Assembly: GCF_000473265.1 (NCBI RefSeq) | Contig: NZ_KI421511.1 | Span: 3,447,560 to 3,511,559 of the forward strand | From: Amycolatopsis thermoflava N1165 | GTDB taxonomy: Bacteria > Actinomycetota > Actinomycetes > Mycobacteriales > Pseudonocardiaceae | Reading direction: 5' to 3' | Length of the DNA stretch: 64,000 nucleotides | In this document: positions 1-64,000 of the stretch, one piece after another | How the letters are laid out: each line of letters begins with the position of its first letter | Numbering within the stretch: position 1 is the first letter of the stretch | The notes under the pieces: model-generated | What the model saw: only the letters and a program-made list of their open reading frames with translations | Database searches by the model: none | What the model was told of the DNA's origin: nothing | Program-made: the position numbers and the translations under genes

Positions 1-3000
1 TCAGGACACTCGCGAGCGGAAGGTCCAGGAACCGGAGCCGACCTCGAACACCGCTTCCCCGCCGTCCACTCGGACGAAGCGGGCGCCGTCGGCGACCGGC
101 GGGACGTGACCGGCGAACGGCACGTGCACCTCGGCGGTGGCGCCCACCGGGACGGTGACGTCCAGCCGGTACTCGCCGCCGGTGCGGGTCCAGGAGGTGC
201 GGACCTCGCCGTAGGTGGTCTCGTACTTGCCCGCCGCCGAGGTCAGGTCGCCGACCACCGCGGGGTCGATCAGCAGGCGCCGGAACCCGGTGGAACCGGC
301 CGCCTGCTCGATGCCGGTCAGCCGCGTCTGCAGCCAGCCGTCCATCGCGCCGAGCATGAAGTGGTCCTGCGACTGGCCGCTGCCGCCGTCCCAGGTCTCG
401 CCCAGCGCGGTCAGCCCGGCCTTGACCTGGAAACCGAGGCTGGGACTCGTGGTCTGGGTCGCGATCAGGTAGACGACGTCGTCGCGCCCGGCTGCGGACA
501 GCACGCGCAGCACGGACGGGAACGAGATCTCGCCCACGATCAGGTGCCGGCCGGTGGCCTCGATGCTGTCGACGAGGTGCTGCACCTGCGCGGCCCGCAG
601 GTCCACGGGCACGGCGCCCATGTCCAGCGCCAGCGCGGTCGCGCCCTGCCCGCCGCCGAACAGGCCGGTGGCCGGGTTGTAGTACTTCGCCCACACCTTC
701 CGGGCGAGGTCGTCGGCGCGGGTGCGGTAGGCGGCCGCGTCGGCGTCCCGCCCGAGTGCCTGCGCGACCTGGGCCAGCCCGTCGGCGATGGCCCACACCC
801 CGAAGGTGCCGGTGATCGCACGCGGCATCACGGGCTTCTCGGTGGTGATCCAGTCGCCGAGGCTGTAGTCGTAGACGCCGCCGTCGATCCAGCGCGCGGT
901 CTGTCCCTCCAGATAGGACAGGTACCGCTGCATCGCCGGGTAGTAGGTGCGCAGCAGCTCGTCGTCGCCGTAGGTGCGGTAGGCCTTGAGCGGCAGCAGA
1001 ACCAGGGCACCGCCCCAGTTCGGGTCGTCGCGGTAGCTGCCTGCCAGTGTCACGTAGTCCGGGACGGTGCTGGGCACCATGCCGGAGGCCTCCTGGCCGT
1101 CGGCGATGTCCTGCACGATCTTGCCGAGGTAGGCCTCGACGTCGTAGTTGCGGGCGATCGTGTCGAACGCCAGGTGGTCCTGCTCCAGCCAGCCCAGCTT
1201 CTCCCGGCTCGGGCAGTCGGTGAGCACGCTCTGCATGTTGTTCTCCAGCGCGTGCCGGGTGAGCCGGTGGATGCCGTTGACGATCTCGTTGGACGTGGTG
1301 AACTCGCCCGCCGAGTCGTTGTCGGCCATCGTGCGCAGGCCGGTGACCGACAGCTGCGCGTCGTCGGGGACGCCGACGACCTCGAGGTAACGGAAGCCGT
1401 GGTAGGAGAACTCGGGGTGCCAGGTCTGGGTGCCGCCCTTGCCGGTGAAGCTGTCCCAGATCGGCGCGCCGACGTTGGACTTCGACTGGTCGACCCGCCC
1501 GTTGCGCAACGCCTCGGCCGGGAAGACACGCACCGTCGTGCCGGCCGGGGCGGTCAGCGTGATCTGCGGGATGCCGGCGATGTTGCGGCCGAGGTCGAAC
1601 ACCCGCACGCCGGGCGCGGGCCGGGACACCTCGGCGCCGGGCAGCTGCTCGACGACGCGGACCGGCTCGCCGCTGCGCCCGGTGAGCTTGGTGGTCGGCG
1701 CGGGCGGGGCGACGGCCGTGGCGGGCGTCCACGCGGCGCGGTTCGCGCCCGGCGCGTCCCAGCCCGGGATCTCGCGGCGGGCGTCGTAGTCCTCGCCGCC
1801 GTACCAGTTGGACGCGGTGGTGGGGCCGAGCGTGGTGCGCCAGCTCGGGTCGGTGGCGATGCGCTGCACGCTGCCGTCGGCCATGGTCAGTTCGAGCTGC
1901 GCGATCACCTGCGGGTCGCTGACGGTGCGGGCGAACTTGCGGTAGCGGCCGGAGGTGTGCAGCGCGTCCGCGGTGCCGTTGCCGACCGCGATGCCGATCG
2001 CGTTCGCACCGCCGCGGAGCTGGCCGGTCACGTCGTAGGCGGCGTAGGTGACCCGGTCGGCGTAGTCGGTGTTGCCGGGTTCGAGGACGGCGTCGCCGAC
2101 GCGGGCGCCGTTGAGGCTCGGCACGTACACGCCGAGGCCGCTGACGTACAGGCGGGCCTGCCGCACGCGGCCCTGGACGGTGAAGTCCTTCGCGAACAGC
2201 GGCAGCGCTTCGGGCAGCCAGTTCTCCGGCGTGGGCTGGTCCTTGACGGTGGCGGCGACGGTGAACGGGCCGGTCGCGGCGGCCGCGGTCTGGATCGTGT
2301 AGTCGACCGGGAAGTTCGCGGTCCGGCCGTCGGCGGTGAGGGTGTCGGTGCGCGGGTAGAGCACGACCTGGTCGAAGGTGCGGTCGGCGCCGAGGTCGAT
2401 GGTCACCCACACCGGCGCGTTCGGGTTGTCGTGCGCGGCGCTCTGGTAGCCGGCGTTGCTCGCCTCCTCCGGGTTGGAGGTGGTGAGGCCGTCGGCGATC
2501 AGGCCGGGCTCCCACTCCTTGCGGATGGTCTCGGTCTCCGAGGCGGTGACGAACTTTTCGCGCCCGGCGGCGAAGTTGACCGACGGGTCGGCGGAGCTGC
2601 GCACCTGCATCTCGGCGAGCTGCAGCCGGTAGGTCAGGTCCGGGAAGCGGCGCGGGGTGCCGGTGGTGACGAGGCGGTTGTTGCTGTCGATGGGCTGCTC
2701 GGCGAGCGGGAGGCCGAGCTTGGTGACGTCGAGGCGGACGTAGCGCGCGGTCTGCGCGGGGAGGGTGACGACCACGGGCTCCGCGGGCTTGCGGCTGAGC
2801 TGCCAGTCGTGGTTGGTGATCCAGCCCGCCGTCCAGTCCTTCTGCTCGGTGAGGCCGGTTTCGAACCAGGTCGGCTCGGTCCACGCCGACGGCGCGGGGC
2901 CGGACCAGGTGCGCACGCGCCAGTAGACGCGCTGGCGGCCGGTGAGGGCCTGGCCGGTGTAGGTCGCTTCGACGTCGGCGCTGGGCACGCGCCCGGTGTC

Positions 3001-3279
3001 CCACAGGTCGGCGCGGCCGTGTTCGAGGGCTTCGCGCGAGGTGGCGGCCTGGATCTGGTAGGCGGACTGCTCGCGGTGGCGGGCTTGAGCGGTGTTCTGC
3101 CAGGACAGTACGGGTGTGGTGTCATCGGTCCCGAGTGGACGGTCCTGGTGCGCGGTGCGCAGGTCGGTGACGGAGACGAGCCCGCCCTGCGCGACGCCCG
3201 GCGGGGCGACCCCGGACACCAGCGCCGCGGCGACGGTGACCGGGATCAGGATTCTGCGGAGACGAGAACGAGAGCGCAT
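1..3279 (-). CDS. Secreted GH78 alpha-L-rhamnosidase
   Basis: A 1092-residue exported glycoside hydrolase that should release terminal alpha-L-rhamnose from plant glycosides or polysaccharides outside the cell. The N-terminus is an arginine-rich signal peptide with a hydrophobic core ending near VAQG (about residue 30). A fibronectin-like N-domain follows, then an inserted F5/8C (discoidin)-like segment at about 250-340 (WVTIDLGADRTFDQVVLYP). The Bac_rhamnosid-type region has FSYHGFRYLEVVG, and the (alpha/alpha)6 catalytic region has DCPSREKLGW and GETWDGG, the usual GH78 landmarks carrying the acidic residues. The stop codon sits exactly at the window edge, so the gene is complete. A LacI-type box lies about 50 bp upstream, and the rhamnose uptake and catabolic operon follows in the window, which supports rhamnose as the product. 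The family assignment is firm; the natural substrate is unknown. Confidence 0.93.
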   Translation of the reverse strand: MRSRSRLRRILIPVTVAAALVSGVAPPGVAQGGLVSVTDLRTAHQDRPLGTDDTTPVLSWQNTAQARHREQSAYQIQAATSREALEHGRADLWDTGRVPSADVEATYTGQALTGRQRVYWRVRTWSGPAPSAWTEPTWFETGLTEQKDWTAGWITNHDWQLSRKPAEPVVVTLPAQTARYVRLDVTKLGLPLAEQPIDSNNRLVTTGTPRRFPDLTYRLQLAEMQVRSSADPSVNFAAGREKFVTASETETIRKEWEPGLIADGLTTSNPEEASNAGYQSAAHDNPNAPVWVTIDLGADRTFDQVVLYPRTDTLTADGRTANFPVDYTIQTAAAATGPFTVAATVKDQPTPENWLPEALPLFAKDFTVQGRVRQARLYVSGLGVYVPSLNGARVGDAVLEPGNTDYADRVTYAAYDVTGQLRGGANAIGIAVGNGTADALHTSGRYRKFARTVSDPQVIAQLELTMADGSVQRIATDPSWRTTLGPTTASNWYGGEDYDARREIPGWDAPGANRAAWTPATAVAPPAPTTKLTGRSGEPVRVVEQLPGAEVSRPAPGVRVFDLGRNIAGIPQITLTAPAGTTVRVFPAEALRNGRVDQSKSNVGAPIWDSFTGKGGTQTWHPEFSYHGFRYLEVVGVPDDAQLSVTGLRTMADNDSAGEFTTSNEIVNGIHRLTRHALENNMQSVLTDCPSREKLGWLEQDHLAFDTIARNYDVEAYLGKIVQDIADGQEASGMVPSTVPDYVTLAGSYRDDPNWGGALVLLPLKAYRTYGDDELLRTYYPAMQRYLSYLEGQTARWIDGGVYDYSLGDWITTEKPVMPRAITGTFGVWAIADGLAQVAQALGRDADAAAYRTRADDLARKVWAKYYNPATGLFGGGQGATALALDMGAVPVDLRAAQVQHLVDSIEATGRHLIVGEISFPSVLRVLSAAGRDDVVYLIATQTTSPSLGFQVKAGLTALGETWDGGSGQSQDHFMLGAMDGWLQTRLTGIEQAAGSTGFRRLLIDPAVVGDLTSAAGKYETTYGEVRTSWTRTGGEYRLDVTVPVGATAEVHVPFAGHVPPVADGARFVRVDGGEAVFEVGSGSWTFRSRVS

Positions 3280-3622
3280 CGGTGCTGCTCCTCCTCGGCC
3301 GGTGGGGAGACGGCCGCTGATTCGACGGTGAATCGTTTCAAACCTGAGGGAACGTTACGGGGACTTCACGTCTGGAACAAGATCGGTGTCCGATTCCGGC
3401 CACCTCGCCGGGATCAGGACCCCTCATCCGGGGGGTTCTCGGCAAATTCCGGGCGGGCACCCCACCGAATCAATCACCACATCCGAAAAGACTCCGCTAA
3501 TGAATCTCTCGCAATTTCTCAATACCCGTTCCCCCGCCTGGGTGAATTGTTTCTTGACCCGGAAACCCAGGGGTTCAAACTGTTCCAGCAGGCTCCCCAA
3601 ACCCCAGGAACGAGGTGTTCCG
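3280..3622. other. Intergenic promoter region of the rhamnosidase
   Basis: About 340 bp between the divergent rhamnosidase and a small secreted peptide. It is visibly more AT-rich than the flanks at 3460-3600. It holds the candidate RhaR box at 3329-3340 and an inverted repeat CCTGGGT/ACCCAGG (3537-3543 and 3565-3571) before the peptide gene. No convincing gene lies in it. Confidence 0.5.
3329..3340. promoter_or_regulatory. Candidate RhaR (LacI-type) operator before the rhamnosidase
   Basis: TGAATCGTTTCA is a near-perfect palindrome of the LacI-family kind (TGAAA-CG-TTTCA with one mismatch) about 50 bp upstream of the rhamnosidase start. On the minus strand it reads AGGTTTGAAACGATTCA, closely matching AGGTTTGTGAAACCTTTCA before rhaT. 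The shared sequence suggests that RhaR co-regulates both units; this is inference. Confidence 0.55.
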
Positions 3623-3826
3623 ATGTCGAAACGCACCGTGCGCCGCGCCGCTGTGGCGGCCACCCTCGCTGCCGTCGCCTCGGTCGGCGGCATCGCACCT
3701 GCCTTCGCCGCGCCCAGCCCGCCGACCAACGGTGGCAACGGGGCCGGTCAGAGTGGCCAATGCACCGGACCCGCCGCGGACCGGCCGACGTCATGCCAGA
3801 GCCCGGGCGGCGTCAGCGACCGCTGA
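3623..3826 (+). CDS. Small secreted peptide, unknown function
   Basis: A 67-residue protein that I do not recognise. It starts at ATG 3623 with GAGGT 6 bp upstream, in the loop of a GGAAC/GTTCC mini-hairpin (3607-3621). Residues 1-30 form a clear Sec signal peptide (SKRTVRR, hydrophobic core, cleavage after AFA-A). The predicted mature peptide has about 37 residues, rich in Gly, Pro, Ser and Gln, with two cysteines (Cys47 and Cys58) that could form one disulfide. It stands alone, divergent from the rhamnosidase and convergent with the small HTH gene. An in-frame upstream start would add a non-signal leader and is less likely. Such short exported peptides are common and rarely characterised in Pseudonocardiaceae. 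Confidence 0.6.
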   Translation: MSKRTVRRAAVAATLAAVASVGGIAPAFAAPSPPTNGGNGAGQSGQCTGPAADRPTSCQSPGGVSDR

Positions 3827-3896
3827 TTCCCCGCGCACCGCTATTCTACGGGAGAATTAATACACCATTGACGATTTCTCGCCACCCGGCGCCGGA

Positions 3897-4109
3897 TCAA
3901 ATCAATCCGCGCCGGGCGGCCCATACCGCGGCCTGGATGGGGGCGGTGAAGCCGAGCCGGTCGCAGATTGCCCGCAACCGCCGCCGAACCGTGCGCTCCG
4001 ACAGGTCCAGGCGCCGGGCGATGGCGTCCAGCGGGAGGCCGTCCGCGAGCAGTTCCAGCAGCTCCAGGTCCGCCCGCGGCAACGTGTCCGGGCGCTGCGC
4101 GGTCGTCAC
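3897..4109 (-). CDS. 70-residue stand-alone LuxR-type HTH protein
   Basis: A very short DNA-binding protein. Its GTG start (4109-4107) overlaps the lutC stop codon as GTGA, so translation is probably coupled to lutC. Residues 14-70 are essentially only a LuxR/GerE helix-turn-helix: LELLELLADGLPLDAIARRL, then SERTVRRRLRAICDRLGF and the usual A..A...GLI ending. There is no receiver, ligand-binding or ATPase domain, whereas normal LuxR regulators exceed 200 residues. It is the last gene of the rhamnose-lactate operon. It could be a small autoregulator or a remnant of a longer regulator. The intact start, in-frame coupling and typical C-terminus favour a functional gene. Confidence 0.65.
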   Translation of the reverse strand: MTTAQRPDTLPRADLELLELLADGLPLDAIARRLDLSERTVRRRLRAICDRLGFTAPIQAAVWAARRGLI

Positions 4110-4702
4110 GACGACACCAGCAGCACGTGCAGCGTGCGCGGCCCGTGCACGCCCTCGACCCGGTTCAGCTCGATGTCGCTCGTCGCGCTGGGGCCGCTGA
4201 TCCACGTCTGCGGCCGGTCCGGGGACAGCGCAGCCACGGCCTGCGGCACGCCGGGCACGATTTGGTCCGTTCGCAGCACGCACACGTGCCGGTCCGGCAC
4301 CAGGCTCACCGCCCGGCGCCCTTGCCCCGGCCCGTGGTCCAGCACGATCGTGCCCGTCGTCGCGATCGCCAGCGCCGCCAGCGTCACCACCGCGTCCAGC
4401 CGGTCCAGCTCCGCCGCGGACTGCCCGGTGTCCGGGACGCCACCCGGCACCTCCCAGGGGAAACCGTCCGGCACCAGCACGGAACCCGCGTCGCCGAGCG
4501 CTGACGCCAGCGCCGCGGGCAGCGTGTCCGCCGTGCACCGCGTCAGCTCGGCCCGGTAGTCGACCAGCCGCTCGGCGAACAACTCCACCACATCGCCCGC
4601 CGGCACCACCGAACGGTAGCCGCGCGGCACCGGCGCCAGCGACGGGTCCGCCGCGGCCAGCGCGGACCGCACCCGGCCGAGGATCTCCTCCCGCGCGCTC
4701 AT
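4106..4702 (-). CDS. lutC: LutC, lactate utilisation protein C
   Basis: A 198-residue LUD-domain protein, third part of the LutABC iron-sulfur complex that oxidises L-lactate to pyruvate. It begins MSAREEILGRVRSAL. The later part has the family's ATTGTIVLD segment (around residue 120) and ends with the SGPSATSDIEL and VEGVHGPRTLHVLL stretches typical of LutC. Its start overlaps the lutB stop as ATGA, and a small HTH gene overlaps its own stop. Lactate is expected here because the upstream RhaEW enzyme makes L-lactaldehyde and oxidises it. Length fits the family. Confidence 0.9.
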   Translation of the reverse strand: MSAREEILGRVRSALAAADPSLAPVPRGYRSVVPAGDVVELFAERLVDYRAELTRCTADTLPAALASALGDAGSVLVPDGFPWEVPGGVPDTGQSAAELDRLDAVVTLAALAIATTGTIVLDHGPGQGRRAVSLVPDRHVCVLRTDQIVPGVPQAVAALSPDRPQTWISGPSATSDIELNRVEGVHGPRTLHVLLVSS

Positions 4703-6159
4703 CGACGTCCCTCCCGGCGCCACCACGCGCGGAACGACTCCGCCGGCGGCGCCGGCACGTCCCGCGCGTTGCTCCACAACGAACCCGGCCACGGCAACCG
4801 GCCCAGCGCGCGCCGCCCGCCGGGCATCACCTTGCGCCCGAACCGCCCGAGCAACCGGCCCGCGAGACCCATACCGCGCTCGGCCAGACCCAGGCGCTTC
4901 GAATCCGCCAGCACCCAGGACGCCGACTTCATCGCCACCGCCTCGGCCTTCGGCGCCGACCGGTGCGCATCGACCACTTTGGACCGCAGGTGCACCAGCA
5001 CCTCGGGGATGTCGATCCGCACCGGGCACGCCTCGAAACACGCGCCGCACAGGCTGGACGCGTACGGCAGCGAGTCCACCTGGTCGTCGACGCCGGTGCC
5101 GCGCAGCAGCGGGTTCAGGATCGCCCCGATCGGCCCCGGGTACACCGAGCCGTACGCGTGCCCGCCGGTGCGCTCGTACACCGGGCACACGTTCAGGCAG
5201 GCCGAGCACCGGATGCAGCGCAGCGCCTGCCGCCCCACCTCGTCGGCCAGCGCGCGGGTGCGGCCGTTGTCCAGCAGCACGACGTGCGCCTCCTGGCCCT
5301 CGGTCGCGCCGGACCACGTCGAGGTGTAGGGGTTCATCCGCTCCCCCGTGCTCGACCGCGGCAGCAGTTGCAGGAACACGTCCAGATCGGACCAGGTCGG
5401 CACGATCTTCTCGATCCCGACCACCGACACCAGCACCTCGGGCAGCGTCAGGCACATCCGCCCGTTGCCCTCGGACTCGACGACGACCAGCGTCCCGGTC
5501 TCGGCGACCGCGAAGTTCGCCCCGGACACCGCCATGCGCGCCCGCAGGAACTTCTCCCGCAGGTGCAGCCGCGCCGCTCCGGCCAGCTCCGCCGGCCGGT
5601 CCGACAGGTCGTCGGGCGCCGGGCGTCCGGCGGCGGCCATCTTGTCGCGGAAGATCTCCCGGATCTCCGCGCGGTTGCGGTGGATCGCGGGCACCAGGAT
5701 GTGCGAGGGCAGGTCGTCGCCGAGCTGCACGATCAGCTCGGCCAGGTCGGTCTCCCAGGCGGTGATGCCCTGCGTGGCGAGCGCCTCGTTGAGCCCGATC
5801 TCCTGCGTTGCCATGGACTTGACCTTGACGACCTCGTCGACGGCGTGCTGCTTCGCGATCGACGCGACGATCTCGCACGCCTCGGCGGCGTCCCGCGCCC
5901 AGTGCACGGTCGCGCCCCGGTCGGTCAGGGACTTCTCCAGCCGCAGCAGGTGCTCGTCGAGGTGGCGCAGCGTGTTGTCCTTGATCGCCGCGCCGGCCAT
6001 GCGCAGCTCCTCCCACTCGTCGACCTCCCCGACGACCGCGGCGCGCTTGGCGCGGATCGTGCCGGTCGCGTGCGCCAGGTTGCGGCGCAACTGCGTGTCC
6101 GACAACGCCTCCCGCGCCGCCGCCGGAAAGGCAGGCATACCAACGAAAGTGGCGCTCAT
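4699..6159 (-). CDS. lutB: LutB, iron-sulfur lactate utilisation protein
   Basis: A 486-residue protein combining an N-terminal LUD domain with a C-terminal pair of 4Fe-4S motifs: CIRCSACLNVCPVYE and CGACFEACPVRIDIPE. This is the LutB signature for the electron-transferring part of the non-flavin lactate dehydrogenase complex. The chosen ATG (6159) follows GGAGGAAG on the minus strand, and MSATFVGMPAFP is a normal LutB beginning. Its start overlaps the lutA stop and its stop overlaps the lutC start, so the three are translationally linked. Confidence 0.92.
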   Translation of the reverse strand: MSATFVGMPAFPAAAREALSDTQLRRNLAHATGTIRAKRAAVVGEVDEWEELRMAGAAIKDNTLRHLDEHLLRLEKSLTDRGATVHWARDAAEACEIVASIAKQHAVDEVVKVKSMATQEIGLNEALATQGITAWETDLAELIVQLGDDLPSHILVPAIHRNRAEIREIFRDKMAAAGRPAPDDLSDRPAELAGAARLHLREKFLRARMAVSGANFAVAETGTLVVVESEGNGRMCLTLPEVLVSVVGIEKIVPTWSDLDVFLQLLPRSSTGERMNPYTSTWSGATEGQEAHVVLLDNGRTRALADEVGRQALRCIRCSACLNVCPVYERTGGHAYGSVYPGPIGAILNPLLRGTGVDDQVDSLPYASSLCGACFEACPVRIDIPEVLVHLRSKVVDAHRSAPKAEAVAMKSASWVLADSKRLGLAERGMGLAGRLLGRFGRKVMPGGRRALGRLPWPGSLWSNARDVPAPPAESFRAWWRREGRR

Positions 6160-6890
6160 GCTTCCTCCGTTCCGGCGAGAACCTCGGCCAGGTGCATCAC
6201 GCGCACCCCGGTGCGCTGCCGTGACAGCAGCCCGCCGATGTGCAGCAGGCACGAGTTGTCCCCGGCCACCAGCACCTCGGCGCCGGTGTCCAGCACGTGC
6301 CGCGCCTTGTCCGCGCCCATCGCGGTCGAGGTCTCCGCGTTCTTCACCGCGAACGTGCCGCCGAAGCCGCAGCACTCGTCCGCGGCCGGCAGCTCCACCA
6401 GGTCCAGCCCGCGCACCTCGCGCAGCAGCCGCAGCGGCCGGTCGCCGACGCCGAGCATCCGCAGCGAGTGGCAGGTCGGGTGGTAGGTGACGCGGTGCGG
6501 GAAGTACGCCCCGACGTCGGTCACGCCGAGCACGTCGACCAGGAACTCGGTCAGCTCGTACACCTTCGGCGAGGTCTCCGCGACAGCCGCGGCCAACCGG
6601 TCGTCCCCGCTGCGCCGGGCGACGATCGAGTGCTGGTGCCGCACCGATCCCGCGCACGAACCGGACGGGGTCACGATCGCGTCGTACCCGGCGAACGCGT
6701 CGACGAAGTTGCGCACCACCGGCACGGCCTCGTCGAGGTAGCCGGTGTTGACCATGGGCTGCGCGCAGCACGTCTGCGCGGCCGGGAAGTCCGCCTGCAC
6801 GCCGAGCCGCCGCAGCAGCGTGAACACCGCCTTGCCGGTGTCCGGGAACATCGCGTCGTTGATGCAGGTGACCTGCACGGCGACCTTCAT
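6156..6890 (-). CDS. lutA: LutA, CCG-domain lactate utilisation protein
   Basis: A 244-residue protein with two cysteine-rich CCG domains: TCCAQPM with GSCAGSVR in the first half, and YHPTCHS with ECCGFGGTF in the second. These bind unusual iron-sulfur clusters in LutA/GlpC-type proteins. It is the first Lut subunit gene. Its start overlaps the rhamnulokinase stop as ATGA and its stop overlaps the lutB start. Its place in the rhamnose operon indicates that the lactate it oxidises comes from rhamnose-derived lactaldehyde. Confidence 0.92.
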   Translation of the reverse strand: MKVAVQVTCINDAMFPDTGKAVFTLLRRLGVQADFPAAQTCCAQPMVNTGYLDEAVPVVRNFVDAFAGYDAIVTPSGSCAGSVRHQHSIVARRSGDDRLAAAVAETSPKVYELTEFLVDVLGVTDVGAYFPHRVTYHPTCHSLRMLGVGDRPLRLLREVRGLDLVELPAADECCGFGGTFAVKNAETSTAMGADKARHVLDTGAEVLVAGDNSCLLHIGGLLSRQRTGVRVMHLAEVLAGTEEA

Positions 6891-8356
6891 GCCACCACCT
6901 TCGGATCGATCCGCGCGGCCGCCCGCGCCCAGTCGGCCTCGCGGCCGGACGGTTCGTAGCGGCGCAGCTCGTGCGTGTCCCGGATCAGCGCCCGCATCGC
7001 GGCCAGGTCCGGCAGGTCCGCGCCCAGCGCGCGGGCCTGCACGAGCACGTTGCCCAGCGCCGCGGCCTCGACCGGCCCGGCCAGCACCGGCACGCCGCAG
7101 GCGTCCGCGGTGAGCTGGCACAGCAGTTCGTTGCGGACCCCGCCGCCGACCACGTGGACGACGTCGACCGGCCGTCCGGTCAGCTCCGATGCCTGGCGCA
7201 CGGTCCGACGATAGGCCAGCGCGAGGCTGTCCAACACGCACCGGACGATCTCCCCCGGCGTCGCCGGGACCCGCTGGCCGGTTTCGGCGCAGGCCTGCCG
7301 GATGCGGGACGGCATGTCGCCCGGCGGCAGGAACACCGGCGCGTCGATGTCCACGACGGCCGACAACGCAGGCACCTCCGCGGCCTGCGCCAGCACCGAC
7401 GGCAACGCGACCGGCGTGCCCTGCGCCTCCCACGTGCGCAGCGACTCGGACAGCACCCACAGGCCCATCACGTTCCGCAGGAACCGGATCGTGCCGTCGA
7501 CACCGCCTTCGTTCGTGAAGTTGGCCGCCAGCGCGGCGTCGCCCAGCTCCGGCTCGTCGAGCTCCAGTCCGACCAGCGACCAGGTGCCCGAGGAGATGTA
7601 GGCGAAGTTCGTGCCCGGCTCGGCGGGCACCCCGACCACCGCGGACGCGGTGTCGTGCGAGCCGACCGCGACCACCGGCAGCTCCGGCAGCGCCAGCTCG
7701 GCGGCCAGGTCCGGCAGCAGCGTGCCGATCACCGTGCCCGGGTCGCGCAACGGCGGCAGCAACCGCGGCGGGATGCCGACGCGCGTAGCCAGCTCCACCG
7801 CCCACTCCCGCGACCGCACGTCGTAGAGCTGCGTGGTGGAGGCGTTGGTGCGCTCGGCGCCGCGCACCCCGGTCAGCCAGTAGTTCAGCAGGTCCGGGAT
7901 GAGCAGCATGGTCTCGGCCGCGCTCAGGTCACGCTCGGCCAGCAGCTGGTAGAGCGTGTTGAACGGCAGCTGCTGTAGCCCGGTGACGTCGAACAGCTCC
8001 CGCGCCGGCACGGACTCCAGGACCCGCTCGGCCACGCCTTCGGTGCGCGCGTCGCGGTAGTTGACCGGGTTGCCCAGCAGCGCCCCGGAGGCGTCGAGCA
8101 ACCCGTAGTCCACGGCCCAGGAGTCTATGCCGAGACCGTCCAGCGCACCGGCCTTGTGCGCGGCCTGCACCCCGGTCAGCAGCTCGCGGTAGAGGCCGAG
8201 GATGTCCCAGTGCAGGGTCGATCCACCCGCGTGGGCGACCCGGACGCCGCCGTTGGGGAATCGGTGCACCTCCGCCACCGACAGCACACCGGGCCCCACC
8301 GTCCCCGCCATGACGCGCCCGCTGGAGGCGCCCAGGTCGACCGCCGCCAGTCGCAT
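6887..8356 (-). CDS. rhaB: L-rhamnulokinase (FGGY family)
   Basis: A 489-residue sugar kinase that should phosphorylate L-rhamnulose at O1 with ATP. It opens with the FGGY phosphate-1 loop (AAVDLGASSGRVMAG). It has the rhamnulokinase-typical GIDSWAVDYGLLD and SGTWSLVGLELDEP, and the C-terminal VHVVGGGVRNELLCQLTAD adenosine motif. The SGTWSL motif separates rhamnulokinases from xylulo- and glycerol kinases. The ATG at 8356 overlaps the upstream isomerase-like stop codon (TGATG). Neighbours cover the other rhamnose steps, so the call is strong. Confidence 0.94.
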   Translation of the reverse strand: MRLAAVDLGASSGRVMAGTVGPGVLSVAEVHRFPNGGVRVAHAGGSTLHWDILGLYRELLTGVQAAHKAGALDGLGIDSWAVDYGLLDASGALLGNPVNYRDARTEGVAERVLESVPARELFDVTGLQQLPFNTLYQLLAERDLSAAETMLLIPDLLNYWLTGVRGAERTNASTTQLYDVRSREWAVELATRVGIPPRLLPPLRDPGTVIGTLLPDLAAELALPELPVVAVGSHDTASAVVGVPAEPGTNFAYISSGTWSLVGLELDEPELGDAALAANFTNEGGVDGTIRFLRNVMGLWVLSESLRTWEAQGTPVALPSVLAQAAEVPALSAVVDIDAPVFLPPGDMPSRIRQACAETGQRVPATPGEIVRCVLDSLALAYRRTVRQASELTGRPVDVVHVVGGGVRNELLCQLTADACGVPVLAGPVEAAALGNVLVQARALGADLPDLAAMRALIRDTHELRRYEPSGREADWARAAARIDPKVVA

Positions 8357-9777
8357 CACACCCGCACCACGCGCAGTTCGAGACCGAGCAGGTCGGCCAC
8401 CGCCTCCAGCTCCGCGACGCGGTGCCCGGTGCCCAGCGCCCAGTGGTGGTTGACGCCGGCGGCCGACCACGCGTCGGTCCACTCGCCGGGGTTGCCGCCG
8501 AAGTCCACGCGGGAGGTGGTGTTGCCGATCTCCAGCAGCGGGCCGGGCACGACCTCGCCCTCGGACGCGACGAGCGTGAACCGCCCGTCGCGTTCCTGGC
8601 CGAGGCCGAGCAGCGTCACCGGGCCGTGCTTGACGTCGAACTCGACGGACACGCCCCAGCCACGCTTGCCGTGGTAGACGCCGAGCCCGCGCAGCAACGG
8701 CCGCCGCGCGCTGATCGCCAGGTGCGCCGGGCCGTCGTGGCCCATTTCGACCACGTTGTCCCGGAAGTTCAGCGCCTGCAGCTCGGTGAACGAGCCGCCC
8801 GCGCCGAGCCGGTCCATCACCAGCATGGCCAGCGAGTTGCGCAGCTCGAACTCCCCCGCCGCCGGGATGCCGCGCGCGGTGAGCAGCGACGCGCCGAGGA
8901 TGAACCCGGCGCCGACCCGCTCGTGGGTCTCGCCGTCCAGGCCGCGGTGGTAGTAGGCCAGCGTGTCCAGGGAGAAGTCCTCGACCAGCCGGTCCAGCGC
9001 CACCGAGACGCGGGCGCCCCACGCGAAGTCCTCCTCGACGACCGAATCGTCCAGGTCGAACACCTTCCGCGCGAGATCCATCCGGGCGGCGGTCTCGTCG
9101 TCGGTGACCTTCTCGACCCGCACCCGCAGGTCGTCGATCTCCAGGATCTCCACGTGCCCGCCGAGCTGCGCGGTCACCAGCGTCGGATCGGTGGAGACGT
9201 CCATCATGCCCGGGTAGAGGTGGCCGAGCAGGCCGTGCCGCCCGTGCCGGAACGCGGCGCGCACCCCGGCGGCCTTGATCCAGCGCTCGATGCGGGTCCA
9301 GGCCCGCTCGTCCTCCAGGTACCCGGACACCGACCGGAACTCGACGCCGACGCGGCGGAAGGCGTTGGCCATCTCCGGCAACGGGCAGGCGCCGCAGTAG
9401 GCGAGCCAGGCGCCGGTGTCGAAGTTCGCGTGGTCCATCGCCTCGGTGGGCTGCAGGTTGAGCAGCAGCACCGGCGATCCGCTGCGCTGCGCGACCGGCG
9501 CGAGCATGCTGGACGTCAGGTAGGTGGTGAGGAAGCCGATGATCAGGTCGCAGTCGGCGACCCGCAGCTTCTCCGCGGCGGCCGCGCCCTCCCGCTCGTC
9601 CGAGACGAACCCGGCGTCCACCACCTCGCAGTCCATTCCGGACAGTCGTTCGGCCACCCGCCGGGCGGAGGCCTGGAGTTGCGGCAGCAGCTCCGGGAAC
9701 TGTGGCCAGTACGCCCCGAGCCCGCCTGCGACGAGGCCGACGCGGGTGCGCCTCGGGGTGATCCGCTCCAGGTTCAT
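8356..9777 (-). CDS. L-fucose/L-arabinose isomerase-like protein in the rhamnose operon
   Basis: A 473-residue protein of the AraA/FucI-type ketol-isomerase superfamily. Recognisable parts are VGLVAGGLGAYWPQFPELL near the N-terminus, DLIIGFLTTYL, LLLNLQPTEAMDHANFDTG in the middle, and the C-terminal GVNHHWALGTGHRVAELEAV. The start at 9777 is preceded by GGAAGGACT 6 bp upstream; an in-frame ATG at 9822 would run into rhaEW and lacks support. It sits between rhaEW and the kinase although the operon already has a dedicated rhamnose isomerase. It may widen the sugar range (L-fucose also ends in lactaldehyde) or act on another deoxysugar. Substrate unknown. Confidence 0.75.
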   Translation of the reverse strand: MNLERITPRRTRVGLVAGGLGAYWPQFPELLPQLQASARRVAERLSGMDCEVVDAGFVSDEREGAAAAEKLRVADCDLIIGFLTTYLTSSMLAPVAQRSGSPVLLLNLQPTEAMDHANFDTGAWLAYCGACPLPEMANAFRRVGVEFRSVSGYLEDERAWTRIERWIKAAGVRAAFRHGRHGLLGHLYPGMMDVSTDPTLVTAQLGGHVEILEIDDLRVRVEKVTDDETAARMDLARKVFDLDDSVVEEDFAWGARVSVALDRLVEDFSLDTLAYYHRGLDGETHERVGAGFILGASLLTARGIPAAGEFELRNSLAMLVMDRLGAGGSFTELQALNFRDNVVEMGHDGPAHLAISARRPLLRGLGVYHGKRGWGVSVEFDVKHGPVTLLGLGQERDGRFTLVASEGEVVPGPLLEIGNTTSRVDFGGNPGEWTDAWSAAGVNHHWALGTGHRVAELEAVADLLGLELRVVRV

Positions 9778-9796
9778 CACTCGAGTCCTTCCTACA

Positions 9797-11833
9797 TCAA
9801 CGGAGGAAAGCGGCCGCGACACCCGCGTCCACGGGCACGTGCAGGCCGGTCGTGTGCGTCAGGTCGCCGCCGGTGAGCGCGAACACCGCCGCGGCCACGT
9901 GCTCGGGCAGGACCTCGCGCTTGAGGATGGTGCGCTGGGCGTAGAACTTGCCCAGGTCCTCCTCCGGCACGCCGTAGACCGCGGCGCGCTGCGCGCCCCA
10001 GCCGCCCGCGAAGATGCCCGAGCCGCGCACGACGCCGTCGGGGTTGACGCCGTTGACCCGGATGCCGTGCTCGCCGAGTTCCGCGGCCAGCAGCCGGACC
10101 TGGTGCGCCTGGTCGGCCTTGGCCGCGCCGTAGGCGACGTTGTTGGGGCCGGCGAACACCGAGTTCTTCGACGAGATGTAGACGATGTCGCCGCCGAGTC
10201 CCTGCGCGATCATCGCCTTCGCCGCGGCCTGCGAGACCAGGAACGAGCCCTTGGCCATCACGTCGTGCTGGAGGTCCCAGTCCTTCTCGGTGGTCTCCAG
10301 CAGCGGCTTCGAGATCGACAGGCCGGCGTTGTTGACCACCAGGTCGATGCCGCCGAACGCCAGCACGGTCGCGTCCACCGCGGCGGCGACCGCTTCGGCG
10401 TCGACGACGTTCGCGACCACCGAAACCGCCTTGTCGGTGTTCCCGATGGAGCGCGCGACCTCCTCGGCGGCATCGCCGTTCAGGTCCGCGATCGCCACGC
10501 ACGCGCCCTCGGCGGCGAGCCGTTCGGCGATGGCGCGGCCGATGCCCGAACCGGCGCCGGTGACCAGCGCGACGCGCCCGGCCAGCGGCTTCGGCTTCGG
10601 CATGCGCTGGAGCTTGGCCTCCTCCAGCGCCCAGTACTCGATGCGGAACTTCTCGCTCTCCGGGATCGGCGCGTAGCGGGAGACCGCCTCGGCGCCGCGC
10701 ATCACGTTGATCGCGTTGACGTAGAACTCGCCCGCCACGCGCGCGGTCTGCTTGTCCTTGCCGAAGGAGAACATGCCGACACCGGGCACGAGCACGATCG
10801 CCGGGTCCGCGCCGCGCATCGCCGGGCTGTCCGGGGTCGCGTGCCGCTCGTAGTAGGCGCGGTAGTCCGCGCGGTAGGCCTCGTGCAGTTCCTTCAGGCG
10901 CGCGACGACGTCCTCCAGCGGCGCGGTCGCGGGCAGGTCGACCACGAGCGGGCGGACCTTGGTGCGCAGGAAGTGGTCCGGGCACGAGGTGCCGAGCGCG
11001 GCCAGCGGCTGCAGCTTCTCCCGCGACAGGAACTCCAGCACCACGTCGCTGTCGTTGTAGTGGCCCACCTGGCGCTGGTCGGTCGACGCCAGCCCGCGGA
11101 TCACCGGCGCCAATGCCGCGGCGCGCTTCCGGCGCTCCTCCTCCGGCAACGGCTCGAAGCCCGGCACCACGGCACCGAAGGGCTCCGCGGACCCCCGCTC
11201 GGCGAGGAACTTCTCCGCGGTCCGGATGATCTCCAGCGAGTTCCGCCGGCACTCCTCCGAAGTCTCACCCCACGCCGTGATGCCGTGCCCGCCCAGGATC
11301 ACGCCGATCGCCTGCGGGTTGGCCTTCTTCACCGCGGCGATGTCCAGGCCCAGCTGGAACCCCGGGCGGCGCCAGTCCACCCACACCACGCGGTCGCCGA
11401 AGCACTCCTTGGTCAGCGCGGGTCCGTCGGCGGCCGTGGCGAGCGCGATGCCCGAGTCCGGGTGCAGGTGGTCCACGTGCGTGGCCTCGACCAGACCGTG
11501 CATCGCGGTGTCGATCGACGGCGCGGCGCCGCCGCGGCCGTGCAGGCAGTAGTCGAACGCGGCGACCATCTCGTCCTCGCGCTCGACGCCCGGGTAGACG
11601 TCGACCAGCGCGCGCAGGCGGTCCAGCCGCAGCACGGCCAGCCCGGCCTCGGTCAGCGTGCCGAGGTCACCCCCGGATCCCTTGACCCACAGCAGTTCCG
11701 TCGGCTGCCCGGTGACCGGGTCGGTCTCGCTGCCCTTGGCCGAGGTGTTGCCACCTGCGTAGTTGGTGTTGCGCGGGTCGGCGCCGAGGGCGTTGCTGCG
11801 CTGGATGAGTTCGGCGGCGGGATTGTTCGTCAT
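9797..11833 (-). CDS. rhaEW: Bifunctional rhamnulose-1-phosphate aldolase / lactaldehyde dehydrogenase
   Basis: A 678-residue fusion. Residues 1 to about 400 are a class II aldolase/adducin-type domain with NTNYAGGNTSAKG near the start and the metal-site region HLHPDSGIAL and GHGITAWGE. From about 425 on it is a short-chain dehydrogenase: the TGAGSGIGRAIAERLA cofactor loop, NNAG, and YGAAKADQ with the catalytic Tyr and Lys. This is the RhaEW/YuxG architecture: cleavage of rhamnulose-1-phosphate to dihydroxyacetone phosphate and L-lactaldehyde, then NAD-linked oxidation of lactaldehyde to L-lactate. The fusion passes the aldehyde from one domain to the next, and LutABC downstream takes the lactate. 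Confidence 0.93.
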   Translation of the reverse strand: MTNNPAAELIQRSNALGADPRNTNYAGGNTSAKGSETDPVTGQPTELLWVKGSGGDLGTLTEAGLAVLRLDRLRALVDVYPGVEREDEMVAAFDYCLHGRGGAAPSIDTAMHGLVEATHVDHLHPDSGIALATAADGPALTKECFGDRVVWVDWRRPGFQLGLDIAAVKKANPQAIGVILGGHGITAWGETSEECRRNSLEIIRTAEKFLAERGSAEPFGAVVPGFEPLPEEERRKRAAALAPVIRGLASTDQRQVGHYNDSDVVLEFLSREKLQPLAALGTSCPDHFLRTKVRPLVVDLPATAPLEDVVARLKELHEAYRADYRAYYERHATPDSPAMRGADPAIVLVPGVGMFSFGKDKQTARVAGEFYVNAINVMRGAEAVSRYAPIPESEKFRIEYWALEEAKLQRMPKPKPLAGRVALVTGAGSGIGRAIAERLAAEGACVAIADLNGDAAEEVARSIGNTDKAVSVVANVVDAEAVAAAVDATVLAFGGIDLVVNNAGLSISKPLLETTEKDWDLQHDVMAKGSFLVSQAAAKAMIAQGLGGDIVYISSKNSVFAGPNNVAYGAAKADQAHQVRLLAAELGEHGIRVNGVNPDGVVRGSGIFAGGWGAQRAAVYGVPEEDLGKFYAQRTILKREVLPEHVAAAVFALTGGDLTHTTGLHVPVDAGVAAAFLR

Positions 11834-11839
11834 GGTGGT

Positions 11840-13015
11840 TCAGGCTCCCCAACCGGCCTGCCGGCCGTCGGCTCGTTCGGCGACGATCTTTTCCTGGTAA
11901 CCGCTGCGGTGGTAGGCGGCGATCGGGTCCGGGTCCAGCCCGGCCTCCTCGCGCAGCTCGGCCAGCAGCGGCCGCACGTCGGTGTTGTAGGCGTCCATCA
12001 GCACGGCGTTGGCGCCGAGCACGTCCCCGTTCTGCTGCGCGGCGAACAGGGCCTCCTTGTCGACCAGCAGGGCCTTCGCGGTGGCCTCCTGCACGTTGAG
12101 CACCGAGCGGATGATCGCCGGGATCTTCGCCTCGATGTTGTGGCACTGGTCGAGCATGAAGTTGATACCGTAGGACGGGTCCAGCGCGTCGGCCCGCACG
12201 ATCTCCCACATGATGCGGAACAGCTGGAACGGGTCGGCGGCGCCTGCCATCAGGTCGTCGTCGGCGTAGAAGCGCGAGTTGAAGTCGAACGCGCCGAGCT
12301 TGCCCTGGCGCAGCAGGAACGCGACGATGAACTCGATGTTGGTGCCCGGCGCGTGGTGGCCGGTGTCGATGCACACCGTCGCTTTCGGGCCGAGCTCGAC
12401 GCAGTGCGCGTACGAGGTGCCCCAGTCCGGCACATCGGTGGCGTAGAAGGCGGGCTCGAACAGCTTGTACTCCAGCAGGATCCGCTGGTCGTCGCCGAGC
12501 CGGTCGTAGGCCTCGCGCAGCGCCGCGGCCAGCCGGTCCTGCCGGGAGCGCAGATCGTCCTGGCCCGGGTAGTTGATGCCGTCGGAGAACCAGAACTTCA
12601 GGTCCTTGCTGCCCGTGGCGTCCATGATGTCGATCGCCTCGAGCAGGTGGTCGGTGGCCTTGCGGCGGATCCGCGGGTCGGGGTTGGTGACCGAGCCGAG
12701 CTTGTAGTCCTCGTCCTGGAAGACGTTGGTGTTGATGGCGCCGATCTCGATGCCGAGGTCGTGCGCGTACTTGGTGAGGGCGCCGTAGTCGTCGACCCGG
12801 TCCCACGGGATGTGCAGCGCCACGCTCGGCGCGATGCCGGTCAGCTCGTGCACCTTCGCCGCGTCGGCGATCTTCTCCTCCGGCGTGCGGGGAACCCCGG
12901 GCTGCGGGAACACCTTGAAGCGGGTGCCGGAGTTGGCGTAGGCCCACGAAGGCGTCTCGATCCGCTGAGCGCGCAGGGCTGCTTTCACGGCGGTCAGGTC
13001 GGACAACAGGATCAC
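11840..13015 (-). CDS. rhaI: L-rhamnose isomerase
   Basis: A 391-residue TIM-barrel ketol-isomerase converting L-rhamnose to L-rhamnulose. Visible landmarks are ALHIPWDRVDDYGAL, the acidic metal-site strands (LLEYKLFEP, CIDTGHHAPGTNIEF) and FDFNSRFYADDDLMAGAADP. The set matches the RhaI type found in rhizobia and actinobacteria, not the E. coli RhaA type. No ATG precedes the conserved part. GTG at 13015 overlaps the rhaM stop as GTGA and gives VILLSDLTAVKAAL. The Shine-Dalgarno sequence GGAAGGA lies inside the end of rhaM, so expression is coupled. Confidence 0.92.
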   Translation of the reverse strand: MILLSDLTAVKAALRAQRIETPSWAYANSGTRFKVFPQPGVPRTPEEKIADAAKVHELTGIAPSVALHIPWDRVDDYGALTKYAHDLGIEIGAINTNVFQDEDYKLGSVTNPDPRIRRKATDHLLEAIDIMDATGSKDLKFWFSDGINYPGQDDLRSRQDRLAAALREAYDRLGDDQRILLEYKLFEPAFYATDVPDWGTSYAHCVELGPKATVCIDTGHHAPGTNIEFIVAFLLRQGKLGAFDFNSRFYADDDLMAGAADPFQLFRIMWEIVRADALDPSYGINFMLDQCHNIEAKIPAIIRSVLNVQEATAKALLVDKEALFAAQQNGDVLGANAVLMDAYNTDVRPLLAELREEAGLDPDPIAAYHRSGYQEKIVAERADGRQAGWGA

Positions 13016-13338
13016 TTTCCTTCCAGGTGGAAGACCTCGGTGAGCAACTGGAACCCCTCGTCGGGGCCGCGCCCGTCCAGGCCCGTGAAGAATTCGGCCA
13101 TCTCGGCCTGCCAGCGGGCGTTGACCTCGGTGCGGGCCATGGCCGCCTGCGCGGCTTCGAGGTCGTCGGCCTCGACGTAGCCGATCAGCAGGCCGTCGTC
13201 CCGGAGGAACAGCGAGTAGTTGCGCCATCCGGTGTCGGTCAGCGCCTGCCGCATCTCCGGCCACACGGCACGGTGCCGCTCGGCGTATTCGGCCATCCGG
13301 TCAGGCTTCACCTGCAGGCAGAAGCAGTATCGGGCCAC
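13012..13338 (-). CDS. rhaM: L-rhamnose mutarotase
   Basis: A 108-residue dimeric alpha/beta-barrel protein that interconverts alpha and beta anomers of L-rhamnose for the isomerase. Family signatures are CFCLQVKPDRMAEYAERH, WPEMRQALTDTGWRNYSLFL, and the ending WQAEMAEFF followed by LLTEVFHLEGK. The GTG start has GAGG 7 bp upstream. It follows rhaS across a short gap with a strong hairpin and overlaps rhaI by 4 bp. Length and motifs match the RhaM/RhaU family closely. Confidence 0.93.
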   Translation of the reverse strand: MARYCFCLQVKPDRMAEYAERHRAVWPEMRQALTDTGWRNYSLFLRDDGLLIGYVEADDLEAAQAAMARTEVNARWQAEMAEFFTGLDGRGPDEGFQLLTEVFHLEGK

Positions 13339-13357
13339 GATCCGTCCTCGGTGGAGC

Positions 13358-13389
13358 CCCGGCCGGGCCGCCGGTGCGGCCCGGCCGGG
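13358..13389 (-). terminator. 14-bp perfect hairpin between rhaS and rhaM
   Basis: CCCGGCCGGGCCGC (13358-13371) pairs perfectly with 13376-13389 across a 4-base loop (CGGT), 6 bases after the rhaS stop. There is no T-tract. In ABC operons a stem-loop after the binding-protein gene commonly stabilises or partly terminates the transcript, so that the solute-binding protein is made in excess. That role here is inference. Confidence 0.65.
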
Positions 13390-13395
13390 AGACTG

Positions 13396-14463
13396 TCAGA
13401 AGTTGTACTGGTCGATGTTGCTCGCGTCGAACACCGTCGGCGGGCCGAGGACGATCTCGCCGTCCTTGCCGATCGTGTACTCGCCGAGCTTGCCCGCCTT
13501 GAACTTCTGGCCCTCGACGCCGGTGATCTGGCCGGAGGCCAGTGCCACACCCGCGTAGGCGGCCAGGTAGCCGATGTCGGCCGGGTTCCACAGCGCGAAC
13601 TTGGTGACCGTGCCGTCCTTGATGTACTCGCGCATCTGGTTCGGCGTGCCGAGGCCGGTCACCGCGACCTTGCCCTTGTAGCTGGAGGAGCTGATGTAGC
13701 GGGCGGCCGCGGCGATGCCGACGGTGGTCGGCGCGACGATGGCCTTCAGGTTCGGGTAGGACTGCAGCAGGCCCTGGGCCTCCTGGAACGACTTCTGGTC
13801 GTCGTCGTTGCCGTAGGCGACCTTCACCAGCTTCAGGTTCGCGTACTCGGGCTTGGTCAGCTGCTGCTTGAACACCTCGATCCAGGCGTTCTGGTTGGTG
13901 GCGTTCGGGGTCGCCGACAGGATGGCGATCTCACCCGAGCCGCCGGCCAGCTCGCTGGCCATCTTCGCCAGCTGCTCGCCGATGCCCTCGGTGGTGGCCT
14001 GGTTGATGAACACGTCGCGGCAGTCCTTGGCCGCGTCGGAGTCGAACGCCACGACCTTGATGCCGGAGCTGCGCGCCTGGTTCAGCGACGGGCACACCGC
14101 GTTCGGGTCGTTCGCGGCGATGCCGATGACGTCCTGCTGCTGCTGGATCAACGTGTTGATGTAGCTGACCTGCGAGGACGCGCTGGCGTCGTTCGGGCCG
14201 ACGAGCTTGTACTCGCCCTTGAGCTCGTCCAGCGCGGTCTTGCCGCCACCCACCTCGATGTCCGAGTACGGGTTGTTGAGCTGCTTGGGCAGGAAGGCCA
14301 TCTTGACGCCTTCCTTGGTGGCGGCGTTCGGGTCGGCCTGCGCCGTCGACTGGGCGCCACCGCCGCCGGACGAGCTGCTGTCGTTCTTCGTGGTGCCACC
14401 GCACGCGGACACCGTCAGCACGAGTGCTGCCGACACCGCACCGGCGAGGAGTCGTCTCTTCAT
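13396..14463 (-). CDS. rhaS: Rhamnose ABC transporter substrate-binding lipoprotein
   Basis: A 355-residue periplasmic-binding-type (type 1, sugar) lipoprotein. The signal peptide ends in a lipobox LTVSAC with Cys21 as the lipid-attached residue, followed by a Ser/Gly linker. The mature domain has the family pattern VKMAFLPKQLNNPYSDIEVGG, VISIA-type loop DVIGIAANDP, and a C-terminal VFDASNIDQYNF, which is typical of RhaS. It is the fourth gene of the transporter set and delivers rhamnose to RhaPQ. A stem-loop follows the stop codon. The rhizobial naming (RhaS as binding protein, not the E. coli regulator) is used. Confidence 0.93.
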   Translation of the reverse strand: MKRRLLAGAVSAALVLTVSACGGTTKNDSSSSGGGGAQSTAQADPNAATKEGVKMAFLPKQLNNPYSDIEVGGGKTALDELKGEYKLVGPNDASASSQVSYINTLIQQQQDVIGIAANDPNAVCPSLNQARSSGIKVVAFDSDAAKDCRDVFINQATTEGIGEQLAKMASELAGGSGEIAILSATPNATNQNAWIEVFKQQLTKPEYANLKLVKVAYGNDDDQKSFQEAQGLLQSYPNLKAIVAPTTVGIAAAARYISSSSYKGKVAVTGLGTPNQMREYIKDGTVTKFALWNPADIGYLAAYAGVALASGQITGVEGQKFKAGKLGEYTIGKDGEIVLGPPTVFDASNIDQYNF

Positions 14464-14478
14464 GGGCGTTTCGCCTTT

Positions 14479-15465
14479 CTATGTGGTCGCCCGGCGCCGC
14501 AGCGCAGCCCGGAACCTGATCACGATGTTGGGCAGGAGCACCGAGATGATCAGCAGCACCCCGGTGACGATGTTGAGCGCCTCGTTCGACACGTCCTGCA
14601 GCCGCAGCGCGTTCTGCAGCGTGGCCAGCAGGACCACGCCGGCGAGCACACCCGGCAGGGTGCCCTTGCCGCCGAAGATGGACACACCGCCGAGCAGGAC
14701 CGCCGCCACGACGGCGAGTTCCATGCCGAGGCCGTTGTCGGCGCGGGCGCTGGAGTAGCGCAGCGTCCACAGCACCCCGGCCAGGCCGGCGACGAGACCG
14801 CTGACGACGTAGAGCCAGAACTTCAGCCGGGCGACGCGGATGCCGGCGAAACGCGCGGCCTGCTCGCTGGCGCCGGCCGCGAACACCGACCGGCCGACCG
14901 GGGTCGCGTGCAGCACCAGGCCGAACACCACGGCCAGCACCACCAGCGGGATCAGCATGTTCGGGATCGGGCCGTCGCCGATCGTGCCGGTCACCCACGA
15001 GGTGTAGGCGCGCGGGAAGTCGGCCACCGCGCCGTCACCGAGCACCACGAACGCCAGGCCGCGGTAGAGCGCGAGCGTGCCGATGGTGACCGCCAGCGAC
15101 GGCAGTTTCAGCACGGTCACGAAGAACCCGTTGAGCGCGCCCAGGACGGCGCCGAGCACCAGGCACAGCGGGATGATCGTCTCGATGGGCAGGCCGCGGT
15201 TCCACAGGTCACCCATCACGGCCGAGGTGAGGCCGAGCGTGCTCGCCACCGACAGGTCGATTTCGCCGGTCACGATCACGAACGTCATCGGCAGCGCGAT
15301 CAGCGCGATCGGCAACAGGTCCAGCAGCAGGAAGGTGAAGTTGCGGCTGCTGCCGAAGTTCTCCACCACGCCGGAGGCGATGAGCAGCACCAGCACCGTG
15401 ATCACGATGACGGCGGCGTCCCAGCTCGCCAGGCGGGACAGCCAGGCCGGCCGCTTGTCAGACAT
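14479..15465 (-). CDS. rhaQ: Rhamnose ABC transporter permease RhaQ
   Basis: A 328-residue inner-membrane protein of the BPD_transp_2 family (ribose/rhamnose permeases), with about 8-10 hydrophobic segments. The family motif region ELAVVAAVLLGGVSIFGGKG lies late in the protein, as does the glycine-rich VTIGTLALYRGLAF. Its start overlaps the end of rhaP by 8 bp. It should pair with RhaP to form the channel energised by RhaT. Confidence 0.9.
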   Translation of the reverse strand: MSDKRPAWLSRLASWDAAVIVITVLVLLIASGVVENFGSSRNFTFLLLDLLPIALIALPMTFVIVTGEIDLSVASTLGLTSAVMGDLWNRGLPIETIIPLCLVLGAVLGALNGFFVTVLKLPSLAVTIGTLALYRGLAFVVLGDGAVADFPRAYTSWVTGTIGDGPIPNMLIPLVVLAVVFGLVLHATPVGRSVFAAGASEQAARFAGIRVARLKFWLYVVSGLVAGLAGVLWTLRYSSARADNGLGMELAVVAAVLLGGVSIFGGKGTLPGVLAGVVLLATLQNALRLQDVSNEALNIVTGVLLIISVLLPNIVIRFRAALRRRATT

Positions 15466-16494
15466 GGGAATCCCTCTTCTTCAGTGACTTGGCCACCCGC
15501 ACCGCGACGAGGCGGTCGGCCCCGATCGCGAGCAGGATCAGCGCGCCGACGATGGCCTGCTGCCAGAACTGGTTGATGTCGAGGACCGCCAGGGAGCTGC
15601 CGATGACGGTGAGCAGCAGGGCGCCGAGGCCCGCGCCCCACACCGTGCCGCTGCCACCGAACACCGCGACCCCGCCGACCACCGCGGCGGCGACCACGTT
15701 CAGCTCGTAACCGTTGCCCGCGGCGGCGTCGATCGTGCCGAAGCGCGCGGCGAACAGGACACCGGCGACACCGGCCAGCGCGCCGCTGACCAGGAACGCG
15801 GCGATCGTGTTGCGGCCGACCTTGATACCGGCCAGCTCGGCGGCCTGCGGGCTCGACCCCATCGCGTACAGCTCGCGGCCGGCGCGGTAGTTGCGCAGCA
15901 CGATCCCGGCCACGACCAGCACGATCACCGCGATCAGCACCAGCCACGGGATGCCCAGGATCGAGGAGTTGCCGAACTTCAGGAAGTGCCCGGGCAGCTC
16001 GTCGGCGTTGATCTGCTCGCCGCCCGCCCAGAAGTAGGCCGCGCCGCGGAAGGCGTAGAGCGTGCCGAGGGTGACCACCAGCGCGGGCACCTGGCCGAAC
16101 CGGACCAGGAACCCGTTGACGACACCGCAAGCGGCGCCGACCGCGACGCCGACGACCAGCGCGACGATCACCGGCATGCCCTGGTTGGCCTGCAACAGCG
16201 AGCCGACCGCGAACGCGGACAGGCCGAGCACCGACCCGACCGACAGGTCGATGTTGCGGGTGATCATCACCGTCGCCTGGCCGACCGCGAGCACGGCCAG
16301 GATCGCGGTGCCGAGCAGGATGTCGCGGATGCTCTGCGCGGACAGGAACCGCGAGTTCTGCGTCGCGGTGAACGCCACCAGCGCGATCAACGCGAGGACG
16401 ATGCCGGCCTCGCGCGCCTTGAACAGGCCGCCGAGGGAGAACTTCCGGGACACCGACCGGCTCGTCGTCGTGGGAGCCACCACCTTCGTCGCGT

Positions 16495-16498
<4 letters not shown>
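15458..16498 (-). CDS. rhaP: Rhamnose ABC transporter permease RhaP
   Basis: A 346-residue permease of the same family as RhaQ, with a hydrophilic N-terminal tail, MITRNIDLSVGSVLGLSAF, VVTLGTLYAFRGAAYF, and the ELNVVAAAVVGGVAVFGGSG loop that contacts the ATPase. It begins with GTG overlapping the rhaT stop (GTGA) and overlaps rhaQ at its end. The two permeases are related but clearly distinct, consistent with a heterodimeric channel. Confidence 0.9.
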
Positions 16499-18012
<1,514 letters not shown>

Positions 18013-18026
18013 CGCGACCTCCGAAA

Positions 18027-18045
18027 TGAAAGGTTTCACAAACCT
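18027..18045. promoter_or_regulatory. Candidate RhaR operator before rhaT
   Basis: TGAAAGGTTTCA (18027-18038) is an inverted repeat of two TGAAA half sites. It is interlaced with a second one, AGGTTT-CAC-AAACCT (18031-18045). It lies 15 bp upstream of the rhaT start and shares AGGTTTG and AAAC..TTCA with the site before the rhamnosidase. Confidence 0.6.
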
Positions 18046-18145
18046 GGCGCGCTGACGCTACTATGCGCTGGATCACGAAGTCAACGACAAGTTTTTGGCC
18101 CAGTTCAGGCAGGTTTTCCCGGTCGCGATCCGATAACATCAGTGC

Positions 18146-18161
18146 TTGTTACACGTTTCAA
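18146..18161. promoter_or_regulatory. Candidate RhaR autoregulatory site
   Basis: TTGTTACACGTTTCAA is an imperfect palindrome with the half site CGTTTCAA, just before the GGGAGGG ribosome site of the LacI-type gene. It resembles the other two boxes only in one half, so autoregulation is a guess. Confidence 0.4.
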
Positions 18162-18173
18162 CGGGAGGGTCAC

Positions 18174-19229
18174 GTGGCGCGCACGACCACGGATGGGGCC
18201 GCTGTTCCGGAGCCTCGGGCGGCGGGGATCAAGGACGTCGCGGCGGCGGCAGGCGTGTCACTGGGGACCGTGTCGAACGTGCTCAACCGGCCGGACCGCG
18301 TCAGCCCGCGCACGCGCGCGAAGGTCGAGGCGGCGATGGCCGAGCTGAAGTTCGTGCGCAACGAGACGGCGCGGCAGCTGCGGGCGGGGCGCAGCCGGAT
18401 CCTGGCGTACGTGATGCTCGACGGGAGCAACCCGTTCTTCACCGACGTGGCCGAGGGTGTGGAGGACGCGGCCGACGAAGCCGATCTGTCGTTGTTCCTG
18501 TGCAACAGCGCGAACCGCGCCGAGCGCGAGCGCGACTACCTGAGCCGGCTGGAGCAGCAGCGGGTGCAGGGCATCCTGATCACGCCGGTCGACCCGGACG
18601 CCCCGGTGCTCGCGGAGACGGCCGCGCACGGGATCCCGCTGGTGATCGTGGACCGGACCGGGCAGTCGGGCGACCACTGCTCGGTGGCCGTGGACGATGT
18701 GCTGGGCGGGCGGCTCGCGGTGCAGCACCTGCTGGAGCTGGGGCACCGGCGGGTGGCGTTCATCGGCGGCCCCGATTCGCTCGGGCAGGTGCGCGACCGG
18801 CGGGAGGGCGCGCTGCGGGCGATGAAGGAGGCCGGGCTGGGGCCGGCGGACCTGGTCGACCTGACCACGTCGGCGTTGACGGTGGCGGAGGGCCGGACCG
18901 CCGGGCAGCGCCTGGCCGGGCTGCCGTCGTCACTGCGCCCGACGGCCGCGTTCTGCGCCAATGATCTGCTGGCTTTGGGGTTGCTGCAGACGTGTGTCAG
19001 CCTGCGGCTGCGGGTGCCGGACGACCTGGCGATCGTGGGGTACGACGACATCGACTTCGCCGCGGCGGCCGCCGTGCCGCTGACTTCGGTGCGGCAGCCC
19101 CGCCGCCAACTCGGCCGGACAGCCGCGGAGCTGCTGCTGCAGGAGACGACCGACCCCGGGCACGAGCACCAGCAGGTCGTGTTCACACCCGAACTGGTGG
19201 TGCGAGCCTCCACCCGCCACGGCGCCTGA
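18174..19229 (+). CDS. rhaR: LacI-family regulator of the rhamnose operon
   Basis: A 351-residue transcription factor. Residues 16-65 form the LacI helix-turn-helix and hinge (IKDVAAAAGVSLGTVSNVL, then RPDRVSPRTRAKVEAAM). The rest is a periplasmic-binding-like effector domain (VMLDGSNPFFTDVAEGVEDAA, AFCANDLLALGLLQ, VPLTSVRQPRRQLG). GTG 18174 is chosen because GGAGG lies 5 bp before it; the longer in-frame ATG at 18063 would start within the divergent promoter. It is transcribed away from rhaT. Repression of the rhamnose genes relieved by rhamnose or a phosphorylated intermediate is the likely role. Confidence 0.88.
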   Translation: MARTTTDGAAVPEPRAAGIKDVAAAAGVSLGTVSNVLNRPDRVSPRTRAKVEAAMAELKFVRNETARQLRAGRSRILAYVMLDGSNPFFTDVAEGVEDAADEADLSLFLCNSANRAERERDYLSRLEQQRVQGILITPVDPDAPVLAETAAHGIPLVIVDRTGQSGDHCSVAVDDVLGGRLAVQHLLELGHRRVAFIGGPDSLGQVRDRREGALRAMKEAGLGPADLVDLTTSALTVAEGRTAGQRLAGLPSSLRPTAAFCANDLLALGLLQTCVSLRLRVPDDLAIVGYDDIDFAAAAAVPLTSVRQPRRQLGRTAAELLLQETTDPGHEHQQVVFTPELVVRASTRHGA

Positions 19230-19243
19230 CGCCGGCGCGCTCC

Positions 19244-19570
19244 CTCGACGCAGTCCAGGAGCACCCCGAGCCGGGCGGTGCCTCAGAACCGGTGCTCGCT
19301 CAGCACGTCCGCCACCAAAGCCTGCGCCTCCGCCGAGCGGCCGAGCTCCGCGAGCAGCGGACTCACGAACAACCCGTCCAGCACCACCAGCTGGTGCCCA
19401 CCACCTTCTCGGCGCGGTCCAGCACCACGAGCCAGGCGGCTGCCTCAGTAGCGGTGCTCGCTCAGCACGTCGGCCACCAAAGCCTGCGCCTCCGCCGACC
19501 GCCCGGGCTCCGCGAGCAGCAGGCTCACGAACAACGCGTCCAGCACCACCAGGTGCGCCAGCCTGCTCGT
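19244..19570. repeat. Tandem duplication of the RpiR gene 3' end
   Basis: Two copies of a roughly 160-bp segment, beginning CTCGACGCAGTCC at 19244 and CTCGGCGCGGTCC at 19408. The second copy contains the real last ~40 codons of the RpiR gene. The first, downstream of its stop, still reads almost the same C-terminal peptide (RSAEAQALVADVLSEHRF then a stop) but is cut off from any start. Identity is highest over 19281-19383 and fades outward. It fills the convergent gap between rhaR and the RpiR gene. Confidence 0.85.
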
Positions 19571-20323
19571 CATCGCCTCCACGCGGTACCTCGTCTCGAG
19601 TCCCCCGGCGACCAGGGCGGCGTCGGCGACCTCCGTCAGCGGCGTCGTCGCGAAGCTGGTCACCGCGACCACCGCCGCGCCCGACTCCTTCGCCCGCCGG
19701 GCCGCGCTCACCGTCTCCCGGGTCGCTCCGGTGTGGCTCACCGCCACCACCACGTCCCCCGGCCGCAGCAATCCCGCGCGCACATGCTGGACGTGCACGT
19801 CGGCCGGGGCCTCGGCCGCGATGCCCAGCGTCAGCAGCCGGTAGGCGGCGTCCTGCGCGAGCGGCGCGCTCGTCCCGACCCCGAGCACCAGCACCCGTGG
19901 CGCCGCGGTCAGCAACCTGACCGCCCGCTCCAGCGCCGCCGCGTCCACGCTCGACCTGGCGCGTTGCAGTGCGTCGGCACTGCTCGCGGCCAGCTTCGCC
20001 AGCACCTCGGCGGGAGAATCGCCGCGGTCGATGTGCTCCGGCGACCGGTCCCCGACCAGCGGTGCGAGGTCCTGCGCGAGCGCGATCTTCGCGTCCTGGA
20101 AGCCCTTGAACCCCAGGCTCTGGCACGCCCGCACCACGGTCCCGACCCCGGTGCCCGCGGCGGCGGCGATCTCGCTGACCGACATCCGCACCACGTCGGA
20201 CCCGCGTGCCAGCAGCACCTGCGCGGCCCGCGCCTCGCTCGGCGGCAGGGACCGCAACGCGGCCCGCGCCCGTTCGGCCACTGATCCGGGCACCCGCGAC
20301 GCCTCGTCGATTCCGCCGGTCAC
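19445..20323 (-). CDS. RpiR-family regulator with SIS domain
   Basis: A 292-residue regulator. Residues 17-90 are the RpiR helix-turn-helix (MSVSEIAAAAGTGVGTVVRA and a following LGFKGFQDAKIAL). Residues from about 135 form a SIS sugar-phosphate-binding domain (VLVLGVGTSAPLAQDAAYRL, VVVAVSHTGATRETV). It starts with GTG and has no Shine-Dalgarno, but TATCCT lies 6 bases upstream of the start, so a leaderless transcript is likely. It is divergent from the maleate-isomerase-like gene across a 38-bp gap carrying an 11-bp inverted repeat, its likely target. Effector unknown, probably a phosphosugar. Confidence 0.85.
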   Translation of the reverse strand: MTGGIDEASRVPGSVAERARAALRSLPPSEARAAQVLLARGSDVVRMSVSEIAAAAGTGVGTVVRACQSLGFKGFQDAKIALAQDLAPLVGDRSPEHIDRGDSPAEVLAKLAASSADALQRARSSVDAAALERAVRLLTAAPRVLVLGVGTSAPLAQDAAYRLLTLGIAAEAPADVHVQHVRAGLLRPGDVVVAVSHTGATRETVSAARRAKESGAAVVAVTSFATTPLTEVADAALVAGGLETRYRVEAMTSRLAHLVVLDALFVSLLLAEPGRSAEAQALVADVLSEHRY

Positions 20324-20325
20324 GG

Positions 20326-20359
20326 GCGCAGGATACGGGACGGTTCGGGTACCCTGCGC
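20326..20359. promoter_or_regulatory. Symmetrical divergent leaderless promoters with inverted repeat
   Basis: GCGCAGGATAC (20326-20336) is repeated in inverse as GTACCCTGCGC (20349-20359) with one mismatch. Each arm holds a -10 hexamer (TATCCT on the minus strand, TACCCT on the plus strand) exactly 6 bases before the respective start codon. One palindrome therefore covers two leaderless start regions and would let a single RpiR dimer control both genes. Confidence 0.6.
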
Positions 20360-20361
20360 GT

Positions 20362-21093
20362 ATGAAACGCCACGTTCAGGGGCCGGAACCCCAGACGGGC
20401 GTCGGCATCGTCGCGCCCTACGACTTCGCCCGTGACCGCGAGCTGTGGCGGTGGGTGCCGCCGACCGTGAGCCTGTTCATCGCCCGCACCGGCGGCTCGC
20501 CCGAGGGCGACAACCTCGATTCGATGTCGGCGCTCAACCGGCCCGCCACCGTCCGCCGCCCGACGCGTGAGGTGTGCGCGGTCGGCGCCGAGGTCGTGAT
20601 CTACGCCTGCACCGCGTGCAGCTTCGTCGGCGGCACGCTCGGCGAGGCCGCGCTGCGCCAGGCCATGCTGGACGCAGGCGCGCCCCGTGCGCTGACCACG
20701 TCGGGGGCGGCGGTGTCCGCGCTGCGCACCGTCAAGGCGCAGCGGGTCGCGGTCGTGCACCCCTACGAGCGCCCGGTGGGCAACCGCCTGCGCGACTTCC
20801 TGTGCACGGCCGGGTTCGACGTCGTCGCGTGCACGCCGCTGGGCATCCCGGTGCGCGAGGTGCTGACCGCCGGCTACGCCGAGGTGGCGGAGCTGATCCA
20901 CGCGGGCGACCGCCCGGACGCGGACGCGATCTTTGTCAGCTGCACCGCACTGCCGACGTACGACCTCATCGCGCCCCTGGAAGCGGAGCTCGGCAAGCCG
21001 ATCGTGACCGCCAACCAGGCGACGGTGTGGGCGGCGCTGCGCGCGCTGGACCTGAACGCGACCGGGCCGGACCAGACGCTGCTCAACCTCTAA
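20362..21093 (+). CDS. Maleate isomerase-like protein (Asp/Glu racemase superfamily)
   Basis: A 243-residue enzyme of the superfamily that includes maleate cis-trans isomerase, arylmalonate decarboxylase and Asp/Glu racemases. Two cysteine motifs fit the family's catalytic pair: YACTACSF (Cys83 the likely nucleophile) and FVSCTALPTYD (Cys194). VVHPYERPVGNRLRDFL and ANQATVWAALRALDL complete the family pattern. The start at ATG 20362 is probably leaderless. It stands alone, controlled by the divergent RpiR gene and overlapping the methyltransferase stop by 4 bp at its end. Substrate cannot be read from sequence; a dicarboxylate or hydantoin-like compound is plausible. Confidence 0.75.
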   Translation: MKRHVQGPEPQTGVGIVAPYDFARDRELWRWVPPTVSLFIARTGGSPEGDNLDSMSALNRPATVRRPTREVCAVGAEVVIYACTACSFVGGTLGEAALRQAMLDAGAPRALTTSGAAVSALRTVKAQRVAVVHPYERPVGNRLRDFLCTAGFDVVACTPLGIPVREVLTAGYAEVAELIHAGDRPDADAIFVSCTALPTYDLIAPLEAELGKPIVTANQATVWAALRALDLNATGPDQTLLNL

Positions 21094-21866
21094 GGCAGCC
21101 GCCGCACCGCCCACGCCCGGGTCAGATACGTCGTCTCCACGACGTCGTGCCCGGCCAGCGCCTCGCGCGCGTGGTCGAGGAACTTCGCGAACGCCTCGGG
21201 GCCGAGCTGCGCCTGCACGTCGTTAGCCGAGCGCCACACGCCGAGGTAGTGCTCGACCGTCTGCCGCACCACGTGGCGGCCCTCCAGGTAGAGCGGCGGG
21301 CCGTAGCCGGGCTCGGCCGCCAGCCGCGCGGTCAGCGTCGCGGTGACACCGGACCGGCCCGAGGACACCCGCCGCAAATCGGGCTTGAGCCGCCGGATCT
21401 CGCCTTCGATCTCGGCGAGCAGCGGGTTCGCCTCGACGTCGCGCGGGTTCCACAGCGCGGCGAACCACCCGCCCGGCCGCAGCACGCGCCGGAACTCCCG
21501 CAGCCCGGCGTCGAACTCGACCCAGTGGAACGACGACGCCATGGTCAGCAGGTCGGCCGACGCGTCGTCCAGCCCGGTGCGTTCCCCGCTGCCCGCGCGC
21601 CAGGTGATCCGCAGCCCGTAGCTGTCCTCGATGCCCTGCTCCCGCATCGCGTCGTTGGGCTCGACGGCGGTCAGCGACGCGGGCAGCCGCGCGGCCAGCA
21701 TCCGGCTCCAGATGCCGGTGCCCGCGCCGACGTCGGCCACGTCGAGGCTGCACACCGGCCGCGCGCACAGGCCGAGGATCGCGTCCCGCACCGCGGGCGA
21801 GTAGCCCTCGCGGTAGCGCGAGTAGCTTTCCGCGAGCGTGGTGAAGTCACCCTGCGCCAGGGTCAT
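21090..21866 (-). CDS. SAM-dependent methyltransferase of the phosphoramidate cassette
   Basis: A 258-residue class I methyltransferase. Motif I is DVADVGAGTG (residues 42-51); SFHWVEFDAGLREFRRVLRP is the usual Methyltransf_11 mid-region; a C-terminal lid follows. ATG 21866 overlaps the sulfotransferase-like stop as ATGA; it is the last gene of the seven-gene run. In Campylobacter the phosphoramidate is O-methylated by cluster-encoded methyltransferases (Cj1419, Cj1420), so methylation of the phosphoramidate or of the acceptor is a reasonable guess. General small-molecule methyltransferase is all the sequence itself proves. Confidence 0.8.
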   Translation of the reverse strand: MTLAQGDFTTLAESYSRYREGYSPAVRDAILGLCARPVCSLDVADVGAGTGIWSRMLAARLPASLTAVEPNDAMREQGIEDSYGLRITWRAGSGERTGLDDASADLLTMASSFHWVEFDAGLREFRRVLRPGGWFAALWNPRDVEANPLLAEIEGEIRRLKPDLRRVSSGRSGVTATLTARLAAEPGYGPPLYLEGRHVVRQTVEHYLGVWRSANDVQAQLGPEAFAKFLDHAREALAGHDVVETTYLTRAWAVRRLP

Positions 21867-22714
21867 GATCGTGCCCTTTCTCCGAGGTGGTAACCGAACC
21901 GGCGGGCGAGCGCGGCGACGTGCGCCCGTCCGAAGAGGTCCGCGGTGGACGGGCTCATCCACGTCCGCCATTCCTCCGGCTGTCCCCGCCGGAGGATGCC
22001 GGGACCGTCGCCGCCCTGGTCGCGTTCGCGGCGGCGCACGGTCTGGAAGTCGCTGCGCAGCACCGCCGCGGCGATGTTAGAGTCCGAAATGGACAGTCCG
22101 AACGCGCGCAGTCCGGCCCGCAACGTCGGGAGCGGGTCGCGTTTGAGTTCTTCGAACGTCGTGATCGCCGACCGGGGCAGGCGGCCGGCGCCGCAGAGCC
22201 AGCGGCGGTGGAAGTCCGCCCAGTCGTCGAGCCGGTCGAGACCGGTCGGGCCGGGGCGGCACAGCCAGTCCTCGAACGAGGTGGCCAGCCGGTCGAGCGG
22301 GTCCTGCACGAACTCGGTGCGGAAGCGGTACCACGAGTACAGCGCGTCGCGGGGATCGCGCACCAGGATCCACACGCCGAGCAGCGGGCGGCCGGTGAAG
22401 AACCGCGGCGTGAGGTGGGTCTTGACGAACCGGGGCCAGGGCCGCCGCGACGCGCCCGGGGTCGCCAGGCGCTCGCGGTAGTCGTCGTAGGCGGAAACCG
22501 GTTCGCTGGCGCCGTCCTCCCGCAGGGCCTCGGTGTAGGCGTCGGCGTAGTTGAGGCCCAGTTCGGCGAGGATGCCGCCCAGGTAGGACTGGCCGGAGCT
22601 GCCGATGCTGGCGACGAGCACGTCCCGCGGGCCGAGCCGGGCGATGTTGTCCTGGTACAGCGCGCTGTAGCGGTCCTGCAGGCCGTGCAGCATGTAGAAC
22701 ACCTTGTCGGTCAT
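21863..22714 (-). CDS. Sulfotransferase-fold protein, candidate phosphoramidate transferase
   Basis: A 283-residue cytosolic sulfotransferase-like protein. The 5'-phosphosulfate loop region is VASIGSSGQSYLGG (34-47), a variant of the usual SYPKSGTTWL, and the 3'-phosphate region is VRDPRDALYSWYRF (118-131), a good match. Sulfotransferases use PAPS, a nucleotide with a 3'-phosphate. The same operon encodes a kinase predicted to add a 3'-phosphate to CDP-amidate. I therefore infer that this protein moves the phosphoramidate group from 3'-phospho-CDP-amidate to an acceptor. A true sulfotransferase is the alternative. Start overlaps the MFS stop as ATGA; stop overlaps the methyltransferase start. 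Confidence 0.7.
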   Translation of the reverse strand: MTDKVFYMLHGLQDRYSALYQDNIARLGPRDVLVASIGSSGQSYLGGILAELGLNYADAYTEALREDGASEPVSAYDDYRERLATPGASRRPWPRFVKTHLTPRFFTGRPLLGVWILVRDPRDALYSWYRFRTEFVQDPLDRLATSFEDWLCRPGPTGLDRLDDWADFHRRWLCGAGRLPRSAITTFEELKRDPLPTLRAGLRAFGLSISDSNIAAAVLRSDFQTVRRRERDQGGDGPGILRRGQPEEWRTWMSPSTADLFGRAHVAALARRFGYHLGERARS

Positions 22715-23973
22715 GTCGTCCGCCGCCCCAGTGCGCATCCGGCGAGCCCGCCGAGCATCGCGACCGCGGCGGCGAGCAGGAAGGCGAACGCGTGGCCGCA
22801 CTCCAGCGCGGTCGCGAGCACCGCGACGACCAGCGCGCCGCACAGGTACTTCGCCGTCTCGTAACAGCCGTAGGCGCTGCCGCGGTCCGCGGGCTCGGCG
22901 TGCCGCCCGGCGGCGCCGTTGAGCGTGACCGCGGAGACGGCCGCGCCGAGGCCGACGAGCACCAGCCCGGGCAGGACGTGCTCCAGCGCGAGCAGGACGA
23001 GCCCGGCCGCGCAAACCGCCTGCGCGCCACCGAACACGGTCGTCCACACGTGACGGTTCAGCAGCCGTGCGGCCAGTGGCGCGCCGACCAGGACGGCGAT
23101 GCCGAGCGGGGTGAAGGTGAGCCCGGCTTGTAACGGGGTGAGGTCCTGCTGCAGGAACAGGAGTCCGACGAAGACCGTGCCGTCGTAGGCGAAGACGAAC
23201 CCGGGCAGCCCGGCCACCGCGGCCCGCAGCGACCGGTCCCGCACGACCCCGCGCGGCAGGAGCCGCACGACCGGCACGACGAGCACGAGCCCGACGGCGG
23301 CAACGGCGAGGTCGTGGTTGGTGATCGCGTACACCAGCAACGCGGCCGCGGTGACGGCCAGGGCGGCGCCGAGCAGCCCGGGCCGGGGCGCACCCCGGCG
23401 GCGGTCCTCGTCGAGGACCCGTGCGGCGGTGATCGCCACGGCCGCGACGACCGGGGCGGTCAGCAGGAACAGGAAGCGCCAGCCGAGGCCCTGCGTGATG
23501 AGCCCGCCGGTGACCGCGCCACCCGCCGCGCCGAGCCCGCCCGCGACGGCGACCGCGGCGAACACCCGGTCGCGCACGGCTTCCGGGCGCAGGGCGCTGA
23601 TGGTGGCGAACGCGTTGGGCACGGCGAAGGCCGCGCCGAACCCCTGCACGGCCCGCGCCGCGAAGAGCACCCACGCGTCCCAGGCGACGCCGGCGAGCAG
23701 CAGGCCGGCGACGAACACGGCCAGCCCGGCGACCAGCATCCGCCGCCGCCCGAACGCGTCCCCGCAGCGGCCTCCGGTGAGCAGGGTCCCGCCGAGCGCG
23801 ACGGCGTAGGCGGTCAGCACCCACTGCCCGTCGACCGGCCGGAGCCCGAAGCCGGTCTGGATCGCGGGCAGCGCCACGGCGACGACGAGCCCGTCGAACA
23901 CCGCGACGAAGTTGGTCAGCGACAACACGATCGCCACCACGACCGTCCGGCCGGGCGCGTGCACGAGCGTCAC
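22711..23973 (-). CDS. MFS drug/metabolite exporter of the cassette
   Basis: A 420-residue major facilitator protein with 12 or more hydrophobic segments. Family landmarks: FVAVFDGLVVAVALPAIQ in helix 1 (motif D type), GGRCGDAFGRRRMLVAG (motif A), and GAAGGAVTGGLITQGLGWRF (the proline-poor motif C region) as in EmrB/QacA-type exporters. It starts with GTG overlapping the cytidylyltransferase stop (GTGA). Position between the nucleotide-activating enzymes and the transferase suggests export of the finished product and perhaps self-protection. Confidence 0.82.
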   Translation of the reverse strand: MTLVHAPGRTVVVAIVLSLTNFVAVFDGLVVAVALPAIQTGFGLRPVDGQWVLTAYAVALGGTLLTGGRCGDAFGRRRMLVAGLAVFVAGLLLAGVAWDAWVLFAARAVQGFGAAFAVPNAFATISALRPEAVRDRVFAAVAVAGGLGAAGGAVTGGLITQGLGWRFLFLLTAPVVAAVAITAARVLDEDRRRGAPRPGLLGAALAVTAAALLVYAITNHDLAVAAVGLVLVVPVVRLLPRGVVRDRSLRAAVAGLPGFVFAYDGTVFVGLLFLQQDLTPLQAGLTFTPLGIAVLVGAPLAARLLNRHVWTTVFGGAQAVCAAGLVLLALEHVLPGLVLVGLGAAVSAVTLNGAAGRHAEPADRGSAYGCYETAKYLCGALVVAVLATALECGHAFAFLLAAAVAMLGGLAGCALGRRTT

Positions 23974-24716
23974 GACGCCACCTCCGCGCCGGACAGCACC
24001 TCGTCCAGCTCCCGCAGCACCGGCTCCCCCACCACGCAGTCCCGCGCGGAGTCGAACTCGTGCCATGGCCCCGGCACCGGGACGGCCCGCACGGCGAACT
24101 TCCGCGCGATCAGCCGCCGCAGCAGACCGGTGGTGTCGCGGCGGGTGTCCGAACGCGACAGCTCCGCGGACAGCTCGGCCCACCCCGCCGGCTCCAGCTT
24201 GAGCAGCCCCAGGTACTGCCCCGCTACCTCCTCCAGAGTGGACGGTGTGCCGCCGATGTCGGTCAGCGTGCCGTCGGCAACCGCGAACGTCTCCGCGTCG
24301 ACCAGGGGGTCGCCGAAGCGGCGGGACCACTGCGTGAGCCAGTCCGGGTCGTACCCGACCACCAGCGGCCCCGGCGCCGACGCCACCGCGGTCACCGCCG
24401 CCGGGGTGAACACGATGTCGCCGTAGGCCACCACGACCGGGCCGGCTTCGAGCCATTCGCGGGCGCAGGCCAGCGAGTCCACCATGGACGACTCCGCCCA
24501 CGCCGCGTTGTGGAAGCGGGTCAGCGGCACCCGCTCGAACTGCCACGAGCACCACCCGGTCACCACCGCGACCTCCCGCGCCCCGGCCAGCGCCAGCGCG
24601 GAGACCTGCCGGTCAAGCAGCGTGCGGCCCGCCAGTTCGACGAGGCACTTCGGCCGGTCGCCGGTCGCCGCGCCCATCCGGGATCCGCGTCCCGCGGCCA
24701 GGATCACCGCCCGCAT
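23970..24716 (-). CDS. Nucleotidyltransferase, candidate CTP:phosphoglutamine cytidylyltransferase
   Basis: A 248-residue sugar-nucleotidyltransferase-fold enzyme. The NTP loop LAAGRGSRMG (6-15) and Lys23 bind nucleotide, and AYGDIVF carries a metal-binding aspartate. The stretch WSRRFGDPLVDAE plus GQYLGLLKLE resembles the Cj1416 family of C. jejuni, which couples CTP to L-glutamine phosphate, as I recall that family. GGAGG lies 5 bp before the ATG even though this start is 104 bases inside the upstream amidotransferase gene. The trio glutamine kinase, glutaminase-like hydrolase and this enzyme makes the cytidylyltransferase assignment likely. Phosphocholine or sugar-phosphate activation is the fallback. 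Confidence 0.75.
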   Translation of the reverse strand: MRAVILAAGRGSRMGAATGDRPKCLVELAGRTLLDRQVSALALAGAREVAVVTGWCSWQFERVPLTRFHNAAWAESSMVDSLACAREWLEAGPVVVAYGDIVFTPAAVTAVASAPGPLVVGYDPDWLTQWSRRFGDPLVDAETFAVADGTLTDIGGTPSTLEEVAGQYLGLLKLEPAGWAELSAELSRSDTRRDTTGLLRRLIARKFAVRAVPVPGPWHEFDSARDCVVGEPVLRELDEVLSGAEVAS

Positions 24717-25311
24717 TCCGACCTCCGAACACCTCGCTGAACAGGTCGACGTCCTCGTCGTGCACCGGGTCCGTGCGCTCGGGGTGCCACATGATCCCGG
24801 CCAGCGGCAGCGACCGGTGCCGAATCGCCTCCACCACCGGCCCGCACCGCGCGGTCACCGCGAACTCCGGGGGCGCCTGCAGCACAGCCCAGTCGTGGTA
24901 GCTGTTGACGGTCCGCCCGCCGCGCGGCCCGGTCACCCGGTGTTCGACCGCCACGTGCCCGCGCACCCGCCGCAGCCGGGCGCCGAACGCGTCGAGCACC
25001 AGCTGCATCCCGCGGCACACTCCGATCACCGGCAGGCCGCGTTCCAGGGCGCGGCGCAGCAGGTAGCGTTCGAGGGCGTCCCGCTCCGGGGCCGCGCCCA
25101 GGTCGTTGCCGCCGGTCAGCACCAGCCCGCGGCACCCGGTCCGCCACAGCAGCTTCGCCGCGGCGACCGGGTCGAGCGGCATCGGCACGCCGTCGAACCC
25201 GCATGCGGCGAGGAACGACCACCACCGCACGTCGAGCGCGAGCCGCACCTCGCCGTGTTCGTTGGCGGGCAGCAGCCGCTGGGTCACCGCGAGCAGTCCG
25301 GACACCGTCAC
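24613..25311 (-). CDS. Class I amidotransferase (peptidase C26), candidate gamma-glutamyl-CDP-amidate hydrolase
   Basis: A 232-residue glutamine-amidotransferase-fold hydrolase. Catalytic Cys99 is in GVCRGMQ, and His176 and Glu178 in WHPERTD complete the triad. The opening AVTQRLLPANEHGEVRLALD and the LTGGNDLG loop match the Cj1417 type rather than PuuD. Cj1417 removes glutamate from gamma-glutamyl-CDP-amidate, releasing cytidine diphosphoramidate. GTG 25311 overlaps the kinase stop (GTGA). Its 3' end runs 104 bases into the next gene, giving a Gly/Arg-rich tail of about 30 residues beyond the domain. Read-through or a recent loss of the original stop would explain this. Confidence 0.78.
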   Translation of the reverse strand: MTVSGLLAVTQRLLPANEHGEVRLALDVRWWSFLAACGFDGVPMPLDPVAAAKLLWRTGCRGLVLTGGNDLGAAPERDALERYLLRRALERGLPVIGVCRGMQLVLDAFGARLRRVRGHVAVEHRVTGPRGGRTVNSYHDWAVLQAPPEFAVTARCGPVVEAIRHRSLPLAGIMWHPERTDPVHDEDVDLFSEVFGGRNAGGDPGRGTRIPDGRGDRRPAEVPRRTGGPHAA

Positions 25312-25814
25312 CACAACCCGGTCCGGGCGCAGTAGGTGAAGATCCGGTCGGCTGCGGCGCGCGGCGAGGTGGCGCCGTAGTTGGTGATCCGCAGGTCGGG
25401 CGCCACCGGGAGCTCGGCGGCCTGCCCCGCGCCGACCACCTCCGCGCCGCCGGCGTAGATCCCCTTCGGATCGCGGCGGCGCAGCTCCTCCAGCGGCACG
25501 TCGAGGAACACCTCCGCGTACCGGCTCAGGTGGCGGCGGTTCCACTGGTGCACCTCGTGCCGCAGCGAGATGGTCGCGCACACCACGATGTGCCCCTGTT
25601 CGGCGAGCAACCGGCACAGCCGCCCGTAGGTCAGCGCCAGCTGCCTGCGCGCCTCCGCGCCGAAGGACCGGGCATCGAGCGCCGCGCGGACGGCGTCGCC
25701 GTCGAGCAGCACCGGCTGCACCCCCGCGCGCCGGAGCCGCTCGACGAGCTGCACCGCCACCGCCGACTTGCCCGCGCCGGACAGGCCGGTGATCCACACG
25801 ACCCCGCCCGTCAC
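25308..25814 (-). CDS. APS-kinase-like P-loop kinase, candidate CDP-amidate 3'-kinase
   Basis: A 168-residue member of the adenylylsulfate kinase family: Walker A GLSGAGKS (10-17), LLDGDAVR (37-44), ISLRHEVHQWNR (the lid region), and DPKGIYAGG. The usual family features are present but the sequence is shorter and divergent. No ATP sulfurylase (CysD/CysN) gene is in the window, so PAPS synthesis is not obviously its task. In C. jejuni the homologous Cj1415 phosphorylates the 3'-OH of cytidine diphosphoramidate. Given its three neighbours, I prefer that role. It begins with GTG overlapping the upstream stop and ends inside the GTGA of the next gene. Confidence 0.76.
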   Translation of the reverse strand: MTGGVVWITGLSGAGKSAVAVQLVERLRRAGVQPVLLDGDAVRAALDARSFGAEARRQLALTYGRLCRLLAEQGHIVVCATISLRHEVHQWNRRHLSRYAEVFLDVPLEELRRRDPKGIYAGGAEVVGAGQAAELPVAPDLRITNYGATSPRAAADRIFTYCARTGLW

Positions 25815-28180
25815 GACGCCCGCGCTTCCGGCTCGGGCCGGCCCGCGACGGGGACCGGGCGCACCAGTTTCGCGGCCGCGTCCACTTCCAACGCCCCGGC
25901 GCGCAACCAGTTGCGGAACTGCGTCTCGCCGACGCCGATCGCGGCCGGGATGCCGAGTTCCAGCGCGCGGATCGCCATGTGCGAGTTGGCCCCGCCGAAC
26001 GCCGTGACCAGGCCGGCGATGCCCTTGGTGAAGATCCAGTCGTAGCCGGGGTCGGCCGCCGTGATCATCGCGATCGCCCCGGCGGGATCGTCCCCGGCGC
26101 TCACGTCGGCGACCCGCGCCGCGACCCGGGACTGGGTCACGAAGTTCGCCTCACCCGGCAGCGCGACGAACGACGCCAGCTCGGCCGCGCCGGTGATCAC
26201 CGCCGGCGCGCACAGCGATTCGGTCAGGGCGTGCCGGGAGCTGCCGCGCTCGATGGCCTCGTGCAGGACGGCCGAGTCGGTGCGCACCGAGCCGGTGAGC
26301 TGGGACAGGGCGTCGACGGTGGCGTAGGACAGGTCGTCGGCGGTGAACCCGAGCCGCTCGCCAGCGCGGCGCGCCTCGACCAGGATTTCGCTGAGCACAC
26401 GGGAGAACTGGAGTTTGCCGTACTCGCGGGCGGACACCGCGGAGGTGACGAAGCGGAACAGGTCGCGCTCGGTGCCGGGCATGCGGTGGGCGGCCAGCAG
26501 TTCGCGCACGTCCCGCGCCTGCGCCGGGGTCGGGTGGAACACCGGCGGGTGCGGCGGGGTGTCGCGGATCGACCAGTCGAAGTAGCGGTCGGGCTCTTCG
26601 TCGTAGCGGGCGGAGAGGATGTCGTAGGTGCCGGGGCGGAGGTGGCCGTAGCGGTCGAGGAAGGTGCGGCGGTCGACGGTGCAGAAGTCGCGCTGCATCT
26701 CGGTGCTGACCGTGGTGGCGCTGCCGAGCAGGGCGTCGGCGTCGGCCGGGGACAGCGTGCCGGTGGCGACCAGGCTGCGCACCAGCGCCGTGGCGGCGAA
26801 GGCCGCGCGGGCGACGCCGGCGAAGGGCAGGGTGCCCTGGGTGCGGCAGAGGCGGACGAGCTCGCCGATGCGGTCCGGCGACCAGCGGGGCCGGCGGCGC
26901 ACCTGCCACCGGGACAGCTGGTCCAGTTCCGCCAGGTCGCGCGTGAACGGGCCGGACGGGCTCATCATGCGCACGGTCAGCACACGCAGGGCCCGCACCA
27001 GCGCGGCGGCCTCGGCGTGGTCGAGCACGTTCGCCTCGCACAGCCGGGCCGCGTCGCCGGGGGTGCCGAAGTGGAACGACGACAGGGCGATCCCGAACTC
27101 GACCTTGTCGTGCAGCCCGGGATTCGCCCGCAGCCGCGTCAGGTAGTGGCGGACCAGCCGGGCGGCGGTGCGGTCGTCGAGTGCGGCGGGCACCAGCGAG
27201 CTGAAGCTGGCGCGGGTGTCGATGTAGGCGAGCCCGCCGAGGTCGACGAGCAGCGGGGTGCCGCGCAGGTCGCGGTAGCCGTAGCGGAACCGGGACTCGG
27301 CCCAGATGCGGTCGGTGATGAGGCGGCGGTAGAGCGACAGCGCGAGCGGGCGGGGCCGGACGCCGATCATCTCGGCGGGGTTCCAGTCGGGCATGACGCC
27401 GAGGACGGTGTCGCGGCTCAGCGCGGGCGGTCCGGCGCTCTGCAGGGTCGCGACCTGGGCCTGGCAGGCTGCGACGGCGGCCCGGTGCCGCCGCCGGGAC
27501 AGCGGGAGGCGGGCGGTCGCCAGTGGCCGGACCTGGAACAACACGAGCCGCCCGTCCCCGGCGACGCCGAACTCGAACTCGAACGGCTCGTCCCCGCTGA
27601 GTTGTTCGAGCTCGGCGATCAACGCGGGCAGCCCGACGAGCAGCGGCGTCGGGGGCAGCGGGTCGGGGCCGGGCAGGAAGTACCAGGTCCGCACCCCTGC
27701 TCGCCCGGAGGTGACCTCGGCGGTGTCGGCGCTCTCGGTCCAGTTCACGACGCGGTAGGGCGCGCCACCACTGGGTTCGCACGAGGAGACGACGCCGCTG
27801 GCCACCGGGTCGCGCAGCTGCGGCTGGACCAGCACCTGGTTGTCCGGATGGTCGTCGAAGGACCGGACCACGATGTCGATTGCCCGCCTCAGCTCCTGCC
27901 AGCCGTGCACATCGGACAGTGACAGGTAGCGCCCCGCGTTGGAGAACCCGGCCTGGTCCTCGTCCCGGCTGCTGCTGCGCACGATCAACGGCGCACTCGA
28001 CCAGCTGTGCCCGCGCACCCGGTCCAGCACGCCGAGCGGATCACCCCGCCACCGGTCGACGGTGAAGGACTCCATCGGCAGCACAACGGCCGACCGGACC
28101 AACGGCGCGAGCCTGGCGAGCGTTTCGGCCTTGGTGCCGAACTCGAAGGACTCCGTCGCCGGGGAAACAGGCGCGTGCAT
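25811..28180 (-). CDS. PEP-synthase-like protein, candidate L-glutamine kinase
   Basis: A 789-residue two-domain phosphotransferase. Residues about 15-230 are a PPDK-type ATP-grasp (FGTKAETLARL, VRSSSRDEDQAGFSNAG at 67-83, FQVRPLATA near 220). The C-terminus has the swivelling phosphohistidine domain with GGANSHMAI and His734 as the phosphate carrier. There is no PEP/pyruvate barrel at the end, so it is not a PEP synthase or PPDK. The layout equals C. jejuni Cj1418, the ATP-dependent glutamine kinase that makes the amide phosphate. It is the first gene of the seven-gene run, with GGGAG upstream of ATG 28180. The next gene overlaps its stop by 4 bp. Alternative: another PPDK-like small-molecule kinase (rifampin phosphotransferase type). 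Confidence 0.78.
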   Translation of the reverse strand: MHAPVSPATESFEFGTKAETLARLAPLVRSAVVLPMESFTVDRWRGDPLGVLDRVRGHSWSSAPLIVRSSSRDEDQAGFSNAGRYLSLSDVHGWQELRRAIDIVVRSFDDHPDNQVLVQPQLRDPVASGVVSSCEPSGGAPYRVVNWTESADTAEVTSGRAGVRTWYFLPGPDPLPPTPLLVGLPALIAELEQLSGDEPFEFEFGVAGDGRLVLFQVRPLATARLPLSRRRHRAAVAACQAQVATLQSAGPPALSRDTVLGVMPDWNPAEMIGVRPRPLALSLYRRLITDRIWAESRFRYGYRDLRGTPLLVDLGGLAYIDTRASFSSLVPAALDDRTAARLVRHYLTRLRANPGLHDKVEFGIALSSFHFGTPGDAARLCEANVLDHAEAAALVRALRVLTVRMMSPSGPFTRDLAELDQLSRWQVRRRPRWSPDRIGELVRLCRTQGTLPFAGVARAAFAATALVRSLVATGTLSPADADALLGSATTVSTEMQRDFCTVDRRTFLDRYGHLRPGTYDILSARYDEEPDRYFDWSIRDTPPHPPVFHPTPAQARDVRELLAAHRMPGTERDLFRFVTSAVSAREYGKLQFSRVLSEILVEARRAGERLGFTADDLSYATVDALSQLTGSVRTDSAVLHEAIERGSSRHALTESLCAPAVITGAAELASFVALPGEANFVTQSRVAARVADVSAGDDPAGAIAMITAADPGYDWIFTKGIAGLVTAFGGANSHMAIRALELGIPAAIGVGETQFRNWLRAGALEVDAAAKLVRPVPVAGRPEPEARAS

Positions 28181-28335
28181 GGGGCCGCTCCCTCACGGTT
28201 CGATGACAACGCCGCGACACCGAACACGCCGCGACGTATCCGCCAAGGTAACGCCGGAAGAAGCCAAACCATCGGGGGCGATCTTTGCCAGGGAGCGCAA
28301 AGCAGGTGCACTTGATCTTTGAACCCAAGGTAGCT

Positions 28336-28480
28336 GGGTGGTCATCCCGTCGCCTGACACGTGACGATCACCTTGAGCCAGGGCCGCAACCCGCGCTGGG
28401 TCCGGCGGCCGAGAACACAAAGCTTGCGGCCCTGGCTCAAGGTGATATGCACAAACCGGAAGGCGACGGGATGACCACCC
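28336..28480. repeat. Large interrupted inverted repeat upstream of the phosphoramidate cassette
   Basis: Left arm 28336-28389 and right arm 28424-28480. The outer 20 bp (28336-28355 with 28461-28480) and inner 21 bp (28369-28389 with 28424-28444) pair perfectly, with an unpaired internal loop (13 and 16 bases) and a 34-base tip. The sequence TTGATCTTTRAACCC flanks it as a direct repeat at 28312-28326 and 28560-28574. It could be a small non-autonomous mobile element or a structured leader or terminator. No real gene is seen in 28181-28797. Confidence 0.75.
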
Positions 28481-28626
28481 GGCGACCACCTCGCCAAGGT
28501 GAGCCGAGGCACCCAACCCCTGGTCATCCCGGAGCCTGCCCGTCCGGCGAGGACTTCTTTTGATCTTTAAACCCGCGCTGACGCGCGGAAAGCGCCTCAC
28601 GGCGCCGGACGGTCACCTTCCGACCA

Positions 28627-28744
28627 CCCCCGCCCCCGATGCCTGATTGTGTTTCAGTCGCCGAGCAGCCGTGTCAAGGCGGGAAAGCGTGCCTTGACAC
28701 GGCTGGTCGGCGACTAAAGATCGGCTGTGGATCGGGGGCGGGGG
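28627..28744 (-). terminator. Nested long hairpin after the MHS transporter gene
   Basis: Inner stem: 25 bp (28656-28680 with 28691-28715, one mismatch), loop of 10. Outer stem: CCCCCGCCCCCGAT (28627-28640) with its complement at 28731-28744. It starts 54 bp after the stop of the minus-strand transporter gene, so it probably ends that transcript and insulates the cassette downstream. No T-tract is present, as is usual in actinomycetes. Confidence 0.6.
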
Positions 28745-28797
28745 AGGTCTGGTTGGGGTAGTCGGTCTTCTTGCGTTGCCAGCTTGCGGTTGCTGGG

Positions 28798-30153
28798 TCA
28801 GGAGGGTGCTAGTGCCTCTTCCTCTTCGGTGACCGGTGTCCGGCCGGGGATGCGGGTCGGGTGGTTGATGGGTACTCCGGCGGTCTCCGGCATCAGCATG
28901 ATGGGCACGATGGCGATCGCGGCGGCGGCCATCAGGTAGAACGCCGGGATGGCCGTGTTGCCGGTGCCGTCGATCAGTGCGGTGATCACCAGCGGCGCCG
29001 TGCTGCCGAACGCCGCGGTGGACGTCGAATAGCCGATTGCGAAGCCGCTGTACCGGTTGCGGGTGGGGAACATCGCGGGCAGCGCCGAGCCGATCGTGCC
29101 GAGCATCAGCACCAGCAGCACCGACAGCATCGCCATGCCCACCACCGCGCCGAACACCGACCGGGTCTCCAGCAGGGTGATCGCAGGCCAGCTCCCCACC
29201 AGGAAACCGATCGCGGCCGTCAGCAGCAGCGGTTTGCGGCCCACCCGGTCCGACAGCGCACCCACCGCGTTGACGACGAGCAGCATCCCGATCATGAGCC
29301 CGAGCGGGATCAGCAGTGACGCAGTGTCACCGAGTTCGAGCACCTCCGTGAGGTACGTCGGCATGTAGGCGATCAACGTGTACATCGCCACGTTGAGCAG
29401 GATGACGAACCCGATCAGGTTCAGCAGCTGCGGCCACATCTTCGTGAACGTCTCCCGCAACGGCACCCGCGACGTGGCGCCCGCCCGTTCCGCCTTCTCG
29501 AACGCGGGCGTGTCGGCCAGCTTCGCGCGCAGGTACCAGCCGACCAGTCCGAGCGGACCCGCCACCAGGAACGGGATGCGCCAGCCCCAGCTGTTCAGCG
29601 CCGCTTCGGACAGTCCCAACTGGACAGCCGTGGCGAGCAGGGCGCCCACGACGTTGCCGACCAGCGTGCCGAACTCCAGGAACGAACCGTAGAACCCGCG
29701 CCGCTTGTCCGGCGCGTACTCGGCGATGAACGTCGCCGCCCCGCCGTACTCGCCGCCGGTGGAGAACCCCTGCGCCAGCCTCGCCAGCAGCAGCAGGATC
29801 GGCGCCGCCACCCCGATCGTCTGGTAGTTCGGGATCAACCCGATGACGAACGTCGCGCCCGACATCATGATGATCGTGAACGACAGCACGCGTCGGCGCC
29901 CGAACCGGTCGCCCAGCGGGCCCAGGATGATGCCGCCGAACGGCCGCAGCACGAACGGGATCGCGATCCCGGCGAAGACCAGCAGCAGTCGCGCCGTCTC
30001 GTCGGCGTCCGGGAAGAAGTTCAGGCCGATGCTGGTCGCGAGGTAGGCGTAGATGCCGTAGTCGAACCATTCCACGGCGTTGCCCATGGCCGCGCCGGCC
30101 ACGGCACGGCGGACGGTGCGCTCGTCGGGTGGGGCTGCGGAGGTTTCCGTCAT
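28798..30153 (-). CDS. MHS-family MFS transporter (ProP/ShiA type)
   Basis: A 451-residue metabolite:proton symporter with 12 membrane spans. The metabolite:H+ symporter signatures are clear: GNAVEWFDYGIYAYLA in helix 1, FGGIILGPLGDRFGRRR (motif A), and LARLAQGFSTGGEYGGA in helix 4. Compatible substrates include proline, betaine, shikimate, alpha-ketoglutarate and other acids; nothing here decides which. I start at the internal MTETSAAPP; the longer form (ATG 30171 or further) has no ribosome site. It is divergent from the HAD phosphatase gene. Confidence 0.88.
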   Translation of the reverse strand: MTETSAAPPDERTVRRAVAGAAMGNAVEWFDYGIYAYLATSIGLNFFPDADETARLLLVFAGIAIPFVLRPFGGIILGPLGDRFGRRRVLSFTIIMMSGATFVIGLIPNYQTIGVAAPILLLLARLAQGFSTGGEYGGAATFIAEYAPDKRRGFYGSFLEFGTLVGNVVGALLATAVQLGLSEAALNSWGWRIPFLVAGPLGLVGWYLRAKLADTPAFEKAERAGATSRVPLRETFTKMWPQLLNLIGFVILLNVAMYTLIAYMPTYLTEVLELGDTASLLIPLGLMIGMLLVVNAVGALSDRVGRKPLLLTAAIGFLVGSWPAITLLETRSVFGAVVGMAMLSVLLVLMLGTIGSALPAMFPTRNRYSGFAIGYSTSTAAFGSTAPLVITALIDGTGNTAIPAFYLMAAAAIAIVPIMLMPETAGVPINHPTRIPGRTPVTEEEEALAPS

Positions 30154-30308
30154 GATCACTGTCCGTTTCATTGTGCGGAAGCAGGGATTCAACAGATGAA
30201 GGATAGGCGGTCAAACCTCCAGATGGGACCTCTTCCGGATGAACTCTGGAAAACAGTTCGGTTTCGCCCTACACTTCGGAAAGTTGTTCCAACCACGGGA
30301 AGGGTCGG

Positions 30309-30992
30309 GTGCCCATGTCCGCGATCCGCCGTGCCGTGGTCTTCGACTGTGACGGTCTGCTGCTGGACACGGCGGCGGCCTGGTACACCGCGTTCCGGAC
30401 CGGGGCGCAGGCCCTGGAGCTGGAGCTGAGCGACCGGCAGTTCGCCACCCTGGCCGGGGCGTCGGTGGGGGCGGCGGCCGCGCGGATCGCCCTGTGGGCC
30501 GGCCAGTCCGGGGAGACCGGCCGGGTCGCGAAGATGCTGGACGAGGCGCTGCGGACCGCGGTGGAACTTCGGCCGCCCGCCGTGCTGCCGGGGGCACTGG
30601 AACTCGTTTCCACGCTGGCCGGGCGCGTTCCGCTGGCGGTGGCGTCGAACGCGCCGGCCGGAGTGCTGTCGGAGGTGCTGAGCGGGGCCGGGCTGCAGCC
30701 GGCGTTCCGGGCGGTCGTCAGCGCCGACGAGGTGGCGGCGCCCAAACCGGCGCCGGACGTCTACCGGGCCGCCTGCCGAAGACTCGGGGCCGACCCGCGG
30801 GGCTCGGTCGCGCTGGAGGACTCAGCGGCGGGCGCGACGGCGGCGCAGGCGGCCGGACTGTCGGTGGTCGTGGTGACGGACAGCGCATGGCCCGGCCGCA
30901 CCCCGCTGCGCTGGCCGGTTTCCGGCAGGCCCGCGCTCTACGTGACGGCGCTGAACGACCCCGCCGTCCTGCCGCACCTCCTGCACGCATGA
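30309..30992 (+). CDS. HAD-family phosphatase (phosphoglycolate phosphatase type)
   Basis: A 227-residue HAD hydrolase. Motif I VVFDCDGLLLD has both aspartates, motif II is VASNAP, motif III Lys is in AAPKPAPDVY, and motif IV is ALEDSAAG. The helical cap lies between motifs I and II, typical of beta-phosphoglucomutase/phosphoglycolate phosphatase relatives. The start may be GTG 30309 or ATG 30315; GGAAGGG sits just before. A candidate -10 TACACT lies near 30270. Its last ~45 codons are duplicated downstream (see repeat). Substrate unknown. Confidence 0.85.
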   Translation: MPMSAIRRAVVFDCDGLLLDTAAAWYTAFRTGAQALELELSDRQFATLAGASVGAAAARIALWAGQSGETGRVAKMLDEALRTAVELRPPAVLPGALELVSTLAGRVPLAVASNAPAGVLSEVLSGAGLQPAFRAVVSADEVAAPKPAPDVYRAACRRLGADPRGSVALEDSAAGATAAQAAGLSVVVVTDSAWPGRTPLRWPVSGRPALYVTALNDPAVLPHLLHA

Positions 30993-31388
30993 GCAGTCCC
31001 TACGACGGCCAGGTCCGGTCCAGCTCCGCGACCACCGGCCGATGGTCGGAAGCCGTCGTCGCCACCGCGCGCGCGGCCCGGATCCCGACGGCCGCGCAGA
31101 GCGGCCGGACTGTCAGTGGCCGTGGCGACGGACAACGCATGGCCCGGCCGCACCCCGCTGCGGTGGCCGGTTTCCGGCAGGCCCGCCCTCTACGTGACGG
31201 CGCTGAACGACCCCGCCGTCCTGCCGCACCTCCTGCGCGCATGAGCAGTCCCTACGACGGCCGGGCCCGGTCCAGCTCCGCGACCACCGGCCGGTGGTCG
31301 GAAGCCGTCGGCGGCGGCGCAAGCGGCCGAGCTGTCGATGGTCGGGGCGACATGTGCCCGCGAGTGAACTCCCCGTGACCGCTGTGCG
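30843..31388. repeat. Tandem duplications of the 3' ends of two convergent genes
   Basis: A unit of about 252 bp carries the last part of the HAD gene followed by the end of the oppositely oriented endonuclease-like gene. Copy A starts in the intact HAD gene at 30843; copy B starts at 31094. A third, truncated start (GCGCAAGCGGCC...) lies near 31315. The true end of the endonuclease-like gene follows at 31389. Copies A and B are highly similar with scattered substitutions; the reading frames in the extra copies are detached from starts. 30993-31388 otherwise holds no gene. Confidence 0.85.
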
Positions 31389-32207
31389 CTACGACGAGAC
31401 CGGCCGGGCCCGTTCCAGCTCCGCGACCACCGGCCGGTGGTCGGAGGCCGTCGTCGCCACCGCGCGGGCGGCCCGGATCCCGAAGTGCGGGGACGCTGTC
31501 ACGAAGTCGATGCGCTTCACCGGTTCCGCGGCCGGGTAGGTCCCGGCACGCGGGTCCGCGTCGCGCAGTTCCGTCCACAGTGGAGCGAGTTCGGGTGCGG
31601 CTGGTTCGGCGTTGAAGTCGCCGGTGAGGATCTCCGGGCCGGGCAGCCGGCCGAGGACGGCGAGCATGTCGGCGACCTGCGCCTGCCGCACGGACGGGTC
31701 GGCGCGGTAGTCCAGGTGGGTGGTGTAGACGCGGACCGGCCCGCCGTGGGCGGCGACGGTGACCTCCGCGAACCCCGGCGCGGGGGCGGGGGTGGCGTCC
31801 GGGGTGAGCGTGGACAACCGGGTGATCTCGAGGTTCCGCGCGGCGACGATCGGATAGCGGCTCAGCACGGCGACGCCGTACTGGCGGCGCGGCGCACCGG
31901 GCGCGGGCGGGTCGAGGTCGTAGATCGGCGCGAAGAACACGTGCATCTTCAGGGCGCGCGCGAGTTCGGCAGCCTCGTCGCGGTAGTCGCTGCGCGCGTC
32001 CCAGTGGACGTCGACCTCCTGGAGCCCCACGACGTCCGCGTGCAGGTCGCGGATCGCGGCGGCGGTGCGGGCGAGGTCGAAGACGCCGTCCTGCCCGGCG
32101 CCCGCGTGGATGTTGTAGCTGGCGACGGTGAGCGGCCGGGGCGCGGCGGCCGCCGGAGCCGCGCCGAGGGCCAGAACCGCCGCGATGACCGCCACTGCGA
32201 GCCGCAT
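31389..32207 (-). CDS. Secreted endonuclease/exonuclease/phosphatase-family protein
   Basis: A 272-residue protein with a signal peptide (hydrophobic core LAVAVIAAVLALG, cleavage near AAAAP) and a complete EEP fold. VASYNIHAGAGQDG has the metal Asn; VVGLQEVDVHW has the catalytic Glu. TTHLDYR, LTGDFNAEP and the terminal ASDHRPVVAEL have the remaining His/Asp residues. Family members cut DNA, phospholipid or phosphoinositides. Export points to an extracellular phosphodiesterase. AAGGTG lies 6 bp before the chosen ATG. Its last codons are duplicated downstream. Confidence 0.85.
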   Translation of the reverse strand: MRLAVAVIAAVLALGAAPAAAAPRPLTVASYNIHAGAGQDGVFDLARTAAAIRDLHADVVGLQEVDVHWDARSDYRDEAAELARALKMHVFFAPIYDLDPPAPGAPRRQYGVAVLSRYPIVAARNLEITRLSTLTPDATPAPAPGFAEVTVAAHGGPVRVYTTHLDYRADPSVRQAQVADMLAVLGRLPGPEILTGDFNAEPAAPELAPLWTELRDADPRAGTYPAAEPVKRIDFVTASPHFGIRAARAVATTASDHRPVVAELERARPVSS

Positions 32208-32280
32208 GATGATCACCTTAGCCGCGGAGGCAACCGGGCGAGCGGTTCGCGCGTGGGAGTTGTCGAGGAGGGGGAGCGCG

Positions 32281-32727
32281 ATGGCGGCGCAGGATGTGAT
32301 GAGCGCGCGACTGCCCGGCGCGGACCTGGTGGCGGCCGCCGCCGGTGGCGAGACGGGGGCGATCGGGGAGCTGGTCGCCGCGGTGACGCCGGTCGTCGTG
32401 CGGTACTGCCGGGCGCGGCTGAGCCGGGGCGCGGACGAGGTGGCGCAGGAGGCGTGCCTGGCGATCCTGCACGCGCTGCCCGGTTGGACGGGCTCGTTCC
32501 CCGCGCTCGTGTACGAACTGACGGCGCAGACCGTGGCCGGTGCCCGCTTCCCCGAGGCCGATTCACCGGTGCTGGCGCTGCCCGGCGTGGAGCGGGAGAT
32601 CGTGCTGCTGCGTGTGGCGGCAGGCCTGACGGCGGACGAGACCGCCGCCGCGCTGGGGCTGTCGGCGAACCAGGTGCGCGTGGTGCAGCACCGGGCGCTC
32701 AACCGCCTCCGGGAGACACTCGGGTGA
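32281..32727 (+). CDS. Short ECF sigma-factor-like protein
   Basis: A 148-residue protein with a reduced sigma-70 region 2 (RYCRARLSRGADEVAQEACLA is the promoter-melting helix area) and region 4 helix-turn-helix at the end (VLLRVAAGLTADETAAALGL followed by NQVRVVQHRALNRLR). Normal ECF factors have 170-200 residues; the linker here is short. GAGGAGGGGGAG precedes ATG 32281. It resembles the SigD/ShbA type more than SigE. No anti-sigma gene is adjacent. It could be a working sigma factor or a degenerate one. Confidence 0.7.
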   Translation: MAAQDVMSARLPGADLVAAAAGGETGAIGELVAAVTPVVVRYCRARLSRGADEVAQEACLAILHALPGWTGSFPALVYELTAQTVAGARFPEADSPVLALPGVEREIVLLRVAAGLTADETAAALGLSANQVRVVQHRALNRLRETLG

Positions 32728-32735
32728 TGGCGCCC

Positions 32736-32815
32736 CAGTTCGAGGCATGCCCAGCTGGCCCCGCGTCAGTTCGAGGCATGCCCGGCTGAACCCGCCTCAG
32801 TTCGAGGGCGTGCTC
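32736..32815. repeat. 31-bp tandem repeat, three copies
   Basis: CAGTTCGAGGCATGCCC begins at 32736 and 32767, with a diverged third copy at 32798. The period is exactly 31 bp. The third copy is the 3' end (with stop codon) of the next minus-strand gene, so two copies lie in the convergent gap. Confidence 0.8.
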
Positions 32816-32958
32816 GACCGCATGCCCGCCAGCAGACCGAGGCCCGCCATCACGCCGGCCAAGAAATACCACGCGTCACCGAGGGCAGCGGACGCGATGA
32901 TCGCCAGGATGAGGACGCCGCCGGCCGCGGCCCACCCCGTAACGTTCGGCTCCGCCAT
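32797..32958 (-). CDS. 53-residue membrane protein, unknown
   Basis: A tiny hypothetical protein: MAEPNVTGW, then two hydrophobic segments (about 10-27 and 31-46) joined by GDAW, and a polar tail. I start at ATG 32958 (GGAGG 12 bp and GGTGGGG 3 bp upstream); an earlier in-frame ATG (32970) is also possible. It resembles the many short two-helix membrane proteins of actinomycetes. Function unknown. Its terminal 31 bp are repeated twice downstream. Confidence 0.5.
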   Translation of the reverse strand: MAEPNVTGWAAAGGVLILAIIASAALGDAWYFLAGVMAGLGLLAGMRSSTPSN

Positions 32959-33790
32959 GAACCCCACCATCCTCCTCGACGGCGCGCGCCGCACCACGGA
33001 GAGGAGGAATCACCCTCGAAGTGCGACCGGCGGATGACTGGCCCGCACGTCGCACAGCCCCGGAGGGGCCGGCACGATGGCCGCATCAGCCAACCCGCCG
33101 CCCGCAACGGTCACCACATTGCTCGCGGGCAGGCAGCACGCCGCCCCCGACAGCCAACACACTGCCCGGAACGGCCAACACTCGGCCGGAATGCTCGCGC
33201 CGCCTGTGGCGGCGGGCCTCGGCAACCCCACCAGAGGCGACACGCCCCCCAGCGGACCCGGAACTCCGGCCGACCCGGCGCGCCGGCGGACCCCGCAGCC
33301 GCAGCGGCGTGCCCGGGCGGCGATGGCAGGCCCGACCTCTCCGGGCCACCTCCCCGCCGCCGGCGGAGCGGCCGCCGCCGGCGGGCAGCGGCGAGGCCGG
33401 CCACGGCCGGCACACCCCAACCGCCCCGCCAGAGGCGACACGACCCCCAGCGGACCCAACGCCCCGACAGACCCCGCGGCCACGGCGGCGTGACCGGCCA
33501 CAGCCGGCACACCCGACCTCACCCGGCCACCCCGCCAGAGGCGACACGACCCCCAGCGGCCCCAACGCCCCGACGGACCCCGCCGCCCCAGCGGACCCCG
33601 CGGACCCGGCGGGCCCGGCGGCCGCAGCGGCGTGCCCGGGCGGCGATGGCAGGCCCGACCTCTCCGGGCCACTTCACCGCCGCCGCCGACGGGCGGCGGC
33701 GGGCGGGCGGCGGCGGGCGGGCGGCGGCGGGCGAGCCGAGGCCGGCAGCGGCGAGGGCGGCGAAGCCCGGTCCCCCGCCCCGCTGAGGGA
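32959..33790. repeat. GC-rich intergenic region with duplicated segments, no gene
   Basis: About 830 bp of Pro/Ala/Gly-coding-like low-complexity sequence. An exact repeat of about 52 bp (starting GCCGCAGCGGCGTGCCCGGG) lies at 33298-33349 and 33621-33672. A second motif, CCAGAGGCGACACG...CCCCCAGCGG, occurs near 33230, 33429 and 33535. All frames are open by composition only. I see no ribosome site or domain and regard it as non-coding. Confidence 0.7.
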
Positions 33791-33796
33791 ATCGAA

Positions 33797-34426
33797 TCAG
33801 CCCGCCATCGAGCGCATTCGCGTCACCTCGTCGCTCTGCGAGGCGATCACGTCGGTCGCCATTTCCTCCACGAACACGTCCGCCCCGGCGCCCAGCACCT
33901 CCGTCGCCATGGTGATCGCGCCCTCGTGGTGCGCTGTCATCAGCTGCAGGAACATCCGGTCGAACTCCGGGCCCGTCGCGGCCGCCAGCGCGGCCAGCTG
34001 CTCCTCGGTCGCCATCCCCGGCATGGGCCCGTGCTCGGCGTGGGAGCCGTGGTGGCCGGCGTGCTCCCCCGGCACCTCGAGCCCCCGCTGTCGCAGCCAC
34101 GCCGTCATCGACGTAATCTCCGGCGCCTGCGTCGCGGTGATGCGGGCCGCCAAGCCCTTCACGTCCTCCCGCGCGGCCCGCGCCGGCGCCAGCTCGCCCA
34201 TCCGGATCGCCTGCTGGTGGTGCATGATCATCCGCTGCGCGTACGACACGTCGGCGTCGTTGTGCCGGTTGGCCGGCACCGCCGAGCTCGCCTCGTCCGC
34301 AGGCAGCGTGCGGGCCGGCTCCCCCGGCGCGCCCGGCACCACGACCGGCGGCGCCTCCGGCTCAGCCGAGCACGCCGACGCCAGCACCGCCGCGGCCAGC
34401 AGCGTTCCCACGACGAACCCCCGCAC
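33797..34426 (-). CDS. DUF305 lipoprotein
   Basis: A 209-residue exported lipoprotein: signal peptide with lipobox LASAC (Cys19), a Pro/Ala linker, then a ferritin-like DUF305 helical domain. The DUF305 signature DVSYAQRMIMHHQQAIRMGE and the second MTAHHEGAITMATEV are present, giving the paired HH motifs. A His/Met-rich HAGHHGSHAEHGPMPGM insert suggests metal (possibly copper) contact. GTG start with GGAGG 5 bp upstream. Divergent from the LVIVD-repeat gene. Function of the family is not settled. Confidence 0.87.
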   Translation of the reverse strand: MRGFVVGTLLAAAVLASACSAEPEAPPVVVPGAPGEPARTLPADEASSAVPANRHNDADVSYAQRMIMHHQQAIRMGELAPARAAREDVKGLAARITATQAPEITSMTAWLRQRGLEVPGEHAGHHGSHAEHGPMPGMATEEQLAALAAATGPEFDRMFLQLMTAHHEGAITMATEVLGAGADVFVEEMATDVIASQSDEVTRMRSMAG

Positions 34427-34553
34427 CCAGGCCTCCTCGCACTCGTCCGTCCCCGCGACCGTACCCCAGGAAAAAGCCTACTTTCGGCCGTGTCCGCCCA
34501 ACGACGAATCCGGGCATACTTCGTATTTCTTCCGAACGAAAGGGGTTGGCCAC

Positions 34554-35981
34554 GTGGCTCCGGGGACGCAACGCAGACGCCGGCTCTTCGCGCTCACCGG
34601 CGCGATCGCCCTGTCGCTGACCACACTCGGCGCCGCACCGGCGTCGGCCGCGCCCGGCATGCCGGGGGTCGACGAGGTCCGCCAGTCCGGCAACATCCAG
34701 CACCTGGCGAACATCCCGAAGCAGGCCCCGTTCGACAACGTGGACGCGCTCGGCACCGACATCGCGTTCACCGCCGACCACGCGATCGTCGGCAACTACA
34801 ACGGTTTCACGATCTACGACATCAAGCAGCCCAGCAAGCCGAAGATCGTCAGCCAGGTGCTCTGCCCCGGCTCGCAGAACGACGTGTCGGTGTCCGGCGA
34901 CCTGCTGTTCCTGTCCACCGACTCCTCACGCAGCGACAACTCCTGCGCCAGCACCTCCCAGCCCGCCACGAACCAGAACTCGTGGGAGGGCATCAAGATC
35001 TTCGACATCAGCGATCTGACCAGCCCGAAGTACGTGGCCGCGGTCGAGACGAAGTGCGGTTCGCACACCCACACGCTGGTGCCGGGCAAGAACGGCAAGG
35101 ATGTCTACCTCTACGTCTCCTCCTACAGCCCGCGCCCGGAGTTCCCGGACTGCCAGCCGCCGCACGACCTGATCTCCGTGGTCAAGGTCCCGGTGCGCAA
35201 CCCGGCCGCCGCGGCCGTCGTCAACGAGCCGGTGGTCTTCGGCCCGGAGGGCGGCAACCCCGGCATCCCCGGCACCTTCCCGAACCACTACGTCACCGCC
35301 ACCTCCGGCTGCCACGACATCACCGCCTACCCGGACAAGGACCTGGCGGCGGGCGCGTGCATGGGTGACGGCGTGCTGTTCGACATCTCCGACCGGGAGC
35401 ACCCGCGCATCATCGAGCAGGTCCAGGACGACACCAACTTCGCGTTCTGGCACTCGGCGACGTTCAACAACGACGGCACCAAGGTCGTCTTCACCGACGA
35501 GCTGGGCGGCGGCGGCCAGCCGGCGTGCACCGCGGCGATCGGAGCGGTCCGCGGCGCGGACGCGATCTACGACATCACCGGCCGCGGCGACGACCGCAGC
35601 CTGCGCTTCGCGAGCTACTTCAAGATCCCGCGCGAGCAGGCGGCCACCGAGAACTGCGTGGCGCACAACGGCTCGCTGATCCCGGTCAAGGGCCGCGACA
35701 TCATGGTGCAGGCCTGGTACCAGGGCGGGATCTCGGTGTGGGACTTCACCGACTCCGCCCACCCGAAGGAGCTGGCGTACTGGGAGCGCGGACCGCTGTC
35801 CACCGAGCAGCTGATCGTCGGCGGGTCGTGGTCGGCCTACTACTACAACGGCCACATCTACTCCTCCGACATCCAGAAGGGGCTGGACGTGTTCGCGCTG
35901 CACGACCCGCGCACGGCGAGCGCGAAGTCGGTCCGGATGGACGAGCTGAACGTCCAGACCCAGGGCCGCTACCGCGGGTGA
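34554..35981 (+). CDS. Secreted LVIVD-repeat beta-propeller protein
   Basis: A 475-residue exported protein. GTG 34554 with AAAGGGG 8 bp upstream; the same frame is open far upstream but that part is only low-complexity. A signal peptide (RRRR, hydrophobic stretch, cleavage near ASAAP) is followed by repeating blades of the type GFTIYDIKQPSKPKIVSQV, GIKIFDISDLTSPKYVAAV, GVLFDISDREHPRIIEQV and ISVWDFTDSAHPKELAYW, i.e. LVIVD repeats. Several cysteines could form disulfides. Such proteins are of unknown function, common in actinomycetes and often near DUF305 genes, as here. Confidence 0.85.
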   Translation: MAPGTQRRRRLFALTGAIALSLTTLGAAPASAAPGMPGVDEVRQSGNIQHLANIPKQAPFDNVDALGTDIAFTADHAIVGNYNGFTIYDIKQPSKPKIVSQVLCPGSQNDVSVSGDLLFLSTDSSRSDNSCASTSQPATNQNSWEGIKIFDISDLTSPKYVAAVETKCGSHTHTLVPGKNGKDVYLYVSSYSPRPEFPDCQPPHDLISVVKVPVRNPAAAAVVNEPVVFGPEGGNPGIPGTFPNHYVTATSGCHDITAYPDKDLAAGACMGDGVLFDISDREHPRIIEQVQDDTNFAFWHSATFNNDGTKVVFTDELGGGGQPACTAAIGAVRGADAIYDITGRGDDRSLRFASYFKIPREQAATENCVAHNGSLIPVKGRDIMVQAWYQGGISVWDFTDSAHPKELAYWERGPLSTEQLIVGGSWSAYYYNGHIYSSDIQKGLDVFALHDPRTASAKSVRMDELNVQTQGRYRG

Positions 35982-36014
35982 TCCACTAGCACAACCGGAC
36001 GATCGAAGGCAAAT

Positions 36015-36079
36015 CCATCCTGCCGCCGATCACCATGCGGGACAGCTGTCCCCCATCCCGGTGATCGTCGGCAGGATGG
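36015..36079 (+). promoter_or_regulatory. Long hairpin covering the metQ ribosome-binding region
   Basis: CCATCCTGCCGCCGATCACC (36015-36034) pairs with 36060-36079 with one mismatch. The tip holds a further perfect palindrome GGGACAGCTGTCCC (36039-36052). The right arm carries the purine-rich AGGATGG, the only candidate ribosome site, 4 bases before the metQ ATG. It looks like an expression switch or terminator in the metQNI leader. It is not a recognisable SAM riboswitch. Confidence 0.6.
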
Positions 36080-36083
36080 CGCC

Positions 36084-37031
36084 ATGTCCGAAAACACCCC
36101 TGACGACGCCATCCTCCCCGAGAAGCCGCGCCGGAAGCGCGGCCCGCTGGTCGGCGTCATCCTCGCCGTGGTCGTCGTCCTCGTCGCCGTGGTCCTGATC
36201 GTCGTCAACACGACGTCGGACTCCGGCACCTCCGCCGGTCACACCACCGTGAAGATCGGCGTGACCGACGCGAGCTCCGACTACTGGAAGACCTTCCGGC
36301 AGATCGCCGCCGACAACGGCATCGACCTGGAGCTGGTCAACTTCTCCGACTACACTCAGGCCAACCCGGCGCTCGCGCAGGGCCAGCTGGACGTGAACCT
36401 GTTCCAGCACCTGCTGTTCCTCGCCAACTACAACGTCAGCGCGAACCAGGACCTCACCCCGATCGGCTCGACCTACGTGGTGCCGCTGAGCCTCTACTCG
36501 CGCAAGCACGCCACCGTCGCCGACATCCCGCAGGGCGGTCAGATCGCGATCCCGAACGACCCGACCAACCAGGCGCGCGCCCTGCTCGTGCTCCAGTCGG
36601 CCGGCCTGATCTCGCTGCGCGGCGGCGGGAACGTGCTGTCCACCCCGGCCGAGATCGACCAGGCCGCGTCGAAGGTGACCGTGACACCGGTGGACGCCTC
36701 GCAGACCGTGGCCGCGCTCCCCTCGGTCGACGGCGCGATCGTCAACAACAACTTCGCCCTGGACGCGAACCTCGACCCGTCGAAGGCGCTGTTCAACGAC
36801 GACCCGGCCAACCCGTCCGCCGAGCCCTACATCAACACCTTCGTCACCCGCGCGCAGGACAAGGACAACCCGACCTACCTCAAGCTCGCCCAGCTCTACC
36901 GCGATCCGCGGGTGGCCGGCGAGGTGAAGGCCGAGTCGAAGAACACCGCCGTGCTGGTCGAGCGCCCCAACACCGACCTGCAGGCGATCCTGGACCGACT
37001 CGAGCAGACCGTGCGGGCCGCGAAGAAGTGA
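36084..37031 (+). CDS. metQ: Methionine ABC transporter substrate-binding protein, membrane-anchored
   Basis: A 315-residue NlpA/MetQ-family binding protein. Instead of a lipobox, residues 1-22 are a charged cytoplasmic tail followed by a single transmembrane helix (about 21-42). The domain then runs from HTTVKIGVTDASSDYWKTF. Family motifs: VNFSDYTQANPALAQGQLDVNLFQH, DPTNQARALLVLQSAGLI, DGAIVNNNFAL. A stem-loop covers the ribosome-binding region. It is followed immediately by metN (GTGA overlap) and metI. Substrate is D/L-methionine or a related compound. Confidence 0.88.
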   Translation: MSENTPDDAILPEKPRRKRGPLVGVILAVVVVLVAVVLIVVNTTSDSGTSAGHTTVKIGVTDASSDYWKTFRQIAADNGIDLELVNFSDYTQANPALAQGQLDVNLFQHLLFLANYNVSANQDLTPIGSTYVVPLSLYSRKHATVADIPQGGQIAIPNDPTNQARALLVLQSAGLISLRGGGNVLSTPAEIDQAASKVTVTPVDASQTVAALPSVDGAIVNNNFALDANLDPSKALFNDDPANPSAEPYINTFVTRAQDKDNPTYLKLAQLYRDPRVAGEVKAESKNTAVLVERPNTDLQAILDRLEQTVRAAKK

Positions 37032-38041
37032 ACGCGCTCATCGAGTTCCAGGGCGTCACCAAGCGGTTCGGTGACGTCACCGCGCTGGCGGATGTCGACC
37101 TGACCATCGGCGCGGGCGAGGTCTTCGGCATCATCGGCTACTCCGGCGCGGGCAAGAGCACGCTGGTCCGGCTGATCAACGCACTCGAACCGGTCACCTC
37201 CGGGCGGGTCCTCGTCGACGGCGTGGACCTGACCGCGCTGCGCGAGCGGGAGCTGCGTGAAGTGCGGGCCGGGATCGGCATGATCTTCCAGCAGTTCAAC
37301 CTGTTCCGCTCGCGCACGGTGTTCGGCAACGTGGCCTACCCGCTGAAGATCGCCGGGTGGGACAAGGCGCGCCGGAAGGCGCGGGTGGCCGAGCTGCTGA
37401 AGTTCGTCGGCATCACCGACAAGGCGTGGCACTACCCGGACCAGCTTTCCGGCGGGCAGAAGCAGCGCGTGGGAATCGCCCGCGCGCTGGCCACGAACCC
37501 GAAGATCCTGCTCGCCGACGAGTCCACCAGCGCGCTCGACCCGGAGACCACCGGCGAGGTGCTGCGGCTGCTCAAGCGGGTCAACACCGAACTGGGCGTG
37601 ACGATCGTGGTGATCACCCACGAGATGGAGGTGGTGCGTGAGATCGCCGACCGGGTCGCGGTGCTGGACTCCGGCCGGGTGATCGAGCAGGGCAGCGTGT
37701 TCGAGGTGTTCTCGTCGCCGAAGACGCGCACGGCGCAGCGGTTCGTCGGGTCGGTCGTGCGGGACACCCCGGACGGCGCGGACCTGGACCGCATCCGGGC
37801 ACGGCACGGCGGGCGGCTGGTGTCGGCGAAGGTGCACGACGACGGCAGGCTGGGCGCGGTGCTGTCCGACGCGGTCGGCAAGCACAACGTGCGGTTCGAG
37901 ATCGTCTACGGCGGCATCACGGCGTTGTCCGGCCGGTCGTTCGGCGGTCTGACGCTCGAACTGATCGGCGCCGACGCCGACGTGGACGCGCTGATCGCGG
38001 ACCTGCGCGCTACCACCGAGATCGAGGAGATCGCGGCATGA
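37028..38041 (+). CDS. metN: Methionine ABC transporter ATP-binding protein
   Basis: A 337-residue ABC ATPase: Walker A GYSGAGKST, Q-loop FQQFNL, signature LSGGQKQR, Walker B ILLADES, His switch VITHEM. A C-terminal NIL/ACT-like domain (about 260-337, VRFEIVYGGITALSGRSFGGL) is the methionine-sensing part of MetN, which allows transport to be shut off by internal methionine. GTG start overlaps the metQ stop. Confidence 0.93.
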   Translation: MNALIEFQGVTKRFGDVTALADVDLTIGAGEVFGIIGYSGAGKSTLVRLINALEPVTSGRVLVDGVDLTALRERELREVRAGIGMIFQQFNLFRSRTVFGNVAYPLKIAGWDKARRKARVAELLKFVGITDKAWHYPDQLSGGQKQRVGIARALATNPKILLADESTSALDPETTGEVLRLLKRVNTELGVTIVVITHEMEVVREIADRVAVLDSGRVIEQGSVFEVFSSPKTRTAQRFVGSVVRDTPDGADLDRIRARHGGRLVSAKVHDDGRLGAVLSDAVGKHNVRFEIVYGGITALSGRSFGGLTLELIGADADVDALIADLRATTEIEEIAA

Positions 38042-38700
38042 GCCTCGACTGGGAGACCCTGGGCCCGGTGTTCTGGGAGGCGATCGCGCAGACGCTGGGC
38101 ATGGCCGTGGTGACGCTGGTCGTCGGCGGCGTGCTCGGCCTGGTGCTGGGCATCCTGCTCTACACCACGCGCGCGGGCGGGCTGCTGGCGAACCGGTTCG
38201 TGTTCACCGTGCTCAACGTGCTGGTCAACATCATCCGGCCGATCCCGTTCATCATCTTCATCACCGCGATCGGGCCGGTGACGATCTTCGTCGTCGGCAC
38301 CCAGCTGGGCACCGCGGCGGCGACGTTCGCGCTGGTGTTCGCGGCGACGTTCGGGATATCCCGGATCGTCGAGCAGAACCTGGTCACCATCGACCCCGGC
38401 GTGATCGAGGCGGCGCGGGCGATGGGCGCGAGCCCGCTGCGGATCATCCTCACGCTGCTGGTGCCGGAGGCGCTCGGGCCGCTGGTGCTGGGCTACACGT
38501 TCGTGTTCGTCGCGATCGTCGACATGACGGCGGTGGCGGGCGCGGTCGGCGGCGGCGGGCTCGGCGACTTCGCCATCACCTACGGCTACCACCGGTTCGA
38601 CTGGGTGGTGACGTGGCTGGCGGTCGTGACGATCATCGTGCTGGTGCAGGGCGCGCAGTTCCTCGGCAACTGGCTGGCGCGCAAAGCTCTGCGGCGTTGA
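38038..38700 (+). CDS. metI: Methionine ABC transporter permease
   Basis: A 220-residue permease with five or six membrane helices. The EAA motif EAARAMGASPLRIILTLLVPEA lies at about residues 121-142 and the DMTAVAGAVGGGGLGDFAITYGY loop of MetI is present. ATG overlaps the metN stop. Completes the three-gene importer. Confidence 0.92.
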   Translation: MSLDWETLGPVFWEAIAQTLGMAVVTLVVGGVLGLVLGILLYTTRAGGLLANRFVFTVLNVLVNIIRPIPFIIFITAIGPVTIFVVGTQLGTAAATFALVFAATFGISRIVEQNLVTIDPGVIEAARAMGASPLRIILTLLVPEALGPLVLGYTFVFVAIVDMTAVAGAVGGGGLGDFAITYGYHRFDWVVTWLAVVTIIVLVQGAQFLGNWLARKALRR

Positions 38701-38731
38701 CGCGCGGGCCGGCGGGGCGGACAGTGGGGCG

Positions 38732-39559
38732 ATGGCGCTGCAGCTGAGCCTTCGTCAGGCGCGTGAGCTGCCCGAACTGCGGTTCGAGCCGACGCGCAAG
38801 CGGGTGCGGGCGGTCGCCGGCGGGAAGGTGTTCGCCGACTCCCGCCGGGCGGCCCTGGTGTGGGAGCCGCGGCGGGTGGTGCCGCAGTACGCCTTCCCGG
38901 CGGCCGACGTCCACGCCTCGCTCACGCCCGCCCCGCCGTCCGACGTGGAGCGGCACCCGGTGTCGCTCGGGCCCAACACGGGGGTGCTGGACCCGAGCAC
39001 CGGGTTCGCCGCGCACACCACCGCGGGCACGCCGCTCACGCTGAGCATGGACGGCGTGGTTCTGGAGGGCGCCGGGTTCCGGGCGGACGACCCGGACCTC
39101 GCGGAGTACGTGATCGCCGACTTCGACGCGTTCGACGAGTGGCTGGAAGAGGACGAGACGATCGTGTCCCACCCGCGCGACCCGTTCCACCGCGTCGACG
39201 TGCGGCGCAGCTCGCGGCACGTGCGGGTGGAGGTCGACGGGGTGCCGCTGGCGGACACGAAGTCGCCGCTGCTGGTGTTCGAGACGTCCCTGCCGCCGCG
39301 GCTGTACCTGCCACCGTCCGATGTGGACTTCAGCAGGCTGCGGGAGTCCGCCCGCGCGACCACGTGCGCCTACAAGGGGCGGGCGCGGTACTGGTCGGCC
39401 GAGGTCGGCGGCCGGACGCACCCGGACCTCGCGTGGGCGTACGAAAACCCGCTCCCGGACGCCGTGCAGCTCGCCGGGCACGTGGCCTTCTTCGACGAGC
39501 GGGTGGACGTGACGCTGGACGGGAAGCGGGTGCCGCGGCCGGTCACGCCCTGGTCCTGA
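38732..39559 (+). CDS. DUF427 protein with two tandem domains
   Basis: A 275-residue cytosolic protein of two DUF427 repeats. The first is about residues 22-130, the second about 150-260, each with a RVRAVAGGKVFADSRRAALV / HVRVEVDGVPLADTKSPLLV opening and the Y-K-G-x-A-x-Y-W motif (TTCAYKGRARYWSAEV) in the second. A plausible GTGGGG ribosome site precedes ATG 38732. DUF427 is widespread in actinomycetes and has no settled function. It is not obviously linked to metI before it or the phosphotransferase after it. Confidence 0.85.
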   Translation: MALQLSLRQARELPELRFEPTRKRVRAVAGGKVFADSRRAALVWEPRRVVPQYAFPAADVHASLTPAPPSDVERHPVSLGPNTGVLDPSTGFAAHTTAGTPLTLSMDGVVLEGAGFRADDPDLAEYVIADFDAFDEWLEEDETIVSHPRDPFHRVDVRRSSRHVRVEVDGVPLADTKSPLLVFETSLPPRLYLPPSDVDFSRLRESARATTCAYKGRARYWSAEVGGRTHPDLAWAYENPLPDAVQLAGHVAFFDERVDVTLDGKRVPRPVTPWS

Positions 39560-39564
39560 ATCGA

Positions 39565-39570
39565 TAACCT
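39565..39570 (+). promoter_or_regulatory. Leaderless -10 element of the APH-like gene
   Basis: TAACCT lies 6 bases before the ATG (39577) and no Shine-Dalgarno sequence is present, the standard pattern of actinobacterial leaderless genes. Confidence 0.5.
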
Positions 39571-39576
39571 GACGCC

Positions 39577-40353
39577 ATGCACGATCACCCCGGCTGGCGT
39601 CCGGTCAGCGGCGGCGAGTCGGGCGCCGCGGTGTTCCACAGCGCCGGCGGCGACCGCTACGCCAAGCACGTGGCGCCCGCGGACGCGCCCGGTCTCCGGC
39701 ACGAACGCGACCGGATCGCCTGGCTCGCCGGCCAGGGCGTGCCGGGCCCACGGGTGCTCGACTGGCACTCGGGCGAAACCGGCGCCTGCCTGGTGACCAG
39801 CACCGTTCCCGGTGTGCCCGCCGACCGGCTGTCCGCGGAAGACCTCGGCCGCGCCTGGCCGCACATCGCGGACGCGGTGCGCCGGCTGCACGACCTGCCC
39901 GCGGACGACTGCCCGTTCAGCCGCGACCTGGACGCGATGGTCGCCGTGGCGCGGGACGTCGTCGCCCGCGGTGCGGTGAACCCGGAGTTCCTGCCCGTCG
40001 AGCAGCAGGACACCCCGCCCGCGGAGCTGCTGGCGCGTCTCGTGCCGCAGGTCGAGCAGCGCCGCGCCGAGGAGGCCACCGACACCGTGATCTGCCACGG
40101 CGACCTCTGCCTGCCCAACATCGTCGTCGACCCCGCGACGAGCGAGGTGTCGGGCTTCGTCGATCTAGGCCGCCTCGGCCGGGCCGACCGCCACGCCGAC
40201 CTCGCGCTGCTGCTGGCCAACGCCAGGGAGACCTGGCCGGACGAGGAACGGGCGAAGGCTGCGGACGCGGAGTTCGCCGAGCGGTACGGCGCCGCGCCCG
40301 ATCCCGCCCGGCTGCGGTTCTACCTCCACCTCGACCCGCTCACCTGGGGCTGA
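39577..40353 (+). CDS. APH(3'')-like aminoglycoside phosphotransferase
   Basis: A 258-residue kinase of the aminoglycoside phosphotransferase fold. The Brenner motif CHGDLCLPNIVVD holds the catalytic Asp, and GFVDLGRLGRADRHADLALL is the metal-binding DxG-equivalent region. The ending FYLHLDPLTWG is close to the end of StrA-type APH(3'') enzymes, which phosphorylate streptomycin. It is a chromosomal, probably intrinsic gene with a leaderless start. The last 14 bases overlap the convergent hydrolase gene. Activity on streptomycin is plausible but unproved. Confidence 0.82.
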   Translation: MHDHPGWRPVSGGESGAAVFHSAGGDRYAKHVAPADAPGLRHERDRIAWLAGQGVPGPRVLDWHSGETGACLVTSTVPGVPADRLSAEDLGRAWPHIADAVRRLHDLPADDCPFSRDLDAMVAVARDVVARGAVNPEFLPVEQQDTPPAELLARLVPQVEQRRAEEATDTVICHGDLCLPNIVVDPATSEVSGFVDLGRLGRADRHADLALLLANARETWPDEERAKAADAEFAERYGAAPDPARLRFYLHLDPLTWG

Positions 40354-41176
40354 CCTGCTCCGCCCAGAAGCGCGTCACCAGGTCGTGGAACTCCGCGGCC
40401 CGCTCGATCTGCGGCATGTGCCCGGTGTCGGTGAACAGCCGCGTCTGCGCGTGCGGCAACGCGCGCCGGGCGGCGTCGAGGTGCAGGGCGGGCAGGATGA
40501 GGTCGCGGTCGCCCCACACGACGAGCGTCGGCAGGGCCCGCGCGGCCACCGCCTGGACCAGCTCGGCCCGCCAGTCCTCCCGCACGCCGCGGAAACCGCC
40601 GAGCCCGCGCGCCGTCTCGAGCATCACCCGCGCCGCGTGCGGCTGCCGGGCGATCTCCAGCGCGTGCTCGACCCGCTCCCGCGTCGCGAACTTGCGGTCG
40701 TGGAACAACGCCCGCTCGGTCCGCACGGCCCCGGCCACGCTCGGGCGCAGCAGCAGCTTCCCCAACGGCCGCAACGCCAGCAGCCGCAACGCGATCGTCA
40801 CCTCGCGGCCGAACCCCGCGCTGTTCACCAGCACCAGGCTGCGCACCCGCTCCGGCGCGTCGACCGACAACCGCATCGCGACCGCGCCGCCGAGCGAGTT
40901 CCCGGCCACGTGCACCGGCTGCGTCTCCCCCACCGCGTCCAGGAAGTCCGCCGCGAACCCGGCCAGCGCGGCGAGCGTGTGCTTGCCCGGCAACGGTTCC
41001 GACATCCCGAAGCCGGCGAGGTCGACGCTGTAGGTGCGGTGCGCGGCGGCGAGCAGGTCCTGCTGCTCGGACCAGTCCCGCAGGCTCCGGCCGATCCCGT
41101 GCAGCAGCAGGACCGGCGGCCCGTCGCCGTCCACGCGGTAGCGGGCCCGCCGCCCGCGCACGTCCACGAAGTCCAC
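40340..41176 (-). CDS. Alpha/beta hydrolase
   Basis: A 278-residue alpha/beta hydrolase. HGIGRSLRDW is the oxyanion region, GNSLGGA the nucleophile elbow, GDRDLILP the acid, and GHMPQIERAAEF the catalytic His. GTG at 41176 begins two bases after the SDR stop. The operon monooxygenase, SDR, hydrolase suits a ketone-to-ester-to-alcohol route: the monooxygenase makes an ester or lactone, and this enzyme would cleave it. Substrate unknown. Confidence 0.82.
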   Translation of the reverse strand: MDFVDVRGRRARYRVDGDGPPVLLLHGIGRSLRDWSEQQDLLAAAHRTYSVDLAGFGMSEPLPGKHTLAALAGFAADFLDAVGETQPVHVAGNSLGGAVAMRLSVDAPERVRSLVLVNSAGFGREVTIALRLLALRPLGKLLLRPSVAGAVRTERALFHDRKFATRERVEHALEIARQPHAARVMLETARGLGGFRGVREDWRAELVQAVAARALPTLVVWGDRDLILPALHLDAARRALPHAQTRLFTDTGHMPQIERAAEFHDLVTRFWAEQVSPR

Positions 41177-41178
41177 GG

Positions 41179-41976
41179 TCAGCGCAACCTGCCCAGCAGC
41201 CGGCTGTGTGCGCCGGGCAGCAGCCGCACCAGCAGGTCGGGGATCTTCGCGTCCCAGCCGATCAGCACGCGCGGCTTGCGGTGCTCGATCGCGTCCACGA
41301 TGACCGCCGCGGCCTTCGCCGGGTCCATCCGCAGCACGCGTTCCCACTGCCGCGTGTCCATCCCGCCGGGCACGCCGCTGCCGACGCGCGCGGACTCCGC
41401 GATCCGGGTGCGGATGCCGCCCGGGTGCACCGACGTGACCCCGACCTGGCCGGCCAGCTCGTGCCGGATCGCCTCGGTGAACCCGCGGATCGCGAACTTG
41501 CTCGCCGCGTACGCCGACTGCCCCGGGGGCGCGATCAGCCCGAACAGGCTGGACACATTGGCGATGTGCGAGCCGGGCGCGGCCTTGAGCGCGGGCAGCA
41601 GCGCGTGCGTCAGCTGGACCGGGGCGCGGAAGTTGACGTCCACGACCCAGCCGAACTCCTCCAGCGTCAGCTGGTCGAACCGGCCGCCCAGCGCGACACC
41701 GGCGTTGTTGATCAGCAACGTCAGCCGCGGGTTCTCGGCCAGCACCCGCGCGGCGGCCGCGGCCGTCTCCTCCGCCGAGGCCAGGTCGGCCACCTGGGTT
41801 GAGACGTCCACTCCGGCGCCCACGGCCTTGGCCACCGCGGCCAGCCGGTCGGCGTCGCGGTCCAGCAGCACCAGGTTCGAGCCCCGCGCGGCCAGGGCGT
41901 GCGCGAGCGCCTCGCCGATCCCGCTGGCCGCCCCGGTCACCACGGCCGTGCCGCCGTCGAACAGGTAGTCGCGCAT
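41179..41976 (-). CDS. Short-chain dehydrogenase/reductase
   Basis: A 265-residue classical SDR: TGAASGIGEALA cofactor loop, NNAG, catalytic Ser in NVSSLF and YAASKFA with Tyr and Lys. Residues near the C-terminus (IPDLLVRLLPG) fit the SadH/Rv3085-type found next to monooxygenases in mycobacteria. ATG at 41976 shares a base with the monooxygenase stop (TGATG). It could reduce or oxidise the alcohol or ketone of the same pathway. Confidence 0.85.
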   Translation of the reverse strand: MRDYLFDGGTAVVTGAASGIGEALAHALAARGSNLVLLDRDADRLAAVAKAVGAGVDVSTQVADLASAEETAAAAARVLAENPRLTLLINNAGVALGGRFDQLTLEEFGWVVDVNFRAPVQLTHALLPALKAAPGSHIANVSSLFGLIAPPGQSAYAASKFAIRGFTEAIRHELAGQVGVTSVHPGGIRTRIAESARVGSGVPGGMDTRQWERVLRMDPAKAAAVIVDAIEHRKPRVLIGWDAKIPDLLVRLLPGAHSRLLGRLR

Positions 41977-43460
41977 CAGGCCACCCGCTCCTTCGCCTGC
42001 TTGGCGGTGCGGGCGAACCGCATGGCGTCGTCCGTCAGCGACCCGTGCCGCATCAGCATGACGTCGCGCGGGTAGTTCTGGAACAGCCGCCACGGCGCGG
42101 CCGGGCCCTGCTTGGGCAGCTTGTCGATGCTGCGCAGCACGTACCCGGACTTGAGGTCGATGAGCGGCTCGGTCGCGGTGACCGACGGCGGCGCCACCGG
42201 GGTGCAGGTGGTGTAGCCGTGCTCGTCGAGGTGGTTGAGCAGGCGGCACACGTACCCGGCGACGAGGTCGGCCTTCAGCGTCCACGAGGCGTTCGTGTAG
42301 CCGATGGTGAACGCGTAGTTCGGCACGCCGGAGAGCATCATGCCCTTGTACGCCAGGCGTTCGCCGATCTCCACCGGCTCGCCGTCGACCACCAGGTCCA
42401 GCCCGCCGAACGGCAGCAGGTTCAGGCCGGTGGCCGTGACGATGATGTCGGCCTCCAGCACCCGGCCGGAGGCCAGCCGGACGCCCTCCGCGGTGAACCG
42501 CTCGATGGTGTCGGTGACGATGTCGGCCTTGCCGCTGCGGACGGCCTTGAACAGGTCCCCGTCCGGCACGAAGCACACCCGCTGGTCCCACGGGTCGTAG
42601 CTGGGGTTGAAGTGCCGGTCCACCTCGAACCCGCGCGGCAGCTGCGCGGACGCCGCCTTGCGCAGGAACTTCCGCACGAACGCCGGGATGCGGCGGCTGA
42701 GCTGGAAAAACAGCATGGCGGACAGCACGTTCTTCCACCGCACGATCGGATAGGCCACCTTGGGCGGCAGCACGCCGCGCAGCTTGTCGGCGACCGGGTC
42801 GGTGCCCGGCAGCGACAGCACGTAACTGGGCGAGCGCTGCAGCATCGTCACGTGCGCCGCGTCGCCTGCCATCGCGGGCAGCAGCGTCACGGCCGTGGCG
42901 CCGCTGCCGATCACGACGACGCGCTTGCCGGTGTAGTCCAGGTCCTCCGGCCAGTGCTGCGGGTGCACGACGGTGCCGGCGAACTCGTCCTGACCGGGGA
43001 ACTCCGGCGCGTAGCCCTGGTCGTAGCGGTAGTACCCGGAGTTGACGAACAGGAAGTCGCAGGTGATTCGCACGCGTTCGCCGGTGTCGGTGCGCTCCGC
43101 CTCGACCGTCCACAGTGCCTGGGCCGAGGACCACTCCGCCCGCACCACGCGGTGGTGGAACCGGATCTTGCGGTCGATGCCGCGCTTGCGCGCGGTGGTC
43201 CGCACGTACTCGCGGATGGACGGGCCGTCCGCGATCGCTTTCGCGTCGGTCCACGGCTCGAACGAGTAGCCCAGGGTGAACATGTCCGAGTCGGAGCGGA
43301 CGCCCGGGTAGCGGAACAGGTCCCAGGTGCCGCCGATCGCGCCGCGCGACTCGAAGATCGCGTACGTGCGTCCGGGGCACTCGGCCTGCAGGTGGCTGGC
43401 GGCGCCGATCCCGGACAGCCCGGCACCGACGATCAGGACGTCGACGTGTTCCAGCGTCAT
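41976..43460 (-). CDS. Baeyer-Villiger flavin monooxygenase (EthA/MymA type)
   Basis: A 494-residue FAD/NADPH monooxygenase. The FAD loop GAGLSG (12-17), the Baeyer-Villiger fingerprint FAGTVVHPQHWP (160-171) and the NADP loop GSGATA (185-190) are all intact. GGGGAAGCG precedes the ATG. The gene is divergent from an EthR-like TetR gene and followed by SDR and hydrolase genes, an order like the mycobacterial mymA operon. The enzyme should insert oxygen beside a carbonyl, and EthA relatives also oxidise thioamides. Confidence 0.9.
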   Translation of the reverse strand: MTLEHVDVLIVGAGLSGIGAASHLQAECPGRTYAIFESRGAIGGTWDLFRYPGVRSDSDMFTLGYSFEPWTDAKAIADGPSIREYVRTTARKRGIDRKIRFHHRVVRAEWSSAQALWTVEAERTDTGERVRITCDFLFVNSGYYRYDQGYAPEFPGQDEFAGTVVHPQHWPEDLDYTGKRVVVIGSGATAVTLLPAMAGDAAHVTMLQRSPSYVLSLPGTDPVADKLRGVLPPKVAYPIVRWKNVLSAMLFFQLSRRIPAFVRKFLRKAASAQLPRGFEVDRHFNPSYDPWDQRVCFVPDGDLFKAVRSGKADIVTDTIERFTAEGVRLASGRVLEADIIVTATGLNLLPFGGLDLVVDGEPVEIGERLAYKGMMLSGVPNYAFTIGYTNASWTLKADLVAGYVCRLLNHLDEHGYTTCTPVAPPSVTATEPLIDLKSGYVLRSIDKLPKQGPAAPWRLFQNYPRDVMLMRHGSLTDDAMRFARTAKQAKERVA

Positions 43461-43496
43461 CGCTTCCCCGTTCCTCAGGCGTCTGCCACCGCAACG

Positions 43497-43567
43497 TACC
43501 AACGGTATGTCGATATGGTCAACACTCCGTCGAGATCGCCGACAAGGGGTTGGGCACCTGATACGGT
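43497..43567. promoter_or_regulatory. Divergent control region of the monooxygenase and its repressor
   Basis: The gap 43461-43573 contains TACC-AAC-GGTA (43497-43507), part of a repeated CGTTG-GTA-CGTTG on the minus strand, with TATGTCGATATGGTCAACA after it. The TetR gene has TACGGT (43562-43567) 6 bases before its ATG, suggesting a leaderless start. EthR binds repeated sites of comparable composition; a match is only suggestive. Confidence 0.4.
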
Positions 43568-43573
43568 GGCCAC

Positions 43574-44230
43574 ATGGCCACCGAACCCGCCGTCCGCAAC
43601 CGCCCGGCACGCGGCCGACGCGCGCCCCGGCCCAGCGGTGACGAGCGGGAGCTGGCGATCCTGGCCACCGCCGAGCGCCTGCTGGCGGACCGGCCGCTGA
43701 GCGACATCTCGATCGACGACCTCGCGCGCGGCGCGGGCATTTCCCGGCCCACGTTCTACTTCTACTTCCGCTCCAAGGACGCGGTGCTGCTCACGCTGCT
43801 GGACCGGGTCACCGAGGAGGCCGACCGGGCGTCGTCGGCGGTGTTCGACAACCCCGGCCCGACCCCCGCGGAGCGCTGGCGGCAGTGCCTGGACGCCATC
43901 TACACGACGTTCCGCGCCCACCGCTCCGTCGCGCTCGCCGCGGCGGAGGCCCGGCACACCAACGCCGAGGTGCGGGAGCTGTGGGCGGGGATGATGGGGA
44001 CCTGGGTCAGCCGCACCGCGGAGGCCATCGAGGCCGAGCGGGCGCGCGGCGCGGCCCCCGCGGGCCGGCCGGCGCGGGAGCTGGCGATCGCGCTGAACCT
44101 GATGAACGAACGTGTCCTGTACGCGACCTTCGCGGGCGACGACCCGGCCGTACTGGAGGCGAACGTGGTCGACGTGCTGCTGGACGTGTGGCTGACCACC
44201 ATCTACCGCACCACCGAACCGCCGGCCTGA
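43574..44230 (+). CDS. TetR-family repressor, EthR-like
   Basis: A 218-residue TetR regulator. After a basic N-terminal tail, residues 27-72 are the TetR helix-turn-helix (ATAERLLADRPLSDISIDDL and GISRPTFYFYFRSKDAVLL), the FYFYF pattern seen in EthR. The C-terminal ligand domain contains the WRQCLDAIYTTFRAHRSV segment. It is divergent from an EthA-like monooxygenase, the same arrangement as ethR-ethA, so it probably represses that operon until a ketone-like ligand binds. Confidence 0.87.
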   Translation: MATEPAVRNRPARGRRAPRPSGDERELAILATAERLLADRPLSDISIDDLARGAGISRPTFYFYFRSKDAVLLTLLDRVTEEADRASSAVFDNPGPTPAERWRQCLDAIYTTFRAHRSVALAAAEARHTNAEVRELWAGMMGTWVSRTAEAIEAERARGAAPAGRPARELAIALNLMNERVLYATFAGDDPAVLEANVVDVLLDVWLTTIYRTTEPPA

Positions 44231-44267
44231 CCCGTTTCGGCGGCCGGCGGCCGGGTAGCCCGGGCGC

Positions 44268-44411
44268 ATGGAACGCAAGCACGACGACGCCCGCGAGGAC
44301 CTGCCCGGCGCCGAGGACTCCTCCCCGGAGGAGCAGGAGGTGCTGCGGGGCGAGCAGGGCACGTCCTCGGGTGACGAGCACGACGATTTCGATCCGCAGC
44401 AGGGCCGGTAA
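44268..44411 (+). CDS. 47-residue acidic protein, unknown
   Basis: A very small hydrophilic protein (MERKHDDARED...FDPQQGR) rich in Asp, Glu, Ser and Gln, with no cysteine and no hydrophobic stretch, probably disordered. ATG at 44268, TAA at 44409-44411, 17 bp before the sigma-factor gene on the same strand. No good ribosome site is visible, so a leaderless start is possible. Similar tiny acidic proteins are common in actinomycetes. Not supported by any domain. Confidence 0.45.
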   Translation: MERKHDDAREDLPGAEDSSPEEQEVLRGEQGTSSGDEHDDFDPQQGR

Positions 44412-44428
44412 CTGGCATCCTGGGAGGC

Positions 44429-45307
44429 GTGGACCGCCTCGCCCGTTTCGAAGCCAACCGCCCGCGCCTGCTCGGCCTGGCCTACCGGCTGCTCGGCGAG
44501 GCGTCCGAGGCCGAGGACGTCGTGCAGGAGGCCTACCTTCGCTGGGACGCCAGCGACGGCGTCGAGGTGCCGGAGGCGTGGCTGACGAAGGTCGTCACGA
44601 ACCTCTGCCTGACCCGCCTCACCTCGGCGCGGGCGCGGCGCGAGCTCTACACCGGCCCGTGGCTGCCGGAGCCGGTGTTCACCGAGCACGGCGAGCTGGG
44701 CCCGCCGGAGACCGCCGAGCAGCGCGACTCGCTGTCGATGGGGCTGCTCTTCCTGCTGGAACGGCTGACCCCGCCGGAACGCGCGGCGTTCGTGCTGCGG
44801 GAGGCGTTCGGCCACAGCCACCGCGAGATCGGCGAGATCCTCGACCTCGACGAATCCCACGTCCGCCAGCTGTACCGCCGCGCGCGGCAGCACGTCGGCG
44901 ACGGGCGCAAACGCTTCACCGCGACGACCGAGCAGCGCCGCGCCATCGTGGAGCGGTTCCTCGACGCCACCGTCAAGGGCGATGTGGCCGCCCTGGAACG
45001 GATGTTCGCCGACGAGGTCGTGTCCTGGGCGGACGGGGGCGGCAAGGTCACCGCCGCCCGCCGCCCGATCCTCGGCCGCGACCGCGTCGCCCGGTACGTC
45101 GCCGGTCTGCACCGCGACCCACGCGCGGCCGACATCGAGCTCTCGGTGCGCTCGATCAACGGCTCGCCCGGCCTCGCGCTGCACCTGCACGGCGAGCTGT
45201 TCGGGATCGTGCTGCTCGAACCGGGCGCGGACGGCGTGCTCGCGCTGCACACGGTCGTCAACCCGGACAAGCTCGCCTACGCCGCGGCCCAGAAGTGGTC
45301 AGCGTGA
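44429..45307 (+). CDS. sigJ: ECF41-type sigma factor (SigJ-like)
   Basis: A 292-residue ECF sigma factor with regions 2 and 4 followed by a fused SnoaL-like domain from about residue 170. Three ECF41 hallmarks are present: WLPEP in the linker (78-82), DGGGK (202-206) and NPDKL (278-282). In this group the C-terminal domain replaces an anti-sigma factor and tunes activity. The GTG start has GGAGG only a base or so upstream, so it may be leaderless. The usual partner (a carboxymuconolactone decarboxylase or oxidoreductase) is not next door; its 3' end overlaps a convergent DinB-fold gene by 9 bp. Confidence 0.85.
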   Translation: MDRLARFEANRPRLLGLAYRLLGEASEAEDVVQEAYLRWDASDGVEVPEAWLTKVVTNLCLTRLTSARARRELYTGPWLPEPVFTEHGELGPPETAEQRDSLSMGLLFLLERLTPPERAAFVLREAFGHSHREIGEILDLDESHVRQLYRRARQHVGDGRKRFTATTEQRRAIVERFLDATVKGDVAALERMFADEVVSWADGGGKVTAARRPILGRDRVARYVAGLHRDPRAADIELSVRSINGSPGLALHLHGELFGIVLLEPGADGVLALHTVVNPDKLAYAAAQKWSA

Positions 45308-45943
45308 GTAGACGTTGACGTCGCCACCGAGGCCGAGCGCGGCCGGGTCGCGCCTGCCGGAGGCCGTGAGCACGAACTCCAGCGCGTCGGCCTCGACGGT
45401 GTCTCCCCCGCTGCCGATGTCGACCGGGCCGAAGCCGCGCAGTTCCAGGCGCGCGGGTCCCCAGCCCTTCTGGCGCAGGGATTCCGCGACCCAGTGCACG
45501 GCGGCGGTCAGCCCGCTGCCCCGTTCGGGCTCGCGGCCGAGCGCGGCGCGGATGTCGTCGCCGTGGACGTAGGCGTCGTACCACAGGGTCAGGACACCGT
45601 TGCCGACCGTCCGGCCCCGCACGCCGCTCGGCTTCGCCCACCGCTGATCGTCGAGTGTGGACAGTGCGGCCCGGAGTTTCGCGTTGGCTTCGCGGAGCAT
45701 CGCGGCCAGTTCGGCGGGCTCGTGGTGCGCGAGGGCGACGGCCTGCTCGTCGGGGGTGCGTGTGCCGATGGTGCCCGCCGCGGTGTCCACGGCGTTGCCG
45801 ACCACGTGCGCGGCGACGTCCCGCACCCGCCACTTCGTGCAGCGGGTGGGCGTGTCCCAGCCGTCGGTCACCGACTCGACGAGTTCGGCGAACCGGTCGT
45901 ACTGGCCGGTGGCGCCCTCGACGACCTGCCGCCGCGTCAGCAC
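45299..45943 (-). CDS. DinB-fold maleylpyruvate isomerase-family protein
   Basis: A 214-residue protein of the mycothiol-dependent maleylpyruvate isomerase/DinB superfamily: TKWRVRDVAAHVVGNAVDTA with the first His, and WYDAYVHGDDIRAAL with the second, the typical metal-binding positions. GTG at 45943 lies just upstream of the SGNH gene stop, so the two overlap by 7 bp. Family members act with mycothiol or as uncharacterised thiol-dependent enzymes. A specific reaction cannot be given. Confidence 0.75.
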   Translation of the reverse strand: MLTRRQVVEGATGQYDRFAELVESVTDGWDTPTRCTKWRVRDVAAHVVGNAVDTAAGTIGTRTPDEQAVALAHHEPAELAAMLREANAKLRAALSTLDDQRWAKPSGVRGRTVGNGVLTLWYDAYVHGDDIRAALGREPERGSGLTAAVHWVAESLRQKGWGPARLELRGFGPVDIGSGGDTVEADALEFVLTASGRRDPAALGLGGDVNVYSR

Positions 45944-46575
45944 GACAGCTCCGCGGCGAGCCTGCGGACGGTTTCGGTGACGACGATCGCGTGGCCGCGG
46001 GCGTTGACGTGCAACCGGTCGGCGCTGTAGATCCCCGCGTCCGCGGAGGCCGGGTGGTCGCCGAGGTCGATGTACCAGGCGCCGTGGCGGTCGGCGACGC
46101 GGCGGGTGAGCCGCGCGAGCCGGCCCAGCCGCACGCGGAGCCCGTCGCGCCGGTCGTCGTCGGCGAGCGGCGACCGCGAGATGTCGAACAGGCCCATGAC
46201 CACCACGGCGGCGCCGGCCGCGCGCAGGGCGGAGACGATCTCGGAAAGCGTTTCCTCGACCGCGACGGGGTCGAACGAGCGGCGCAGCATGTCGTTGCCA
46301 CCGGCCGCGACCACGGCCAGGTCCGGCCGGAAGTCCAGGGCCGCGGCGAGCTGGGTGTCCCGGACCTGGGCGGCACGCAGGTCGCGCACGCCGAGGTTGG
46401 CGTAGGCCAGGCCGGGCTGCTGTTCGCGCAGCAGGTCGGCGAGCCGGTCGGCCCACGGCGGCGGCGGGTAGCCGTCGACCGGGTCGCCCAGCCCCTCGGC
46501 GACGCTGTCGCCCAGCACGGCGAGCCGCCGCCAGGGCGCGCCGCGCAGTGATCCGGTGAGCACGTCGGTCGTCAT
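45937..46575 (-). CDS. SGNH/GDSL-family hydrolase
   Basis: A 212-residue esterase-fold protein. VLGDSVAEGLGDP is the block I nucleophile Ser, YANLGVRDL block II Gly, AAGGNDML block III Asn, and the C-terminal SADRLHVNARGHAIV block V Asp and His. No signal peptide is seen. I choose ATG 46575 (GGGGG 5 bp upstream) rather than TTG 46593. A good promoter, TTGACT-18-TAAAGT, lies upstream. Substrate unknown; lipid or acetylated-sugar ester is typical. Confidence 0.85.
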   Translation of the reverse strand: MTTDVLTGSLRGAPWRRLAVLGDSVAEGLGDPVDGYPPPPWADRLADLLREQQPGLAYANLGVRDLRAAQVRDTQLAAALDFRPDLAVVAAGGNDMLRRSFDPVAVEETLSEIVSALRAAGAAVVVMGLFDISRSPLADDDRRDGLRVRLGRLARLTRRVADRHGAWYIDLGDHPASADAGIYSADRLHVNARGHAIVVTETVRRLAAELSC

Positions 46576-46610
46576 GGTCGCCCCCGTCGTCAAACTTTGT
46601 GGACGACCGT

Positions 46611-46640
46611 ACTTTAAGTTCGAGCGCGAGATCGAGTCAA
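46611..46640 (-). promoter_or_regulatory. Sigma-70-like promoter of the SGNH-hydrolase gene
   Basis: On the minus strand TTGACT (46640-46635) and TAAAGT (46616-46611) are separated by 18 bp, 35 bp before the ATG. This AT-rich patch stands out from its surroundings. Confidence 0.55.
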
Positions 46641-46680
46641 GGAGGTATTCGCATGGGTTTTGCGGCGGACGGGTGTCCGG

Positions 46681-46974
46681 TCAGTTGCGGCGCTGGCTGG
46701 GGATCGATCCCGCCCCGGCGCGCCGGGCCGCGACGACCAGACAGCGCTCGCACGGCATGCCCACCGGGCGGTCCAGCAGGTCCAGCTCGCCGCGGCGGCC
46801 TTCGAAGCCGCAGTAGGCGACCAGCACACCGGGCCGCTCGGCCGGCAACGGGAAGACATGGGCCACGCGCTGGGTCTCGCCCACGGTGCCGGACCGTGGC
46901 CGGGCGAGGACGAACGTCCCGTTCAGCCCTCCTGGCTCGTCGCGCACCTCGGGCACCCTCACCCATCCACTCAC
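46681..46974 (-). CDS. 97-residue protein with CxxC motif, unknown
   Basis: A small protein starting at GTG 46974 with GGAGAGGAGG 7 bp upstream, a very good ribosome site. It begins VSGWVRVPEVRDEPGG and has VAYCGFEG and VGMPCERC in the second half (three cysteines, one CxxC pair), followed by a basic tail. The cysteines may bind zinc. I do not recognise the family. It lies between the SGNH hydrolase and the LLM oxidoreductase genes on the same strand. An opposite-strand ATG with a perfect ribosome site overlaps its 3' region (see findings). Confidence 0.6.
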   Translation of the reverse strand: MSGWVRVPEVRDEPGGLNGTFVLARPRSGTVGETQRVAHVFPLPAERPGVLVAYCGFEGRRGELDLLDRPVGMPCERCLVVAARRAGAGSIPSQRRN

Positions 46975-47073
46975 GGTGAGCCTCCTCTCCGGTGCACCCC
47001 GGTGGGTCCACTTCGGATACTCGTGCCGGTGGTTCCCTGGTGCGGGCACACGGCAAACGCCGTGGCGGGGTTT

Positions 47074-47934
47074 TCACCCGACAGTGCCGTGTTCGTCCAC
47101 AGTGGGCAGCCGCGCGGCGAGCAGCCCGATCTGCTCCGGTTCGGCCGTGCAGGGCAGCAGCACGAGGTCGTCGGCGCCGGCCTCGGCGAGGCGGGTGATC
47201 TCCTTGTGCAGGTGGCCGCGGTCGGTGAGGACGTCCGGCCGCACCTGGTCGGCATAGGCGGGCCCGTAGTAGTGGGCGATGTAGTCGTCCGCGCGGCGCT
47301 CGGCGTCCGGCCCGAAGCAGAAGTACCGCTCGACGACGATCCGCGCCCGCGGCGAGATCGCGCGGACGGCCGCCACGCCTTGGTGGAGGACCGGCAGGCC
47401 GAAGGAGGGCGCCACCCAGCCGTCCGACAACCTGGCGGCGCGGGCGAAGCCGGCCGGGGTGAGCCCGGCCAGCAGGAGGCCTGGACGCCCGTCCGGCAAT
47501 GCTGGGACCGGTCCGGAGGCGCCGTGCGTCTCGCCGCGCCAGACCGCGCGCATGGTCGCGAGGGTGTCCTCGAACGCGGCACCGCGGCCGGTCATCGGGA
47601 CTTCGCTGGCCGCGTAGTCCTCCGGCCAGCCGCCCATCCCGAGCCCGACGGTGAGCCGGCCGCCGGAAAGCCGTTCCAGGGAGCCGATCTGCTTGGCGAG
47701 GAGCACGGGGTTGCGGCGGTAGCCGGCGTTGAGCACGGTGGTCATCAGCTCGATCCGGGTGGTGCGCGCGGCCGCGGCCGCCAGCGCGACGAGCGGATCG
47801 AGGTTGTCGTAGACGAGCCGGTCGATCACGCCCAGCGAGGCGAACCCGAGGCGTTCGCACTCCGCGGCCCAGTCCCCGATCGAGGTGAAGTCCGCCCCAG
47901 GCACAGCGGCGGGAAGTCCGATTCCGATACGCAT
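47074..47934 (-). CDS. LLM-class F420-type oxidoreductase
   Basis: A 286-residue luciferase-like TIM-barrel protein: MRIGIGLPAAVPGADF, VALAAAAARTTRIELMTTVL, LAKQIGSLERLSGGRLTVGLGMGGW and the usual C-terminal VDEHGTVG. These features fit coenzyme F420- (or FMN-) dependent oxidoreductases, abundant in Pseudonocardiaceae. No ribosome site; TACCGT lies 7 bases before the ATG, so the start is probably leaderless. Substrate cannot be predicted. Confidence 0.85.
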   Translation of the reverse strand: MRIGIGLPAAVPGADFTSIGDWAAECERLGFASLGVIDRLVYDNLDPLVALAAAAARTTRIELMTTVLNAGYRRNPVLLAKQIGSLERLSGGRLTVGLGMGGWPEDYAASEVPMTGRGAAFEDTLATMRAVWRGETHGASGPVPALPDGRPGLLLAGLTPAGFARAARLSDGWVAPSFGLPVLHQGVAAVRAISPRARIVVERYFCFGPDAERRADDYIAHYYGPAYADQVRPDVLTDRGHLHKEITRLAEAGADDLVLLPCTAEPEQIGLLAARLPTVDEHGTVG

Positions 47935-48172
47935 GCGGTGGACGGTAAGGTCCGCCCGGGGCGGCGGTCTTGAACGGAACGGACACTCCCCCTCAGGCGC
48001 GGCGCGCCAGGTCCGCCCACTCGTCGGCGTCAAACGAAACGCACACCCGCATCACCGGCCCCGCATCCGACGGCGCCGAACCCCCTGCGCCCGCCATCAC
48101 AACCACCCTCCAAGCACTCCGACCCAGCTGCCACGCCCGCCCGCGCCGTCCCGACCAAACGCCCACCCGCCG

Positions 48173-48745
48173 TCAAACCCGCGCCGCGTCGAGCATCGGC
48201 CCCAACTCGGCCACCACCGCATCCAACGGCGCCACATCCTCCTGCGCCCGCGCCATCACGATCGCCCCTTCGAGCGCGCTGATCATCACCATCGCGAGCG
48301 ACCGGCAGCGCGCCTCCGGCACGCCCATCTCGCGCAGGCTGTCCGCCACCGGCCGCAGCCACGTCTCGAACCCCGCACACACGGCCTGCCGCAGGTTCTC
48401 GTTGCCCGCCACCACATCCGCCGTCGCCGCGACGAGCGGGCAGCCCGCCGCGAAGCCCTCCTCGCGGAACTGGTCCCGCCACTGCGCCACCATCCCGGCG
48501 AACAACCCGGCCGGAGTCGGCGCGGCCTCGGCGTACCGCTTGACCCGCCGCGCCGCGAAGTCGCCGGACCACGCCAGCGCCTCGCGCACCAGCTGGTCCT
48601 TGCCGCCCGGGAAGTAGTGCTGCAGGGATCCCCGCGGCGCCGACGCGTGCTCCACCACCTCGCGCATCCCGGTGCCGCTCACCCCCTGCGTCCGGATCAG
48701 CTGCGCTGCGCTGTAGACCATCCGCTCCCGCGGCCCGCGCGTCAC
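48173..48745 (-). CDS. TetR-family regulator (YxaF/LmrA type)
   Basis: A 190-residue regulator. Helix-turn-helix region: RMVYSAAQLIRTQGVSGTGM then APRGSLQHYFPGGKDQLV, the GSLYHHF-type signature (here SLQHYFPGGKDQL) of the LmrA/YxaF subgroup. The C-domain has AAGCPLVAATADVV. GTG overlaps the GNAT stop (GTGA), so it is the second gene of a two-gene unit. A palindrome across the GNAT start is the probable operator. Confidence 0.85.
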   Translation of the reverse strand: MTRGPRERMVYSAAQLIRTQGVSGTGMREVVEHASAPRGSLQHYFPGGKDQLVREALAWSGDFAARRVKRYAEAAPTPAGLFAGMVAQWRDQFREEGFAAGCPLVAATADVVAGNENLRQAVCAGFETWLRPVADSLREMGVPEARCRSLAMVMISALEGAIVMARAQEDVAPLDAVVAELGPMLDAARV

Positions 48746-49239
48746 CTTGCCACCTCCCACACCGGTCCCGGCATCGTCAACTCGTAGTGGTACTCGCCGC
48801 GATCGGCCCCGCCGAGCAGCCGGAAACCCTGACCCCGCAACAAAGCCTTCGCCGCCACATTGTCCGCGTGCGTCACCGCCCGCACGGTCCACCCCTCCCA
48901 CCGGCCCGAAGTCCGCAACCACGAAGCCATCGCCGTCGCGATCCCCTGCCGCTGCCACGGGTCGGCGACCACGATGCCGAGTTCCGCGACCCGCGCCTCG
49001 TCCGCCACCAGGTTCAGCAGCCCGGCAGGCGACCGCCCGCTGAACGCGACCAGCGCCACCCCGTGCGGCGGCCCGGCGAGGAGGTAGCGCCGGTAGCGGA
49101 CGAGGACGTCCCGCGGATCCGGCTGCCCCGGCATCAGGAAGCGGTTCCGGAGAGTCACCGCGGAGCAGGCCAGGACGAGTTCGGCGACCTCCGCCGAGGA
49201 CGTGCCGTCCAGCTCGGTCACCGTCATGACAGCTGTCAT
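48742..49239 (-). CDS. GNAT-family N-acetyltransferase
   Basis: A 165-residue acetyltransferase. ELGIVVADPWQRQGIATAMA is the acetyl-CoA loop (Q/RxxGxG/A), followed by VTHADNVAAKALLRGQGF, the beta6 region. Start ATG 49239 or 49227; both lie within a palindrome. It is transcribed with the TetR gene and divergent from the PAP2-kinase gene. Substrate unknown; an antibiotic or amine target is possible. Confidence 0.85.
   Translation of the reverse strand: MTAVMTVTELDGTSSAEVAELVLACSAVTLRNRFLMPGQPDPRDVLVRYRRYLLAGPPHGVALVAFSGRSPAGLLNLVADEARVAELGIVVADPWQRQGIATAMASWLRTSGRWEGWTVRAVTHADNVAAKALLRGQGFRLLGGADRGEYHYELTMPGPVWEVAR
49226..49239. promoter_or_regulatory. Perfect 14-bp palindrome over the GNAT start
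   Basis: ATGACAGCTGTCAT is its own reverse complement and contains both candidate start codons of the acetyltransferase gene. It fits a TetR operator for autoregulation. Its core GACAGCTGTC also occurs in the metQ leader hairpin (36041-36050). Confidence 0.5.
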
Positions 49240-49288
49240 AGAACCGGTGTACTCCTCGGTGTGCCCGGAAGCAAGCGCGGAGCGCGCC

Positions 49289-49294
49289 TAGACT
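49289..49294 (+). promoter_or_regulatory. Leaderless -10 element of the PAP2-kinase gene
   Basis: TAGACT lies 6 bases before the ATG (49301), with no ribosome site between, as in other leaderless genes of the window. Confidence 0.5.
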
Positions 49295-49300
49295 GCCGGC

Positions 49301-50728
49301 ATGCGGCGATGGGTTTCCCGGGTGGACCGGCAGGTGTTCGCGCGGGTGGCGGCGACCGATTCCGCGCTCCTGGACCGGGTGCTGCCCCGCCTCGGCCGCG
49401 CGGCCAACTACGGCGGCCTGTGGTGGGCGGTCAGCGTCACGCTCGCCGCGACCCGCAACCGCCGCGCGCGCCGCGCCGCCCTGCGCGGAATGCTGGCGCT
49501 GGGCATCGCGAGCGCGACGGCCAACGGCCTGAGCAAGCGGATCATCCGCCGCACCCGCCCGTCGACGGTCGCCATCCCGCCGGTCCGGCAGTTGCGGCGC
49601 GCGCCGTGGACGACGTCGTTCCCGTCCGGGCACTCCGCGTCCGCGGCCGCTTTCGCCGCCGGGGCCGCGCTGGAGTGGCCCGCGCTCGGCGTGCCGGTCG
49701 GGGCCCTCGCCGCCGGGGTGGCCACTTCCCGCGTGGTCACCGGCGCCCACTACCCGTCCGACGTGCTCGCCGGGATCGGTATCGGCCTGACCGCGGGCCT
49801 GGTCACGTTGTCGTGGTGGCCACGCACCCCGGCCGGCCCGTCGGACGCCGAACGGTGCCCGGCGCCCGCCCTGCCCACGGGCGAGGGCTTGGTCCTGGTG
49901 GCCAACTCGTCCGCGGGCAGCGCCGGCGCGGCGATTCTGGAGCAGGTCGCGGCGGAACTGCCGCAGGCCAAGATCGTCGAGCCTGCCGACGGCGAGGACC
50001 TGACCGAGGCGATGACCGAGGCCGCCCGGACCTGCCGGGTGCTGGGCGTCGCGGGCGGGGACGGCACGATCAACGTCGCGGCGCGGGTCGCCGCCGAGCA
50101 CGGCGTCCCGTTGCTCGTCGTCCCGGCGGGCACCCTCAACCACTTCGCGCGCGACCTCGGCGTGGAGACCCCGGACGATGCGATCACCGCGCTGCGGGCC
50201 GGTTCCGCGGTGCGGATCGACCTCGGGGTGGCGGACAGCCAGGTGTTCGTCAACACCTGCAGCACCGGTCTGTACACCGATCTGGTCCGCTACCGGGAGA
50301 AGTGGGAGAAGCGGATCGGGAAGTGGCCCGCGGTGCTGGTCGGGCTGGTGCACGTCCTGCGCCGGGCGAAGCCGCAAGAGCTGGTGGTCAACGACGAGCG
50401 GCGCCGAGTGTGGATGATCTTCGCGGGCAACGGGGCGTACCGGCCGCGCGGTTTCGCGCCCACGTACCGCCCCAGCCTGCACGACGGGCTGCTCGACATC
50501 CGCGTGGTGTACGCGGAAAGCCCGTTCGCGCGGACGCGGGTGGTGCTGGCGGTGCTGACCGGAACGCTGCGCTGGTGCACGCCATACCAGGACCGGCCCG
50601 CGGCGCCGCAACTGAAGATCAGCGCCCCTGGGGGCCGCCTGCGACTCGCGGTGGACGGCGAGCTGACCGAGGTCCCGCCCGACGTGACGCTACGCAAGAA
50701 CCGGGGCGCTCTGGTGGTCTACCGCTGA
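49301..50728 (+). CDS. PAP2 phosphatase - diacylglycerol kinase fusion
   Basis: A 475-residue bifunctional protein. Residues about 1-170 form a PAP2 lipid phosphatase with the three motifs K-x6-RP (KRIIRRTRP near 79-87), PSGH (108-111) and SRVVTGAHYPSD (143-154). From about 190 a DAGK-type lipid kinase follows, with the GVAGGDGTINVAA nucleotide loop near 249 and VVPAGTLNHFARDLG. This fusion is known in actinobacteria and could cycle lipid phosphate groups at the membrane. It is divergent from the GNAT-TetR unit. Its 3' end faces a tandem-repeat region. Confidence 0.9.
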   Translation: MRRWVSRVDRQVFARVAATDSALLDRVLPRLGRAANYGGLWWAVSVTLAATRNRRARRAALRGMLALGIASATANGLSKRIIRRTRPSTVAIPPVRQLRRAPWTTSFPSGHSASAAAFAAGAALEWPALGVPVGALAAGVATSRVVTGAHYPSDVLAGIGIGLTAGLVTLSWWPRTPAGPSDAERCPAPALPTGEGLVLVANSSAGSAGAAILEQVAAELPQAKIVEPADGEDLTEAMTEAARTCRVLGVAGGDGTINVAARVAAEHGVPLLVVPAGTLNHFARDLGVETPDDAITALRAGSAVRIDLGVADSQVFVNTCSTGLYTDLVRYREKWEKRIGKWPAVLVGLVHVLRRAKPQELVVNDERRRVWMIFAGNGAYRPRGFAPTYRPSLHDGLLDIRVVYAESPFARTRVVLAVLTGTLRWCTPYQDRPAAPQLKISAPGGRLRLAVDGELTEVPPDVTLRKNRGALVVYR

Positions 50729-51198
50729 GCGGACCGCCCCGCGTGGCCGGCCCTCCGGTTCGGCCAACTGGCTAACTGGCTCAGCCACTCGCCCGGCTTT
50801 CCCTCCGGCCAACTGGCCCAGCCACTCGCCCGGCTTTCCCACCGGCCAAACTGGCCCAGCCACTCGCCCGGCTTTCCCACCGGGCCAACCGGCCCAGCCA
50901 CCCGCCCGGCTTCCCCTCCAGCCAACCGGCTCAGCCACTCATCCGCCCCCAGCCAACTGATCCAGCTACTCGCCGGGCCCGGCTCCCTCACTGACCAACT
51001 GGCCCAGCCACTCGCCCAGACGTCCGTCACCGAGCGGCCCAACCACCCTCGACGACCTGCACTGCTCGCCCCGGCCTGGCCACCGCGCGCGGATTCCCGC
51101 CGGCCGAGTGGCTCAGCCACTGACCCACCGCAGGTCAGACGACGTGACCTGTGACCAAGCCGAACCGGCGCCGCGCCGCCGGGTTCATCGCGCCATGC
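50729..51198. repeat. 37-38 bp tandem repeat (minisatellite) in the convergent gap
   Basis: Units of the form CCAACTGGCCCAGCCACTCGCCCGGCTTTCCC recur with the CAGCCACTC core at 50782, 50819, 50857, 50894 and 50932 (period 37-38), then less regularly at 50963, 51004 and 51114. Both strands are open in long repeat-coding frames but without ribosome sites or domains. I regard it as non-coding sequence between two converging genes. Nothing else is seen in this stretch. Confidence 0.8.
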
Positions 51199-51669
51199 TC
51201 AGGCGTGTTCGGCGCGGGTCTTCAGGCGCTGGAGCGTCGCGGCGATGTTGGCGCGGTTCTTGTCCTCGCGCTGCCACACGCCGGTCACCAGTGAACTCGG
51301 CGCGCGGAACCAGCCCGGCCGCTTGTCCCACGTGCTTTCGGTCACCACGCAGCCGTCGCCGGCGGGCTCGATGTCGTACTGCCACCGGGAAACCGGGATG
51401 CCCAGCGAACGCACCTCGAAGGCGAACCGCTTCCCCGCGTCGGCGTCGGTGATCGTGCTGACGGTGCTCCATAACCGCACTCCACGGCGGTTGATCCCCC
51501 GGAACCGCGCGCCGACCCGGGCGCCGGTCACGCCGCGTAGCCATCGGAACCCGCTGTACTCCTCGGCCAGCTCGGCGAGCACGCCGGGATCGCTCACCAG
51601 GTCGTACACGCGCGCCGGTTCGGCCGCGACCTCGATCCGGCCCGTGGCACTCGGCCCCGACTGGCCCAT
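51199..51669 (-). CDS. SRPBCC (START-like) superfamily protein
   Basis: A 156-residue hydrophobic-cavity protein of the polyketide cyclase/dehydrase type: ATGRIEVAAEPARVYDLVSDP at the start, RVGARFRGINRRG and a long C-terminal helix. ATG 51669 has GAGG 5 bp upstream; a GTG six bases earlier is an alternative. Such proteins bind or process small lipophilic ligands. No partner is nearby. An inverted repeat lies just upstream. Confidence 0.8.
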   Translation of the reverse strand: MGQSGPSATGRIEVAAEPARVYDLVSDPGVLAELAEEYSGFRWLRGVTGARVGARFRGINRRGVRLWSTVSTITDADAGKRFAFEVRSLGIPVSRWQYDIEPAGDGCVVTESTWDKRPGWFRAPSSLVTGVWQREDKNRANIAATLQRLKTRAEHA

Positions 51670-51694
51670 GGACACCTCGCAACGTCGCGAACAG

Positions 51695-52354
51695 TTACAT
51701 ACCTACAGTATGTATCTCCGCGGTGCTCGTCAACAGCGCGCTCACGCGACGGGCTAGACGGGCGTCGTCGGTGGGCGTGACGGTGATGCCGTCGCCGTCA
51801 CGAGAAACCAGGTACCGGCCGCGCGACGAGTCGAACCAGGTGACCACAGTGGACGATCGCGCACCGGCGTGCACGCCGATCTGCCCGCCGCTGGAACGGC
51901 TTCCGGCCAGAGCGTCCACTGCGAACGGATCCACCGGCGCGCCGGGTGCGCCGGGCGGGAACACCGCGACGATCTCCGGAACCAGCGCGGCGGGCGGGAT
52001 CTCGGTCAGCCAGATCTCGCCACCGGCGAGCACGGCCAGCACCCCGGTCCGGCCCGCTGCCGCGGCGAGGGCGCGGACCGGGTACCCGATGTGCCCGACG
52101 GCGTCGATCGACACCTCCGGACCGGCCAGCAGGGCGAGCAGCGTTTCCAACCGGGGATCGAGCCGACGACCGGACGCCAGGCCGCGTTCCGCGCACGACC
52201 GGTACACCTCATCGGTGAGCCGGGCCCGGACGGTGAATGTGCGGCCGACGCTGGGCACCCGCAGCGGATACGGCACGGGTGGCAGGTCGAGGTCGCCCCA
52301 GAGCAGGTCGAACTCGGGTGCGGACAGGACGAAGTCGGGTCTTCGGGGGGTCAT
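51695..52354 (-). CDS. EspG-family ESX secretion-associated protein
   Basis: A 219-residue chaperone-like protein of the EspG family (EspG5-type in Pseudonocardiaceae): LSAPEFDLLWGDLDLPPVPY at the N-terminus, LGLASGRRLDPRLE-type region, VTWFDSSRGRYLV and the C-terminal LARRVSALL. EspG proteins bind PPE substrates and guide them to an ESX (type VII) secretion machine. ATG overlaps the stop of the PPE-like gene (ATGA). No ESX core genes are in the window. Confidence 0.8.
   Translation of the reverse strand: MTPRRPDFVLSAPEFDLLWGDLDLPPVPYPLRVPSVGRTFTVRARLTDEVYRSCAERGLASGRRLDPRLETLLALLAGPEVSIDAVGHIGYPVRALAAAAGRTGVLAVLAGGEIWLTEIPPAALVPEIVAVFPPGAPGAPVDPFAVDALAGSRSSGGQIGVHAGARSSTVVTWFDSSRGRYLVSRDGDGITVTPTDDARLARRVSALLTSTAEIHTVGM
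51696..51714. promoter_or_regulatory. 7-bp inverted repeat upstream of the SRPBCC gene
   Basis: TACATAC-CTACA-GTATGTA is a perfect inverted repeat 27 bp upstream of the SRPBCC start, overlapping the EspG stop. Its ATGTA halves resemble sites of PadR- or TetR-type regulators. The binding protein is not known. Confidence 0.4.
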
Positions 52355-53544
52355 GCCGGCCACGCGGCGGGGACCCGGCCGCCTGCGCCAGGCCCCGCCG
52401 CCTCGCCGAACCAGACGGCGAACGCGCCGCCACCGCTGCCCGGGCTCCCGGCGCCGCCGAAACCGGCGGCGCCGGGGCACAACGAGCCAACACCGCCGGA
52501 ACCCGGGATCGCCGGGCCGGTGGTGCGCGTGCCGGGCGGCCGGGGCGAGTTCGTCACACCCGGCCGATGGGTGGCGCCGCCCGCGGCGCCGCTGATCGCG
52601 GACGCGGGCGGAACCGGCGGATCACTCCGCCGGAAGTCATTGCCCCGCAACCCCGATGCCGCCGCGGAGGAAGCAGAAGCGGCTGGCATGGGCAGATCAC
52701 CGGGCCGGGGATCATTGCGCCGCAAGGGCGATGCCGGCCCGGCCGAAGCAGATGCGGGCGGAACCGGCGGATCAGTCCGCCGGGACTCATCCGCCAAGGC
52801 CGACGCCGCTCCGGGGGAAGCGGAGGGAGCGGGCGGAACCACTCGCCGGAAGTCACTGTCCCGCAACGCCGAAACCGCTGCCGGAGAACCGGACGCAAGC
52901 GAAGCCGGCGGATCACTCCGCCGGAGTTCGTTGTCCGGCGCCCCCGATACCACCCCGGCCGACGCGGACGAAGCCAAGAGCTCGCTCCGGCCGGAGTCCT
53001 TGTCCCGCAACCCCGATACCGCTTCGGGCGAAGCAGACACGCTCCGCCAGGATTCAGTGTCCGGCAACACCGCGACCGCCCCGGGCGAAGCGGACGGAAC
53101 CGCGGGATCACTCCGGCGGAAACCATCCGCCAAGGCCGATGCCGCTCCGGAGGAAGCAGACCCTCGCGGCACCTGGTGCCCTGCGCCGACATCCATCGGC
53201 GGCAATGGCCGGGAACCACCGGAACTCCTGGGCGCTTCGGTCTGCTGCGGGAGCGACGCACCAGCCTCCGCCGCCCCGGAAGCGAACGCGGCCATCACCG
53301 ACACCGCCTGGTCGTGCGCTCGCCACGCGTGCTCGGCGGCGGGACGTAGGTCGCCGGCGGCTTCGTAGAGAGTGGCGATCCCGCCGCGGGCGAACAGGCG
53401 CTCCAGGGTCTCGTCCAGGTCGAACGGAACCGGTTCCGGCATCGCGGCGCGGGCGGCCTCCGAGGCGGGGCCGGCGGCGTGCACCGTCTCATACAGTTCG
53501 CGATGGCTGCGCGCGGCCCAGTTCTGAGCGTCCTGCTCGCCCAC
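52351..53544 (-). CDS. PPE-like ESX substrate with degenerate internal repeats
   Basis: A 397-residue protein. The N-terminal ~110 residues resemble the Pseudonocardiaceae WXG/PPE-type domain (GEQDAQNWAARSHRELYETV, then LDETLERLFARGG). The remainder is eight or so diverged repeats of about 24 residues of the type RRSDPPVPPASAS-GAASALRDNDF, rich in Pro, Ser, Ala, Arg and Asp, then a Gly/Pro tail. GTG 53544 has AGGGAGCG 7 bp upstream; a GTG 39 bases earlier is less supported. It is followed by EspG (4-bp overlap), its presumed chaperone. Probably secreted; function unknown. Confidence 0.75.
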   Translation of the reverse strand: MGEQDAQNWAARSHRELYETVHAAGPASEAARAAMPEPVPFDLDETLERLFARGGIATLYEAAGDLRPAAEHAWRAHDQAVSVMAAFASGAAEAGASLPQQTEAPRSSGGSRPLPPMDVGAGHQVPRGSASSGAASALADGFRRSDPAVPSASPGAVAVLPDTESWRSVSASPEAVSGLRDKDSGRSELLASSASAGVVSGAPDNELRRSDPPASLASGSPAAVSALRDSDFRRVVPPAPSASPGAASALADESRRTDPPVPPASASAGPASPLRRNDPRPGDLPMPAASASSAAASGLRGNDFRRSDPPVPPASAISGAAGGATHRPGVTNSPRPPGTRTTGPAIPGSGGVGSLCPGAAGFGGAGSPGSGGGAFAVWFGEAAGPGAGGRVPAAWPA

Positions 53545-53678
53545 GTCCGCGCTCCCTGTACTGATCGTTTCTGCCGAAATCACGCTCAGTGAAACCCGAA
53601 GACGTACCGCTGCGCCAGCGACCGAACGCCGCCATGCCCTATCGGACGGTCAACCCTGCCCGGCCACACCCACCGCGT

Positions 53679-53908
53679 CACCGCCCGCGCCTGCCGACCG
53701 CGCACGTCCGCCAACCGACCTCGCCCCCACCGCAACACCAGCGCCAACTCACCCCAGCCCAGACAACAAACGCCTCCCCCGATCCGCGACTTGCCGGGAT
53801 ACCCAAATCCTCACACCGCCCACGCCTACCGACCGCGCACGCCCGCCAACCGACCTCGCCCCCACCGCAACACCAGCGCCAACTCACCCCAGCCCAGACA
53901 ACAAACGC
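53679..53908. repeat. 95-bp direct repeat at the STAND-regulator 3' end
   Basis: Copies at 53679-53773 and 53814-53908 (offset 135 bp) share about 95 % identity. The second includes the stop codon and last eight codons of the large regulator gene (53884 onward); the first lies downstream of it. 53545-53883 otherwise holds no gene. Confidence 0.85.
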
Positions 53909-56286
53909 TTCGCCAGATCCGCCGCCGCCTCAGTGCCCAGGTCCTCGCACACCGCCAGCGCCTCGCGGCGGTGTTCGGCCGCCAGTGGGCCTCGTCCGGT
54001 CGCTTCCAGCACCAGCGCCAGCTCCGCGAGCGCCTGCGCCCGCTGCCAGCGCGTCAGCACCTGCGTGAACACCTGGAGCGCCGCCTGCAGGCAGTCTTCC
54101 GCCAGGCCCAGCCGCCCGGCTTCCCGCCACGCCGCGCCCTCCTGGACGGCGCATTCGCCGCCCGGCACGGGGAAACCGCCCTCGTCGAACAGCCTCCGCG
54201 CGGTCCGGAACGCCTCGGCGCCACCCGGCCAGTCACCGGTCTCCGTCAGCGCCCTGCCGAGCAACTGGAACGTCAGCGCGCGGAAGAACCGGTACGTGAA
54301 CGGGTTCGCGTCGTCCCGGTAGCGTTCGGTGTCGGCGAGCACCTCGCGGTGCACCAGCAGCGCCTCGCCGGGACGGCCGACCGCGCACAACACCTTCCCC
54401 AGCACGTTGCGGATCGACCCCTGCCCCATCCAGAAATCCATGTCCGCCAAGCCGACTGACCGCTCGACGTGGTCCAGCGCCTCCTCCGGCCGCCCCAGCC
54501 GCAGCAACACCGAACCGAGATACCCGAGCGCCCACGTCTGCTCGCGCCGGTCGCCGATCTCGGTCGCGATCGCCAGCGCCTCCTCGTGCGCGGCGCGGCC
54601 ACCTTCGTTGTCGCCGAGGCAGTAGTACCTCGCCCAGCCGAGGAAGTTCAGCAACACCGCCTCGTCCGCGCGGCTGCCCAGCGCCCGCGCCGCGTCCACG
54701 CCGAGCGCGAACACCTCGTCCCACGGCAGCTGCTGGATCCGGCCGTCCGAGAACCAGTGCAAGGCTCTGGCCAGGTCCACCACCTGCCGGTGCTTGCCGT
54801 GCGCGAGCGCGGCCCGTTGCGCGGCGAGCCAGTTCGCCGCCTCCGCGTCGAGCCAGGCCGCGGCCTCCTCACGCGTCGCGAACCGGCTCGCCTCCAGCGA
54901 ATCCCGCAGCGCGTCCGGGTAGAACAGCCGCCCGGCCTCGATCCCGGTGTCCAGCAGGTGGTCCAGCACCGAGCACGTCGCGGCCGACGTCTCGCCGGCA
55001 TCCTCCTCGACGGCCAGCCGCTCCCGCGCGAACAGGCGGATCAGGTCGTGGAAGGTGTAGCGGCCGGGCACGCTGCCCTCCTGCAGCAGGTTCGCGTCGA
55101 CCAGCTCGTCGATGTGGGCCCGCACGTCCGGGGTCGCCATGCCGGTGGCGACGGTCGCCAGGTCGGCGCCGAAATCCGGGCCCGGGATCACCGCCAGGCG
55201 GCGGAACACCAGCCGCGCCGCCGGGGACAACCGGCGGTGCGACATCTCGAACGCCGACCGCACCCGCAGGTCCCCCGCCGACAACGCGGCCAGCCGCGTG
55301 CTCTCGTCACGCAACTGGTCGACCAGGTAGGCGATCGTCCAGTGCGGCCTGGTCGCCAGCCGGTTCCCCGCGATCCGCACGGCGAGCGGCAGGTTCCCGC
55401 ACAGCTCGGCCAGCTCCCCCGCCGCGGCCGGCTCGGCACGCACCCGGTCCGGCCCCGCGATCGCCGCGACCAGCGCGGAGGCGTCCGCGGTCTCCAACGG
55501 CCGCAGCCACAGCCAGCGCGCCGACTCCAGCCCGGCCAGCGCGCGGCGGCAGGTGATGAGTGTGAGGCATCCGGTCGCGGCCGCCAGCAGCGGGCGGACC
55601 TGGGCCTCGTCGGCCGCGTTGTCCAGCAGCACCAGGACCCGGCGGCCGGCCAGCAGCGACCGGAACAACGCCGACTGCTCGGCGACCGCGGCCGGGATCT
55701 CCGCCGCAGGCACGTTCAGACCACGCAACAGGACGTCCAGTGCGGCGCGCGGGGTGACCGGCTGGTCGTCCATGCCGCGCAGGTCGACCGACAGGAAACC
55801 GTCCGGGAACTCGGCCGCCAGGAGGTGCGCGGCCGTGCGGGCCAGCGCCGTCTTGCCGACGCCCGGGTGCCCGACGAGCGACACGACCACGCCGCTCGGG
55901 ATGGTGAGCGCGTCGGCCGCCGCTCGGCGCAACGTGTCCAGCTCGTGGCCGCGGCCCACCAGGTCCGGCACCGCGGCCGGCGGCGGCCCCGCGAACGGCA
56001 CGACTGGTCTGGACCTGCGGCGACGGCCGTCGCGGGCCGCGGCCAGGAAGTCTTCGCGGTTGCCGCCGGTCAGCCCGAGCGCGTCGGCGAGGGCTTCGGT
56101 GGAGCGGCGCTGCGCGGCGCGGGCGCGGCCGCGCTCCAGGTCGGACAGGGCCCGCACGCTGACCCCGGAGGCCTGCGCGAGGTCGGCCTGCGTGAGCCGG
56201 GCCGAGCGGCGATGGCGTAGCAGCAGTTCACCGAAGGTCGGATCCTCCCCCGGTGACCCTATGTCCACTGTCTCGCTCACCGCCAC
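53884..56286 (-). CDS. XRE-NB-ARC-TPR regulator (STAND ATPase)
   Basis: An 800-residue multidomain regulator. Residues 15-80 are an XRE-type helix-turn-helix (RLTQADLAQASGVSVRALSD). A NB-ARC ATPase follows, with P-loop GHPGVGKTA (139-147), VLVLLDNAAD as Walker B, and GNLPLAVRI as GLPL-type motif. From about 500 come TPR repeats (ALGYLGSVLLRLGRPEEAL and others). STAND proteins of this layout sense a ligand through the repeats and control secondary metabolism or antibiotic clusters. GTG start. Divergent from the LuxR gene across about 85 bp. Confidence 0.85.
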   Translation of the reverse strand: MAVSETVDIGSPGEDPTFGELLLRHRRSARLTQADLAQASGVSVRALSDLERGRARAAQRRSTEALADALGLTGGNREDFLAAARDGRRRRSRPVVPFAGPPPAAVPDLVGRGHELDTLRRAAADALTIPSGVVVSLVGHPGVGKTALARTAAHLLAAEFPDGFLSVDLRGMDDQPVTPRAALDVLLRGLNVPAAEIPAAVAEQSALFRSLLAGRRVLVLLDNAADEAQVRPLLAAATGCLTLITCRRALAGLESARWLWLRPLETADASALVAAIAGPDRVRAEPAAAGELAELCGNLPLAVRIAGNRLATRPHWTIAYLVDQLRDESTRLAALSAGDLRVRSAFEMSHRRLSPAARLVFRRLAVIPGPDFGADLATVATGMATPDVRAHIDELVDANLLQEGSVPGRYTFHDLIRLFARERLAVEEDAGETSAATCSVLDHLLDTGIEAGRLFYPDALRDSLEASRFATREEAAAWLDAEAANWLAAQRAALAHGKHRQVVDLARALHWFSDGRIQQLPWDEVFALGVDAARALGSRADEAVLLNFLGWARYYCLGDNEGGRAAHEEALAIATEIGDRREQTWALGYLGSVLLRLGRPEEALDHVERSVGLADMDFWMGQGSIRNVLGKVLCAVGRPGEALLVHREVLADTERYRDDANPFTYRFFRALTFQLLGRALTETGDWPGGAEAFRTARRLFDEGGFPVPGGECAVQEGAAWREAGRLGLAEDCLQAALQVFTQVLTRWQRAQALAELALVLEATGRGPLAAEHRREALAVCEDLGTEAAADLAKRLLSGLG

Positions 56287-56371
56287 CCATTAAACCGGCA
56301 GAACTGCGGGCGCCGAAACCTGCCGGTGCTTCCGCCTGGTTCCGCCTGTATCGGTACGGTTAGGTGGCCCT

Positions 56372-57061
56372 ATGCCGTACAGCACCGCTATGCGGGATGT
56401 CCCCGGCGGCAGGCCCGCCGCCCGCCTGCACGCCGTCCCGGCGGCCGACCGCGCGGTGGTCCGCGTCGCGGTACTGGCCGACGACGTGTTCCTGCGCGCC
56501 GGCCTGCTCAGCGAGATCCAGGGCAAACCCGGCATCCATGTGGTCAACGGGACGCCCGCGTCGGCGGACGTCGTGGTCGCGATGACGGAGTCGGTGGCCG
56601 GCCTGCCCGAACTGGTGGCCGACGCCCCGACGAACGCGCGGCTGGTGCTGATCACCGACGCGCCCCGCCCGGCGGAACTGTGGACCGCGATCGAGAACGG
56701 CCTGGTGGTGTTGCTCCCGCGCGCGGAGGTCACGACCGCCCGGCTGTTGCGCGCGATCGCCGACGCGCACCAGGGCCACGGCCACCTGCCTGCCGAGCAG
56801 CTGGGCCAGGTGCTGCACGGGCTGGCCCGCCTGCAGCGCGAGGTGCTGGCGCCGCGCGAGCTGATGCTGAACGGGTTGTCCCGCCGCGAGACCGAGGTGC
56901 TGCGCCGCCTCGCCGACGGCCAGGACACGGCCGAGATCGCCGCGGAAATGTCCTATTCGGAGCGCACGGTCAAGAACATCCTGCACAGCCTCACCAGCAG
57001 GCTGGGGCTGCGCAACCGCACGCACGCCGTGTCCTACGCGCTGCGGAACGGGCTCATCTGA
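56372..57061 (+). CDS. LuxR-family regulator with degenerate receiver
   Basis: A 229-residue NarL-type regulator. The N-terminal receiver-like domain (29-140) has the acid pair Asp37-Asp38 but the expected phospho-acceptor position reads ADVVVAM, with Ala instead of Asp near residue 70, so it is probably not phosphorylated. Residues 169-229 are the LuxR helix-turn-helix (LSRRETEVLRRLADGQDTAE, YSERTVKNILHSL). It lies between two STAND regulators and ends at a bidirectional hairpin. It may act with them, in a phosphorylation-independent way. Confidence 0.82.
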   Translation: MPYSTAMRDVPGGRPAARLHAVPAADRAVVRVAVLADDVFLRAGLLSEIQGKPGIHVVNGTPASADVVVAMTESVAGLPELVADAPTNARLVLITDAPRPAELWTAIENGLVVLLPRAEVTTARLLRAIADAHQGHGHLPAEQLGQVLHGLARLQREVLAPRELMLNGLSRRETEVLRRLADGQDTAEIAAEMSYSERTVKNILHSLTSRLGLRNRTHAVSYALRNGLI

Positions 57062-57071
57062 GCGGTGGGTG

Positions 57072-57111
57072 GCGGACACGCCGAGGCGAGGCGGCGCCTC
57101 GGCGTGTCCGC
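57072..57111. terminator. Bidirectional 17-bp hairpin between converging regulators
   Basis: GCGGACACGCCGAGGCG (57072-57088) pairs perfectly with 57095-57111 across a 6-base loop. It lies in the 90-bp gap where the LuxR gene (plus) and the SARP regulator (minus) converge. A second, shorter hairpin CCCGGGCC/GGCCCGGG follows near 57116-57141. No T-tract. Confidence 0.75.
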
Positions 57112-57151
57112 TGGTCCCGGGCCAGGCGATGGCCGGCCCGGGAGTTCGGGG

Positions 57152-60100
57152 TCAGGCCACGGACGTCACGGGCCAGCGGTCTCCGGTGAAGTCGCGCAGC
57201 TCGGCCGCTTCCGGCGCGCCCAGCTCGTCGAACAGGGCGTAGGCGCGGCGCCAGTAGTCCTGCGCCAGGCCGGCTCGCGCGGCGCAGCGGTGCAGTTCGG
57301 CCAGTTCGTTGAGCGCCCGCGCCTGCTGGTAGCGCTCGCCCCGGTTGATCGCCGCCCGCAATCCGGCCTCGATCAGGTCCGCGGCGGTGAGCAGGTCGCC
57401 GATGTCGCGGTGCACCCCGCCGAAGTCGATGAGCACTTCGCTCTCGGTCGCCGGTCCGCTGACCGTGCGGACGATCCGAAGCGCCTCGTTGAGGTTTCCG
57501 AGCGCGTCGTCGAACCGGCCGGTCTGCCGGTAGGTGTTGCCGAGCCGGTGCCGCGCATAGGCGATCCGCGGCTCCAGGCCGTGCGTCTCGGCGAGGTCGA
57601 CGGCTTCCTTCAGGTGCTCGATCGCCTCGCGCTGCCTGCCCAGCCGCCGCCACGCGTCGCCGAGGTCGGCCAGCGCGCCGCTCTCCCCGTCCGGGTCGCC
57701 GGCCTGCCGGGACAGCACCAGCGCGTGCCGGTACTGGTCGACGGCCTCGTCGAGCCGGCCGAGCGTGGCCAGCGTGGCGCCGAGGTTCGCGGCGACAGCG
57801 CTTTCCAGCCGGGCGTCCCCGGCGCAGCGGACACCGGCCGTGCGGAACAGCCGCAGCGCCTCGGGGAACTCACCGACGCGGTGGCAGAGCACGGCCAGCG
57901 CGGTCAGCGAGGTGGCTTCCAGTTCGCGCTCGCCGTTCGCGCGGTGCAGGTCGATCGCGCGCAGGAACTGCTCACGCGCGTCGGCGGCGCGGCCGTGGTG
58001 CAGGTACGCGGCCGCGAGGTCGGAGCGGGTGTGCGCCTCACCGACCCGGTCCTGCGCCGCGGTCGCGGCCGCCAGCGCGGCCTCGTGCGTGTGCACCCAG
58101 TCGTGGTCGTGGCTGTAGCCGTAGAGGTACAGGTACGCGCGCAGGCAGCGGGTCAGCTGCCAGGCGTGCGTCGGCCAGCCCTGCTCGGCGGCCAGGCTGA
58201 CGGCGGCGATCAGGCACGGGCGCTCCGCCTCCAGCCACCGCTTCGCCGCCTCGCGGTCGGGCAGCACCGGGCCGTGCGCGGGCGCGGCGCCGGTCAGCGG
58301 GATGTGCTTGGCCGGGTAGATCAGCTGCGTGGCGCGGGCGGCGGTGTGCAGGTAGAAGTCGAGCACGCGGGTGATCGCGGCGCGCCGGGCCGGCTCCGGC
58401 TCGTTGTCGCGGGCGAGGCCGCGCGCGTACTCGGCGAGCAGGTTGTGCAGCCGGTACCGGTCGCGGGTGACGACGGTGACCAGGTTCTCGTCCACGAGAC
58501 GGTCGAGCAGCCACCGCGCCCGGGCCGGGGTGAGCCCGGCGAGCGCGCCAACCGACTCGGGGGTGAAGTCCGCGCCGGGGTGCAGGCCCAGCAGGCGGAA
58601 CAGGCGCTGCTCCTCGGCTGCGAGCGCCTGATAGGACAGTTCGAACACCGCGCGCAGCCGCCGGCTGCCCGCGGCCAGTTCGTCGATGCGGTCACCGGTT
58701 TCGGCCAGCCGGGCGGCGAGGTCGGCGACTGTCCACGTCGGACGGGACTGGAGGCGACGGGCGGCGAGCGCGACGGCCATCGGCAGCCAGCCGCACAGTT
58801 CGCCCACCCGGCGGGCGGCCTCGGGTTCGCTCTCCACCCGCTTGGCGCCGACGACGCGGACGAGCAGTTCGCGGGCCTCGGCCGGGGTGAAAACGTCCAG
58901 CGGCAGGGTGCGGGCGCCGTCGAGGGCGAGCGCGCGGCGGCTGGTGACCAGGACGAGGTTCGTCGGCCCGGCAGGCAGCAGCGGCAGGATCTGGTCCTCG
59001 CTGGCCGCGTTGTCCAGCAGCACCAGCACATCCCGGCCGTAGACGCGGTCGCGGTACAGGGAGGCGCGCTCGTCGAGGCTCGGCGGGATCTGGTCGCCGG
59101 GCACGCCGAGCAGGCGCAGAAACGACGCGAGCACCGCGGCCGGGTCTGCGGGCGGCTGGTCGGAGTGGCCGCGCAGGTCGACGTAGAGCTGGCAGTCGCC
59201 GTAGCGGCCCTCGGCGAGCAGCTGGTGCGCGACGTGCACGGCGAGGCGGGTCTTGCCGACGCCGGCCATGCCCTCGATGAGCGCGATGCCGACCGCGGTG
59301 CCGCCGTCGATCGCGCGGAGCCCGTCGCGGAGGGTGGTCAGCTCCGCTTCGCGGCCGCTGAAGTCGGCGGTGTCGAGCGGCAGCTGGCGGTGGGCGCTGA
59401 CCGGGGCGAACTCCGGCCGCGCGACCTCCTGGCGCAGGACGCGCTGGTAGGCGGTGGCCAGTTCCGGCCCGGGGTCCGCGCCGAGTTCGCCCGCGAGGCG
59501 GCGGCGCAGGGTGTCGAACACGTCGAGCGCGGCGGCCTGCTGGCCACTGCCGGCGAGGGCGATCATGAGGCGCGCGTGGACGGCCTCGTGGAGCGGATCG
59601 GCCTCGGCGACGCGCTGCAGGAGCGGCAGAACCTCCTGGTAGCGCCCGAGATCCGAGGCGGCGCCCGCGTACTCGACGACGACGGCCCGGTACTCGCGCA
59701 CGAGCGCGACGACGATCGGGTGGGAGTCCAGTGCGCTCAGCCCTTCGAGCGGTTCGCCCCGCCAGAGACCGACGGCTTCGGCGAAGAGACCGCACGCTTC
59801 GGCGAGTTCGCCCTCCTCGCGGACATGCCGCGCGCGGGCGACGAGCTGGCGGAAGAGGAGCAGGTCGTGCTGCCCCTCGGCGACCTTGAGCTGGTAGCCG
59901 CCGCGCGCGGAGACGATGAAGCCGTTCTCCGGGTCGCCCTGGAGGCGGCGGCGCAGGCGGGAGATGCGGGACTGCAGGAGGTCCACGGTGCCGTGCTCGG
60001 GCTGGTCGCCCCAGACGGCTTCGACGAGCGCGTCCCGGCCGACGGGGGCGTTCGGGGACAGCGCGAGGAGCGCGAGGAGGGTGCGCTGGGTTTCCGAGCC

Positions 60101-60412
60101 CGGATCGACCGGTTCGCCGTCCGCGATGACCCGCAGCGGCCCGAGAACCTCGACCCGCAGCCCGCCGCCGGTGGCCTGCTCGCTGCCCGCCTCGCGGAGC
60201 AGCTCGCCCAGCTCCACACGGGACAGGCCCAGCACATCGCCCAACTTGCGCAGAGTGGACACGCGCGGCCGGGTGACACGTCCCTGCTCGACGTCACGCA
60301 GGCCCGCCACGCTGAGCCCCGCCAGGTCGGCGACCTCCCGCTGGGTGAGGCCCGCGCGCCGGCGGAAGCCCTGGACCAGCGCGCCCAAGCGGCTCCGCGA
60401 ACCGTCGCTCAT
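57152..60412 (-). CDS. XRE-SARP-NB-ARC-TPR regulator (AfsR type)
   Basis: A 1086-residue regulator. Residues 10-65 are an XRE helix-turn-helix (AGLTQREVADLAGLSVAGLR). About 86-177 is the OmpR-type SARP DNA-binding domain, then a bacterial transcriptional activator domain to about 330. NB-ARC has P-loop GMAGVGKTR (381-389). TPR repeats fill the C-terminus. It combines an XRE and a SARP DNA-binding domain in one protein, which is uncommon compared with plain AfsR. ATG 60412 is chosen; an in-frame start 54 bases upstream lacks a ribosome site. Probably a pathway-level activator of secondary metabolism; targets unknown. Confidence 0.85.
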   Translation of the reverse strand: MSDGSRSRLGALVQGFRRRAGLTQREVADLAGLSVAGLRDVEQGRVTRPRVSTLRKLGDVLGLSRVELGELLREAGSEQATGGGLRVEVLGPLRVIADGEPVDPGSETQRTLLALLALSPNAPVGRDALVEAVWGDQPEHGTVDLLQSRISRLRRRLQGDPENGFIVSARGGYQLKVAEGQHDLLLFRQLVARARHVREEGELAEACGLFAEAVGLWRGEPLEGLSALDSHPIVVALVREYRAVVVEYAGAASDLGRYQEVLPLLQRVAEADPLHEAVHARLMIALAGSGQQAAALDVFDTLRRRLAGELGADPGPELATAYQRVLRQEVARPEFAPVSAHRQLPLDTADFSGREAELTTLRDGLRAIDGGTAVGIALIEGMAGVGKTRLAVHVAHQLLAEGRYGDCQLYVDLRGHSDQPPADPAAVLASFLRLLGVPGDQIPPSLDERASLYRDRVYGRDVLVLLDNAASEDQILPLLPAGPTNLVLVTSRRALALDGARTLPLDVFTPAEARELLVRVVGAKRVESEPEAARRVGELCGWLPMAVALAARRLQSRPTWTVADLAARLAETGDRIDELAAGSRRLRAVFELSYQALAAEEQRLFRLLGLHPGADFTPESVGALAGLTPARARWLLDRLVDENLVTVVTRDRYRLHNLLAEYARGLARDNEPEPARRAAITRVLDFYLHTAARATQLIYPAKHIPLTGAAPAHGPVLPDREAAKRWLEAERPCLIAAVSLAAEQGWPTHAWQLTRCLRAYLYLYGYSHDHDWVHTHEAALAAATAAQDRVGEAHTRSDLAAAYLHHGRAADAREQFLRAIDLHRANGERELEATSLTALAVLCHRVGEFPEALRLFRTAGVRCAGDARLESAVAANLGATLATLGRLDEAVDQYRHALVLSRQAGDPDGESGALADLGDAWRRLGRQREAIEHLKEAVDLAETHGLEPRIAYARHRLGNTYRQTGRFDDALGNLNEALRIVRTVSGPATESEVLIDFGGVHRDIGDLLTAADLIEAGLRAAINRGERYQQARALNELAELHRCAARAGLAQDYWRRAYALFDELGAPEAAELRDFTGDRWPVTSVA

Positions 60413-61262
60413 TCGTTCACCGCCCCGATCTCGTCGTTCGCAGCCTGGGACGCAGTGCTGCGCCAAGCCGTTCCCGCGTTACTCCGACAGAGTTACAAAC
60501 TCCGCTTCGAAAATGCTTCGAAGGAAGGTGGCGGGTGCGTTGGTCGCTTGGAGTTAACGCAGGTGTTGCCTGGTGGATGCGGGCGGTGAGGGGTGGTTGC
60601 GGAGGGTGATCATGAGTTGGGGCAGGAGTGGTGGGGCTCGGTGGCTGGACTGGGTCGCCGTGGCTCGTGGGGCGTTGGCCCGGCTCGTGTGGCGATGAAC
60701 GGACCATTCATCGCTTCACAGCATGGCTGGCCCACTCACGGCGCACGACAGCGCCACCCGCGCAGCGATGAACCGGCCATTCATCCAATCCCCGCGCGAT
60801 TGGCTCCCTCACCGGTGCACGAGGAGGCCACTCGCGCGGCGATGAAACGGACCGTTCACGCTTCACAGCACCGGCTGGTCCCTTCACCGGCGCACGACAG
60901 CGCCACTCGCACAGCGATGAACGACCGTTCATCCCTTCCCGACGCGAGCGATTCCTTCCCAGCGCGAGTGGCTCCCTCACCGACGCACGGACGTGCCGCT
61001 CGCGCGGCGATAAAAGGACCATTCATCCCTTCGCAGCACGGCTGGTCCCTCCACCGGCGCACGACAGCGCCACCCGCGCGACGATGAACGGGCCATTCAT
61101 CGGAGCGGGCATCCGCCCCGCCCCACCAGCCGCCGCAGCCACCCAGCCGTTCCAGCCGCCCCAACCATCCAGCCGTTCCAGCCACCCCAACCACCCAGCC
61201 GCCGGACGGCAACCACAGCAGAAACCCCCGCCGCCCAGCCACCGAACCAGCCACCGCGGCAG
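60413..61262. repeat. Array of six small palindromes at ~74-bp spacing
   Basis: An 850-bp gap between two minus-strand regulators. ATGAAYGG-N-CCRTTCAT hairpin motifs (17 bp each) occur at 60695-60711, 60768-60784, 60842-60859, 60917-60932, 61010-61026 and 61084-61100. Spacings are 73, 74, 75, 93 and 74 bp. The spacers themselves are related (CTTCACAGCACGGCTGG... CCGGCGCACGACAGCGCCACTCG). It is thus a tandem repeat with a palindrome per unit, not a CRISPR (spacers not unique). Beyond 61100 are short CCAGCCGTTCCAG repeats. 60413-60690 shows nothing I can identify. Confidence 0.8.
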
Positions 61263-64000
61263 TTACGCCGACCACTCCGAGACGCTGTCCAGCTTCGCGC
61301 GGATCTGGCCTCCGTCCGGCGAACCCAGCTCCTCCAGCAACTCCAGCGCGGCCCGCCAGGCGCGTTGAGCCGCGGCCGAATCGCCCCGCGCCAGGTGTGC
61401 GTCGCCGAGGCGGTCCAAGGTTCGGCTTTCGTAGTAGCGGCTTCCGTGGCGCCGGTAGAGCCCCACGGCGGTCTCGTAGCAGCGCACCGCCTCGTCCAAG
61501 TTCCCCAGCGACTGCTGCGCGTACCCGACGCTGTCCCACGCGTTGGCCTCACCGACCAGGTTCCCCAGCTCGGCCTGCACCGCGATCGACTCCTTGCAGT
61601 GCGCCAGCGCCTGCTCGTAGTCCCCCAGCCGCGCACAGCTCCAGCCCATGTTGTTCAGCGCGCTGGCCGCCCCGTACCGGTTCCCCGCTGCCTGGAACAA
61701 CTCCAGCGCCCGCCGCGCGTGGTGGAACTCCTCGGCGTAATCCCCGAGGCGATCACACACCCACGTGAGCCCCTGCCGCACGTCGGCCTGGTACCCGAGG
61801 TCCCCCAGCTCCTCGAACAGGTCCAGCGCCCGATCGAGCTGCGCCCGCGCCTCCTCGTCCCGGCCGAGCGCCGTCAGGATGACCGCGAGCCCCCGGTGGC
61901 TGTGCGCCAGCGCGACCGGGTCCCCGAGCCGCGCGGCCGCCTCCAGCGCCACCTCGTACGTCCGCGGCTCCCCCAGCCAGTGCCTGCCCTGCCGCACGAA
62001 CGTGTGGCTCAACGCGCACGCCAGCTGCCACGCGTGCGTGTCGAACCCGGACGCGGCCGCGCGGTCGATCGCCGCCACCAGCACCGGGTGCTCGGCGGCG
62101 AACCAGGCGCCGGCGTCCGCGGGCGGCTCCACCACCACACCCGGCGACGGCGGGTCCAGCGCCAGCGGCTCGCGTTGCGGGCTCAGCGTCGCCGCGCCCG
62201 CGTGCGCCGTGTGCACGTAGTGGTCCAGCATCCGCCGCACCGCCGCGGTCCGCTCCGCCTCCGCGTCCTCCTCGTGCGTCAGCTCGATCGCGTACGCACG
62301 CAGCAGGTCGTGGAACGCGTACCGCCCGGGGGCGCGCTCGGCGACCAGGTGCGCGCGCGTCAGCTCGGCCAGCAGCGGCCGCACCCGGGACACGCCCAGC
62401 AGGCTCGCCGCCGCCGCCACGGTCACGTGCGGCCCGGGGTGCAGACCGAGGAACCGGAACAGCCGGGCCGCGTCCGCGCTGATCGTGTGGTACGACCACG
62501 AGAACACCGCGCGCACGTCGGAACTCGCGTCGTCGCCCTCGAAAGCGTCCAGTCTGCCGCGCGCGGCGCACAACTCGGCGGCCAGCTCGCCCAGCGTGAA
62601 CCCCGGGTTCGTCGCCGCCCGCGCGGCCACGATCGCCAGCGCCAGCGGGAGCCGCGCGCACAACGTGTTGATCGAGGCGACCGCCTCCGGCTCCGCCGCC
62701 ACCCGGTCCGCCCCGAGCCGCCGCGCGAGCAGTTCGCGCGCCTCCGCGTCGGACAGCAGGTCCAGGCTCACCGGCGCCGCGCCCTCGACCGCCACCAGCC
62801 CGGCCAGCTGGTTCCGGCTCGTCACCAGCGTGAAACTGCCGGGCGCGCCGGGCAGCAGCGGGCGCACCTGGTCCGCGTCGCGCGCGTTGTCCAGCACCAC
62901 CAGCACCCGCTTGTCCGCCAGCAGACTGCGGTAGAGGCTCACCTGCGCCTCCACGCTCACCGGGATCCGTTGCGCCGGAACGGCGAGCGCGTCGAGGAAC
63001 CGCCGCACCGCCTCCGCCGGGCTCATCGCGCACGCGCCGGGATCGAAGCCGCGCAGGTTGACGTACAGCTGCCCGTCCGGGAACCGATCCCGCACCCGGT
63101 GCGCCCAGTGCACCGCGAACGCCGACTTGCCGACACCGGCGCCACCGCTGACGACCGCCACCGACACCGACGGCCGGTCGCCGCTGCCGTCCAGCGGCAG
63201 CAACGCGTCCAGCCGCGCGAGGTCGCGCATCCGCCCGGCGAACTGCGGCACGTCACCGGGCAACTGGCGCGGCACCGGCCCCTCCTCGGGCTCGTCGCGC
63301 AGCAGCCGCACCTGCGTGTCCCGCAGCAGCGGCCCCGGCTCGACGCCGAGTTCGTCGATGAGCCGCGACCGAACCGCGGTGTAGACCTCCAACGCCTCGG
63401 GCGTGCGGCCGCAGCGGTGCAACGCGAGCATCAGCAGGGCCTGCAGGCGTTCCCGGAACGGGTTGTTCTCGGCCTCCTGCCGCAGCCCGGTGACCACCGA
63501 CCGGTGCCGCCCGGCGGCGAGTTCGGCGTCGAAGTAGTCCTCCAGCGCGCTCAGCCGCTTCTCCGCGAGCGGCGGGCCTTCCCGGTCGAGCAGCGACTGG
63601 GTGACCCCGCCCAGCGCCGGCCCCTGCCACAGGTCGAGCGCCGCGCGCAGCCGCCGGGCCGCCTCCCCGACACGGCCGGCGTCGAGGTCCGCGCGCGCCC
63701 TGGCGACGGCGTCGTCGAACTCGTGCAGGTCCAGCTCACCCGGCCCGACCTCGATCACGTACCCCGGCGCGCGCCTGCTGATCACGTCGGCGCCGATCAG
63801 CTTGCGCAGTTCGGAGACGTACACCTGCACCTGGCCACGCACCGTCGCCGGCGGCGCGGCGCCCCAGACCAGGGCGAACAGCTGCTCGTCCGGCACCACG
63901 CGCCCGGCGTTGAGCAGCAGCGCCGCGAGCACCGACCGCTGCTTCGGCCCGCCCAGCCGCACCGGCCCGTCCGGCCCCGACACCTCGATCGGGCCCAGCA
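61263..64000 (-). CDS. SARP-NB-ARC-TPR regulator (AfsR/DnrI type), 5' end beyond the window
   Basis: At least 912 residues, reading through the window edge: the last visible codons encode LGPIEVSGPDGPVRLGGPKQ, the usual start of a SARP DNA-binding domain (full start just outside). The OmpR-type domain (VVPDEQLFALVWGAAPPATV), activator domain to about 235, NB-ARC with P-loop GGAGVGKSA and VLVVLDNARD, and C-terminal TPR repeats follow (ASALNNMGWSCARLGDYEQA and others). No XRE domain is present. A start at GTG 63983 would cut off part of the domain, so it is not the true start. Probably an activator of secondary metabolism; its target cluster may lie beyond the window. Confidence 0.87.
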   Translation of the reverse strand, partial: LGPIEVSGPDGPVRLGGPKQRSVLAALLLNAGRVVPDEQLFALVWGAAPPATVRGQVQVYVSELRKLIGADVISRRAPGYVIEVGPGELDLHEFDDAVARARADLDAGRVGEAARRLRAALDLWQGPALGGVTQSLLDREGPPLAEKRLSALEDYFDAELAAGRHRSVVTGLRQEAENNPFRERLQALLMLALHRCGRTPEALEVYTAVRSRLIDELGVEPGPLLRDTQVRLLRDEPEEGPVPRQLPGDVPQFAGRMRDLARLDALLPLDGSGDRPSVSVAVVSGGAGVGKSAFAVHWAHRVRDRFPDGQLYVNLRGFDPGACAMSPAEAVRRFLDALAVPAQRIPVSVEAQVSLYRSLLADKRVLVVLDNARDADQVRPLLPGAPGSFTLVTSRNQLAGLVAVEGAAPVSLDLLSDAEARELLARRLGADRVAAEPEAVASINTLCARLPLALAIVAARAATNPGFTLGELAAELCAARGRLDAFEGDDASSDVRAVFSWSYHTISADAARLFRFLGLHPGPHVTVAAAASLLGVSRVRPLLAELTRAHLVAERAPGRYAFHDLLRAYAIELTHEEDAEAERTAAVRRMLDHYVHTAHAGAATLSPQREPLALDPPSPGVVVEPPADAGAWFAAEHPVLVAAIDRAAASGFDTHAWQLACALSHTFVRQGRHWLGEPRTYEVALEAAARLGDPVALAHSHRGLAVILTALGRDEEARAQLDRALDLFEELGDLGYQADVRQGLTWVCDRLGDYAEEFHHARRALELFQAAGNRYGAASALNNMGWSCARLGDYEQALAHCKESIAVQAELGNLVGEANAWDSVGYAQQSLGNLDEAVRCYETAVGLYRRHGSRYYESRTLDRLGDAHLARGDSAAAQRAWRAALELLEELGSPDGGQIRAKLDSVSEWSA

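What the first reader, a model, noticed from the sequence alone, without database searches (positions are those of the whole stretch)
21090..28180. Complete cytidine diphosphoramidate (P-N bond) pathway in an actinomycete
Four adjacent minus-strand genes match, in domain type and as a set, the C. jejuni enzymes Cj1418 (L-glutamine kinase), Cj1416 (CTP:phosphoglutamine cytidylyltransferase), Cj1417 (gamma-glutamyl-CDP-amidate hydrolase) and Cj1415 (CDP-amidate kinase), which build the activated donor for the capsular O-methyl phosphoramidate. Seen directly: a PPDK-type ATP-grasp plus phosphohistidine domain without a PEP barrel, a C26 hydrolase with Cys99/His176/Glu178 and an AVTQR start, a CTP-type nucleotidyltransferase with WSRRFGDPL and GQYLGLLK, and an APS-kinase-like P-loop enzyme. 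All are overlapping, followed by exporter, sulfotransferase fold and methyltransferase. No capsule genes are nearby, so the product could be a secreted phosphoramidate natural product or a modified glycan. Phosphoramidates are rare in actinomycetes, and I know of no described cassette like this.
Basis: partly seen in the sequence, partly recalled or inferred. Interest (0 to 1): 0.93.

Follow-up and report, generated by a model that had tools for sequence, protein, structure and literature searches.

The report
Actinomycete phosphoramidate (P-N) decoration cassette
A soil bacterium of an antibiotic-producing genus carries what looks like a full gene set for making and attaching a rare phosphorus-nitrogen group, worked out so far in Campylobacter capsules, and related bacteria seem to use the same set on quite different natural products.

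Summary
Seven overlapping minus-strand genes (21090-28180) encode relatives of L-glutamine kinase (A), CDP-amidate kinase (B), gamma-glutamyl-CDP-amidate hydrolase (C) and phosphoglutamine cytidylyltransferase (D), an MFS exporter (E), a sulfotransferase-fold protein (F) and a methyltransferase (G). A-D, usually with G, recur together in many phyla. New here: F. It has the PAPS-sulfotransferase fold and keeps the 3'-phosphate Arg, but its family lacks the P-loop Lys and Trp of ordinary sulfotransferases (0 of 122 each). In 200 Pseudonocardiaceae genomes all 6 with A also have F, once about 374 kb away; a seventh has decayed F and G without A-E. The F-G-A-C-D-B set also lies in terpene, NRPS-like and PKS-like surroundings in other actinomycetes. 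Best reading: 3'-phospho-CDP-amidate is a PAPS-like donor; F transfers phosphoramidate to a hydroxyl, G O-methylates it, E exports the product. The donor pathway is very likely; the roles of F and G are inferred; the acceptor is unknown. No enzyme activity is shown. New variant of a known kind.

The parts
25811..28180 (-). A, L-glutamine kinase-like (789 aa)
   Evidence: NF004508 746.5 bits, cut-off 501; 128 of 130 conserved columns kept, His734 identical in 80 of 80
25308..25814 (-). B, CDP-amidate kinase-like, APS-kinase fold family (168 aa)
   Evidence: NF004041 145.5 bits, cut-off 127; apsK 92.9, cut-off 138.7; 26 of 26 conserved columns; 40% identical to the genome's CysC domain
24613..25311 (-). 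C, gamma-glutamyl-CDP-amidate hydrolase-like (232 aa)
   Evidence: NF045546 is the best model, 96.6 bits, under its cut-off of 250; Cys99, His176, Glu178 in 75 of 75
23970..24716 (-). D, CTP:phosphoglutamine cytidylyltransferase-like (248 aa)
   Evidence: NTP_transf_3; 31 of 31 conserved columns; 15 of 120 listed relatives labelled L-glutamine-phosphate cytidylyltransferase by JGI
22711..23973 (-). E, MFS exporter (420 aa)
   Evidence: MFS_1 146 bits; NCBIfam hits are efflux families, all under cut-off
21863..22714 (-). F, sulfotransferase-fold protein, proposed phosphoramidate transferase (283 aa)
21090..21866 (-). G, SAM methyltransferase, proposed O-methylation of the phosphoramidate (258 aa)
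   Evidence: Methyltransf_11 59.5 bits; G-like genes near A in many loci; 33 of 33 conserved columns

Best explanation
The operon makes and exports an O-methyl-phosphoramidate ester. [quoted passage not shown] D couples the phosphoglutamine to CMP from CTP; C removes glutamate and leaves CDP-amidate; B phosphorylates the 3'-hydroxyl, giving 3'-phospho-CDP-amidate, a PAPS look-alike. F, a sulfotransferase-fold enzyme without the usual P-loop Lys and Trp, moves the phosphoramidate group to a hydroxyl of an acceptor. G methylates the phosphoramidate oxygen (order of F and G open) and E exports the product. Shown here: the gene set, its conservation, the predicted fold of F, its altered P-loop, its co-occurrence with A. 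Taken from the C. jejuni literature: the donor-forming reactions. Inferred: the roles of F, G and E. Unknown: the acceptor.
For: Model matches of A, B and C (7 further cassette C proteins also match NF045546 best). A, B, C, D and G-like together in 42 of 65 non-actinomycete loci; conserved columns kept. [quoted passage not shown] F: sulfotransferase fold, 3'-phosphate Arg119 in 124 of 124, Lys and Trp positions 0 of 122. Co-occurrence of F with A: 6 of 6 A genomes in 200, 8 of 8 in 41 relatives, 13 of 14 actinomycete loci; F unlinked but present in G032; F and G decayed where A-E are missing (G014). Sulfotransferase-fold neighbours of the cassette in other phyla.
Against: C lies far under its model's cut-off and D has no model. 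No Cj sequence was compared directly. G369 has A over the cut-off but no F hit, and no B, C or D was called in the 20 kb read; G616 has a partial F and no A. L021 has no F beside the cassette (its genome seems to have one on another contig). Distances of A and G, and A and F, correlate only 0.31 and 0.44, against 0.76-0.85 for A with B, C, D. His100 of F is replaced in 9 of 123 members. G is a common methyltransferase type and could act on the acceptor. No acceptor gene was recognised.
Confidence: 0.77

Rival explanations
1. A-D make a P-N donor, but F is an ordinary PAPS sulfotransferase (and B an APS kinase), so that the product carries a sulfate beside, or instead of, a phosphoramidate.
For: F has the Sulfotransfer_1 domain and the SULT fold; B is 40% identical to the genome's CysC domain and its NCBIfam family is named adenylyl-sulfate kinase.
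Against: P-loop Lys and Trp gone in 122 of 122 members with a residue there, against 0 of 4 ordinary actinomycete sulfotransferases (a small control). F follows A across genomes. No ATP sulfurylase in the operon; the genome's CysN/C, with a weak Sulfotransfer_1 match about 5 kb away, is elsewhere.
Confidence: 0.12
2. The same chemistry decorates a cell-surface glycan, as in Campylobacter, and not a secreted small molecule.
For: The known use is on capsular sugars (PMC11800397, passages).
Against: No glycan assembly genes among the neighbours annotated; an efflux-type MFS gene lies inside the operon; related cassettes sit among terpene, NRPS-like and PKS-like genes.
Confidence: 0.2
3. The four genes are unrelated homologues of a rifampin phosphotransferase, PuuD, phosphocholine cytidylyltransferase and CysC that happen to adjoin.
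For: Public automatic names of D relatives are mostly phosphocholine cytidylyltransferase or choline kinase.
Against: Model scores and the co-occurrence of the four genes across phyla.
Confidence: 0.03

Closest known systems
C. jejuni CDP-phosphoramidate 3'-phosphate pathway (Cj1415-Cj1418) with MeOPN transferases Cj1421/Cj1422
   Same: Same four enzyme types, hence probably the same donor; a methyltransferase gene beside them
   Different: No capsule genes nearby; an exporter in the operon; a small sulfotransferase-fold protein F as proposed transferase. How Cj1421/Cj1422 relate to F was not tested.
PAPS-dependent cytosolic sulfotransferases (SULT, PF00685)
   Same: Fold, 3'-phosphate Arg, mostly the catalytic His
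   Different: P-loop Lys and the following Trp are absent; goes with the P-N pathway across genomes
Phosphoramidate natural products of Streptomyces (phosphoramidon, talopeptin, cinnamoylphosphoramide)
   Same: P-N compounds of actinomycetes; cinnamoylphosphoramide inhibits BChE (PMC6212887 and PMC6429109, passages)
   Different: No cassette of this type is given for them in the passages that I saw; nothing ties any of them to this operon

Membership tests
CDP-amidate (cytidine diphosphoramidate) pathway | All four enzyme types encoded together | tested here: met
CDP-amidate (cytidine diphosphoramidate) pathway | Hydrolase C reaches the curated cut-off of the gamma-glutamyl-CDP-amidate hydrolase model | tested here: not met
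   96.6 bits against a cut-off of 250; it is the best model, and 7 of 7 further cassette C proteins are also best with it and also under the cut-off (88-130 bits). The cut-off defines NCBI's name, not the pathway, so I speak of 'like'
CDP-amidate (cytidine diphosphoramidate) pathway | Conserved residues of each enzyme kept | tested here: met
   Columns conserved among cassette proteins; the Cj proteins were not in the set
CDP-amidate (cytidine diphosphoramidate) pathway | Sequence match to Cj1415-Cj1418 themselves | not tested
   Sequences not reached; the two primary papers tried are not held
CDP-amidate (cytidine diphosphoramidate) pathway | Glutamine phosphate and CDP-amidate formed | not testable with these tools
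   Needs the enzymes
PAPS-dependent sulfotransferase, for F | Sulfotransferase fold and 3'-phosphate site | tested here: met
PAPS-dependent sulfotransferase, for F | P-loop PKSG with Lys, and the following Trp (roles recalled) | tested here: not met
   0 of 122 for each; 4 of 4 ordinary ones have both
Rifamycin phosphotransferase / PEP synthase, for A | Passes those curated cut-offs | tested here: not met
   29.4 bits against 999 for rifamycin phosphotransferase; 38 bits or less for the PEP synthase models listed, all under cut-off

The most novel reading that the evidence does not exclude
Sulfotransferase-fold enzymes were turned, perhaps repeatedly, into phosphoramidate transferases that use 3'-phospho-CDP-amidate as a cytidine counterpart of PAPS. 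The six-gene set F-G-A-C-D-B is then a portable module by which actinomycetes put an O-methyl phosphoramidate on terpenoids, peptides, polyketides and other scaffolds: a hidden class of natural organophosphates.
Probability: 0.65. Interest if true: 0.9.

Novelty: new variant of a known kind. Interest (0 to 1): 0.82.

Why it matters
It would carry a pathway worked out for a bacterial capsule over to natural-product biosynthesis, offer a candidate for the transfer step with a clear chemical logic (a PAPS-like nucleotide and a sulfotransferase fold), and give a genomic handle (F beside A, C and D) for finding natural organophosphates, perhaps including orphan ones such as cinnamoylphosphoramide. 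The claims can be tested with seven ordinary genes of a soil bacterium.

Tried and rejected
Rejected: rifampin phosphotransferase, PuuD and ordinary CysC for A, C, B. Rfam (gathering threshold) and tRNA scans of the window found nothing. Sigma-70 promoter and terminator scans of 20000-29000 gave no more than shuffles do. PDB sequence searches: A matches only in its phosphohistidine part (PEP synthases, enzyme I); best matches of C and B are a protein named Lin1909 and CysN/C chains; D and G match only general nucleotidyltransferases and methyltransferases. My first neighbourhood clustering was swamped by antisense ORFs and replaced. My gene caller, trained on 21 window genes, missed some genes (for example F in G032, L022 and L024, D in L023); these came from six-frame ORFs or the genome search. 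The model of the Lachnospiraceae neighbour is weak overall (pLDDT 61.3); its fold match rests on residues 81-250 (blocks of 63-94). The profile matches of F to the two neighbour groups are short and moderate (probability 85 and 88). The plain rule 'every A genome has F' fails at class level (G369).

Papers. Searches that listed no paper describing a CDP-amidate cassette in actinomycetes or a sulfotransferase-fold phosphoramidate transferase, with the papers listed of those found: searches (3 of 3; 20 of 2,725; 20 of 43; 4 of 4; none found; 13 of 14; 2 of 2; none found; 2 of 2), 82 (3 of 3). The lists are capped, and the library lacks most subscription papers and all bioRxiv preprints. PMC6429109, PMC10971088, PMC3907429, PMC11800397 and PMC6212887 were seen as passages; other papers only as listings.

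Limits of counts. Searches were separate draws of 200; the handles listed agree and I take them as the same set. In the 41-relatives count 30 of 31 Sulfotransfer_1 matches had loci and were scored. One search kept 80 of 443 encoding stretches.
Full report
What is there. Between 21090 and 28180 on the minus strand lie seven genes in the order A, B, C, D, E, F, G. Five junctions overlap by 4 nt; C and D overlap by 104 nt. The window belongs to an 8.69-Mb genome. Close relatives of A (96% identical, Amycolatopsis tucumanensis) and of F (97%, A. thermoflava) point to an Amycolatopsis. Upstream lie an MFS gene and a HAD gene, downstream an arylmalonate-decarboxylase-like gene on the plus strand, an RpiR-type regulator and a sugar-catabolic operon. 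I recognised no gene that would make an acceptor in or beside the operon.

The donor pathway. Against NCBIfam A matches NF004508 (746 bits, cut-off 501, a family that NCBI calls hypothetical), B matches NF004041 (145.5, cut-off 127) better than apsK (92.9, cut-off 138.7), and C matches gamma-glutamyl-CDP-amidate hydrolase best (96.6 bits, under the cut-off of 250; next model 42 bits). Seven C proteins of other cassettes are also best with that model and also under its cut-off (88-130 bits); of two B proteins of other phyla both pass NF004041 and one also passes apsK. D has no model of its own; 15 of the 120 relatives listed are labelled L-glutamine-phosphate cytidylyltransferase by JGI, most of the other named ones choline kinase or phosphocholine cytidylyltransferase. 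A scan of GTDB genomes with A gave 443 encoding stretches, of which the best 80 (79 loci) were kept. In the 65 of these that are not from class-level actinomycete relatives (14 are), the genes within 6.5 kb of A are ABCDG 42, ACD 9, ACDG 4, ACG 3, ABCD 2, A alone 2, ABDG 1, AC 1, ABG 1; some contigs are short, and G means any methyltransferase that resembles G. The window proteins keep nearly all strongly conserved columns. [quoted passage not shown] The genome's own CysN/C lies about 0.56 Mb away, so B is not needed for sulfate activation.

Co-occurrence. In 200 Pseudonocardiaceae genomes the F profile (E <= 1e-15) hits 7 and NF004508 over cut-off hits 6; all 6 A genomes have F. They belong to 4 genera, so they are not 6 independent events. 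In G032 F lies about 374 kb from A. The seventh F genome, G014, has at the same site (HAD, decarboxylase-like and RpiR genes beside it) F and G in pieces and none of A-E among the genes called. Among 41 relatives 8 of 8 A genomes have an F-type protein of 274 bits or more. In 394 genomes of the class, A is over cut-off in 2: ours, and G369, which has no F hit and in which no B, C or D was called in the 20 kb read. F-profile hits in that set are 6: ours, a partial one in G616, which has no A, and four ordinary sulfotransferases. Of the 14 actinomycete loci, 13 carry F; the exception, L021, appears from identical scores to be genome G009, which has F on another contig. Over 15 cassettes, distances of A correlate with those of B 0.85, C 0.76, D 0.79, F 0.44 and G 0.31, each reached by at most 1 of 500 shuffles; the shuffles ignore relatedness.

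Mechanism. Gln and ATP by A; CTP by D; loss of glutamate by C; 3'-phosphate by B; transfer by F; methylation by G; export by E. The donor steps are known for the relatives and very likely here (about 0.9); F as transferase about 0.75; G on the phosphoramidate about 0.65; a secreted small product about 0.75. The acceptor is unknown.

Novelty. The donor chemistry is known. Within the searches listed under Tried and rejected I found no description of this cassette in actinomycetes, of its use across natural-product clusters, or of a sulfotransferase-fold phosphoramidate transferase. Hence a new variant of a known kind.

Noticed in passing
window 20362-21093 (+): Arylmalonate-decarboxylase-like gene (PF17645), convergent with G and overlapping its end by 4 nt; a homologue lies at the same place in L100, L102 and L103.
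   Followed up: partly
window 8356-18039 (-): Sugar-catabolic operon with a class II aldolase/dehydrogenase fusion, a protein with a weak L-arabinose-isomerase C-terminal match, and a ribose-type ABC importer; perhaps rhamnose.
   Followed up: no
L120 9915-11444 (genome G014): F and G in broken pieces at the orthologous site, with no A-E among the genes called: a decayed cassette.
   Followed up: partly
L123 8872-11553 (genome G369): An A homologue over the model's cut-off without B, C, D or F called nearby; possibly another function in the same family.
   Followed up: no
L062 2660-5158, and 17 loci in all: A protein of about 830 aa beside the cassette in gut Firmicutes, without a Pfam match, whose C-terminal part is predicted to have a sulfotransferase fold.
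   Followed up: partly
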